Shown here: piece after piece, positions 1 through 38,771 of the stretch
How positions within the stretch are numbered: position 1 is the stretch's first letter
Layout of the letters: each line of letters starts with the position of its first letter
Origin: Gammaproteobacteria bacterium
GTDB lineage: Bacteria; Pseudomonadota; Gammaproteobacteria; UBA6429; Thiohalophilaceae
Direction: 5' to 3'
Length of the DNA: 38,771 bases
NCBI GenBank assembly: GCA_029881995.1
Contig: JAOULO010000010.1
Coordinates: forward strand, 1-38,771
Notes under the pieces: generated by a model
Told to the model about the DNA's origin: nothing
What the model saw: the letters and a program-made list of their open reading frames with translations, nothing else
The model's database searches: none
Made by a program: the position numbers and the translations under genes

Positions 1-375
1 ATAGCCTCCCATTGTGAAATAGTTACCAAATGTGCGAGCACCTGAGACCAGCATGGGCTCTAAAGTTTTACGACTTTCTGCAGCAGCACCCTTGATACTT
101 GCTGTTATACTTGCGTTGTCAATCCGCTTACCTGTTTTGGCATCAAACAGCGCAACCATTACATGGTAATGTGTCCCTGCAGGGATACCACCATGCATCG
201 TCCCTTCAGGATGATGGCGAGGGTGTCCCTTAATCATTTCAGCCGGGATAACGCCCAGATAAATATCGACACCATCAACAAGTCGATGTAACGGATTATC
301 TGCTGCCCGTACGGGTAAAATATTTAACATCAGGGCTGCAGTGAATATTGTAACAAACCATTTCAATGTGTTCAT
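1..375 (-). CDS. Secreted protein of unknown family, C-terminus cut by window edge
   Basis: This frame is open to the left edge of the window, so only the first 125 residues are seen. The start ATG at 375 follows a strong AAGGAGGT ribosome site. Residues 1-24 form a signal peptide ending in VRA. The mature part carries a His/Gly-rich stretch (GHPRHHPEGTMHGG) followed by GTHYHVMVALFDAKTGKRI, which looks like a beta-sandwich domain with possible metal-binding histidines. I do not recognise the family. It is the last visible gene of the minus-strand copper run, 66 bases after the methyltransferase gene, which suggests a periplasmic role linked to metal handling; that is inference from position only. 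Confidence 0.7.
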   Translation of the reverse strand, partial: MNTLKWFVTIFTAALMLNILPVRAADNPLHRLVDGVDIYLGVIPAEMIKGHPRHHPEGTMHGGIPAGTHYHVMVALFDAKTGKRIDNASITASIKGAAAESRKTLEPMLVSGARTFGNYFTMGGY

Positions 376-441
376 ATCATTACCTCCTTGTTACCTGTGT
401 ATATAACTTCCTTTCAATGCTTTAAATAACATCTTTTAAGA

Positions 442-1092
442 TCATAATGGTGCTCGTAAAAAATCAGGCCATTCTCTTAATTTAGGAAAAAACATGGGTG
501 TTCTATTGCGATAGGATTGATATTGATCGCTATAACTGCTTGCCACTGTTCTTTCTTCAGCGCGGGAAAGTCTCACATAGGCATAGATCAAGATAGGCGC
601 CATAATCACCGTCAGCAGTGTTGGCCATTGAATGAGAAAAGCGACGATGACCAGAAACAGACCCGTATACTGTGGATGTCGGACGAAGGAATAAACACCT
701 GTGGTCACCAGGCTACCTTGTGCAGCATGCACCTGGCGCCAGCCTTTTGACATGAGGATATAACCCATAATCAGGAGTATCAGGCTCACTCCCATGACTA
801 AGGCCCATGCGAAATTAGAACCACCGAACACTACGACCCATAAATGGCCGTATTTATGGTTGAATGGTTGCAAGACGGGGTAGGCTTCTCCGAGCCAACC
901 GGTTAAGAGGTAAATGGTTAGGGGGAAACCGTACATTTCTGTAAACAGTGCCACCAGAAAAGCGGTGACAATGCCCATGTTTCGCCATTCGACTTTTCCC
1001 TGTGGTCTGATAAAACTCAGGATAAAAAACAGAAACAGGCCAATATTAAAAATGGCGATGACCCACATCCCATAGGCATAATCATGATCCAT
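442..1092 (-). CDS. Isoprenylcysteine carboxyl methyltransferase (ICMT)/PEMT-type membrane methyltransferase
   Basis: The 216-residue protein has about five hydrophobic membrane segments and the C-terminal signature of the ICMT/phospholipid methyltransferase superfamily: RHPQYTG at 138-144 and a downstream EE pair at 179-180 followed by a Tyr/Arg-rich tail. These residues bind S-adenosylmethionine in characterised members. Bacterial members methylate varied small or lipid substrates, and the substrate here cannot be read from the sequence. The gene lies 21 bases after the beta-propeller gene in the copper run. Similar methyltransferases are often found in heavy-metal resistance clusters, but their role there is unclear. 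Confidence 0.85.
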   Translation of the reverse strand: MDHDYAYGMWVIAIFNIGLFLFFILSFIRPQGKVEWRNMGIVTAFLVALFTEMYGFPLTIYLLTGWLGEAYPVLQPFNHKYGHLWVVVFGGSNFAWALVMGVSLILLIMGYILMSKGWRQVHAAQGSLVTTGVYSFVRHPQYTGLFLVIVAFLIQWPTLLTVIMAPILIYAYVRLSRAEERTVASSYSDQYQSYRNRTPMFFPKLREWPDFLRAPL

Positions 1093-1113
1093 ACACTAGC
1101 TCCTGACTGTTAT

Positions 1114-2100
1114 TCAGTTAACCACGGTCATCTGATGTGCCTCACCGGCTGGTAATTTAATGGTATTGATGACCTTCATGGTTTTCTGATCGACGACCCA
1201 GATCAAGGGTTGTTTGCGGCTGGAGACATACACCTTACCAGTACCGCGAATAGTATTCAGATGATAAGGGACCGGGGACAGCGCAATTTCACGTTTGGTA
1301 CCACTATCAGTGTCAATCGACACCAGTTTGTTTTCCTGCTTGCTACTGATAAACAGGGTCTTGCCGTCGTCGCCGATATCAAGTCCATGTACGGCCTTGC
1401 CAACCGAATAAGTCTTACTGACCTTGCCAGTCTTCACAGAGACGGCCGAAACCTTGCCGGTACCAGGGTTGGCTACATAGATGATTGATTCATCACCAGA
1501 GAAGGTTATGTGTTCCGGTGCTGGCCCGGATTCGAGCTGACGTAGAACTTTCCAGTTCTCAAGATCGATCTCACTGATATTATTACCACCGGTATTACTG
1601 ACATAAGCGCGTTTACCATTTTTGGTAATAACGGTGTAATTGGGCACCATGCCGGTCTTAATGTAACGCAGGATTTTATTCTCCTGCATGTCCAGTACGC
1701 TGACCTTACCGCGCAAGCCATGGGTCGATAATACATAGCGACCATCGGGTGTAATGGCCTGGTGGTGGGTCCAGCCCTTAACCGGGATAGTCGACATAAC
1801 ATGGCCATGAGCCGGATGGATTTTAAACAGCTTACTATTGTCTTTATCTTTCGGATCACCTGGTTTCAGTGGTTCTTCCTTTAAACTACCGGCAATCAGG
1901 TACTCTCCATCTGGGGTCGCCACCAGGCCATGGGGATTATCGACACCGGGGTAACTGGCGGTAATGCTATCTGTCGCAGCATCCACGGCAATCACCTGGT
2001 TACCCGAACCCAGCGGGATATAAACCGTTGGTGATGCGTACAGGGAGTTAATTGATGTACCAAATATTAATAAACCTGTTAGAGCATTTTTTAGTTTCAT
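1114..2100 (-). CDS. YncE-family YVTN beta-propeller protein, secreted
   Basis: The 328-residue product starts with a signal peptide ending near SLYA (residue 22) and continues as repeated blades of about 42 residues. Blade motifs include VYIPLGSGNQVIAVD, VLSTHGLRGKVSVLD, AYVSNTGGNNISEID, IYVANPGTGKVSAVS, LFISSKQENKLVSID and VYVSSRKQPLIWVVD, the usual YVTN/YncE pattern for a seven-bladed propeller. An AAGGA ribosome site lies nine bases before the ATG. It is expected in the periplasm. YncE-like proteins often accompany metal or redox enzymes, but no enzymatic residues are evident, so a binding or scaffold role is more likely than catalysis. Confidence 0.88.
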   Translation of the reverse strand: MKLKNALTGLLIFGTSINSLYASPTVYIPLGSGNQVIAVDAATDSITASYPGVDNPHGLVATPDGEYLIAGSLKEEPLKPGDPKDKDNSKLFKIHPAHGHVMSTIPVKGWTHHQAITPDGRYVLSTHGLRGKVSVLDMQENKILRYIKTGMVPNYTVITKNGKRAYVSNTGGNNISEIDLENWKVLRQLESGPAPEHITFSGDESIIYVANPGTGKVSAVSVKTGKVSKTYSVGKAVHGLDIGDDGKTLFISSKQENKLVSIDTDSGTKREIALSPVPYHLNTIRGTGKVYVSSRKQPLIWVVDQKTMKVINTIKLPAGEAHQMTVVN

Positions 2101-2141
2101 GGTTATGTCATCCTTATTTATTCATAAGTCATTTTCTTAGT

Positions 2142-2720
2142 TCAATGCTTATGGTTGCTGTGACCGGCATGACCATCGTCTTGCTGATCGTTTGTTTTTT
2201 CATCCAGTGCATCATGGCCATGTCCACCACCGGCTGGATGTTCATGGGCATGGCCCTCACCTTCACTCTTTGGCAGTGACATGACACCAAGGCCATAACG
2301 ATAAACCACCTCACCTCCATGCCAGGCCGTGGTGCCGAGTAAAAGCAACAGGCCAACCAGTAATGAAACAAACAGTTTAGATGGACTTTTTTGCCCTGTT
2401 TTTTTACTGCGCCACAACCAGAATGCAATAATGGTCAGGACTGTAATGGTTGCTAGCGCCCAGTTACGATGAACCGTCATTGCGGCATGGGAAGGGGTAT
2501 CGTGAGCAACTGTGTTATAGGCATACCAGCCCGCAAGCCCTGTTGCGATAGTGATGATTGCGCCTATCCAGAAGTTCCATTCAGCGACTTTGTACATCGT
2601 CTGTTGTGTAGATTCGTTCTTGTTAAATACACCAAGAACAAATAACACGATCGCAATACTAAGCAGGGCCACCGTAAAGTGGACGAAGATCGGGTGCCAA
2701 TTTGGAATTATTTCTATCAT
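2142..2720 (-). CDS. DUF2231 inner-membrane protein with His-rich tail
   Basis: The 192-residue protein begins with the DUF2231 hallmark WHPIFVHFTVALL (residues 8-20) and has four predicted membrane helices. The last 45 residues are soluble and rich in His, Asp and Gly, including HAHEHPAGGGHGHD and a terminal HAGHSNHKH, a likely metal-binding tail. DUF2231 proteins are uncharacterised membrane proteins, and some have been proposed to bind heme or metal. The position between the SHOCT protein (36 bases) and the beta-propeller (41 bases) supports a metal-related task. The His tail probably binds copper or another transition metal, but this is inferred from composition. Confidence 0.85.
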   Translation of the reverse strand: MIEIIPNWHPIFVHFTVALLSIAIVLFVLGVFNKNESTQQTMYKVAEWNFWIGAIITIATGLAGWYAYNTVAHDTPSHAAMTVHRNWALATITVLTIIAFWLWRSKKTGQKSPSKLFVSLLVGLLLLLGTTAWHGGEVVYRYGLGVMSLPKSEGEGHAHEHPAGGGHGHDALDEKTNDQQDDGHAGHSNHKH

Positions 2721-2755
2721 ATATATTTCTCTATATAGTTGTTAAACAAACGGTC

Positions 2756-2977
2756 CTATTTTTTTTCAATTTCTTTGCGCTGTTCAATGAACTGTTCTTC
2801 CGAAATTTCACCACGGGCGTAACGCTTTTTAAGTATCTCCAGCGCAGATTCCTGTGAATAATCATCACTTGATCGCAGTGAAGCTTTAACTAAATAAAAC
2901 AGTCCGACAAAAATTAATATCCACACTACCCACATAAACACGCTACCAAATAACATACTTCCACCATTACCCATCAT
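2756..2977 (-). CDS. SHOCT-domain small membrane protein
   Basis: The 73-residue protein has one membrane helix (about residues 9-28) and a C-terminal SHOCT motif, seen as SALEILKKRYARGEISEEQF (about 43-62). SHOCT domains are short oligomerisation or interaction modules at the C-terminus of many small membrane proteins. Two ATG codons stand in tandem at the start, and the GAGG ribosome site lies inside the end of the upstream P-II-like gene, which it overlaps by 11 bases. This points to translational coupling. Small SHOCT proteins are common next to copper ATPases in proteobacteria and are often annotated simply as hypothetical. Confidence 0.85.
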   Translation of the reverse strand: MMGNGGSMLFGSVFMWVVWILIFVGLFYLVKASLRSSDDYSQESALEILKKRYARGEISEEQFIEQRKEIEKK

Positions 2978-3290
2978 GGCTTACCTCCTCAAACTCACTG
3001 ATATGTATAAAATCTTCAACTGGCAGGATCGCGATCACACCATCAGAACTTAGTCCCTGATGGACCGTGCGTGCTATTGTCTCGGCTATGTGCCGGGCAT
3101 TTTCCTGTTCGGTAAAGATCTCGATCCGGCCGCAATCGGATAGATTGTCCCTGCTGTAATAATTACGGTATTCTCCAAGCCCATGCACCTTGGTAATCGT
3201 CATACCCTTTACCCCAATGGCCAGCAAAGCCTGTTCGGTTTCATCGAGCGACATAGAGGGAATGATGGCCGTTACTTTTCGATAGTTCAT
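2967..3290 (-). CDS. P-II-like regulatory protein of the metal-resistance type
   Basis: The start at 3290 (MNYRKVTAIIP) is chosen over an upstream ATG because an AGGAGGTG ribosome site lies directly before it. The 107-residue product matches the ferredoxin-like trimeric P-II fold: MNYRKVTAIIPSMSLDETEQAL at the first strand and helix, VKGMTITKVHGLGEY before the T-loop, and RIEIFT for the next strand. The T-loop is short and lacks the uridylylated Tyr context of GlnB/GlnK. The B-loop reads GLSSDGVIAILPVE where canonical P-II proteins have TGxxGDGKIF, so ATP binding is probably weakened or lost. Its place 13 bases after the copper ATPase gene suggests metal sensing or modulation of efflux rather than nitrogen control. 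Confidence 0.85.
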   Translation of the reverse strand: MNYRKVTAIIPSMSLDETEQALLAIGVKGMTITKVHGLGEYRNYYSRDNLSDCGRIEIFTEQENARHIAETIARTVHQGLSSDGVIAILPVEDFIHISEFEEVSHDG

Positions 3291-3303
3291 TTCACACCTC
3301 CTG

Positions 3304-5712
3304 TTAAAGTTTTGCCCGCCGCAGGCGTAGTGCATTTGTAATCACCGACACAGAGCTGAAACTCATCGCGGCGGCGGCAATCATGGGGGACAGTAAAATA
3401 CCAAAGACGGGATACAACACACCGGCCGCTACCGGAACACCTGCGGTGTTATAGATAAAAGCAAAGAAAAGGTTCTGTCTGATATTGCGCATGGTAGCGC
3501 GACTCAAACGACGGGCTCGAACAATACCTCGCAGGTCTCCCTTTATCAGGGTTACTCCTGCACTTTCCATGGCCACATCGGTTCCTGTACCCATGGCGAT
3601 ACCCACCTGGGCCTGGGCCAGGGCCGGTGCATCATTGATACCGTCCCCTGCCATGGCGACCACACGTCCTTCAGCCTGTAACTGTTTAACGATCTCGGCC
3701 TTTTGCTCCGGCAGGACTTCGGCCTGTACCTGATCGATATTCAACTTGCTCGCGACCGCTTCAGCCGTGCGCTTGCTGTCACCTGTTAACATGACAATAT
3801 GAATCCCTTCGGCATGTAAATCATCTATGGCCTCTGCAGTTGTCAACTTAATGGGATCAGCAACACAAATCAGACCTGCAGCCTGCTTATCAATGGCCAG
3901 CAACATGACAGTCTGCCCCTCGGCACGTAGTTTGTCGGCCTGTTGTGGAAGGTCACCTGCATCGATATCAAGACTTTCCAGTAGTTTAATATTGCCCAGT
4001 GCCACATTGTGGCCATCGACTTCTCCAATCACCCCTTTTCCTGTCACCGACTGAAAATCAGTGGTCTGACTCAGGCTGATGTTTAATTCCTCAGCACCAC
4101 GCACAATTGCCTCAGCCAAAGGATGTTCACTCGCTCTCTCCAGACTGGCTGCAAGTTTTAGTGCATCATTCTGGTTAAAACCATTCCTGGTGTACACAGA
4201 CTCCAGTTTGGGCTTGCCTTCCGTTAATGTACCGGTCTTGTCCACCACGAGGGTGTCAACCTTTTCCATGATCTCCAGGGCCTCGGCATTCTTTATTAAG
4301 ACTCCGGCCATGGCCCCACGACCGGTACCGACCATGATGGAAATAGGCGTGGCCAGTCCCAGCGCACAGGGGCAGGCAATGATCAACACAGCAACCGCAT
4401 TAACAATCGCAAAGGCAAGACGGGGTTCCGGCCCCCATCCCCACCAGACAATAAAGGCTGAGATAGCAACAAACACCACTGCAGGTACAAAGTAGGCGGC
4501 AACCAGGTCCGCCAGTTTCTGGATAGGAGCACGTGAGCGCTGTGCCTCGGCCACCATCTGCACGATCTGCGACAACAGGGTGTCACTACCAATACGTTCG
4601 GCCACCATCACCAGGCTACCCGTACCATTGACAGTTGCGCCAATCAGTTTGTCGCCATCCATCTTACTGACCGGGATGGGTTCGCCTGTGACCATGGATT
4701 CATCGACGTAACTGTCACCTTCAATGACCACACCATCCACGGGAATCTTTTCACCCGGGCGAATACGCAAAACATCGCCCAGCCTGACTTCTTCAAGGGG
4801 GATATCTTCTTCTTTACCATCACTGTGAATAATACGCGCGGTATTGGGAGCAAGACCGAGCAGAAGTTTAATAGCGGCATTGGTTTTAGAGCGGGCCCGC
4901 AGCTCCAGCACCTGGCCCAGTAATACCAGGGCGGTAATCACGGCAGCTGCTTCGAAATAAACAGCAACGGTTCCATCACCATGTTGCATGACGGCAGGAA
5001 ATATCTGAGGCAGTAACATCGCTGTTACACTATATAGCCAGGCCACGGCGACCCCGAGACCAATCAACGTAAACATGTTCAGGTTTCGAGTCACGAGCGA
5101 CTGCCAGCCACGCACGAAAAACGGCCAGCCACCCCATAACACCACGGGTGTTGCGAGGACAAATTCAGTCCACTGTACCGCCTTCATACTTAAACCTGTT
5201 GGTAACCATTGCGGCATCATATCGGCAAGCATCGCGAGGACAAACACTGGCAGAGCAAGCACCACACTGATCCAGAACCGACGTGACATATCGATCAGCT
5301 CTTCATTCTGTTCTTCGACTTGCACGGTTCGAGGTTCCAGGGCCATGCCGCATTTAGGGCAACTGCCGGGTTCATCCTGAACGATCTCAGGATGCATGGG
5401 ACAGGTGTATTCTGTTCTGGTTTGCACGGGTGGGAGTCCCATCGGTTCCAGTGCCATACCACAGTCAGGACAGGTGCCCGGTCCCTGCTGCTGCACTTCA
5501 GGGTGCATAGGGCAGGTATAAATGGCATTTTTATCCGCTTCGGTTAACTCTGCCTGTTTGCTTTTTTCTTTATGTAGATACGACTCAGGGGCAGCCCTGA
5601 ACTTGTCATGACAGCCATTTGAACAGAAATACCAGTCAGCACCATGATACTGCATATGTGCGGCGGCCTTATCTTGCTCAACGGTCATACCACAGACGGG
5701 ATCAATTGCCAT
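3304..5712 (-). CDS. Heavy-metal (copper) translocating P1B-type ATPase with YHS and two HMBD domains
   Basis: An ATP-driven exporter, most likely of Cu(I), in the inner membrane. With the start at [10 protein letters not shown] (AGGTG site six bases upstream; two further in-frame ATGs lie upstream) it has 802 residues. A YHS domain (1-46, C7, C30, C34) is followed by two HMBD modules with YTCPMHPE (65-90 and 102-127). Core motifs are TGE at 342, the metal-site CPC at 447-449, phosphorylated Asp491 in DKTGT, SEHP at 528 and GDGINDAP at 689. YN at 754 and MSFSS at 783 in the last helices fit the copper subgroup. It contains no classical N-terminal HMA domain. It follows the Met-rich secreted protein by 25 bases. 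Often called copA, but that name is used here for the oxidase at 9117-10943. Confidence 0.95.
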
Positions 5713-5737
5713 TGTCATCACCTGCATCCATCGTTAT

Positions 5738-6103
5738 TTATTTCATATCCATCATCATCTTTTGCTGGTCCATCATATTTTCCATCATCATTTGCATCAT
5801 GTTCATACGATTTCCCATGTGTTCCATACGCTGATCCATATTCATGTCTTTCATCATCTTCTCATGCATATTGGCATCGCCCATCATGCCCTTCATATTC
5901 ATCATCATCTCCATATGCTCATGCATCATCTTCATACGGTCTTTTGAATTACCGGACTTTTCCATTCGCTCCATCATATGGTCCATTTTTTTATCTTGTG
6001 TATGCATGCTATCCATATCCATCATGCCGCCCATACCCATTGCAAAAGCACTGGTACCAATAACAAAAGTGGATAAAATAATTGTGCTAGTCAGTTTTTT
6101 CAT
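5738..6103 (-). CDS. Methionine-rich secreted protein, probable periplasmic copper binder
   Basis: A 121-residue product with a clear signal peptide (residues 1-21, ending SAFA) and a mature part in which about 39 of 100 residues are Met, mixed with Asp, Glu, Lys and His in MxxM and MMM clusters. Such Met clusters bind Cu(I) in CusF, CopC and PcoE-type proteins. The chain has no Cys and looks helical and poorly folded, so a copper sponge or donor role in the periplasm is likely. It is the first gene of the eight-gene run and has an AGGAG ribosome site. Reverse-strand frames here are long only because ATG/CAT repeats make few stops; they are not genes. Confidence 0.85.
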   Translation of the reverse strand: MKKLTSTIILSTFVIGTSAFAMGMGGMMDMDSMHTQDKKMDHMMERMEKSGNSKDRMKMMHEHMEMMMNMKGMMGDANMHEKMMKDMNMDQRMEHMGNRMNMMQMMMENMMDQQKMMMDMK

Positions 6104-6310
6104 GGTCGTCTCCTGTTTCAGGTTTTCCGTTAGGAATCTTCCTGTGTTAATCGATAGCGGTTTCGATAAGCTGGCAAATCATACCGCCATCGGGTAATTT
6201 GTCCGGTCTTCCTTTCCAGTTAGCTAGTGCCTTTTCCATGAGGTGCACTTACATAATAGGGGGGGAACAGGCTAAACCCGTTATATAGTTTGTTCAGATT
6301 GTTACAGAAT
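6104..6310 (-). promoter_or_regulatory. Upstream region of the copper ATPase operon
   Basis: These 207 bases lie between the AraC-type regulator gene and the Met-rich gene, both on the minus strand. They must carry the promoter of the eight-gene run unless it is read from the regulator gene. I could not identify a convincing dyad of the CueR type or a unique -35/-10 pair, so the exact site is open. A run of seven G residues on the plus strand lies near 6263. Confidence 0.4.
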
Positions 6311-6886
6311 TTACACTTTATCGAGCGGGGAGCGATCAGACACAGATTTCATGGATTTAAAATGACTGGGTGTCATGCCAGTGACCTTTTTAAACTGGCC
6401 ACTCATGTGGGCAACACTGCTGAAGCCAAGCTGATAGGCAATCTCGCCCAGACTCAACTCATCATAGACCAGCAGTTCCCTGACCTTTTCGATACGCTGG
6501 CGAATGAAAAACTGCTCAATGGTGATGCCTTCAACAGAAGAGAACAGGTTACTGAGGTAATGGTAATCACGGTTCAGGCTTTCCTGAATTTGATGGGAGA
6601 GTTTGACCTTATTATCGCCGTTTGTGTGGTTGATGATGTCCAGGCAGGTCAGTTTTATTTTCTCAATCATCTGCGACTGTTTGTTGTCAAGAAAGGCAAA
6701 CCCCAAAACCTCAAGCCTTGTGCGGAGTTGAGATTCAACTTCAGCCAGGTCCTGTTCACCAAATGCATCACCAAAGTCGATCTCACCCAGCTTGACGGAT
6801 TTAGCCGTGAGCGACAGTTCTTGCAGAACATTTTCCACGGCCATAATGCAGCGATCACAGACCATGTTTTTGATGAATAGCTTCAT
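6311..6886 (-). CDS. AraC-family regulator with N-terminal metallochaperone-like MxCxxC segment
   Basis: A 191-residue protein. Residues 1-75 begin with MKLFIKNMVCDRC, an M8-x-C10-x-x-C13 motif of the heavy-metal-associated (HMA) type, on a ferredoxin-like layout. Residues about 85-185 form a double helix-turn-helix AraC domain, with LGEIAYQLGFSSVAHMSGQFKKVTG as the second helix-turn-helix and a final GMTPSHFK. The usual arabinose-type sensor domain is missing. The AAGGAT ribosome site stands directly before the ATG. The gene sits 207 bases upstream of the copper export run on the same strand, so it is a good candidate for its Cu(I)-responsive activator. That metal is the ligand is inferred from the motif and position. 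Confidence 0.88.
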   Translation of the reverse strand: MKLFIKNMVCDRCIMAVENVLQELSLTAKSVKLGEIDFGDAFGEQDLAEVESQLRTRLEVLGFAFLDNKQSQMIEKIKLTCLDIINHTNGDNKVKLSHQIQESLNRDYHYLSNLFSSVEGITIEQFFIRQRIEKVRELLVYDELSLGEIAYQLGFSSVAHMSGQFKKVTGMTPSHFKSMKSVSDRSPLDKV

Positions 6887-7076
6887 ATCCTTCTAATGCA
6901 CCTGTCCCATATACCGGTAAAGTTTGCCACGAAGCCTCGAAATCGACGCCAGGGCAGCAGGAAAACATAAGTTTTGTTCATTACCACGCTTTGTGTGGGA
7001 ATGGATAAATACCCAGTCACATCTTCCATCAAATGGTATGCTTCATCAAGCATTTGCAGGGAGCGCCCATCAAACC

Positions 7077-7751
7077 ATGTCCAACCTGTCCGCCAAACCC
7101 AAACTACTGCTGTTGGTTATGCTCGGTTTTGTCGGCCTGTTCATCTATCGGGTACTCGATACCCAGGGCTTGCTCGCCGCCATGCAGGACGGCCAGCGCA
7201 TCCTGAGCTATCTGCAATCACTGGGACTGTTCGGCCCAGTGATGATCATCATTATGATGACTGTGGCGATCATGGTCAGTCCCTTACCCAGTGCACCCAT
7301 CGCCATTGCCGCCGGTGCCGCTTATGGTCATGGGTGGGGAACACTGTATGTCTTGCTGGGATCACTGTGTGGTGCGATCGGTGCATTTATGATCGGCCGC
7401 TACCTGGGTTACGAAGCCGTGCGAAACTATGCCGAGCGACGCCTACCCAAACGCCTTTATGATTCACAAAACACCCTCATGGGGTTTGTTCTGCTGACCC
7501 GGCTCATGCCCTTCCTCTCCTTCGACATCATCAGCTACGCCGCCGGACTTACCCCACTCACCCTCTGGCGCTTCATCCTGGCCACCGGCATCGGCATTGC
7601 CCCCGCCAGTTTCCTGCTCGCCCACATCGGCAGTGAATTTGCCACCACCGAACTCAATCGCATCGCCATGGCCCTGCTGTTACTGGTCGTTGTGTCAGTG
7701 GTGTTGATGTTGGTCAGGTTGAGATGGGGTAGTGATTCGAAACAGTCTTAA
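7077..7751 (+). CDS. TVP38/TMEM64 (DedA-like) family membrane protein
   Basis: The frame opens at 6924, but the first 51 codons are hydrophilic and unlike the family, so the ATG at 7077 (MSNLSAKPKLLLLVMLG) is preferred; its ribosome site (AGGGA, about 14 bases away) is only fair. The resulting 224-residue protein has about five membrane segments and the VTT/SNARE-associated signature: PLPSAPIAIAAGAAYGHGWGT, followed by GAIGAFMIGRYLGY and LLTRLMPFLSFDIISYAAGLTPLTLWRF. Family members act in membrane lipid transport or homeostasis; the substrate is unknown. It lies divergent from the AraC-type gene and is often seen near metal-resistance genes (for example mercury reductase loci). Confidence 0.88.
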   Translation: MSNLSAKPKLLLLVMLGFVGLFIYRVLDTQGLLAAMQDGQRILSYLQSLGLFGPVMIIIMMTVAIMVSPLPSAPIAIAAGAAYGHGWGTLYVLLGSLCGAIGAFMIGRYLGYEAVRNYAERRLPKRLYDSQNTLMGFVLLTRLMPFLSFDIISYAAGLTPLTLWRFILATGIGIAPASFLLAHIGSEFATTELNRIAMALLLLVVVSVVLMLVRLRWGSDSKQS

Positions 7752-7868
7752 AATCAACAGATCTGACGGGGGCAATGCCAATCGCCACATAGTGTAAACC
7801 CTAAAAACTGGGGTCAGTTCACTTGATTGAGAAACAAATAATTGATATCTAACCCAAGTTTATTAAGC

Positions 7869-8312
7869 TTATCTCACACTGCCTGGCTTATCACTAACAA
7901 ATGGCCTGAAACTCGCACTAAACGGTTTCTCACCTGCGATGTGTATCGATACCTCAAATTTCAGATCTTTAGTCTCCTCAAACTCACCGCTACCGACGAG
8001 TAGATTATTGTCATCAGCATAGAGTTTAAAGTGGCTATCTGTTGTACCTGAAAGAACAAATACCGTTGCGCTACTCATGCCCAGCTCGACTGGTTTGCCG
8101 TTATTATCATTAACGGTGAGGTGAACCTGTTTGCCATTGATGTGTATGCTTAATTGATAGCGGTCGGCTGCGGCAATGGTGGCAGGGGCAGGCTTGTGCG
8201 TTTTTTGACGTTGGTACTTTTTTGTGTAGGTGTTGCCACCGCCGCCATGGGCGAAGCTGGTGGCGGGCAGCATGAGTACTAACAGGTATGTGATGACGAG
8301 AACAAATTTCAC
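7869..8312 (-). CDS. Small secreted protein of the copper cluster
   Basis: A GTG start at 8312 is chosen because a GGAG site lies eight bases before it and because it places a proper signal peptide at the N-terminus (MKFVLVITYLLVLMLPATSFA). The mature protein starts with HGGGGN and has a Lys/Gln-rich linker, then a beta-rich domain with VHLTVNDNNGKPVELGMSSATVFVLSG and a repeat-like FKLYADDNNLLVGSGEFEE. This resembles a small immunoglobulin-like periplasmic fold. I do not recognise a named family. It follows copB by 85 bases with a strong hairpin between them, so it is probably a less expressed last member of the copAB transcript. Confidence 0.75.
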   Translation of the reverse strand: MKFVLVITYLLVLMLPATSFAHGGGGNTYTKKYQRQKTHKPAPATIAAADRYQLSIHINGKQVHLTVNDNNGKPVELGMSSATVFVLSGTTDSHFKLYADDNNLLVGSGEFEETKDLKFEVSIHIAGEKPFSASFRPFVSDKPGSVR

Positions 8313-8356
8313 AGGTATTTCTCCAATATGATATAAATAGTTTAACAAAGGTGAAC

Positions 8357-8380
8357 CGGGCCAGTCTTGCGACTGGCCCG
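8357..8380 (-). terminator. Perfect 10-bp hairpin between copB and the downstream small gene
   Basis: Arms CGGGCCAGTC and GACTGGCCCG pair without mismatch. On the minus strand the loop is GCAA, a stable GNRA tetraloop. No clean T-run follows on the minus strand, so it is a partial terminator or an mRNA-stabilising element protecting the 3' end of copB rather than a full terminator. Confidence 0.6.
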
Positions 8381-8397
8381 ATGATTTGTCGACTTAT

Positions 8398-9105
8398 TTA
8401 AAACCAGAATTTAAACCCGGCGACAAGTTGCGACTTCTGCTTTTCTTCACCGGCGGCTTCGGCATAGTCGGCGGTCTGGCCAAATTTGCTGCTCCAGTTA
8501 ACACCGATATAGGGTGCGAACTCACGACGGATTTCATAACGCAGCCTGAGACCGGCTTCTATGTCGGTCAAGCCAGTACCGATACCGATTTCTGGATCAT
8601 CCTTGCCGGACAGGTTGATCTCAACCTCGGGTGAGAGTACCAGTCGCTGGGTAAACATAAACTCATACTCGGCTTCCACTCGGGCAGCACTGCGACCATT
8701 TTCACCGAGGTATACCGCGGCATCGACTTCAAAGAAATACGGCGCGAGGCCTTCAAAGCCCAGTACCAGCCAGTTACGTTCCAGTTCCGTTTCGGGATAT
8801 GTATCACGGCGTATACCGGTTTGTAGATCCCAGTAGGGTGCAATGGCTCGGCTGTATAAGGCCTGTACTTCGATTTCTTCCGTTTCACCTTCGAACTGCT
8901 CCACTTCGGTTTTGAACCAGAACTTGTTCAGGTCATAACCAACCCAGAGTTGGGCATCCAGTACGGTCTCGGTGCCTTCGTCGGTTTCACGGTTTTCCAG
9001 TTGATCGACCATGACTTTTGTTAACAGTGGATCATCACCACCGGCGGCAAATGTCGTGGCAGGTAACAACAGGGCGATTATCAATAATCTATTTACTATT
9101 TTCAT
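8398..9105 (-). CDS. copB: Copper resistance protein CopB (outer-membrane beta-barrel)
   Basis: The ATG at 9105 is preferred because GAGGAGGTG precedes it by four bases. The 235-residue product has a signal peptide (MKIVNRLLIIALLLPATTFAAG) and the CopB/PcoB barrel pattern: LDAQLWVGYDLNKFWFKTE, LYSRAIAPYWDLQTGIR, ERNWLVLGFEGLAPYFFEVDA, LRYEIRREFAPYIGVNW and the C-terminal aromatic FKFWF typical for outer-membrane insertion. Many CopB proteins have a Met/His-rich N-terminal extension; here it is absent, so this is a short form. It lies 11 bases after the multicopper oxidase gene, the standard copAB order. CopB is thought to help copper binding or export at the outer membrane. Confidence 0.93.
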   Translation of the reverse strand: MKIVNRLLIIALLLPATTFAAGGDDPLLTKVMVDQLENRETDEGTETVLDAQLWVGYDLNKFWFKTEVEQFEGETEEIEVQALYSRAIAPYWDLQTGIRRDTYPETELERNWLVLGFEGLAPYFFEVDAAVYLGENGRSAARVEAEYEFMFTQRLVLSPEVEINLSGKDDPEIGIGTGLTDIEAGLRLRYEIRREFAPYIGVNWSSKFGQTADYAEAAGEEKQKSQLVAGFKFWF

Positions 9106-9116
9106 GTTACACCTCC

Positions 9117-10943
9117 TCAACTGACCACTACTTTACGGAACATACCTGCCATGTGATAAATCAGGTGGCAGTGGTAAGCCCATTCACCTTTGGCATCGGC
9201 CGTGACCAGGTAGCTGATCTTTGCACCGGGCTGGACAATGACCGTGTGCTTACGCGGGATGTATTTACCATCACCGGTTTCCAGGTCACTCCACATGCCG
9301 TGCAGATGCATGGGGTGGTTCATCATGGTGTCGTTGATGAGATTGATACGGACTCGTTCACCGTATTTGAGTTTCAGGGGTTGCGAGTCGGCATACTTGA
9401 TGCCGTTGATCGACCACATGTATCGGCTCATGTTGCCGGTTAAGTGCAGGTCGATCTCACGTGAGGGTTCACGTCCATCGGGACTGCGATGCAGGTTACG
9501 CAGGTCGGCATAGGTCAGCACACGTCGACCGTTATCACGCAGGCCGACACCGGGATCATCCAGTCGATACTGTGCACCATCGGCTCGCATGTCCACATGG
9601 GGTCCATACTCAGTTTCTGCGTGCACGACTTTGCGTTTGCTGCCATAGCCAGCACGACCGGATCCCATTGTGGGTTTGCTTGCCATGTTGTGCATCGAGT
9701 GATCCATCCCTTGCATGTTATGTTTGGAATGATCTATGCCCGCCATGTTATGTCCGGCATGCTCACCGCTGCTCATACCACTCATAGCACCGTGGGCCAT
9801 GCCCATATCCATATGGGTGAGTACTGGTGCTGGATCCATAGGTGGCACATCTGCCGTTAAGGCGGGATCGGGTGTTAGGGTACCGCGGGCATAACCACTG
9901 CGATCCATCGCCTGGGCAAACACGGAGTAAGCACGATCGTGTTTGGGTTCGACGATGACATCATAGGTTTCTGCAACACCGATACGAAACTCATCTACAT
10001 CGACTGGCTTGATGTATTGACCATCGGCTGCAACCACGGTCATTTTTAAACCGGGGATGCGCACATCAAAGAAGGTCATGCCGGCCGCATTGATAAAGCG
10101 CAGGCGTACACGCTCACCACGTTTGAACAGACCCATCCAGCCATCGGCCGGGGTGACACCGTTCATGAGGAAGGTATAGGTATAACCCGTGACATCAGAG
10201 ATATCCCGATCGGACATGCGCATGTTATTCCACATGGAACGATCATCAAGATATTTACCCAGACCTTTTTCACCCATTTCACTGAACTGTTCGCCAACGG
10301 TACGTTCACGGAAGTTGTAGTAATGGGACAGCTTTTTCAGTTTGGCATAAACATCCGATGGGTCTTCATCGGTCCAGTCTGACAACATGACCACATAGTC
10401 ACGATCATATTTAAACGGCTCGGGTTCTTTCGGGTCGATAATGATTGCACCATAGGCTCCGGTTTGTTCCTGGTAACCTGAATGGCTGTGATACCAGTAT
10501 GTCCCACTTTGCACGGCTGGGAATTTATAGGTAAAGCTTTCACCCGGCTTGATGCCGTTAAAACTGATACCGGGTACGCCGTCCATTTTGTAGGGCAGGA
10601 TTAAACCGTGCCAGTGAATGGAGGTGTCTTCGGCCATCATGTTGGTGACCTTGAGTGTGATGTTGTCACCTTCACGAAAGCGTAATACCGGGGCTGGAAC
10701 TGAACCGTTAATGGCGGTGGCCATGCGGTTGCTACCGGTGAAGTTGACGGGGGTGGGGCTGTAAGTGAGATTAAAGCGATTACCGCGCAACACCTGTGGC
10801 CCCATGCGGGCCTGTTGCATCTCGGCAAAGCTGGCAGTTGGGTTAAGCCCCATGGCCAGCAATGCACCACCGCCTGCCAGACTTTGTACAAAACGACGTC
10901 GAGATAATGAAACATTATCCTGAGGTAAAATAAACTTAGACAT
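9117..10943 (-). CDS. copA: Copper resistance multicopper oxidase CopA/PcoA
   Basis: A periplasmic Cu(I) oxidase of 608 residues starting at MSKFIL (GAGGA site seven bases upstream). A Tat signal with RRRFVQ at 15-20 exports the folded enzyme. Copper ligands are visible: HWHG at 110-113, HSH at 152-154, HPMHLHG in the C-terminal domain, and HCHLIYHMAGM at 591-601, giving T1 copper ligands Cys592, His597 and axial Met601. Between the cupredoxin domains is a Met/His-rich linker (MDMGMAHGAMSGMSSGEHAG and later HNMQGMDHSMHNM) that likely binds extra copper. The length matches CopA/PcoA. It is followed by copB. Long antisense frames in the linker reflect repeated ATG/CAT codons and are not genes. 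Confidence 0.96.
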   Translation of the reverse strand: MSKFILPQDNVSLSRRRFVQSLAGGGALLAMGLNPTASFAEMQQARMGPQVLRGNRFNLTYSPTPVNFTGSNRMATAINGSVPAPVLRFREGDNITLKVTNMMAEDTSIHWHGLILPYKMDGVPGISFNGIKPGESFTYKFPAVQSGTYWYHSHSGYQEQTGAYGAIIIDPKEPEPFKYDRDYVVMLSDWTDEDPSDVYAKLKKLSHYYNFRERTVGEQFSEMGEKGLGKYLDDRSMWNNMRMSDRDISDVTGYTYTFLMNGVTPADGWMGLFKRGERVRLRFINAAGMTFFDVRIPGLKMTVVAADGQYIKPVDVDEFRIGVAETYDVIVEPKHDRAYSVFAQAMDRSGYARGTLTPDPALTADVPPMDPAPVLTHMDMGMAHGAMSGMSSGEHAGHNMAGIDHSKHNMQGMDHSMHNMASKPTMGSGRAGYGSKRKVVHAETEYGPHVDMRADGAQYRLDDPGVGLRDNGRRVLTYADLRNLHRSPDGREPSREIDLHLTGNMSRYMWSINGIKYADSQPLKLKYGERVRINLINDTMMNHPMHLHGMWSDLETGDGKYIPRKHTVIVQPGAKISYLVTADAKGEWAYHCHLIYHMAGMFRKVVVS

Positions 10944-11000
10944 TTTTGTGTCCTCATATCCTGCATCCAATAAGGGATGCGTAAACCATAATTGTAGATT

Positions 11001-11023
11001 ACGAGTTACACACGTGAACTCGT
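11001..11023 (-). other. Seven-bp hairpin between the small copper gene and copA
   Basis: Arms ACGAGTT and AACTCGT flank a nine-base spacer, 58 bases before the copA start on the transcribed strand. There is no T-run. It could be a regulator dyad or a leader hairpin; the sequence alone cannot tell. Confidence 0.4.
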
Positions 11024-11045
11024 GATGAGATTGGTGGTTTGGATA

Positions 11046-11384
11046 TCAGGCTTGTGGGGGACGGTATAGCGCAGATGGAGTGATGGAATTGGGGTGATCA
11101 TCGCCACCCGGATATTTAATCGCACTTGTAGTGAGACTGGTTTTGAATACGCTCAGGGGAACAGCATTCATGAGTTGTGTGGCACAGTGGGCCATGCCAC
11201 AAAGGGCGTTGTTTTCACATTGCCCCGAATCATGATCGCTCGAATGATTAGATTGGGCCATTTGTTCCATGCAATGGTTCGAATCATGGTCTGACATGTC
11301 CGCCATGGACGACGCCCATACAGGTGACAGACCCATCAGGCCTATCAGCAGTACAGCGAGCAGTTTTTGCAGTCCATGTGGCAT
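11046..11384 (-). CDS. Small secreted Cys/His/Met-rich protein, DUF2946-like
   Basis: The ATG at 11384 (MPHGLQKLLAVLLIGLMG) is preferred over a GTG at 11393. The 112-residue product has a signal peptide ending near VWA, then a stretch with DMSDHDSNHCMEQM, HSSDHDSGQCE, LCGMAHCATQ, and a C-terminal ALYRPPQ. Small proteins with spaced CxMxHC motifs and a C-terminal YRPP are frequent in front of copAB operons (DUF2946 or CopL-like). They are thought to bind copper in the periplasm. Its place directly upstream of copA, on the same strand with a 102-base gap, fits this; the family name is a motif-level guess. Confidence 0.7.
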   Translation of the reverse strand: MPHGLQKLLAVLLIGLMGLSPVWASSMADMSDHDSNHCMEQMAQSNHSSDHDSGQCENNALCGMAHCATQLMNAVPLSVFKTSLTTSAIKYPGGDDHPNSITPSALYRPPQA

Positions 11385-11983
11385 CAATATCACCGGGTTA
11401 AACCGTTACATTAACAACTTGGGCAAATATAGACGGAAAAAGTTCAAATATCCAGAATATTTATAATGAAAATTATAACTTATTGATTATATTGACTATT
11501 AATATCTCTACGTTAAGAACAAAGTCAATATCATAATACCGAATTCGTCCGAAAATCCGCTATATTCGGCGCCCTCACAGAACAAAAATGCCTACTGTAC
11601 ACTACTCATTTCGTTGCTGAAATTAACCCAGTCTGAACCTTTATTTGTAATGTTGCAGCGACTGCGGTTATAAGTGCCGCACGAAATATGACCGAGGACG
11701 ATGTTGGCATCTAATAATCGACGACGCCTGCCGAGGTATATACTGATCCGCAAGTGTGCTGATGGTGTTTTCTTCTAAGACTAAAGATCGGCCACATTTG
11801 ATTGAATATTTGAGGCGGTTACCCTGAATACTTCTATTCACGACTGTCTGCTCTCGCTGCAAAGCAGCCGTTCTGAGTTCGGAATAAGCCAACTTTACTT
11901 GGCAAGCATATATATAGCGAAATAACAGCGTCTGCCCCAGATAAATTTTCTATAGCCTGGTGAGAAAAAACTGGGCCAGTTAT
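11385..11983. other. Long intergenic region with no convincing gene
   Basis: About 600 bases. The left third (to about 11540) is AT-rich and includes a perfect palindrome with arms TTATAAT (11461-11467) and ATTATAA (11472-11478), and probably holds the promoter of the small copper gene and copAB. A TATATT followed by a GC-rich GGCGCC stretch lies near 11564-11575 and could be a plus-strand promoter. The rest reads as decayed sequence: the only longer frame (11668-11892, minus) has 74 codons, no ribosome site and an unlikely composition. I see no tRNA, repeat array or recognisable gene remnant. Confidence 0.55.
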
Positions 11984-12316
11984 TTATTCATTCTCATGAA
12001 TACGGTTGTCACGATAGACTTCCATATCGGTGGCCACCACCTGTTTACCCATTAGACAGATCTTACCGCGATAACGATGTGCCCCATCACTGGTGAACTC
12101 GAAACGATACTCACGATAAAACACAATATGTCCGATATTATTTCGTTGTAAGCGAATTTTAATCTGGGCCACTGAATCATCCAGGAAATATACATCTGCC
12201 TTCTGACAAAGCCGACTGCCTGCCGCCACGGTAATTTCTCTTGCCTGCAGACCGTTAAACCAGAACCAGACCACTCCCAAAAGACTTAATAGAGCAATAA
12301 GCTCAAAACTGGACAT
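11984..12316 (-). CDS. DUF3301 family protein
   Basis: The 110-residue protein has one N-terminal membrane helix (MSSFELIALLSLLGVVWFWF) followed by a small soluble domain with the DUF3301 pattern: AAGSRLCQKADVYFLDDSVAQIKIRLQRN, YREYRFEFTSDGAHRYRGKICLMGKQVV. Function of the family is unknown; it is largely limited to Gammaproteobacteria, which supports the host assignment. It follows the LysR-type gene by eight bases on the same strand and is probably co-transcribed. Confidence 0.88.
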   Translation of the reverse strand: MSSFELIALLSLLGVVWFWFNGLQAREITVAAGSRLCQKADVYFLDDSVAQIKIRLQRNNIGHIVFYREYRFEFTSDGAHRYRGKICLMGKQVVATDMEVYRDNRIHENE

Positions 12317-12324
12317 GCATCAAC

Positions 12325-13194
12325 TCAGGCAATTTGTGATACCGCGCTCTCTGTATTGTGCCGAAAATAATCACAGGCCATTTTGATTAACTCCAGTTGC
12401 TCGTGGTTGTGGTGATATAGGGCATAGACAGATCGCTCAATAACAGGGGCATCATTGACACGGAATAACACGCCTTTATCGAGCAGGGGTTTCACCATGG
12501 GTTCGGTGATATAGGCTGAGCCACCACGCTTGAGTATTACATCCCGCACCAACCGGGCCTGCATTACACGCATGGCTGGGATAGGTGCATCTGGAAAGTA
12601 ACGGGCATGGGTGTTAGAAAAGGATGTTCCCCAATCCATCATAATATAATGATGCTGCATGGCCTGAGAAACATTCAGGTCAGGCTGGTCTGATACCATC
12701 ACCAGGGGCACCTGGGCCGCCTCTATGCATTCCATATCACCTGACTGAGGTGAATCAAAGACAAAGGCAATGTCCATGCTTCGTTCCAGTGTCCTGCGTA
12801 ACAGAATATCCGGGCTTTGTACTTCAGCATGTAAAATCAGATCTGGACATGCCTCGTATAAATAAAAGATCCATTCCTGCAATATGCTGTCCCACAGGCT
12901 GGAGGCTGCACCGACCACCAGTGGCACATGTTGTTCTTCAGCTATTCCAATCTCCTGTCGTGCCCTCACCCAATTCGTGACTATATTTTCTGCATAACGT
13001 ATTAAGCGCTGGCCAGCATCGGTGAGCTGTATATTGTTTCGCTGGCGCACGAACAGGGGCATGCCAATCTGGTCTTCCAGCATCTTTATGCGGGCACTCA
13101 CGGTGGACTGGCTGACATACAGATTGTCTGCGGCCCGACCAAAATGGCGGGTTCGATTAACTTCGAGAAAGGTCCTGAGGGCATCAATATCCAT
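12325..13194 (-). CDS. LysR-family transcriptional regulator, HdfR-like
   Basis: The 289-residue protein has an N-terminal winged helix-turn-helix with HFGRAADNLYVSQSTVSARI (17-36) and RQRNNIQLTDAGQRLIRYAENI (52-73). This N-terminus, including FLEVNRTRHFGRAA, closely resembles E. coli HdfR. Residues about 90-289 form the ligand-binding domain; the GAASSLWDSILQEW segment also recalls HdfR. HdfR represses flhDC in enterics, but no flagellar genes are nearby. A probable -10 box (TATAAT on the minus strand at 13221-13226) lies 27 bases upstream. The divergent small secreted gene at 13403 shares a promoter element with it, so that gene is a plausible target. Confidence 0.9.
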   Translation of the reverse strand: MDIDALRTFLEVNRTRHFGRAADNLYVSQSTVSARIKMLEDQIGMPLFVRQRNNIQLTDAGQRLIRYAENIVTNWVRARQEIGIAEEQHVPLVVGAASSLWDSILQEWIFYLYEACPDLILHAEVQSPDILLRRTLERSMDIAFVFDSPQSGDMECIEAAQVPLVMVSDQPDLNVSQAMQHHYIMMDWGTSFSNTHARYFPDAPIPAMRVMQARLVRDVILKRGGSAYITEPMVKPLLDKGVLFRVNDAPVIERSVYALYHHNHEQLELIKMACDYFRHNTESAVSQIA

Positions 13195-13220
13195 ACCACT
13201 ACCTCTTATTATATTCTTTA

Positions 13221-13231
13221 ATTATAGTCCT
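13221..13231 (-). promoter_or_regulatory. Promoter element of the LysR-type gene (AGGAC plus -10)
   Basis: On the minus strand this reads AGGACTATAAT, a perfect TATAAT preceded by AGGAC. The same AGGACT core with a TAAATA hexamer occurs in front of both small secreted genes at 13315 and 13755. It may be a shared operator overlapping the -10 box. Confidence 0.5.
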
Positions 13232-13314
13232 AAATCATTACCATTAATCCAGCCGATGGAGTAATTTCCTCAATCTTTTTGATTAGAAAATGTCATTTCC
13301 CTTTTTGCTTCACC

Positions 13315-13325
13315 AGGACTAAATA
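13315..13325 (+). promoter_or_regulatory. Promoter element AGGACTAAATA of the first small secreted gene
   Basis: This box starts 88 bases before the ATG and is repeated exactly before the paralogous gene downstream (13755-13765, 85 bases before its ATG). In both, TCATTT lies 21 bases upstream of the TAAATA hexamer. The recurrence and constant spacing suggest a common promoter or regulator site. Confidence 0.5.
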
Positions 13326-13355
13326 AGCAATCAAGGTTTAATGCTAAACCGACCC

Positions 13356-13372
13356 GACCGGTCTGCCCGGTC
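13356..13372 (+). other. Leader hairpin of the first small secreted gene
   Basis: Arms GACCGG and CCGGTC with a TCTGC loop, ending exactly 30 bases before the ATG at 13403. The paralogous gene has a different-sequence hairpin at the same distance from its start, which argues for a conserved structural role in the mRNA leader. Confidence 0.45.
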
Positions 13373-13402
13373 ACCCCAGGTTTTTATTGGAGCTAGAATG
13401 AA

Positions 13403-13642
13403 ATGAAAACAAAACTGAGTTTAACACTATTATTAACAGGTTTGATTGGCTTTGGTTCACAGACAATTGCGAAAGAAAATGAGGGACTGAGCAAGGTCGA
13501 ACTTGATCAAATTAAGGCCAGTTGCAAACAGGAATCTAAAGGCGCCGAAAATCCCGAGTGGTATGCCGATGAATGTATCAGTGATCGGGTCCAGGCTCTG
13601 AAAGAAGAGCGTGGCCTGGCTGAGCCAAAAGAAGAAACCTGA
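13403..13642 (+). CDS. Small secreted two-cysteine protein (paralog A)
   Basis: A 79-residue product with a signal peptide (MKTKLSLTLLLTGLIGFGSQTIA). The mature part of about 56 residues is acidic and helical, with two Cys in the pattern C-x16-C (KASCKQESKGAENPEWYADECISD), which could form a disulfide between two helices. It is about half identical in the mature region to the product of the next gene. A GGAG site precedes the start; an ATG five bases earlier is followed at once by a stop. I do not recognise a function. It is expressed away from the LysR-type gene and ends at a strong terminator. Confidence 0.78.
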   Translation: MKTKLSLTLLLTGLIGFGSQTIAKENEGLSKVELDQIKASCKQESKGAENPEWYADECISDRVQALKEERGLAEPKEET

Positions 13643-13659
13643 TTAAATAGAAGTGAATA

Positions 13660-13690
13660 CGCCATGGCCACGGTCATGGCGTTTTTTTTT
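13660..13690 (+). terminator. Rho-independent terminator after paralog A
   Basis: Arms CGCCATG (13660-13666) and CATGGCG (13675-13681) with an eight-base loop, followed by nine T residues. Confidence 0.9.
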
Positions 13691-13754
13691 GATACTTTGA
13701 TTCAATTCTCCAATCGTTAGGATTCAAAAATCTCATTTTATTTTCCCCATTAAA

Positions 13755-13765
13755 AGGACTAAATA
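13755..13765 (+). promoter_or_regulatory. Promoter element AGGACTAAATA of the second small secreted gene
   Basis: An exact copy of the box at 13315-13325, again with TCATTT 21 bases upstream of TAAATA. Because a terminator separates the two genes, this gene needs its own promoter, and the box is the best candidate. Confidence 0.5.
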
Positions 13766-13793
13766 GCAACTAAGACCTGAACAGGTTGAAATG

Positions 13794-13809
13794 GGTCGGG
13801 TAACCGACC
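13794..13809 (+). other. Leader hairpin of the second small secreted gene
   Basis: Arms GGTCGG and CCGACC with a GTAA loop, ending 30 bases before the ATG at 13840, the same distance as in the paralog despite different arm sequence. Confidence 0.45.
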
Positions 13810-13839
13810 TGGGAAATATTTGTATGGAGTATCAATATA

Positions 13840-14079
13840 ATGAAAATCAAGTTTTTGATGATGACACTGGGCCTGATGGCTGCTTTCTCAGTATCCAGTG
13901 TTCAGGCCTCTGACATGAACGCGGCTGAAGCCGATATCAAGGCAGAGTGTAAGGAAGAATCCAAGAACGCCGAAAGCCCTGAAATCTACTTCGAAGAATG
14001 TGTTGCAGACAAAATGCAGGCCCTCAGAGATGAACAGGGTACAGGCAGTGGCGATGCCCCGGCCGGAGACCGCGGTTAG
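13840..14079 (+). CDS. Small secreted two-cysteine protein (paralog B)
   Basis: A 79-residue product with a signal peptide ending VQA (residue 23). The mature part keeps the C-x16-C pattern of paralog A (KAECKEESKNAESPEIYFEECVADKMQAL) and ends in a Gly/Asp-rich tail. The two genes have identical length, matching promoter boxes and leader hairpins, so they arose by tandem duplication. A TGGAG site lies 10 bases before the ATG. Function is unknown; a small periplasmic redox, metal-binding or stress protein would fit, but nothing in the sequence decides. Confidence 0.78.
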   Translation: MKIKFLMMTLGLMAAFSVSSVQASDMNAAEADIKAECKEESKNAESPEIYFEECVADKMQALRDEQGTGSGDAPAGDRG

Positions 14080-14092
14080 TCATCACGCAATG

Positions 14093-14116
14093 GGCACCAC
14101 TTGAGAAAGTGGTGCC
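14093..14116. terminator. Perfect 10-bp hairpin between convergent genes
   Basis: Arms GGCACCACTT and AAGTGGTGCC with a GAGA tetraloop, lying between the end of paralog B and the convergent TusA-like gene. No T-run follows on either side, so it may act as a bidirectional 3' stabiliser or weak terminator. Confidence 0.6.
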
Positions 14117-14404
14117 TTAGCCCTGCTTTTGTATTGTAATGACCCACCTGTCATTTTCTTCCGTTATATCAAGATAACTTACCCTTTTTTCCTTACACCA
14201 CGCCTTAACATCCTCACCACAGGGTGGATAGGTAATCAATAATTTCGCCATCATGCCTGCATCCAGTTTTTCAACTGCCTTGTTAATAGCCAGCAGATAC
14301 CCTGGACAGGTTTGACCACGTACATCAATAAACGCTACCCCATCAACAATCTCAACAGAGTTGGCCTTTATTTCGGATTTTGTTTTCTTTTTGAAAGGCC
14401 ACAT
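14117..14404 (-). CDS. TusA-family sulfurtransferase-like protein
   Basis: The 95-residue protein has the TusA/SirA fold with the active-site motif DVRGQTCPGYLLAINKAVEKL, Cys33 followed by Pro. TusA-type proteins accept persulfide sulfur and pass it on in sulfur oxidation (with rhodanese and DsrE/Hdr proteins) or tRNA thiolation. Here the CPxP motif is CPG-Y, and two further cysteines are present at 62 and 70 (PPCGEDVKAWC). A Lys-rich N-terminal extension precedes the domain. The gene lies six bases after a rhodanese gene, which fits a sulfur-relay pair in a sulfide-oxidising host. Confidence 0.88.
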   Translation of the reverse strand: MWPFKKKTKSEIKANSVEIVDGVAFIDVRGQTCPGYLLAINKAVEKLDAGMMAKLLITYPPCGEDVKAWCKEKRVSYLDITEENDRWVITIQKQG

Positions 14405-14410
14405 GGCTAA

Positions 14411-14728
14411 TTATTTTTTAACTATCTCGCCACCGGCATCTTTTAGCCCTTCTATCCCACCTTCGATAAATTGCGCATTGATACCATCGGATTGCAATCT
14501 ATCCACAACACTATTACTTACGCCACCACCTCTAACACAATAGACGATCACCTGCCCTTCTTTAGGAACAGAGTTAATCCAGTCATCTATTCTGGCAGGA
14601 TCTTTCCAGCTTGCGCCGGGGATGATCTCATCTGAGGTGTTATAATCGCTGTCTCTGCGTATATCGAGAACTACTGCAGCATTTTCTTTTATTGTCATAA
14701 ACTCTTCTGGTTTTACTGTTCGTAGCAT
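14411..14728 (-). CDS. Single-domain rhodanese-like sulfurtransferase
   Basis: The 105-residue cytoplasmic protein contains one rhodanese domain with VVLDIRRDSDYNTSDEIIPGA and the active-site loop VYCVRGGGVSNSVVDRL, catalytic Cys64. The loop CVRGGG-V-S is of the small-loop sulfurtransferase type. It would load sulfane sulfur as a persulfide and could donate it to the TusA-like protein encoded directly downstream. Confidence 0.9.
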   Translation of the reverse strand: MLRTVKPEEFMTIKENAAVVLDIRRDSDYNTSDEIIPGASWKDPARIDDWINSVPKEGQVIVYCVRGGGVSNSVVDRLQSDGINAQFIEGGIEGLKDAGGEIVKK

Positions 14729-14763
14729 TTTTATTTCCTTATGTGGTGTTGTTAAAAATTAAT

Positions 14764-15084
14764 TTATTGAGCTGGCATTTGCATAAACTCAGAGACTTCA
14801 AGCGAGCCACCAATTTCAAGAAAAGGACAGGCCTGTGCTACTGACAGTGCCGCTTCCATTGATTCTGCTTTAATGATCGTAAACCCGGACATGGCGCTGC
14901 TTCCTCCTTCGCTTATCGTGCCATCAGAACTCACCGTGGTTGTATCCTTTAATGGAATAGTTGGTATAACAACAGATTCACCTAGTGAAGTTAACCACTG
15001 CATATATTTTTCGAAGTGTTGATTTGCCTCTTCCGGGTTTGAGGGCTGACTTCCGCCCAGATAAACAATAACAAATTGTTTCAT
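14764..15084 (-). CDS. YCII-related domain protein
   Basis: The ATG at 15084 (MKQFVIVYLGG) is preferred because GAGGA precedes it by seven bases; an in-frame ATG 33 bases upstream has no such site. The 106-residue product has the dimeric alpha/beta fold of YCII/DGPF proteins: FVIVYLGG at the first strand, a SSAMSGFTIIKAESMEAALSVAQACPF helix-strand unit and GGSLEVSEFM at the end. Members act as small oxidases, dehalogenase-like enzymes or stress proteins; here the activity is unknown. It precedes the rhodanese gene by 35 bases. Confidence 0.85.
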   Translation of the reverse strand: MKQFVIVYLGGSQPSNPEEANQHFEKYMQWLTSLGESVVIPTIPLKDTTTVSSDGTISEGGSSAMSGFTIIKAESMEAALSVAQACPFLEIGGSLEVSEFMQMPAQ

Positions 15085-15139
15085 TTTATTTTCCTCACTA
15101 CATAAAGTTTTTTTCATTCTACCACGTTAGACTGGCTAA

Positions 15140-16168
15140 TTATCGCCTTTTCAGCTTACCCATCAACGATTTAACAATCGACTCATACCAACTATCAGGC
15201 TTCTTAGTTTTCACACAACTTAATGCAAAACGTTCTCTGCGTTCAGACATCCAGTCCTGCTTATAGGCTTCGTTACCGGTCAGAAAATCAATTTCACTGA
15301 TCTTATCGGTATCGATAACATACTCCATCATGAAACTGGTCAATATTGAACCCGGTGAATATGATTTCCATGCCTCATCATATGCCAGTCTGAATATACT
15401 TGCCTTGCCGTGCACTACAAACCAGAGCTGTGCTGCCACAGGTTTATTCTTGACATAAAGCACACCCAGTCTTGACCAGGCTGCTCTGGAAAACCCTTCC
15501 ACTACGCTATTGAGAAATTCCACAAACTGTTCATTTGCCTTCCAGCTGGAAGTGAAGACTGCGTAATAATCGCACATCGCATGAGGTACATCATCGCCTA
15601 TAAATAGACGCATTTCATATCCATGTTCACGATCAAGTTTGCGACTTTTACGAGATATTGTATTACGTAACCTGGACGGTCGGCCAGCCAGATAGTTAAC
15701 AAATGATTGGTTCTGTAGACGATAAATCCAGTTATACGTCCGAAAATGTAACTGGCATTGATAGCCTGCCTGTTGCATAAAATCCTGCAGAACAATCATT
15801 TTATTGTCATCATCAGCAACCGGTTCGAGTAGCAGAGAACGGGCCGGCAACTTCTCCAGGCCCTTCACCAGACAGGCCAGTACCTGGGACTGGTCTTCCT
15901 CCGCCAGGAGTAAACTGAAATGGGTTGCGTAACGATGTTTGAGGGACAGGAAATTTTCTTTGGATAACTGAATTAAGGGTAGTATGGCCAGCACTTGATC
16001 ATCTGCTACTACGCAGGCCAGCATCATTGCCTGATCATTCTCGAGTGTTGCGGTAACTTTTTTAAACCACTGGCTTGAGTAAAAGAGGTTTTCTTTTTCA
16101 CCCTGAACAAAGAGTACGTTCGCACTTTCCGGCAACTGATCCCAATTGTAATAACAGACAAACTTCAT
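15140..16168 (-). CDS. GNAT_6/BioF2-like (FemAB-type) acyltransferase
   Basis: The 342-residue soluble protein shows the double GNAT-fold layout of the BioF2-like family: an N-terminal half with FYSSQWFKKVTATL and a C-terminal catalytic half with RLRNTISRKSRKLDREHGYEMRLF, SWKANEQFVEFLNSVVEGFSRAAWSRLGVLYVKNKPVAAQLWFVVHGKASIFRLAYDEAWKSYSPGSILTSFMMEYV. Such enzymes transfer acyl or aminoacyl groups, often in cell-envelope polysaccharide synthesis. The FLTGNEAYKQDWMSERRERF end motif is typical. No envelope genes lie next to it, so its substrate is open. The reading is secure at fold level. Confidence 0.82.
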   Translation of the reverse strand: MKFVCYYNWDQLPESANVLFVQGEKENLFYSSQWFKKVTATLENDQAMMLACVVADDQVLAILPLIQLSKENFLSLKHRYATHFSLLLAEEDQSQVLACLVKGLEKLPARSLLLEPVADDDNKMIVLQDFMQQAGYQCQLHFRTYNWIYRLQNQSFVNYLAGRPSRLRNTISRKSRKLDREHGYEMRLFIGDDVPHAMCDYYAVFTSSWKANEQFVEFLNSVVEGFSRAAWSRLGVLYVKNKPVAAQLWFVVHGKASIFRLAYDEAWKSYSPGSILTSFMMEYVIDTDKISEIDFLTGNEAYKQDWMSERRERFALSCVKTKKPDSWYESIVKSLMGKLKRR

Positions 16169-16199
16169 TAACAGGCTCAGTGAATTGCAAAACTATGAA

Positions 16200-16496
16200 T
16201 TATTCTCCGAAAGGATCATCAGACACAAAAACATTGAGATAAGGTGCATAGGTCAAAGCTGCGCCTTGATAAACACCCAGGCTATTGAATGCTTCTATTA
16301 CCTGCAATTGAAGTGATTCATTCTGAGTATCTGTCTTGAGTGCTTCAAGTGCTGTGAGTAATGGAGCAATATTCTGATGTTCCATATATGTTTTTAACAT
16401 ACTTAGGGCCCTGTCAATATCGTCAACCATGATAGTTTGCCCTTTGTTTTTTATGCCTTCCGTTGCTGGTAAATCGCTGTTTGTTTCATCAACCAT
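16200..16496 (-). CDS. Hypothetical 98-residue acidic protein
   Basis: A soluble acidic protein with no signal peptide. Residues 24-80 look helical (DDIDRALSMLKTYMEHQNI, LQLQVIEAFNSLGVYQGAALTYAPYLNVFVSDDPFGE). I do not recognise a domain. It lies 31 bases before the acyltransferase gene on the same strand and is probably its operon partner. An internal ATG at codon 23 (MVDDIDRAL) is an alternative start. Confidence 0.65.
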   Translation of the reverse strand: MVDETNSDLPATEGIKNKGQTIMVDDIDRALSMLKTYMEHQNIAPLLTALEALKTDTQNESLQLQVIEAFNSLGVYQGAALTYAPYLNVFVSDDPFGE

Positions 16497-16597
16497 TTCT
16501 CATCTCCGTACTATATGTACAACACTAATAACCAGTTCAAAACATAGTACAACAATACTAGATTTCAGACTCTCTACATTGTGTAAATTTATTCCGC

Positions 16598-16631
16598 AAA
16601 AAAAAACCGGCCAGTGATGTCACATGGCCGG
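16598..16631 (-). terminator. Rho-independent terminator after adk
   Basis: On the minus strand, arms CCGGCCA and TGGCCGG enclose an 11-base loop and are followed by nine T residues, 23 bases beyond the adk stop. Confidence 0.9.
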
Positions 16632-16654
16632 CTTATTCGTTTCAGGGTAGTAAC

Positions 16655-17308
16655 TTAGGCAGTGGCGCCAAGTCTTTCCTGAATAGCATTGATGACGGCG
16701 TCACTGGAAGTGGCGTCAACAGTCATCAGCAGGCCTTCGTTTTCGTAGAAACCAATCAATGGAGCAGTTTTCTCATTGTAAGTTTCCAGGCGGTGGCTGA
16801 TAGCTTCTTCTGTTTCGTCTTCACGCTGGATGACTGGGCTTCCACACTTGTCACAAACACCTTCTTCCTTGGGTGGGTTGCTCTTGACGTTGTAGATCGC
16901 CTGGCAGTCACCATTAGAACAGGTACGACGTGTGGTCAGACGGTCCAGGATGACATCGCGAGGCACATCGATATTTACAGCCATGTCCAGTTCAATACCC
17001 AGGTTAGCCAGCATGGTTTTCAGCTGTTCGGCCTGGGGAATAGTGCGAGGGAAACCATCCAGCAGGAAGCCATTTTCACAATCTGGCTCTTGCAGGCGCT
17101 TTTCCATAATACCCATGATCAGCTCATCAGGGACCAGGTCACCAGCGGCCATGAAGGCCTGGGCCTGTTTGCCGAGTTCAGTACCAGCAGCAACGGCACC
17201 ACGCAGGATGTCGCCGGTGGAAATTTGTACAGAACCGTCCAGTTTGGTGAGCAGCTTGGCTACGGTACCCTTACCTGCGCCTGGTGCGCCTAATAAAATC
17301 AACTTCAT
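16655..17308 (-). CDS. adk: Adenylate kinase with four-Cys zinc LID
   Basis: Catalyses ATP + AMP = 2 ADP in the cytoplasm. The 217-residue protein has the P-loop GAPGAGKGT at 7-15, the AMP-binding STGDILR at 30-36, DGFPRT at 84-89 and a long LID domain. The LID holds Cys130, Cys135, Cys152 and Cys155, a four-Cys zinc site missing in enteric Adk. It is a somewhat unusual Adk: GKGTV replaces the common GKGTQ after the P-loop. Length fits the long-form family. It is a single gene with its own terminator. Confidence 0.96.
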   Translation of the reverse strand: MKLILLGAPGAGKGTVAKLLTKLDGSVQISTGDILRGAVAAGTELGKQAQAFMAAGDLVPDELIMGIMEKRLQEPDCENGFLLDGFPRTIPQAEQLKTMLANLGIELDMAVNIDVPRDVILDRLTTRRTCSNGDCQAIYNVKSNPPKEEGVCDKCGSPVIQREDETEEAISHRLETYNEKTAPLIGFYENEGLLMTVDATSSDAVINAIQERLGATA

Positions 17309-17452
17309 CTATAAACCCTCTTTGTTATACTTAATCTCATCGCGCAGGCCGAGTGACGTGGTGCGCAGTGTGGGCGCATTCTGCCCGTTCACCCCCAATG
17401 GCGCAAGTTATTAAATTAATTGCAGTATAAGAAATAATATTTATTCCGCATC

Positions 17453-17785
17453 ATGTCTGACAAAAGCGATTATCCTGATCCCGAAAAACTGGCTCTGGCC
17501 GACAAACTCAACCTGGAGACCGGTAAACTCAGCTGGCCCGAGCTACAACGCCACTTTGCCAGAGGCATGGTCATTGTGGTGGGTACCGAGCTGGATCTCA
17601 TCGACGTGGCCATCAAACTGACCGAAGATGATAAAGCCCAATTTGAGACCTGGACAGCCGAAAACAAGGTCTGGCGCGCCCATGATGAGGATGCCATTCA
17701 CTGGCAGGAAACAGACCCTGTTTTCTGGTCCGTGGTTGTCGCCCCCTGGGTGCTAGTGCAAACCATCCAATCTGCGAACTCATAA
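17453..17785 (+). CDS. DUF2288 family protein
   Basis: The 110-residue soluble protein matches DUF2288: KLNLETGKLSWPELQRHFARGMVIVVGTELDLIDVAIKLTEDDKAQFETW, then VWRAHDEDAIHWQETDPVFWSVVVAPWVLVQ at the C-terminus, the most conserved part. The function is unknown; the family occurs in gamma- and betaproteobacteria and cyanobacteria. It is divergent from adk, with 144 bases between. Confidence 0.9.
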   Translation: MSDKSDYPDPEKLALADKLNLETGKLSWPELQRHFARGMVIVVGTELDLIDVAIKLTEDDKAQFETWTAENKVWRAHDEDAIHWQETDPVFWSVVVAPWVLVQTIQSANS

Positions 17786-17992
17786 ATCTGCATCGACTGA
17801 CGATATAGGGTCAGTTTTGCCCCAAAATATCCTTTTATGTTTATCCACACGATTTTCTAAAGGTTTTTTTCCTCCCTACGGTGCTAAATTCACCTGCTCT
17901 GAAGCCGTTATATATAAATAGGTAAAACCCTCAGACCAGTGAAGTTCAGCCTGGCCTGAAAACCTACTCAATTTTATAGCGGGGAAATATCC

Positions 17993-18832
17993 ATGATTTT
18001 TACTAAATCAAGGAATGTGTACATCATTTTTGCCGGTCTGATGACCGTGATTCTGCTATTTCCTACCTCCAGTAGTCGAGTCAGTGCCGAGAAGCAGGAA
18101 TATGTTCTGGGAGTTTTTCCACACCTGCCCCCACGTGAACTGGAAAAAGTCTTTTCGCCCATGGCGGCTGATATCGCTAAGGCCATCGGCAAACCCATCA
18201 TTTTCCGCACCAGTTCGACCTATAAAAAATTCATGCAACAACTGGATAAGCAGGTATTTGATATTGCCTTTGTCCAGCCATTTGATTATGTACGTGCTGC
18301 TGATAAATATGGTTATTTACCACTGGCAACGCGGCAGGAAAAACTCTCAGCCATTATTGTTACCAAAAAGGGGAGTTCTCTGCTCAGTATCGATAATTTA
18401 AAAAATAAAACAATTTCTCTTCCACCCAAAGTAGCTGCAGTCAGCCATCTGATCAAAGATCAACTGAAAAGTCACGGTCTTATCCCGGGTAAAAACATCA
18501 AGCTGTCACACCACCGTTCACATGTTTCCTGTATGCAACAGGTGTTGATAGGTAGTGCGGATGCCTGTGGTACAGCGGCTCCAGCATTACGTTTTTTTCA
18601 ACACAAAATGAAAGTGGAAATGAAGACCATTGGAAAATCAAAATCCATCCCACATACCCTGTTTGCGATTCACCCGCGTATTCCGAATAAAGAAAAACAA
18701 ATCATATTGAATCGTATTTTAGGTTGGGGAAATACGTCAGAAGGTAAAAAGATGCTGGCACGGGGCAGGCTGAAACCGCTCAGGGAGATCACGGATGATA
18801 AATATAATATCGTCCGACAAATGTCTAAATAG
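17993..18832 (+). CDS. PhnD-type periplasmic phosphate/phosphonate-like binding protein
   Basis: The 279-residue protein has a signal peptide or anchor (residues 9-32) and a type II periplasmic-binding fold of the PhnD family: YVLGVFPHLPPRELEKVFSPMAADIAKAIG, FDIAFVQPFDYVRA, and SCMQQVLIGSADACGTAAPALRFF. Two Cys at 180 and 192 flank the ligand cleft region. No permease or ATPase genes accompany it. Instead a hybrid histidine kinase starts five bases after its stop. By analogy with AioX in the AioXSR arsenite-sensing system, a PhnD relative that feeds a sensor kinase, it is probably a ligand-sensing partner rather than an uptake component. The ligand is unknown. Confidence 0.88.
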   Translation: MIFTKSRNVYIIFAGLMTVILLFPTSSSRVSAEKQEYVLGVFPHLPPRELEKVFSPMAADIAKAIGKPIIFRTSSTYKKFMQQLDKQVFDIAFVQPFDYVRAADKYGYLPLATRQEKLSAIIVTKKGSSLLSIDNLKNKTISLPPKVAAVSHLIKDQLKSHGLIPGKNIKLSHHRSHVSCMQQVLIGSADACGTAAPALRFFQHKMKVEMKTIGKSKSIPHTLFAIHPRIPNKEKQIILNRILGWGNTSEGKKMLARGRLKPLREITDDKYNIVRQMSK

Positions 18833-18837
18833 GTTTT

Positions 18838-21129
18838 ATGCTTAGTCGTTTTATCCACAATCTGCGTTATTCGCTTAAATACCGAATTGCACTTGTCATC
18901 TTTATACTTGAAGCCTGTATGATGGCTTCTGTACTTGGTGTCACCCTGAACTATTCCCTCAAGAAATCACAACAACAACGTGTCGCTACAGAATCAGTAA
19001 CCATGGAACTGCTAAGCAACCTTGGTAGAGCTGCCCTTTTCACATCTGAATACGATGAAATCCAGACCTATATTGAACAGGTTGTGGATGATCCTCACAT
19101 TGAAACAATAATATTAACCAATCGGCGAGGTAGTGTAGCGGTATCAAATAAGCTGGAACTTATTGGAAGGGAAATACCAGGCCATACGAAAGAGCATGGT
19201 ATAGACCATGATGAAAACCAGGAACACTGGGAGGTTAAAGAAATCAATAATTCATCGGGGACTCTTGGCACACTGGCTATTCAATTTTCAAACAAAAGTC
19301 TTTTTGAAGCAAACAGGGAAGTGATGAGTCTGGGTATCACGATTGCCCTTAGTGGCATGATCCTTATTGCTATTATCGGTATTACGATAGGCCATATATT
19401 AACGCGAAAGCTAGAAGTCCTGAAGGCTGTAGCAAATAATTTTTCTAAAGGTTATCTTGGAACAAGAACTGGTTTCTCTGGCAAAGATGAGGTTTCAATC
19501 GTAGGACATACATTTGATGAAATGGCTAAAAAAGTTGCCGACCAGATGAACGAGTTATTTAAGTCCAGAGAAAAACTTGAACAGCGGGTTAAAGAACGGA
19601 CCGAAGAATTGGCTAATGCACGAGATGAGGCTATACAAGCAACAAAATCTAAAAGTGCCTTTCTGGCCAACATGAGTCATGAGATAAGAACACCGCTAAC
19701 AGCCATTATTGGATTCTCTGAATCTCTGCAGGAGAACAATCTAAAACAAAAGGAAAGAGAAGAGTATCTTGGCATTATTAACCATAGTGGGAAACACCTG
19801 TTACAAATTATAAATGACATTCTGGATCTCTCCAAAGTTGAAGCAGATAAGCTGACAATTGAAAAACTCAAGGTCAATTTGATTGAAGTTCTGTCTGATG
19901 TAGAATCACTGGTACGACTCGTTGCTGATGAAAAGGGTTTAACTATCAGCATTAATTATAAATCTGACATCCCTGAAACCATTACAACAGACCCCGTCAG
20001 GTTAAAACAGATACTGATCAATCTTTGTAATAATGCCGTTAAATTTACCCATAAGGGTTCAGTTGTTATAGAAGTTGAATATCTACCCATGTTTGATGAA
20101 ATTTCATGTACTGTCTCGGACACAGGTATTGGTATGACAAAGGAACAAATCAACAAGCTGTTTCAGGCATTTGGTCAGGCGGATTCATCAACCACTCGCA
20201 AATATGGTGGTACAGGGCTTGGTTTACATTTATCTAAGCAACTTGCTCAAAAACTGGGGGGTGATATTACCGTCAGCAGTATTGAGGGGGAAGGTAGCTG
20301 TTTTACCCTGAACCTGCCGACCGGTAAGATATCTCAGGATAACCTGATAAATGGCGATACATACGTTGCCAGCCATCGAAAGCAACCCCCTACTCAAAAC
20401 TATAATTTCAACAATAAAAGAATATTACTTGCTGAAGATAATGAGCACAACCAACGGTACATTTCAACACTATTGAAGACTACAGATGTAAAAATAGACA
20501 TAGCATCTGATGGCAGTGAAGCAGTAAAAATGGCAACTGAAGCAGATTTCGATCTAATCCTTATGGATATGCAAATGCCAAAAATGAATGGTATTGAAGC
20601 AACCACAATGTTACGCAACAAAAAGTTTAATAAGCCTATTATCGCTCTAACTGCCAATTATTCCAGTTCAGACATAGAAAGCTATTTATCAGCTGGCTGT
20701 GATGCTCACATTGCAAAACCAATTGATCGAAGTCTTTTTTTTAACACAATAAGTCTATATCTACCAAACTGTAATCTCCCTGATAAGGATATCAATAAAG
20801 ATAATATCGCTGCCATAACAACTAGAGATGAGTTTAATAACGAGATTGCCACAGCCATAAATATGTTCATCCAGCGCTTACCAGGTACTTTTACTGCCAT
20901 CTGCGAACAATATGAGGCACGCAATATCAAAAAGCTTGAGGAACTTATTCATGATCTCAAAGGGACTTCTGGTAATTTTGGTTATAACAGGCTTTTTAAC
21001 ATTTCTCAGCGGATGGAAACTGTTATAAAAGACAATAAACTTGATGAATTCCAAGAACTAATTCAACAGGCAGAGATAGAAGTTCAGTCAATTATTTCAA
21101 ACCCTGGAAAATCCAGCATGATATTCTAA
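18838..21129 (+). CDS. Hybrid sensor histidine kinase (HAMP-HisKA-HATPase-REC-HPt)
   Basis: The 763-residue inner-membrane kinase has a membrane helix at about 17-38, a periplasmic part to about 162, a second helix at 165-187, a HAMP linker, and a coiled coil to 270. The H-box FLANMSHEIRTPLTAI holds His281. The ATPase has NLCNNAVKF at 395, DTGIG at 428 and GGTGLGL at 457. A receiver domain follows with LLAEDNEHNQR, phospho-acceptor Asp577 and Lys627, then an HPt domain with LIHDLKGTSGNFGY, His705. The order is that of BarA/TorS-type phosphorelays. No response regulator with a DNA-binding domain is in the window, so the relay must end elsewhere. It is co-transcribed with the binding protein (five-base gap), and its 3' end overlaps the convergent GIY-YIG gene by four bases. 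Confidence 0.95.
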   Translation: MLSRFIHNLRYSLKYRIALVIFILEACMMASVLGVTLNYSLKKSQQQRVATESVTMELLSNLGRAALFTSEYDEIQTYIEQVVDDPHIETIILTNRRGSVAVSNKLELIGREIPGHTKEHGIDHDENQEHWEVKEINNSSGTLGTLAIQFSNKSLFEANREVMSLGITIALSGMILIAIIGITIGHILTRKLEVLKAVANNFSKGYLGTRTGFSGKDEVSIVGHTFDEMAKKVADQMNELFKSREKLEQRVKERTEELANARDEAIQATKSKSAFLANMSHEIRTPLTAIIGFSESLQENNLKQKEREEYLGIINHSGKHLLQIINDILDLSKVEADKLTIEKLKVNLIEVLSDVESLVRLVADEKGLTISINYKSDIPETITTDPVRLKQILINLCNNAVKFTHKGSVVIEVEYLPMFDEISCTVSDTGIGMTKEQINKLFQAFGQADSSTTRKYGGTGLGLHLSKQLAQKLGGDITVSSIEGEGSCFTLNLPTGKISQDNLINGDTYVASHRKQPPTQNYNFNNKRILLAEDNEHNQRYISTLLKTTDVKIDIASDGSEAVKMATEADFDLILMDMQMPKMNGIEATTMLRNKKFNKPIIALTANYSSSDIESYLSAGCDAHIAKPIDRSLFFNTISLYLPNCNLPDKDINKDNIAAITTRDEFNNEIATAINMFIQRLPGTFTAICEQYEARNIKKLEELIHDLKGTSGNFGYNRLFNISQRMETVIKDNKLDEFQELIQQAEIEVQSIISNPGKSSMIF

Positions 21130-21395
21130 TACTGCTGAATTGTAATTATTCCTTTCATCAACTTCAATTTACTATTTCTATCCAGTTTTCTAATTTTATA
21201 TTCAAGCTTACTGGCATCTGATCGATTTTCACAGGCCATTTCATAGACAAGCTTAACTGGTCGTCTGGCACGGGTATACTTTGCACCCAGGTTATTATTG
21301 TTATGTTCGTCTAATCTTCTCACTGTATCTGTAGTAATGCCTGTATAATAGCTTCCATCATTACATTCAAGCATATAGACAGTCCACTGGCTCAC
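21126..21395 (-). CDS. GIY-YIG nuclease-domain protein (UPF0213 type)
   Basis: The 89-residue protein consists of one GIY-YIG domain: WTVYMLECNDGSYYTGITTD, with the paired VYML and YYTGI strands, then RRLDEHNN and LEYKIRKLDRNSK. Members of this small family (YhbQ-like) are proposed structure-specific nucleases in DNA repair. It overlaps the Cys-cluster gene by four bases (21392-21395), typical for translational coupling, and ends convergently inside the end of the kinase gene. Confidence 0.9.
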   Translation of the reverse strand: MSQWTVYMLECNDGSYYTGITTDTVRRLDEHNNNNLGAKYTRARRPVKLVYEMACENRSDASKLEYKIRKLDRNSKLKLMKGIITIQQY

Positions 21396-21853
21396 GATTC
21401 ATCACCTGATTGTAATTCATGAATAATATGATCTTCTAATTGCTCTGGATGGATACTCTCTTCTGAGACAGCGTAGTCACAGACTGAAACACCGGCCTGG
21501 CTTGTAGATACCCTTTGCCCAGTCAATAAAGGATGCCAGTCAGGTAATGTCCTTTTTTCATAGAGAGTTCGATAGGCACAGGTCTCAGGTAACAGGCAGA
21601 ATAACTCTGGTTTATCTACTGTAAGTACCAGACACGCCTCCACCTCTTTTTGCCTATTTGGGTAATCCATACAACGGCAGTTTTCCAGGTCCAGTAATCG
21701 ACAGGCAACGTTAGTTGTATAAATTCTGTCGCTTTCATCATCCTGCAGTTTCATTAAGCAGCAATAGCCACAACCATCACAGAGAGACTCCCACTCTTCT
21801 TTATTCATTTCACTTAGTAGCTTATGCTGCCAGAAAGGCGCTTCAATACTCAT
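21392..21853 (-). CDS. YcgN-family cysteine-cluster protein (UPF0260)
   Basis: The 153-residue soluble protein matches UPF0260/YcgN: FWQHKLLSEMNKEEWESLCDGCGYCCLMKLQD, CRLLDLENCRCMDYPNRQ, LPETCAYRTLYEKRTLPDWHPLLTG and a C-terminal HPEQLEDHII. The Cys set fits an iron-sulfur or zinc cluster. The function of YcgN is not settled. It overlaps the preceding HIT-like gene by 11 bases and the following GIY-YIG gene by four bases. Confidence 0.93.
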   Translation of the reverse strand: MSIEAPFWQHKLLSEMNKEEWESLCDGCGYCCLMKLQDDESDRIYTTNVACRLLDLENCRCMDYPNRQKEVEACLVLTVDKPELFCLLPETCAYRTLYEKRTLPDWHPLLTGQRVSTSQAGVSVCDYAVSEESIHPEQLEDHIIHELQSGDES

Positions 21854-22043
21854 TTGATTGGATTTTCTGCTTAGTAATAACGGTCTTTTCCTTTTTATCT
21901 AAATGCACAATATGATGTGCATGCAACAGAGGAACCAGGATAGACCATGTGAACTTTCTCTCATTCATCAGTAGTAAGTGACATAGATCAAGTTCGCCGC
22001 GATAAATACCGTCATTTTTCAGTTGAGGATGTAGTTTTGTCAT
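21843..22043 (-). CDS. Shortened HIT-domain protein
   Basis: The 66-residue product begins LHPQLKNDGIYRGELDLCHLLLMNERKFTWSILVP (5-39), which matches the N-terminal half of HIT-family hydrolases (pattern LxxDxxxxGDLPLCxxLLMNDxRxPWxILVP). Intact members have about 140 residues and end in a catalytic HxHxH. Here the chain stops soon after ILVP. The following LLHAHHIVHLDKKEK can be read either as the normal LDExDQ helix start, meaning the catalytic half is lost, or as a short-cut to a His motif. Either way the enzyme is unlikely to be fully active. It is placed directly before and overlapping the YcgN gene, so it may be a remnant kept for translational coupling. It has no strong ribosome site. 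Confidence 0.6.
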   Translation of the reverse strand: MTKLHPQLKNDGIYRGELDLCHLLLMNERKFTWSILVPLLHAHHIVHLDKKEKTVITKQKIQSNEY

Positions 22044-22233
22044 GTGTTTTACTATATGCCTTTAAGAAAGCTATTTACCATTGATACAGATCATCGCACA
22101 CCACCATATTTATTGTTACAAAGCTGTGTATAGTGGATTATCCGATAATTCCCATGGTAGCCATCCCATCCGTATTAATCAATTGCAAGGCTAATCCTCA
22201 TCAGATTTAGACATAGTGTAAGGGTTCTGCGCC

Positions 22234-22779
22234 ATGTTGAGTTGTCCGTCCAGAAAGTCGATCTGTATTGGTCTGATACTTTTTTTCTTTGGTGCCGCTG
22301 CCTATGGCGGACTGAATACCTTTTTTCATTATACCAACCGAATGGATTTCTGTATCTCCTGTCATTCCATGAAAATCAATTATGAGGAGTATAAAAAAAC
22401 TCTACATTACAAAAATGCTATCGGTGTACAGGCGACTTGTTCTGACTGCCATGTACCGAAGGCATTTTTTCCAAAACTCTATGCCAAAATTATGGCGGCC
22501 AAGGATGTCTATCACGAAATTATGGGGACAGTTGATACAAAAGAGAAGTATGAAGCCAGGCGCTGGCACATGGCCAATCTGGTATGGGAGAAAATGCGCG
22601 CCAATGATTCACGTGAATGTCGCACCTGTCACAACTATGAAAACATGGATCTAAGTGAGCAGGACCGACGGGCGCGTAAAAAACATACTCGCGCACCTTT
22701 ACAGGGTAAAACCTGTATTGACTGTCATTCGGGTATAGCCCATACCGAACCACTGGAACCGGAGGGGGCCATTGAGTAA
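22234..22779 (+). CDS. NapC/NirT-family tetraheme cytochrome c
   Basis: The 181-residue protein is anchored by one N-terminal helix (10-30) and carries four heme-binding motifs: CISCH (40-44), CSDCH (69-73), CRTCH (129-133) and CIDCH (161-165). This is the NapC/NirT/NrfH layout, which passes electrons between the quinone pool and periplasmic enzymes. Here it opens a plus-strand set with a secreted ankyrin protein and the sulfide dehydrogenase FccA/FccB, so it may take electrons from the dehydrogenase toward quinone or the reverse. No nitrate, nitrite or TMAO reductase gene is near. Its stop overlaps the next ATG by one base, indicating coupling. Confidence 0.95.
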   Translation: MLSCPSRKSICIGLILFFFGAAAYGGLNTFFHYTNRMDFCISCHSMKINYEEYKKTLHYKNAIGVQATCSDCHVPKAFFPKLYAKIMAAKDVYHEIMGTVDTKEKYEARRWHMANLVWEKMRANDSRECRTCHNYENMDLSEQDRRARKKHTRAPLQGKTCIDCHSGIAHTEPLEPEGAIE

Positions 22780-23726
22780 TGTCCAGGCTAATACGAAATT
22801 TTCTGCTGCTGCTGGGCATACTCAGTTTTACATCTGTTCTGGCGACAGATATCAATCGAAGCCTGCTCGACTCTGCCATTGTCGGTGACCAGGACACAAT
22901 TCAATTATTATTAAATAAAGGTGCCAATCCTGACGCCAAAAGTCGTTTCGGTAAATCCGCCCTGATGTTTGCCGCAGAAAATGGTAATCACGAGGTAGTT
23001 AAATTATTGGTCGGACAAGGTGCCAATATCAATGCGCGCAGTCTGGTTGGCTGTACTGCGCTGACCTATGCGGCTGAAAATGGTCATGATGAACTGGTCA
23101 AGTTTCTACTGAAAAAAGGTGCCAAAACCCATCCCAAGACCCGTGCCGGCTGGGATGCCCTGGCCATGGCAAGCCGCCAGGGCCACAACACGGTCATGTC
23201 AACATTGATCGCGCACAAGGCAAACGTGAACACCTCAGACAAGGATGGTATGACCGCCCTTATGGCCACTGCGGTTCGAAGTAATACAAAGGCCGTTAGC
23301 TTATTACTTGATGCCGATGCCGACCTGCACGTACGGGACAAAAACGGCATGAGTGCCATGATGATGGCGGCATGTAAAGGTAACACCGAAATAGTAAAAA
23401 TGCTTTTAAAGCGTGGAGCTAATGTCAATACTGTTGACAATGATGCAGAAACATCATTGTTTTGTGCCGCAGCAGGGGGACATACTGATGTTATGAATTT
23501 ACTGTTAAAACAGGGTGCAAATATCAATCAGCAGGATTTGACCGGTGAAACAGCCTTGTTTACCGCCGCTATCAACCGCCAGACCAACGCTGTACGCTTT
23601 TTGTTAGAACACGGCGCGAATCGAAAAATAAAAAACAAAGCAAAACTGACCGTTATGGAAGTTGCCATCAAAAAGCGACTACATGATATCGCAGACCTGC
23701 TTGAGCACCATAAAGGGAAGAAATGA
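22779..23726 (+). CDS. Secreted ankyrin-repeat protein
   Basis: The 315-residue protein has a signal peptide ending LAT near residue 23 and then about eight to nine ankyrin repeats of 33 residues up to residue 310. Repeat motifs are clear: GKSALMFAAENGNHEVVKLLVGQGANINARS, ALTYAAENGHDELVKFLLKKGA, GMTALMATAVRSNTKAVSLLLDADADL, GETALFTAAINRQTNAVRFLLEHGAN. No catalytic domain is present. It is a periplasmic protein-binding scaffold. Coupling by one base to the tetraheme cytochrome gene and 66 bases before fccA suggests it helps assembly or docking of these cytochromes. A comparable case is periplasmic AnkB beside catalase in Pseudomonas. Confidence 0.95.
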   Translation: MSRLIRNFLLLLGILSFTSVLATDINRSLLDSAIVGDQDTIQLLLNKGANPDAKSRFGKSALMFAAENGNHEVVKLLVGQGANINARSLVGCTALTYAAENGHDELVKFLLKKGAKTHPKTRAGWDALAMASRQGHNTVMSTLIAHKANVNTSDKDGMTALMATAVRSNTKAVSLLLDADADLHVRDKNGMSAMMMAACKGNTEIVKMLLKRGANVNTVDNDAETSLFCAAAGGHTDVMNLLLKQGANINQQDLTGETALFTAAINRQTNAVRFLLEHGANRKIKNKAKLTVMEVAIKKRLHDIADLLEHHKGKK

Positions 23727-23792
23727 ATTTATAAATTGATGCATTTGCATGAAACAGTAATCACATCCCGTCTGCGGCGGGAAGGAGGAGAA

Positions 23793-24389
23793 ATGAAATT
23801 ACAGTATCCATACAAAATACTGCTATTGCTATGTTGTTCTCTGTTTTACAACATAAGCTATGCAGCAACCCCCAGTGCTGCCATGCTGGCCAACACCTGT
23901 GCCGGCTGCCACGGTACCAATGGTTCCAGTGTTGGTCCGGCCAGCCCGACTATTGCTGGTATTTCCAAGGACTATTTTATCGAGACCATGCAGGCCTACA
24001 AGTCCGGGGAACGTCCCTCCACAATCATGACACGTATAGCAAAAGGATATACCGATGAGGAAATAAAACTCATGGCAGGATTCTTTTCAAAACAACCCTT
24101 TGTTCGCCAGAGTCAAGGCTTTGATAAAAACAAGGCCACAACCGGTAAAAAGCTGCATAAGAAATATTGTGAAAAATGTCATGAAAAGGGTGGTCGCTCG
24201 GCAGAAGATGATGCTGGCATTCTAGCCGGTCAATGGGAACCCTATCTTCGTTTCACTATGGAAGACTTTAACAATGGCAGTCGTTCCATGGAAAAGAAAA
24301 TGAAGAAAAAAATGCAGGCCCTCAACAAGAGCCACGGTAAAAAGGGCGTAGATGCCCTGATGCATTACTACGCAAGTCAGAACAAGTGA
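23793..24389 (+). CDS. fccA: Diheme cytochrome c subunit of sulfide dehydrogenase (FccA-like)
   Basis: The ATG at 23793 is chosen because GGAGGAG lies three bases before it; the earlier ATG at 23736 gives no signal peptide. The 198-residue product has a signal peptide (ending SYA, residue 24) and two class I cytochrome c domains with CAGCH at 36-40 and CEKCH at 126-130. Such diheme cytochromes take electrons from the FAD subunit FccB during sulfide oxidation to sulfur or polysulfide in the periplasm. fccB follows 13 bases later, which fixes the assignment. The Lys-rich C-terminus (MEKKMKKKMQ) is unusual and may help partner docking. Confidence 0.9.
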   Translation: MKLQYPYKILLLLCCSLFYNISYAATPSAAMLANTCAGCHGTNGSSVGPASPTIAGISKDYFIETMQAYKSGERPSTIMTRIAKGYTDEEIKLMAGFFSKQPFVRQSQGFDKNKATTGKKLHKKYCEKCHEKGGRSAEDDAGILAGQWEPYLRFTMEDFNNGSRSMEKKMKKKMQALNKSHGKKGVDALMHYYASQNK

Positions 24390-24402
24390 GGAGGAAACAG
24401 CC

Positions 24403-25704
24403 ATGACAAACATAAACCGTAGAGATTTTCTCACCTTGACCGGTGGGGCGGTGGCTGTCTCAGCGCTGGGTTTCCCCATGCTGAGTTTTGCTTCCGGTAA
24501 ACGTGTTGTCATCGTCGGTGGTGGTATGGGTGGGGCCACAGCCGCCAAGTATATCAAGATGGCCGATAACAGTATTGATGTCACCCTGATTGAAGTCAAC
24601 AAGACCTATCATACCTGCTTCTTAAGTAATGAGATTCTAGGAGGTAATCGCGATATTAAATCCATTCGCTTTGGTTACAGTGGACTGAAGAAGCGAGGTA
24701 TCAATGTCATCCATGATCTGGTAACAGGTATCGACCCTGTAACCAAAAAGGTCAGCATCAAAAGTGGTAAGACCTTTACCTATGATGCCTGTATTGTCTC
24801 TCCTGGTATCAGTTTTAACTGGGATGCCATCAAGGGCTATGATGCAAAAGTTGCAGAGTCTATCCCCCATGCATGGAAGGCCGGGCCACAGACCACTCTA
24901 TTGAAAAACCAGATCCGAGCTATGAAGGATGGAGGCCTTGTCGTGATAGTGGCACCACCCAATCCTTTTCGCTGCCCACCCGGTCCCTATGAACGGGCCA
25001 GCCAGATTGCCTGGTACCTGAAAAACAATAAGCCTAAGTCCAAGATTATCATCCTGGATAACAAGAAAAAGTTTTCCAAGATGAAGCTGTTTACTGCTGG
25101 CTGGCAACGGCATTATGGCTATAACACTGATAAAAGTATGATCGAGTGGATCAGTGGTGATGCTGGAGGTAAGGTCACCGCAGTTGATGCAAAAAAACGT
25201 ACCGCAATAGCTGAAGTCGATTTTGATGCGGACGTTCTCAATGTCATCCCCCCACAGAAAGCCGGCAAGATTGCCCTGATGTCTGACCTGGCAAATGACA
25301 AAGGCTGGTGCCCGATTCACCCCGGCACTTTCGAGTCAACCCGACACAAGGGAATTTATGTACTGGGTGATGCCGCTGTGGCAGCGCCACTACCCAAGTC
25401 GGGCTATGCCGCCAACTCCGAGGCCAAGGTTTGTGCTGCGGTAATTGTTGCCAGGCTGAATGGCAAAGCCGATCCAGTACCTTCCTATGTCAACACCTGT
25501 TACAGCATCATTACACCCGATGATGGTATGTCAGTCGCCATGGTGTATCGACTTGCCGAAGAGGGTAAAGACAAAGGTAAGATCATCAAGATCAAGGGCT
25601 CTGGTGGATTGACCCCCATGGAGGCCAGTGCGACCATGCGAAAACGGGAAGTCACTTATGCCCATTCGTGGTTTAAGAATATCACCCACGATACGTTTGG
25701 CTAA
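24403..25704 (+). CDS. fccB: Flavocytochrome c sulfide dehydrogenase flavoprotein FccB
   Basis: Oxidises sulfide in the periplasm and passes electrons to the FccA hemes. The 433-residue protein starts with a Tat signal (NRRDFLTLTGG, cleavage near SFA30). The FAD Rossmann motif VVIVGGGMGGATAAKYIK follows at 35-52. Cys72 in TYHTCFLSNEILGG matches the Cys that holds FAD covalently in Allochromatium vinosum FccB (mature Cys42), while Cys191 (FRCPPGPYERA) and Cys366 (VNTCYS) match the redox-active pair. LGDAAVAAPLPKSGYAAN is the second FAD-binding segment, and the C-terminal FCSD-flavin domain is complete. GAGGA lies nine bases upstream. A strong terminator ends the set. Confidence 0.96.
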   Translation: MTNINRRDFLTLTGGAVAVSALGFPMLSFASGKRVVIVGGGMGGATAAKYIKMADNSIDVTLIEVNKTYHTCFLSNEILGGNRDIKSIRFGYSGLKKRGINVIHDLVTGIDPVTKKVSIKSGKTFTYDACIVSPGISFNWDAIKGYDAKVAESIPHAWKAGPQTTLLKNQIRAMKDGGLVVIVAPPNPFRCPPGPYERASQIAWYLKNNKPKSKIIILDNKKKFSKMKLFTAGWQRHYGYNTDKSMIEWISGDAGGKVTAVDAKKRTAIAEVDFDADVLNVIPPQKAGKIALMSDLANDKGWCPIHPGTFESTRHKGIYVLGDAAVAAPLPKSGYAANSEAKVCAAVIVARLNGKADPVPSYVNTCYSIITPDDGMSVAMVYRLAEEGKDKGKIIKIKGSGGLTPMEASATMRKREVTYAHSWFKNITHDTFG

Positions 25705-25722
25705 GTCGTTCTGGTCTGTACT

Positions 25723-25751
25723 GCACCTGTCGCAATGACAGGTGCTTTTTT
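25723..25751 (+). terminator. Rho-independent terminator after fccB
   Basis: Arms GCACCTGTC and GACAGGTGC with a GCAAT loop, followed by six T residues. It ends the cytochrome/sulfide dehydrogenase transcript and reaches the stop region of the convergent mtnC gene. Confidence 0.93.
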
Positions 25752-26427
25752 ACTCAAGAGTAATACCGGCAAAGTTATCACATTGCTGGTGTTCTGCCGT
25801 ATCATCTGACACCTGTCCACGTACCAACCATTTAGTTTGCATACCTGCTGATTTTGCAGCATCCAGCTCTTCCTTGATATCAGACAGGAACATTATCTCC
25901 TCGGCAGGCAATGCTATCTCTTTAACTATAGTGTTATAGGCATCGGCCTCACGCTTATTGCCGATACGGGTATCAAAGTAGCCACTGAACAGGGGTGTCA
26001 GGTCTCCGGCATCACTGTAACCGAACAACAATTTTTGTGCCTTTACTGAACCGGATGAGAACACATAAAGTTTGACACCCTGTTCATGCCATTTTCTGAG
26101 ATACTCCACAGCATCATCGTACATATGCCCGGTAAAGTCCCCTTGCCGGTAACCGGCCTCCCAGATCATGCCCTGCAGGGCCTTTAAAGGGGTAATCTTT
26201 TTATCTTCTTCTATCCATTTAATTAACTGGGCAATGATGTCGTCAATCGTCAGCTCTTTACCGACCTGCAGACGTATATCATTCAGTTGAGACATCACGT
26301 CAGGCTCATCGGCATGATGACGAACAAACTCTGGCAATCTTTCCTTTGCATAGGGGAATAACACATCATGCACAAAGGAGATGGAAGATGTTGTTCCCTC
26401 AATATCGGTGACAATAGCTCGAATCAT
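25750..26427 (-). CDS. mtnC: Acireductone synthase (enolase-phosphatase) MtnC
   Basis: Converts 2,3-diketo-5-methylthiopentyl-1-phosphate to acireductone in methionine salvage. The 225-residue HAD-superfamily protein has TDIEGTTSSISFVHDVLFPYA (7-27) with nucleophile Asp8 and Glu10, the VFSSGSVKAQKLLF loop at 119-132 and the SDIKEELDAAKSAGM motif near the end. It overlaps mtnD by four bases and is the last gene of the mtnB-mtnD-mtnC run. Confidence 0.95.
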   Translation of the reverse strand: MIRAIVTDIEGTTSSISFVHDVLFPYAKERLPEFVRHHADEPDVMSQLNDIRLQVGKELTIDDIIAQLIKWIEEDKKITPLKALQGMIWEAGYRQGDFTGHMYDDAVEYLRKWHEQGVKLYVFSSGSVKAQKLLFGYSDAGDLTPLFSGYFDTRIGNKREADAYNTIVKEIALPAEEIMFLSDIKEELDAAKSAGMQTKWLVRGQVSDDTAEHQQCDNFAGITLE

Positions 26428-26984
26428 GCGATTTCAGTCACCATGTCATCAAAACTTGGAAAAGTAGTAGCAATATCGCTGCCAGTAAAGTTGCCTTCCC
26501 AGCCATTTTCAGTGGTAAAAAATCGAATACACTTGAACGAAGGATTTTCTCCCATATCAAACCAGTGTGTTGTATTAGCGGGTACACTGATAAGATCACC
26601 CTTCTCACACATTACCATGTAAACCTCATCATCAAGATGAAGGTAGAACAGGCCTCGTCCATCTACAAAAAAACGAATCTCAAAATCTACATGAGTGTGC
26701 TCAGCCAGAAACTTCGATCGGAAAGCGGCCTTATCTGGATGATCCGGATTAAGACTGACGACATCGACTGAACTGAAATTATATTTTTTACTCAGCGTAT
26801 CGATTGATTCCTGGTAGGCGGTCATAACCGCATCCTGATCGGCATCATCGGCCAATACCTGATTAGCCTGCCAGGCCTCAAACTGGACACCTTTTTTGGC
26901 CAGTTGTTCGGTAATGGCTGTATGCTCAGTAACAGATTGAATAACTACCGGGTTATTGTCCTTACAGATAAATAATGCACTCAT
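26424..26984 (-). CDS. mtnD: Acireductone dioxygenase MtnD
   Basis: A cupin metalloenzyme that oxidises acireductone to the methionine precursor 2-keto-4-methylthiobutyrate plus formate (Fe form). The 186-residue protein has the metal ligands His96, His98, Glu102 and His140 in EHTHVDFEIRFFVDG and PANTTHWFDMG. The fold and length match bacterial ARD. It lies two bases after mtnB and overlaps mtnC, so the three are translated as a unit. Confidence 0.95.
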   Translation of the reverse strand: MSALFICKDNNPVVIQSVTEHTAITEQLAKKGVQFEAWQANQVLADDADQDAVMTAYQESIDTLSKKYNFSSVDVVSLNPDHPDKAAFRSKFLAEHTHVDFEIRFFVDGRGLFYLHLDDEVYMVMCEKGDLISVPANTTHWFDMGENPSFKCIRFFTTENGWEGNFTGSDIATTFPSFDDMVTEIA

Positions 26985-26986
26985 GG

Positions 26987-27604
26987 TCAGTTCACTCCTC
27001 GCATGCGTAGTTCACATTCAAATAAAAATTCAAACGCCTCGACATGGCGTAAGGCATCTTCCACTGTTTCCCCCCAGGTATAAAAACCGTGGCCATTAAT
27101 AAGGTAGCCGTAGATTGGGCCTTCAGATTGCATATAGTCATCGACCCGCTCTGCCAATCGTTCGATATTCTGGTCATTTTGAAAAATCGGCACAGTCACG
27201 GAACAGTCATGGGTATCTATGCCGGGAAAGGCCTTAAGCAATTCATAATCCTGTAACTGTAGGAATTCACCTGACAATCGAGATAATAATGTGGCATTTA
27301 CCGAGTGGGGATGCAAGATGGCTTTTGCTTCAGGTATACGGTTATAGATCTGAACATGCAGGCCTGTTTCAGCAGATGATCGGCGTTCATCCAGTGATTG
27401 ACCATTGGCATCCACACGCATTATGTCCTCATCAAGCATTCTTCCCTTGTGTCTGCCTGAAACCGTAATGGCAATATCCCCATTCGACAAGCGAGCCGAA
27501 AAATTACCACTGGTGGCTGGCACCATACCCAGGGCATATAAACTCTGTCCTGCAGTTATAAGCTCTGACGTGCGCTGATTAAATTCCTGCTGTTGATCTG
27601 CCAT
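26987..27604 (-). CDS. mtnB: Methylthioribulose-1-phosphate dehydratase MtnB
   Basis: A class II aldolase-fold zinc enzyme that dehydrates methylthioribulose-1-phosphate. The ATG at 27604 (MADQQQEF) follows GGGGTGG by five bases and is preferred to an earlier ATG at 27640. The 205-residue protein has TSGNFSARL, the zinc-site HPHSVNATLLSRL and GHGFYTWGETVEDALRHVEAFEFL. mtnA, mtnK or mtnP for the upstream steps are not in the window. I saw no SAM riboswitch in the 240 bases before the start. Confidence 0.93.
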   Translation of the reverse strand: MADQQQEFNQRTSELITAGQSLYALGMVPATSGNFSARLSNGDIAITVSGRHKGRMLDEDIMRVDANGQSLDERRSSAETGLHVQIYNRIPEAKAILHPHSVNATLLSRLSGEFLQLQDYELLKAFPGIDTHDCSVTVPIFQNDQNIERLAERVDDYMQSEGPIYGYLINGHGFYTWGETVEDALRHVEAFEFLFECELRMRGVN

Positions 27605-27798
27605 GGCTACCACCCCTGGAAAATTCACGTATCCTATCATAGTAGGCTGAAACTACAATTATATTAACGACTTAAATTGTCCCAGTAATTCTACCAGGAA
27701 TATTTCCAGTTACAGCCATCAAGACATTTAACCTGGCATTCTGACTTACGACTGATCATTATCAATGTAATAAATTAATAAATCAGTTAGCCTGCAAA

Positions 27799-27826
27799 TT
27801 GGTTTGTAGATGCTGCTTCGTATAAA
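27799..27826 (+). promoter_or_regulatory. Possible promoter for the small membrane-protein frame
   Basis: TTGGTT (27799-27804) and TATAAA (27821-27826) are separated by 16 bases and lie 20 bases before the ATG at 27847. Confidence 0.4.
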
Positions 27827-27846
27827 TAATTTAAGAGACATTAGGT

Positions 27847-27969
27847 ATGCACTTGTTTAGACACATACCACATCACCGGAGAGACGATGTCGAGTCTCAT
27901 GAGCTGATTTATTTTCTGATGGAATTAGCCATACTGATATATATTTTTATGATTTGGCCCGTCAAATAA
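27847..27969 (+). CDS. Possible 40-residue single-pass membrane protein
   Basis: A short frame from ATG 27847 to TAA 27969. The first 18 residues are basic and His-rich (MHLFRHIPHHRRDD), followed by a hydrophobic helix (ELIYFLMELAILIYIFMIWP), which fits the positive-inside rule for a small inner-membrane protein. A promoter-like pair lies just upstream and an AGAGA stretch precedes the start by about nine bases. It sits alone between the divergent mtnB and the convergent phosphodiesterase gene. I recognise no family. It could also be chance, as the surrounding stretch (27605-27978) shows no other gene. Confidence 0.42.
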   Translation: MHLFRHIPHHRRDDVESHELIYFLMELAILIYIFMIWPVK

Positions 27970-27978
27970 TTCTTCAGT

Positions 27979-29139
27979 TTAACAACTGGCATAGATCAGG
28001 GGGACATACATTTCCTGTGAACTGACTCCCCCATGCACGCCTATGTGAGCGAAGGCCCGTTCCCCGACAAGTTGATCCTTTATGATAAAATTGTCTTTCA
28101 TCAACAAAGTGTAATGACCAATACGCTCATGGAGTTTTGGGTGTGATTCACCTATACCAAAATACCCTTCATCAAGTACAGTCTGGCTTGGTTTTAGTAT
28201 TATACAATCCTCCAGCTCAGATTTAATATAATCAATAAACTGGTTTTCTTTACCAGGATGAACATAACAGTAGGCTGCTCTGGGTTCACCACTCAAGGGC
28301 ATAACTAGAGACTCCTGAATTATTGGGTGATCATGGAGATGTATTATCCGATCCGGGGCTGTATCAATAAAACCATGATCTGCAGTCACGATTATGCTGG
28401 TATCGGTGCCAGCCAGTTTTTTTAACAGGGAATCAAACTCGGCATCCAGTTCTGCAAAATGACTATGGACCTTTGAACTTGTACAACCGGTCTCATGAGA
28501 ATAACGATCAAAATCAGGCCAATAAGCATAGATATATTTATGCTCATCGGTACTGTTAACAATGCTTTGAATATTATTAAAACACTCAGATAAATTGTTA
28601 TACCCATGTAATAAGGCAGCACCTGAATGCGCTACATTATATTCAGAATGAATAATCCATTCGGGTGCAACGACATAAGATGTCCAGGGAAGTAAATCAA
28701 ATATAGGGGTGTGTCCATACAGGCTATTTGCATCAAGATGCTCCGGGTTAAAATTTGACATTCCCACACGAGGTTTGAAGGGTAAAACTGCCGTGATACA
28801 ACCCAGTTCCTTTAGATAGGTAAACCAACCCGTCAGGCCATGTTGTTGCGGGGCCAGCCCTGTCATAAAAGTCGTAATTGCTGTAGCCGTAGTGGAAGGG
28901 AATACCGAAGTCATTTTTCCTGCTATATGGTCATGCAAACAACTTCCCTGCCCATGTTTAAGCAAGTACTCATAACCCAGGCCGTCAATTACTAATAAAA
29001 TAATATTTCGGTTGTTGGCCAATCTATCAACCGACAGAGACTCAAGCACAGGGTAATTATTTACGACCTTACCCATCGCTGATGACAGGCTACTCATCAA
29101 ATTAACAAGACTATTTCCCTGATAATCAGGACATGGCAT
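27979..29139 (-). CDS. Alkaline phosphatase superfamily type I phosphodiesterase/nucleotide pyrophosphatase
   Basis: A two-metal hydrolase of phosphodiester bonds. The ATG at 29139 (MPCPDYQGNSLVNLMSSL) has a CCAGG stretch before it; a TTG at 29163 would add eight residues. In the 386-residue protein the metal and nucleophile sites are visible: IILLVIDGLGYEYL (Asp), SVFPSTTATAITTFMTGLAPQQHG (nucleophilic Thr), AYWPDFDRYSHETG, IIVTADHGFID and HIGVHGGVSSQEM. There is no signal peptide, so a cytoplasmic enzyme is likely. Substrate is not evident. The gene stands alone after two terminators. Confidence 0.92.
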   Translation of the reverse strand: MPCPDYQGNSLVNLMSSLSSAMGKVVNNYPVLESLSVDRLANNRNIILLVIDGLGYEYLLKHGQGSCLHDHIAGKMTSVFPSTTATAITTFMTGLAPQQHGLTGWFTYLKELGCITAVLPFKPRVGMSNFNPEHLDANSLYGHTPIFDLLPWTSYVVAPEWIIHSEYNVAHSGAALLHGYNNLSECFNNIQSIVNSTDEHKYIYAYWPDFDRYSHETGCTSSKVHSHFAELDAEFDSLLKKLAGTDTSIIVTADHGFIDTAPDRIIHLHDHPIIQESLVMPLSGEPRAAYCYVHPGKENQFIDYIKSELEDCIILKPSQTVLDEGYFGIGESHPKLHERIGHYTLLMKDNFIIKDQLVGERAFAHIGVHGGVSSQEMYVPLIYASC

Positions 29140-29235
29140 GGGATAACCTGGATAAATTCTCAACTGAAAAAACTATAACACACTAGAAATCGGCAGACTC
29201 GAAGCAAACGCGCAAAAACTAATTAGCTTTATGGC

Positions 29236-29262
29236 AAAAAAATACCCTCCAATATGGGAGGG
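29236..29262 (-). terminator. Second terminator between hsp20 and the phosphodiesterase gene
   Basis: On the minus strand, arms CCCTCC and GGAGGG with an ATATT loop, followed by a T-rich stretch (TATTTTTTT). It backs up the stronger terminator next to hsp20. Confidence 0.8.
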
Positions 29263-29347
29263 CGAGTGTGGGGGGTTCATTATTATTGTGCTTCTATCTT
29301 ATTAGAACGGTGATCAATGTCAATACCTTATGTTATAGCTAGGCATT

Positions 29348-29374
29348 AAAAAAACCTGACGTGATGTCAGGTTT
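29348..29374 (-). terminator. Terminator directly after hsp20
   Basis: Arms AAACCTGAC and GTCAGGTTT with a five-base loop; seven T residues follow on the minus strand. It starts 17 bases beyond the hsp20 stop. Confidence 0.92.
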
Positions 29375-29390
29375 AATAGTTGCTGTAAAA

Positions 29391-29915
29391 TTAGTTTATG
29401 CTAATTTTCCGACTTGCCCTGGCCTGCTTAGGCACATGGATTTCCAGAAGACCATTCTTGAAACTGGATTTTACATTGTCCAGATCCACATCTGTGGGTA
29501 GCATCATCGTTCTACTAAAAGTGCCGTGGGCAATTTCTGAACGATAATACCCGCCATTTTCCACCTTCTCTTCATAATTTGTTGTCCCTTTGATGGTTAT
29601 TGTGTGATCTGTCATGGTGACATCCAGGTCTTTTTTCTCCACACCAGGTAACTCAGCACGTAACAGGATCTCTTTATCACGTTCAATTACTTCCATATTG
29701 GGCTGTTTTCCACCAAAAGGGGCTGGAATATGACTCCACTCTGGCCAGCTAAAATGCAGGGGTCGCATCCAGTTACGGGCCGAAAAACCTTCCATCAAAT
29801 GGCTCATTTCTTCAAATGGGTTTAACCAGCGATGTTGTTTGGTTTTACTCGCCTCTTCAGTGCTGGGGTGAAGAGGTTTAACTGCACTTTGAGTTGTTTC
29901 ATGTGTTCTGGTCAT
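29391..29915 (-). CDS. Small heat-shock protein, Hsp20/alpha-crystallin family
   Basis: An ATP-independent holdase chaperone. The ATG at 29915 (MTRTHETTQ) follows GAGGAGGTG by five bases. The 174-residue protein has a flexible N-terminal arm with WLNPFEEMSHLMEGF, then the alpha-crystallin domain (about 78-170) with NMEVIERDKEILLRAELPGVEKKDLDVTM, GGYYRSEIAHGTFSRTMMLP and KSSFKNGLLEIHVPK. It stands between its own terminator and that of the upstream ribosome-hibernation gene, so it is a single-gene unit. I could not find a clear sigma-32 promoter; an 8-bp hairpin lies in the leader. Confidence 0.94.
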   Translation of the reverse strand: MTRTHETTQSAVKPLHPSTEEASKTKQHRWLNPFEEMSHLMEGFSARNWMRPLHFSWPEWSHIPAPFGGKQPNMEVIERDKEILLRAELPGVEKKDLDVTMTDHTITIKGTTNYEEKVENGGYYRSEIAHGTFSRTMMLPTDVDLDNVKSSFKNGLLEIHVPKQARASRKISIN

Positions 29916-29939
29916 GACAGCACCTCCTCTGATCATATG

Positions 29940-29959
29940 ACAGGAAATATCTTTCCTGT
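29940..29959 (-). other. Eight-bp hairpin in the hsp20 leader
   Basis: Arms ACAGGAAA and TTTCCTGT pair perfectly around a four-base loop, ending 24 bases before the hsp20 ATG and just upstream of the ribosome site. It could be an operator dyad or an RNA element. Confidence 0.5.
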
Positions 29960-29979
29960 TTAATTACTACTACAAAATG

Positions 29980-30014
29980 AAAAAACCTGCCTTGACGCTG
30001 ATCAAGACAGGTTT
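29980..30014 (-). terminator. Terminator after the ribosome-hibernation gene
   Basis: Outer arms AAACCTG and CAGGTTT and inner arms CTTGA and TCAAG pair with one mismatch between them; six T residues follow on the minus strand. It separates this gene from hsp20. Confidence 0.9.
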
Positions 30015-30050
30015 CATTTATTAGTAACTTCTTAATTAGATAATTCTAAT

Positions 30051-30422
30051 TTACATAGCGAGGACATCCAGGTCGCGTTGTTGGTGCTGACGGCTTTTGC
30101 CCTGACGTTGTCGAACATAATTGGCCAACTGTCGACTCAGGGCATTAAAGGCATCCCTCACGGCTACATAGGCATTTTCGTGCGCATGGTTAAGGCCAGG
30201 ATCACGGCTAACTACCAGTTCATTACCCGGCAGGGTCAGATCAATTGTTACCTGATATGTTGCACCCTTATGGTGGTGCTTATGGGGGGTATCGATAGTT
30301 ACACGACATCCGGTGATACTATCGGTAATTCTGGTAAGTTTCTGTACTTTTTCGCGGATTCTTGCTTCAAGGGCTTCTGATGGTGGGATGTTATGAAAAT
30401 TGATCTGTAATGGTAATTGCAT
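30051..30422 (-). CDS. HPF/RaiA-family ribosome-hibernation protein
   Basis: Binds the 30S decoding site and idles ribosomes in stress or stationary phase. The ATG at 30422 (MQLPLQINFHN) follows GAGGAG by six bases; an earlier ATG at 30482 lacks a site. The 123-residue protein shows the S30AE domain: LQINFHNIPPSEALEARIREKVQKL, CRVTIDTPHKHHHKGATYQVTIDLTLPGNELVVSRDP, AYVAVRDAFNALSRQLANYVRQRQG. The dimerising domain of long HPF is absent. The basic C-terminus (RQRQGKSRQHQQR) could contact rRNA. Hsp20 follows it, giving a small stress-related neighbourhood. Confidence 0.9.
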   Translation of the reverse strand: MQLPLQINFHNIPPSEALEARIREKVQKLTRITDSITGCRVTIDTPHKHHHKGATYQVTIDLTLPGNELVVSRDPGLNHAHENAYVAVRDAFNALSRQLANYVRQRQGKSRQHQQRDLDVLAM

Positions 30423-30478
30423 ACTTGTCTCCTCTTTCTCATTTGCAGTTTCAGGATACCTTCCACCTTTCAGATCAC

Positions 30479-31000
30479 TCATTGATCTGGATCAAGTTGT
30501 CCAGAGAGATAAAACAGGCCTACGAGGGTTTTAGCGTCTATTATTTGACCATTGCGCGCCCACTTTATCGCCTCACTTACCTCAACCCACTGAATTTCAA
30601 TCACTTCCTCAGCTTCATGTGCTGTATTTGTTGTTTTCAAATTCCGTGCAAGATATATATAAATGATCTCCTTAAATACCCCTGGTGATGTATAGATTTG
30701 TCCCAGCTCCTGCCATTGACTTGCCAACAATCCAGCCTCTTCGGCCAATTCACGTTGGGCCGTTTCCAGGGATGGTTCATTATTATCAATTTTTCCTGCT
30801 GGTAACTCCCACAACCACTGCCCCGCCACATGGCGATACTGTCGTAATAAACATATCTGGCTGTGTTCATTAAGTGCAACGACAGCTGCTCCACCTGGAT
30901 GCTGAATCACTTCCAGTTCAAACTCATGATTATTGGGGAGAACAACTGTTTCAGTATCTACATTAATTACTTTGCCACTGTAAACACGTTGTTTGCTCAT
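30479..31000 (-). CDS. Nudix hydrolase, ADP-ribose pyrophosphatase type
   Basis: Splits ADP-ribose or related nucleoside diphosphate derivatives. The 173-residue protein has a complete Nudix box G69-x5-E75-x7-R83-E84-x2-E87-E88-x-G90 and the preceding LLRQYRHVAGQWLWELPAGKI of the ADPRase (NudF-like) group. SPGVFKEIIYIYLARNL follows as expected. It lies upstream of the hibernation-factor gene with a 56-base gap, so they may share a transcript. Confidence 0.93.
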   Translation of the reverse strand: MSKQRVYSGKVINVDTETVVLPNNHEFELEVIQHPGGAAVVALNEHSQICLLRQYRHVAGQWLWELPAGKIDNNEPSLETAQRELAEEAGLLASQWQELGQIYTSPGVFKEIIYIYLARNLKTTNTAHEAEEVIEIQWVEVSEAIKWARNGQIIDAKTLVGLFYLSGQLDPDQ

Positions 31001-31273
31001 CTTTTACCTTCTAAAAAAACCAGTACCTGTCAAATTTAATAGTTTTAACATCATAACGCTGTCCCTCATAGAATTGGCTAACGGTTTACCAATAAATAGG
31101 TTAAAATGTATTCACATGGGTGCAATTGCTTCGAATATATCACGCCCCTGTATATTTGTATGGATACTTACAAATAGTTAGACCGGTACCTGTTACTGAC
31201 AGGCACACTAAACCGGCATAGCAGGATGAAAATTAGGCTGTATTTTCTAATGTAACGGGAGTGTGCAGGTTCG

Positions 31274-32617
31274 GTGTCGGCTAATGAAAATAATGGTGGG
31301 GGCTTGATTGATTGCCATGGTTCATCCAAGGCCCTTCGTCTGTTACAAACCCTGAACAAAACCCCATCTGGTAAAGTCCTTTATCAACAAATTGAACGTA
31401 TTCTTCTGGAAGCTGACCATACTCAGGACAAAATAATCCGTGGTTATACTGCTCTGGTACTGACCATGATCGAGGCCTACCGGCGTAAACTCCCCAAAGA
31501 CTCCTTACTGTATTTGGAATTAAAACTTATTCAAAAAAGACTGATTCCACCCATATCAATTTCTGAGCTGGCCACACTACAGAGTTATATTAAAAATGCC
31601 TCACAGCTAATTAATGAACTATCAAAAGTTGATGACATAGTCATCGAAGATGCACTTGGCCCACTACTTGGTAAGGAAATTCAAGGCCAAACTTTATCTA
31701 CACTTCTTGATGATGTGGATCAACATGAATCAAGCCAATCTTCTAAATCGCTAAACCAGACAGAACATCAACAAAAAATTGACCAACAACACCGCCAACT
31801 ACAGGAGATGCAGGAACAACTTACCGACAAAATTAATTCTGCCTCTGGGCAGTTCCACCAATTTACAAAAAAGTTAAAAACTGTTTATGTTGACCTGAAA
31901 TCTTCCAGCAAGGAAAGTGATATTAGAAAGCTACAGCATTCGACCATGCACGAAATTAAAACCTTTTTAAAACAGCAAAACAACCTGTCTTCGATATTAA
32001 ATGAAACACGTCAATTACTACACAAGGTCAATCACCATAGTCAGAAACTAACGCACGAATTAAATCAGGTACGCGTATTAAGCCTGACAGACGACCTAAC
32101 ACACTTGCCTAACCGTCGCGCCTTTGTGCGTCGACTGGAAGACGAGATAAACCGCTCTCAGAGGGAAGCTAGCCCTTTGATTCTTGCATTACTTGACCTG
32201 GACTTTTTTAAAGATATCAATGACAGATATGGCCATAGTGTGGGTGATGAAATATTGCAAAGCTATGCTGCAGATATTCTTTCCATATTTCGCCACTATG
32301 ACATGGTGGCCAGATATGGCGGAGAAGAATTTGCTATTATCCTGCCAAATACTGATTACGAAGGGGCAACTCAGGCCTTTGAAAAAGTCAGAAACAAAGC
32401 AAGCGGCCATTACCTTGAATATAACAATACGCGGATAGTCCTGCCTACCTTCTCTGCTGGACTAGCCAGACACCGTCCCGGTGAATCATCAAAAGACTTT
32501 ATCGAAAGAGTTGATGCACTATTATATAAGGCTAAACAAAACGGTCGTAACAGGATCGAAGTAGAAAAAATACTGATTAAAGAAAAAAGCAGTGAAATAG
32601 ACCGTATTGAGGAATAA
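31274..32617 (+). CDS. GGDEF-domain diguanylate cyclase
   Basis: Makes cyclic di-GMP from two GTP. A GTG start at 31274 is used (CAGG five bases upstream). The 447-residue cytoplasmic protein has an uncharacterised helical N-terminus (20-145), a Gln-rich linker and coiled coil (about 160-270), then a GGDEF domain with LTDDLTHLPNRRAFVRRL (271-288), DLDFFKDINDRYGHSVGDEIL (308-328), active-site GGEEF at 349-353 and an inhibitory RHYD at 340-343, exactly five residues before it. So it is likely active and product-inhibited. The N-terminus resembles no sensor domain I recognise. Confidence 0.93.
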   Translation: MSANENNGGGLIDCHGSSKALRLLQTLNKTPSGKVLYQQIERILLEADHTQDKIIRGYTALVLTMIEAYRRKLPKDSLLYLELKLIQKRLIPPISISELATLQSYIKNASQLINELSKVDDIVIEDALGPLLGKEIQGQTLSTLLDDVDQHESSQSSKSLNQTEHQQKIDQQHRQLQEMQEQLTDKINSASGQFHQFTKKLKTVYVDLKSSSKESDIRKLQHSTMHEIKTFLKQQNNLSSILNETRQLLHKVNHHSQKLTHELNQVRVLSLTDDLTHLPNRRAFVRRLEDEINRSQREASPLILALLDLDFFKDINDRYGHSVGDEILQSYAADILSIFRHYDMVARYGGEEFAIILPNTDYEGATQAFEKVRNKASGHYLEYNNTRIVLPTFSAGLARHRPGESSKDFIERVDALLYKAKQNGRNRIEVEKILIKEKSSEIDRIEE

Positions 32618-32632
32618 TATTTGTTGCTGAAA

Positions 32633-33631
32633 TTAATCAAATTTCATTTTGAAGCCTACCGAAAAACCTTCCCGCTGTGTTTTAAAATCCAGAAGCTCAT
32701 ATGATGTAGCCCCACCCGAGGGGCTGTAAAATGTGATATCCTTGTTCTTTGTATTACCTTCCCAATTACGTTCCCAATATCGGTAAATAACAAAAATAGA
32801 CACATCATTTGTATAGCGCATTGTTAGCCCTGCCAAGAGATCAACCCCTGTTCCATCACCATTCATGCTGATACTTGGATCCTGAGCAAAAGCATCGGGT
32901 CGTAAATGATGTGTATCCTCGTTTTTTAACGACATATAAGGGTAATAAGCCAGGTCAAAATTAAGCGCCAATTTTCCAGTTAGCTGATAGGTTCCTCCCA
33001 TAGCCAGCCCCAGTCCAGTCCATTCCACTTTATTGGTAATCACAGTTCTATCCTGAAGAATGGTTGTTCCAGCTGGGAGACACCGGATGTCAGATACGAC
33101 AAGGGCTGTACATTCAACCCAGTGTACCCCAGTGGCAATATACTCTTCATACCAGTAACTAAAAATAAGCCCAAACCCAAGTTCAACTTTAGAGGATTTT
33201 ATTTGTAAATCTTTGGGCATCAGTTGTCCCTTCAGATACTGAACGCTACCACTATCGATTTCACTATGAGTTCTTGAAAAACGGTGTTCACCTGTTTTAG
33301 TCGTATTATAGGAAATTGCACCATCTGCACTTACATAATCATCATCCACCAGTAAACCGCTACTTACACTCCCAGTTCCTATATTCAATTCCAGCTTGTG
33401 CCCCTCCATTGATACATGGTTCACCCCAATTTCAAGAATATGACTTGCCACTTTCTGGTAATCAAGTTCTGAAGTGGGTCTTCCATATAGAGAACTTCCA
33501 TTATCAAAACTCCACTTTGTCTGCCCTTCTGATACCCAGGTACTTAAACTGAATTCTGTACTTTCCTCCGCTATAACAATGATTGGCCACACCACCACCA
33601 ACATTAATAATATTTTTATAGTTTGTTTCAT
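32633..33631 (-). CDS. Outer-membrane beta-barrel protein, omptin-like layout
   Basis: The ATG at 33631 (MKQTIKILLMLVVVWPIIVIAE) is preferred because GGAG lies eight bases before it and it begins a signal peptide. The 332-residue product has alternating amphipathic strands: LSTWVSEGQTKWSFDNGSSLYGRPTSELDYQ, HILEIGVNHVSMEGHKLELNIG, SKVELGFGLIFSYWYEE, LALNFDLAYYPYMS, VSIFVIYRYWERNWEG and a final FSVGFKMKFD with C-terminal aromatic near the end. The YGRPTSELDY segment recalls omptins and related barrels, but I cannot see the catalytic set with certainty. It converges on the cyclase gene. Confidence 0.78.
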   Translation of the reverse strand: MKQTIKILLMLVVVWPIIVIAEESTEFSLSTWVSEGQTKWSFDNGSSLYGRPTSELDYQKVASHILEIGVNHVSMEGHKLELNIGTGSVSSGLLVDDDYVSADGAISYNTTKTGEHRFSRTHSEIDSGSVQYLKGQLMPKDLQIKSSKVELGFGLIFSYWYEEYIATGVHWVECTALVVSDIRCLPAGTTILQDRTVITNKVEWTGLGLAMGGTYQLTGKLALNFDLAYYPYMSLKNEDTHHLRPDAFAQDPSISMNGDGTGVDLLAGLTMRYTNDVSIFVIYRYWERNWEGNTKNKDITFYSPSGGATSYELLDFKTQREGFSVGFKMKFD

Positions 33632-33726
33632 CCACCGAACTCCATCACTTTTATAAGCTAGTGAACATCCTGTATACTGTCCACACAACACCCTTATAAA
33701 GATAGATACCAGTAGAGAAACTTTCC

Positions 33727-34113
33727 ATGCGAATACTTCACACCATGATTCGAGTCGGTGATTTACAAAAATCCATTGCCTTTTATACTGAAATTCTGGG
33801 AATGAAACTGTTACGCCAAAAAGATTACCCGGATGGCAAGTTTACCCTGGCCTTTGTCGGCTATGGGGATGAGTCTGATAACACAGTAATTGAGCTGACC
33901 CATAACTGGGATACCGATCAGTATGATGTAGGTTCAGGTTTTGGCCATTTGGCCCTCGAGGTGGATGATGTTTATCAGGCGACTGATGATATCAGGCAAC
34001 GAGGTGGAAAAATTATCAGGGATGCCGGACCGATGAATGCTGGTACAACCATCATCGCCTTTGTGGAAGATCCCGATGGTTATCAGATAGAACTGATTGG
34101 TAAGAAGGGCTAG
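33727..34113 (+). CDS. gloA: Lactoylglutathione lyase (glyoxalase I) GloA
   Basis: Converts the methylglyoxal-glutathione adduct to S-lactoylglutathione. The 128-residue protein has the four metal ligands His5 (RILHTMIRV), Glu56 (VIELTHNW), His74 (GFGHLALEV) and Glu122 (YQIELIG). It matches the bacterial nickel-type enzyme in length and sequence. It overlaps the convergent MazG-type gene by four bases. Confidence 0.96.
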
Positions 34114-34460
34114 GTATATTCCGTATACTTTTTCGAACTGCCCTTCACTTTTTCAACAGGGTACTTTTTCTCATTGATAGCAATCTTTTGCTTAGCCGTC
34201 TCCAGTAAATCAATATCCAGCCGCTCAGCAAGACGAATACTATAGATAAAGATATCGGCCAGCTCATAAGCCACTTCCTGGCGCTTATCTTCCTGCAGTT
34301 CATAGCTCTGCTGTTCATTTAACCACTGGAAGTGCTCCACCAGTTCAGCCGCTTCAACTATCAGGGCCATGGCCAGATTCTTGGGTGCATGAAACTGTTC
34401 CCAGTCGCGTTCCACGGCAAACTGTTTGAGCTTTTTATTTAATTGTTCAATTTCGTTCAT
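34110..34460 (-). CDS. MazG-like nucleotide pyrophosphohydrolase
   Basis: Hydrolyses (d)NTPs or related pyrophosphates. The 116-residue protein has a single MazG domain with [29 protein letters not shown] (18-46; EAAELxE metal motif) and [23 protein letters not shown] (63-85; ELADI metal motif). This is the small all-alpha form. An AGGAGGG site lies three bases before the ATG. Its 3' end overlaps gloA. Confidence 0.93.
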
Positions 34461-34491
34461 AGTCCCTCCTGCAAGTTTTCATCCTTTCAAT

Positions 34492-34518
34492 AAAAAAGCC
34501 CGCTGTAACGGGCTTTTT
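34492..34518. terminator. Bidirectional-type terminator
   Basis: Arms GCCCG and CGGGC with flanking A6 and T5 tracts extending the stem (AAAAAGCCCG with CGGGCTTTTT) around a six-base loop. It ends the small gene at 34541-34756 on the minus strand. Confidence 0.9.
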
Positions 34519-34540
34519 GTGTAAGATTTCGTACTGTCTG

Positions 34541-34756
34541 TCAGTGCATGCCAAACTGAGTGGCCTGTTGGGCGTGACGATGTAACTCCAGACATGACCA
34601 GGAATCATAATCTACAATCTGTCGACTGCCATCAAGATATTCAATCACGACACTTGCTGGCTGTGTATCTGCATACATCAACATCTTCACCTTCAGCAAC
34701 TTACCTGTTTTATTCATATACCAGTTTCCGACCACTGGCTGGTGATTCATAAACAT
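34541..34756 (-). CDS. Small conserved protein, DUF6763-like
   Basis: The 71-residue soluble protein reads PVVGNWYMNKTGKLLKVKMLMYADTQPASVVIEYLDGSRQIVDYDSWSCLELH. The VVGxWY start, IEYxDGS and DxxSW blocks resemble the small SH3-like DUF6763 family of gammaproteobacteria. GGAGG lies nine bases before the ATG. No function is known. It is bounded by a terminator and lies 130 bases downstream of the ilvD stop. Confidence 0.7.
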   Translation of the reverse strand: MFMNHQPVVGNWYMNKTGKLLKVKMLMYADTQPASVVIEYLDGSRQIVDYDSWSCLELHRHAQQATQFGMH

Positions 34757-34886
34757 TTGACCGAGCCTCCCGATTCATACTTGTTATGCATACACACCCG
34801 AGAGCCTATTGTATCCAGACTCTCTACAATTTCAACATATTTTTTATGGGTTTTAGGCGAGCAAACTTGAGTAAAACACTCTGGCT

Positions 34887-36566
<1,680 letters not shown>

Positions 36567-36875
36567 GGTCGAAAATTCTCCAAAATCTCACTGATTCAGT
36601 CATTCAAAAGACGACTGGATTTACCAAAATTCTTTCCCGTATCATACTATTCCTCCATTATAAAAAAGGGAATAGACTCGGGCAGGGGCCAAGTATAAAA
36701 CAAGTTACGCAGGAACCGTTAAAAACCGCGTGCTGATTCACGTTTTAGGCTTTCAAGTTAATTCACAATGGGCCGATAAGCTTTAATAAGGACGGAGAGG
36801 AATTATAATAATTTTATTAAAAACCAATAAGTTAGGCTGTCTTCACTATCCTGACTCAATGACCACAGGGCCGAT
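36567..36875. promoter_or_regulatory. Divergent promoter region between ilvD and slt
   Basis: No gene is seen in these 309 bases. For ilvD, the minus strand has a perfect TATAAT at 36657-36662, giving a leader of about 85 bases. For slt, the plus strand has TTTAAT (36782-36787) and TATAAT (36804-36809) with a 16-base spacer. No leader peptide rich in Ile, Leu or Val was recognised before ilvD. Confidence 0.45.
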
Positions 36876-38771
36876 ATGAGACAAGTATCTCTGCACAGGA
36901 AGTTCAGAATATTTTCCAGCATGCTGCTGGGAGGCTTACTGTTATGTCCTGCCATCAGCAATAGCTATGACAAAGATACCTATGCCGACCAGCGAAAAGA
37001 TTACATCGCTGCAGAAAAGGCCCTCAACCGAGGTCAGCTTGGCCACTACCGTGAACTGGCTACTCGGTTAAGCGAGTACCCATTATATCCTTACCTTAAA
37101 TTCAAACGGATGCACCGTGAACTGGGTAAATTGCCTGATGCTGAAGTGCACAAGTTTCTGGTTGACTACAATGACTCTCCAGTTTCAAGCAAACTACGCC
37201 ATGCCTGGTTACGTAAACTCGCTAGCCGCCAACAATGGCAAACCCTGGTAGACAATTATTATCTGGTGAAGAATACCCAACTTCACTGCCACTATTCTCG
37301 AGCCTTGTTTGAAATAGGCGACACCCGAGCCACCGAAGTGGCAAAGGAACTATGGCTAACCGGCAAATCCATGCCCGCTAGCTGTCAATACAGTTTTAAA
37401 CGCCTGCGAGAAGTCGGCATTCTCAATGATGACCTGACCTGGAAGCGTATCCAATTGGCCATCTATTCCGGAAGATCCCAGCTTGCCCGCCATCTGGGTA
37501 AAACCTTGCCAGCCAAAGATAAAAATCTACTTCAGCTCTGGCTCAAGGTTCGTCGCAAACATGAACTTCTATCGAAAGTCTATAACCTGAATACAGATTA
37601 CAGACCAGAGGTCGTACGCTGGATGATTGTAGATGGTGTTCGCAGCATGGCCCGTAAAAAAGAATTACAGGCCACCCGTGTCTGGCTGGATATTCGTGAT
37701 GACTACCAATTCACACCGGAAGACCACCAACGGATTGAACGCCGGCTTATATATAAACTGTCACAGAATGAAAATGAGCAGGCCCAGCACCTCTTTAAAG
37801 AACTGACCCCGGCCATCCCGGACAATCGCATGTTCACCTATTACACTCTGTCTGCCCTGCAGGACCGTGACTGGAAATCTGCCCTGAACTGGATGGGTCG
37901 ACTGGATGCAACTGAACAGCAGGATTCTCGCTGGCGTTACTGGCGTGCCCGTGCCCTTGAGGCCCTGGGACACCTGGAAGAGGCCCGTGGCCTTTATTTG
38001 CTAATTGCCAATGACCGCAGCTACTACAGCTTCCTGGCCTCTGATCGTTCAGGACTGTCCTATCGTTTTGAAGACAAACCCATTGAATACAGCGACGAAG
38101 AGTTATTGAGTCTGAAAAAATTCCCTGCATTGTTACGGGCCGGGGAACTATTTTTCCTGAAGCGTATTGTAGAAGCCCGGCGGGAATGGAATGTCGCCAT
38201 TCGCCAGATGAACCGGGAACAGCTCCTCAAGGCCTCAAAGCTGGCCCAGCAGTTTGGCTGGTATGATCGTGCCATTATAACGATGGCCCAGGCAGGTTAT
38301 TGGGATGACCTCGAGCTTCGTTTCCCACTGGCACACCAGAACCTAGTCCTGAAACATGCCAATCGACAGAAAATCAATCCCGCCTGGGCCTTTGCCATTA
38401 TCCGGCAGGAAAGTGCCTTTACAGCGGATGCCCGCTCTCATGCTGGTGCCATGGGATTGATGCAGCTAATGCCTCGTACGGCGAGACAGGTGGCACGCAG
38501 TATGCGAATCCGTCGGCCAAAACGCCATGACCTGATCAATGTGACAACCAACGTCCGCCTGGGTGTGCGCTACCTTAAGAAGGTTTACGACAAGTTTAAG
38601 GGTAATTCTGTCTTGGCCACAGCAGCCTATAATGCCGGAGGCCACCGCGTTAAACAGTGGTTACCCGAATCAGGTTCCACCCCTGCAGATATCTGGGTTG
38701 AACAGGTTCCCTTCCAGGAAACTCAAGACTACCTGAAGCGCGTGTTGGTCTACACCATTATTTATGAGAAA
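36876..38771 (+). CDS. slt: Soluble lytic murein transglycosylase (Slt70 type), cut at right edge
   Basis: Cleaves peptidoglycan glycan strands with formation of 1,6-anhydro ends in the periplasm. From ATG 36876 the frame stays open for 632 codons to the window end. Residues 1-30 form a signal peptide. A long superhelical U-domain of alpha-helical repeats follows (about 35-440), then the L-linker and the SLT lysozyme-like domain with INPAWAFAIIRQESAFTADARSHAGAMGLMQLMP; catalytic Glu512 in RQESAF. Then NVRLGVRYLKKV and ATAAYNAGGHRVKQWL. Only a short C-terminus is missing. Confidence 0.95.
   Translation, partial: MRQVSLHRKFRIFSSMLLGGLLLCPAISNSYDKDTYADQRKDYIAAEKALNRGQLGHYRELATRLSEYPLYPYLKFKRMHRELGKLPDAEVHKFLVDYNDSPVSSKLRHAWLRKLASRQQWQTLVDNYYLVKNTQLHCHYSRALFEIGDTRATEVAKELWLTGKSMPASCQYSFKRLREVGILNDDLTWKRIQLAIYSGRSQLARHLGKTLPAKDKNLLQLWLKVRRKHELLSKVYNLNTDYRPEVVRWMIVDGVRSMARKKELQATRVWLDIRDDYQFTPEDHQRIERRLIYKLSQNENEQAQHLFKELTPAIPDNRMFTYYTLSALQDRDWKSALNWMGRLDATEQQDSRWRYWRARALEALGHLEEARGLYLLIANDRSYYSFLASDRSGLSYRFEDKPIEYSDEELLSLKKFPALLRAGELFFLKRIVEARREWNVAIRQMNREQLLKASKLAQQFGWYDRAIITMAQAGYWDDLELRFPLAHQNLVLKHANRQKINPAWAFAIIRQESAFTADARSHAGAMGLMQLMPRTARQVARSMRIRRPKRHDLINVTTNVRLGVRYLKKVYDKFKGNSVLATAAYNAGGHRVKQWLPESGSTPADIWVEQVPFQETQDYLKRVLVYTIIYEK

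What the first reader, a model, noticed from the sequence alone, without database searches (positions are those of the whole stretch)
22234..25704. Sulfide dehydrogenase cassette with a tetraheme NapC-type cytochrome and a secreted ankyrin protein
Four plus-strand genes end at one strong terminator: membrane tetraheme cytochrome, periplasmic ankyrin-repeat protein (one-base overlap), FccA and FccB. FccAB normally delivers electrons to soluble cytochromes. A quinone-linked NapC-type partner would offer another electron exit or entry, and a purely ankyrin periplasmic protein could act as assembly or docking factor. This combination is not a textbook arrangement.
Basis: partly seen in the sequence, partly recalled or inferred. 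Interest (0 to 1): 0.65.

Follow-up and report, generated by a model that had tools for sequence, protein, structure and literature searches.

The report
Sulfide dehydrogenase operon with quinone-linked cytochrome
The genes for a classic sulfide-oxidising enzyme sit in one conserved operon with a membrane cytochrome that probably links the enzyme to the cell's quinone pool and with a secreted ankyrin protein; the model bacterium in which the enzyme was crystallised has the same arrangement.

Summary
In detail: window 22234-25704 encodes a tetraheme NapC-type cytochrome, a signal-peptide ankyrin protein (TAATG overlap), diheme FccA and FccB, with the only plus-strand terminator-like hairpin nearby at 25723-25745. 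The arrangement is not chance. Of the 80 best ankyrin relatives in named genomes, 80 have NapC directly upstream, 64 have fccA downstream, 59 have all four genes. In 40 FccA loci from 39 genera, 27 have NapC and ankyrin, 2 NapC only, 11 neither. Allochromatium vinosum DSM 180, source of the crystallised enzyme, has the same order (Alvin_1095-1092), and a published transcriptome ranks all four among the ten most induced genes on pyrite. A 2019 paper saw no conserved fccAB neighbourhood in a diverse set. This NapC is distinct from the nap-type paralogue and keeps residues aligned with the NrfH quinol site. Most likely FccAB exchanges electrons with quinone through it; direction and the ankyrin's role are inferred. 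NapC-ankyrin also occurs without fccAB, often near another diheme cytochrome. Against: the ankyrin gene is lost or absent in some genomes, and a distance comparison ties it to FccB, not NapC. Tubeworm-symbiont ankyrins published as host-interaction proteins may be this family.

The parts
22044..22233 (+). gap upstream of NapC that presumably holds the operon promoter (to its left an unassigned 66-aa minus-strand ORF, 21843-22043, which reads away from it)
   Evidence: position; no Pfam match for that ORF; promoter pattern scan not above chance
22234..22779 (+). NapC/NirT-family tetraheme cytochrome c, one N-terminal hydrophobic anchor by eye (181 aa)
   Evidence: PF03264 E 1.6e-66; four CxxCH; M46, K85, D91 align with NrfH M49, K82, D89; branch separate from nap-type NapC
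22779..23726 (+). secreted ankyrin-repeat protein (signal peptide by eye), 315 aa, no other domain
   Evidence: Pfam ankyrin families only; signal-peptide-like N terminus in 84 of 86 sequences by a crude rule
23727..23792 (+). ankyrin-fccA gap with a short hairpin and the AAGGAGG ribosome site
   Evidence: sequence; fold no better than shuffles, z -0.05
23793..24389 (+). [quoted passage not shown]
   Evidence: 1FCD_C E 1.1e-57; two CxxCH
24403..25704 (+). fccB, flavoprotein subunit (433 aa), twin-arginine motif NRRDFL by eye
   Evidence: PF21706 E 8.2e-47, PF09242 E 1.1e-26; 1FCD_A E 1.3e-148
25723..25751 (+). intrinsic-terminator-like hairpin and T run
   Evidence: 10-pair stem, 3-base loop, T run

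Best explanation
The four genes are one operon for a quinone-coupled flavocytochrome c sulfide dehydrogenase. FccB oxidises sulfide (or a sulfur chain) on its flavin and passes electrons to the two hemes of FccA (established for the homologous enzyme). FccA then exchanges electrons with the periplasmic tetraheme domain of the NapC-type protein, which exchanges them with membrane quinone (inferred). The net flow most likely goes from sulfide to quinone, as proposed for cM552 in ammonia oxidisers, so that electrons enter above the bc1 complex instead of being spent on cytochrome c (inferred). The exported ankyrin protein most likely docks or helps assemble the NapC domain with its soluble cytochrome partner, FccA here and a c4-like diheme cytochrome elsewhere (inferred, weakest step). 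My rough estimates: operon 0.97, NapC-FccA electron exchange 0.65, net flow to quinone 0.5, ankyrin as docking or assembly factor 0.5.
For: Gene order: NapC upstream of the ankyrin gene in 80 of 80 named loci, all four genes in 59 of 80, contig end within 413 bases of FccA in 5 more; 27 of 40 FccA loci from 39 genera carry NapC and ankyrin. Co-regulation: A. vinosum has the same order, and Alvin_1093, 1092, 1095 and 1094 rise by log2 7.45, 6.18, 5.39 and 4.83 on pyrite versus sulfide (PMC11267869, passages). NapC is not the nitrate-reductase one: another NapC lies at the end of what reads by eye as a nap operon in the same genome (L190); in a tree the 43 NapC proteins of the FccA/ankyrin/Mtr contexts separate from 8 nap-type paralogues with support 1.0; K85 is kept in 43 of 43 and 8 of 8; position 91 is D in 41 of 43 and E in 8 of 8 (five of the eight are in recognisable nap operons by eye, the context of L192, L193 and L199 was not resolved). 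K85 and D91 align with NrfH K82 and D89, whose part in quinol binding I recall. Precedents: cM552 of the NapC/NrfH superfamily as quinone reductase (PMC3772326, passages); the quinol dehydrogenase CymA with the diheme cytochrome PdsA (PMC8805035, passages; that CymA is of the NapC family is recalled). Window FccA matches the PdsA model at E 4.3e-36, 124.6 bits, below its cut-off of 330. Other loci: NapC next to an FccA-like diheme gene and near an MtrB gene in L104 and L105, and in a row with FccA, an FccB-like protein, a DmsE-family decaheme cytochrome and MtrB in L102.
Against: No biochemistry. Eleven of 40 panel loci have FccA without NapC or ankyrin, one of them (L246) cut at the contig end. 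G017 keeps NapC, FccA and FccB while the ankyrin gene has decayed to remnants, and 2 of 29 NapC-bearing panel loci lack it, so the ankyrin protein is dispensable somewhere. Partial correlations of distance matrices in 44 loci couple ankyrin with FccB (0.64), not with NapC (0.03). NapC-ankyrin occurs without fccAB next door. A. vinosum fccAB mutants oxidise sulfide at wild-type rate (PMC3368242, passage). The ankyrin-FccA gap reaches 483 bases in relatives, room for a second promoter. The induction on pyrite is not equal for the four genes and does not tell the direction. In Ca. Thiosymbion oneisti fccB fell without oxygen (PMC8269255, passage); its NapC-ankyrin locus L179 has no fccAB in the stretch held.
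Confidence: 0.5

Rival explanations
1. Same wiring, opposite net flow: quinol reduces NapC, NapC reduces FccA, and FccAB reduces stored sulfur or polysulfide to sulfide, for example in the dark.
For: Most characterised NapC-family proteins oxidise quinol (recalled; NrfH, a quinol dehydrogenase, is the only solved relative found). A. vinosum fccAB mutants oxidise sulfide normally, so sulfide oxidation may not be the main task.
Against: FccAB oxidises sulfide with cytochrome c in vitro (PMC3368242, passage); the operon is induced during growth on pyrite, an electron donor.
Confidence: 0.2
2. NapC-ankyrin is a general quinol:periplasmic-cytochrome module that is only co-transcribed with fccAB; its real partner is the c4-like diheme cytochrome, and FccAB keeps using soluble cytochrome c.
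For: NapC-ankyrin without fccAB next door but near a c4-like or other diheme cytochrome gene in L077, L078, L085, L086, L088, L091, L094; of the 16 of 80 named loci without fccA downstream 9 have a c4-like gene in the flank, 3 end within 354 bases.
Against: 59 of 80 loci have all four genes in the same order; NapC-FccA-FccB is kept where no ankyrin gene lies between (L098-L101).
Confidence: 0.2
3. The ankyrin protein is a heme or folding chaperone for c-type cytochromes, comparable to ankyrin proteins linked to bacterial catalases (AnkB, Cj1386; recalled), and has no part in docking.
For: Tight linkage to cytochrome genes; in six genomes of the tubeworm-symbiont genus a second ankyrin gene overlaps a c4-like cytochrome gene by four bases.
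Against: NapC reads intact without the ankyrin gene in G017 and in L098-L101, L216, L238.
Confidence: 0.25
4. The ankyrin protein is a secreted effector for interaction with eukaryotic hosts.
For: Ankyrin proteins of tubeworm symbionts are so interpreted (PMC6918071, PMC7787665, PMC6194059; passages).
Against: Same gene in the same place in free-living purple sulfur bacteria, Thiohalomonas and others.
Confidence: 0.03

Closest known systems
Flavocytochrome c sulfide dehydrogenase FccAB of Allochromatium vinosum (PDB 1FCD)
   Same: FccA and FccB are close homologues; in A. vinosum the same NapC and ankyrin genes precede fccA
   Different: In the passages read FccAB is treated as a two-subunit enzyme that hands electrons to soluble cytochrome c; the two upstream genes are not discussed as its partners
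NapC/NirT/NrfH/CymA family of membrane multiheme quinol dehydrogenases
   Same: PF03264 domain, four hemes, anchor, residues aligned with the NrfH quinol site
   Different: Linked to a sulfide dehydrogenase; own branch; D instead of E at position 91
HAO-c554-cM552 (hydroxylamine:ubiquinone reductase module)
   Same: A periplasmic dehydrogenase with a NapC/NrfH-superfamily protein described as quinone reductase
   Different: Different enzyme and substrate; the passages read name no ankyrin protein
CymA-PdsA-MtrCAB extracellular electron transfer
   Same: Membrane quinol dehydrogenase paired with a periplasmic diheme cytochrome; PdsA model is the best NCBIfam match of window FccA, below cut-off
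   Different: Leads to an outer-membrane conduit; no sulfide flavoprotein in the passages read
Sulfide:quinone oxidoreductase (Sqr)
   Same: Would have the same overall reaction, sulfide to quinone
   Different: Single membrane-bound flavoprotein; FccB is only a distant relative
Catalase-linked bacterial ankyrin proteins (AnkB, Cj1386; recalled)
   Same: Ankyrin protein encoded beside a heme protein
   Different: Different heme protein; sequence relation beyond the repeat not tested

Membership tests
Flavocytochrome c sulfide dehydrogenase | FccB with FCSD central and flavin-binding domains | tested here: met
   PF21706 and PF09242 above cut-off; 1FCD_A E 1.3e-148
Flavocytochrome c sulfide dehydrogenase | Adjacent cytochrome subunit FccA | tested here: met
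   1FCD_C E 1.1e-57; two CxxCH
Flavocytochrome c sulfide dehydrogenase | Sulfide oxidation activity | not testable with these tools
   needs the protein
NapC/NirT family | Four c-type heme motifs and PF03264 domain | tested here: met
NapC/NirT family | Residues corresponding to the NrfH heme-1 and quinol site | tested here: met
   M46, K85, D91 align with NrfH M49, K82, D89; K85 in 43 of 43, D91 D in 41 of 43; role of the NrfH residues recalled
NapC of periplasmic nitrate reductase (TIGR02161, PRK10617) | Score above curated cut-off and nap operon context | tested here: not met
   215.5 bits against 310.6 and 194.1 against 349; context is fccAB; another NapC of the genome ends a nap operon (by eye)
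Quinone-coupled sulfide dehydrogenase (proposed) | Electron exchange FccA-NapC-quinone | not testable with these tools
   gene order, co-expression and residues only
Dot/Icm-type ankyrin effectors (NCBIfam hits) | Score above curated cut-off | tested here: not met
   best 121.9 bits against 600; matches are to the repeat
Catalase-linked ankyrin proteins | Catalase gene next door | tested here: not met
   neighbours are NapC and FccA

The most novel reading that the evidence does not exclude
The classic flavocytochrome c of purple sulfur bacteria and many thiotrophic symbionts is in vivo the catalytic head of a four-part, membrane-anchored sulfide:quinone (or quinol:sulfur) system, held together by a dedicated periplasmic ankyrin scaffold. 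The same scaffold family serves a second module with a c4-like diheme cytochrome, and ankyrin proteins of tubeworm symbionts published as host-interaction factors are these respiratory scaffolds.
Probability: 0.35. Interest if true: 0.78.

Novelty: new variant of a known kind. Interest (0 to 1): 0.62.

Why it matters
The in vivo role of flavocytochrome c in A. vinosum is described as unresolved, since its mutant oxidises sulfide normally (PMC3368242, PMC11267869; passages). A conserved, co-induced partner of a quinone-active family gives a concrete reason to look for its electrons in the quinone pool and makes the question testable by single-gene deletions in a laboratory strain. It also qualifies a statement in print that the surroundings of fccAB are not conserved (PMC6382920, passage), and offers a respiratory reading for symbiont ankyrin proteins that were taken for host-interaction factors.

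Tried and rejected
Chance neighbourhood: rejected by recurrence in many genera. NapC as the nitrate-reductase electron donor: rejected, another NapC of the genome ends what reads by eye as a nap operon, and the two kinds separate in the tree. Ankyrin protein as a partner of FccAB alone: weakened, since it also occurs without fccAB next door; but the distance-matrix test favours FccB, so I leave its direct partner open. RNA element in the ankyrin-fccA gap: fold no better than shuffles; no Rfam match above gathering score and no tRNA in the window. Ankyrin gene in the 498-base gap of G017: only broken remnants, best tblastn E 5e-4. Structure prediction was not used, because only single chains could be folded and the question is about a complex.

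Literature: searches listed no paper whose title or abstract start describes the four-gene cluster; I saw passages of eleven papers, no whole text, and no supplement. PMC11267869 lists the four A. vinosum genes among the induced ones; in the passages seen it does not join them, annotates Alvin_1095 as epoxyqueuosine reductase in its table and as a 4-heme cytochrome of unresolved function in its text, and leaves Alvin_1094 uncharacterised. Only open-licence PubMed Central was searched, so absence in print is not established.

C92, invariant in those 86 sequences, lies outside the patterns but is absent in 9 of the 27 class-sample sequences, each of which has a c4-like or other diheme cytochrome gene nearby; others with such a gene keep it. 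The 40 panel loci were picked by me from the listed rows, covering 39 of the 49 genera with a hit; FccB is missing or cut in L226, L229 and L232. Of the 26 ankyrin rows 21 had a typed NapC nearby; of the other five, three (L084, L087, L092) have one that was not in the typed rows, G402 is split over contigs and G256 has none next door.
Full report
What is there. Window 22234-25704 holds four plus-strand genes in tight order: a NapC/NirT-family tetraheme cytochrome (PF03264, E 1.6e-66), a protein made only of ankyrin repeats behind a signal peptide (by eye), FccA and FccB. NapC and ankyrin overlap by one base in TAATG; FccA starts at ATG 23793 behind AAGGAGG; FccB carries a twin-arginine motif (by eye). 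The only plus-strand terminator-like hairpin in 20000-28000 lies at 25723-25745, 18 bases after fccB. FccA and FccB are close relatives of the crystallised A. vinosum enzyme (1FCD, E 1.1e-57 and 1.3e-148). The genome also has dsrA above the curated cut-off.

Conservation in the family. FccB was found in 11 of 40 genomes at E 1e-60. Five loci have a diheme FccA: the window (G000); G018, with ankyrin-FccA-FccB from the very start of its contig; G027, with NapC-ankyrin at one contig end and FccA-FccB at another; G017, with NapC-FccA-FccB and ankyrin remnants in a 498-base gap; and G032, with FccAB alone. Four loci with a monoheme FccA (L024-L027) show no NapC in the 8-18 kb held. The remaining matches are cut or odd (L017/L028, L018, L019).

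Conservation in the class. FccA, NapC and ankyrin were searched separately in 369 genomes. Of the best 26 ankyrin rows, 21 have a typed NapC row nearby and three more have NapC next door. In named genomes the best 80 ankyrin relatives have NapC directly upstream on the same strand in 80 of 80, FccA downstream in 64 and all four genes in 59; in 5 more the contig ends within 413 bases of FccA. Of the 16 without fccA downstream, 3 end within 354 bases and 9 have a c4-like diheme cytochrome gene in the flank; such a gene is in the flank of 31 of 80. All four genes are present in Allochromatium palmeri, Marichromatium gracile, Thiocapsa imhoffii, Thiorhodococcus minor, two Halochromatium species, Thiocystis violacea, Thioploca, Thiomargarita, and in symbionts of tubeworms, lucinid clams and Solemya; the Thiosymbion nematode symbionts L152 and L179 have NapC-ankyrin without fccAB in the stretch held. 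To avoid choosing by ankyrin, FccA was searched in 210 genomes of the order of G386 (161 of 210 positive, 49 of 61 genera), and 40 loci from 39 of these genera were read: NapC and ankyrin 27, NapC alone 2, neither 11 (one of them cut), ankyrin without NapC 0.

The model organism. G508 is A. vinosum DSM 180: its largest contig has 3,526,903 bases, the published chromosome length, and its FccA contains the 1FCD_C segment exactly. The locus reads FccB-FccA-ankyrin-NapC on the minus strand (L210). Alvin_1092 and 1093 are FccB and FccA in print and 1095 is called a 4-heme cytochrome, so 1094 is the ankyrin gene by order. In cells grown on pyrite against sulfide these genes rise by log2 6.18, 7.45, 5.39 and 4.83 (1092, 1093, 1095, 1094) and hold ranks 3, 1, 6 and 9 of the induced list (PMC11267869, passages). 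A 2019 comparison of fccAB contexts in a diverse group that included A. [quoted passage not shown] Over that distance this may hold; within the Gammaproteobacteria sampled here it does not.

The cytochrome. The window genome has another NapC (51% identical) at the end of what reads by eye as a nap operon (L190). In a tree of 51 NapC sequences, 43 from FccA, ankyrin or Mtr contexts separate from 8 nap-type paralogues with support 1.0; five of the eight lie in recognisable nap operons (L190, L191, L194, L195, L198, by eye), the context of the other three was not resolved. M46, K81 and K85 are invariant in both groups; position 91 is D in 41 of 43 and E in 8 of 8. K85 and D91 align with NrfH K82 and D89, which I recall as quinol-site residues. 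So the protein has what a quinone-active member needs and is not the nitrate-reductase donor.

The ankyrin protein. In 86 sequences (50 effective) F57-K59, E67, C92, E100, T121-R122, W125 and R133 are kept at 0.79-1.00 (G58-K59 and T121-L128 were search patterns; C92 is absent in 9 of 27 class-sample sequences). A signal-peptide-like start is seen in 84 of 86 by a crude rule; the other two look like signal peptides by eye. Gene order ties it to NapC. In six genomes of one genus (g320) NapC-ankyrin-FccA-FccB is present in 6 of 6, and a second ankyrin gene overlaps a c4-like cytochrome gene by four bases in 6 of 6, with a NapC-domain gene of another kind 3-5 kb away. Against a NapC-specific role: partial correlations of distance matrices in 44 non-redundant loci (of 73 with all four genes) link ankyrin with FccB (0.64) and not with NapC (0.03), and NapC with FccA (0.41). 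A bridge between FccAB and NapC would fit both observations, but that is conjecture.

How it most likely works. Sulfide is oxidised on FccB, electrons pass to FccA, then to the NapC-type protein and to quinone. Precedents are cM552, a NapC/NrfH-superfamily protein described as quinone reductase (PMC3772326, passages), and CymA with the diheme cytochrome PdsA (PMC8805035, passages); the window FccA matches the PdsA model at E 4.3e-36, under its cut-off. In L104 and L105 NapC lies beside an FccA-like diheme gene, with an MtrB gene and an unscanned protein with ten CxxCH motifs nearby; in L102 NapC, FccA, an FccB-like flavoprotein, a DmsE-family decaheme cytochrome and an MtrB porin follow each other. 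Pairing of NapC with FccA-type cytochromes is thus a recurring design. The reverse flow, quinol to sulfur, is not excluded.

Literature link. Ankyrin proteins of tubeworm symbionts, in the Riftia symbiont with signal peptides and seen in the metaproteome, were proposed to act on the host (PMC6918071, PMC7787665, PMC6194059; passages). The six genomes of g320 have the two cytochrome-linked ankyrin genes just described. I did not match the published accession, nor show that the Riftia symbiont is among these genomes, so the identity is a proposal.

Verdict. Real, conserved and, in A. vinosum, co-induced; function inferred. A new variant of a known kind: the enzyme and the cytochrome family are known, their fixed combination with an ankyrin protein was not found in the papers searched.

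Noticed in passing
L102 (G091), about 6882-11343: NapC, FccA, an FccB-like flavoprotein (FCSD domains), a DmsE-family decaheme cytochrome and an MtrB porin (cut by the contig end) in a row: a possible sulfide dehydrogenase wired to an outer-membrane conduit.
   Followed up: partly
L283-L285, L287-L289 (six genomes of g320) and L089: A second ankyrin gene next to a c4-like diheme cytochrome gene without the FccAB-type NapC next door; in L283 a 668-aa protein with nine CxxCH motifs lies nearby.
   Followed up: partly
L076, L077, L078, L094: Proteins of 807-841 aa with seven CxxCH motifs and a lipoprotein-like start (by eye) within about 5 kb of NapC-ankyrin; only weak cytochrome c7 and MtrC-type matches for the two scanned (L076, L077).
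   Followed up: partly
L021 / L197, between NapC and FccA (G017): Decayed remnants of the ankyrin gene while NapC, FccA and FccB read through: a natural loss.
   Followed up: yes
L019 1498-2397 (G032:C64): A 299-aa ORF matches both an N-terminal stretch of FccA and the C-terminal half of FccB; a hybrid or an assembly artefact.
   Followed up: no
L024-L027: fccAB with a monoheme FccA and no NapC seen nearby, 4 of 4, unlike the diheme kind.
   Followed up: partly
window 17993-21129: Phosphonate-type periplasmic binding protein followed at once by a hybrid sensor kinase with receiver and Hpt domains; may form a sensor pair.
   Followed up: no
window 2967-10970: By eye a copper-handling cluster (P-type ATPase, multicopper oxidase and others); not scanned.
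   Followed up: no
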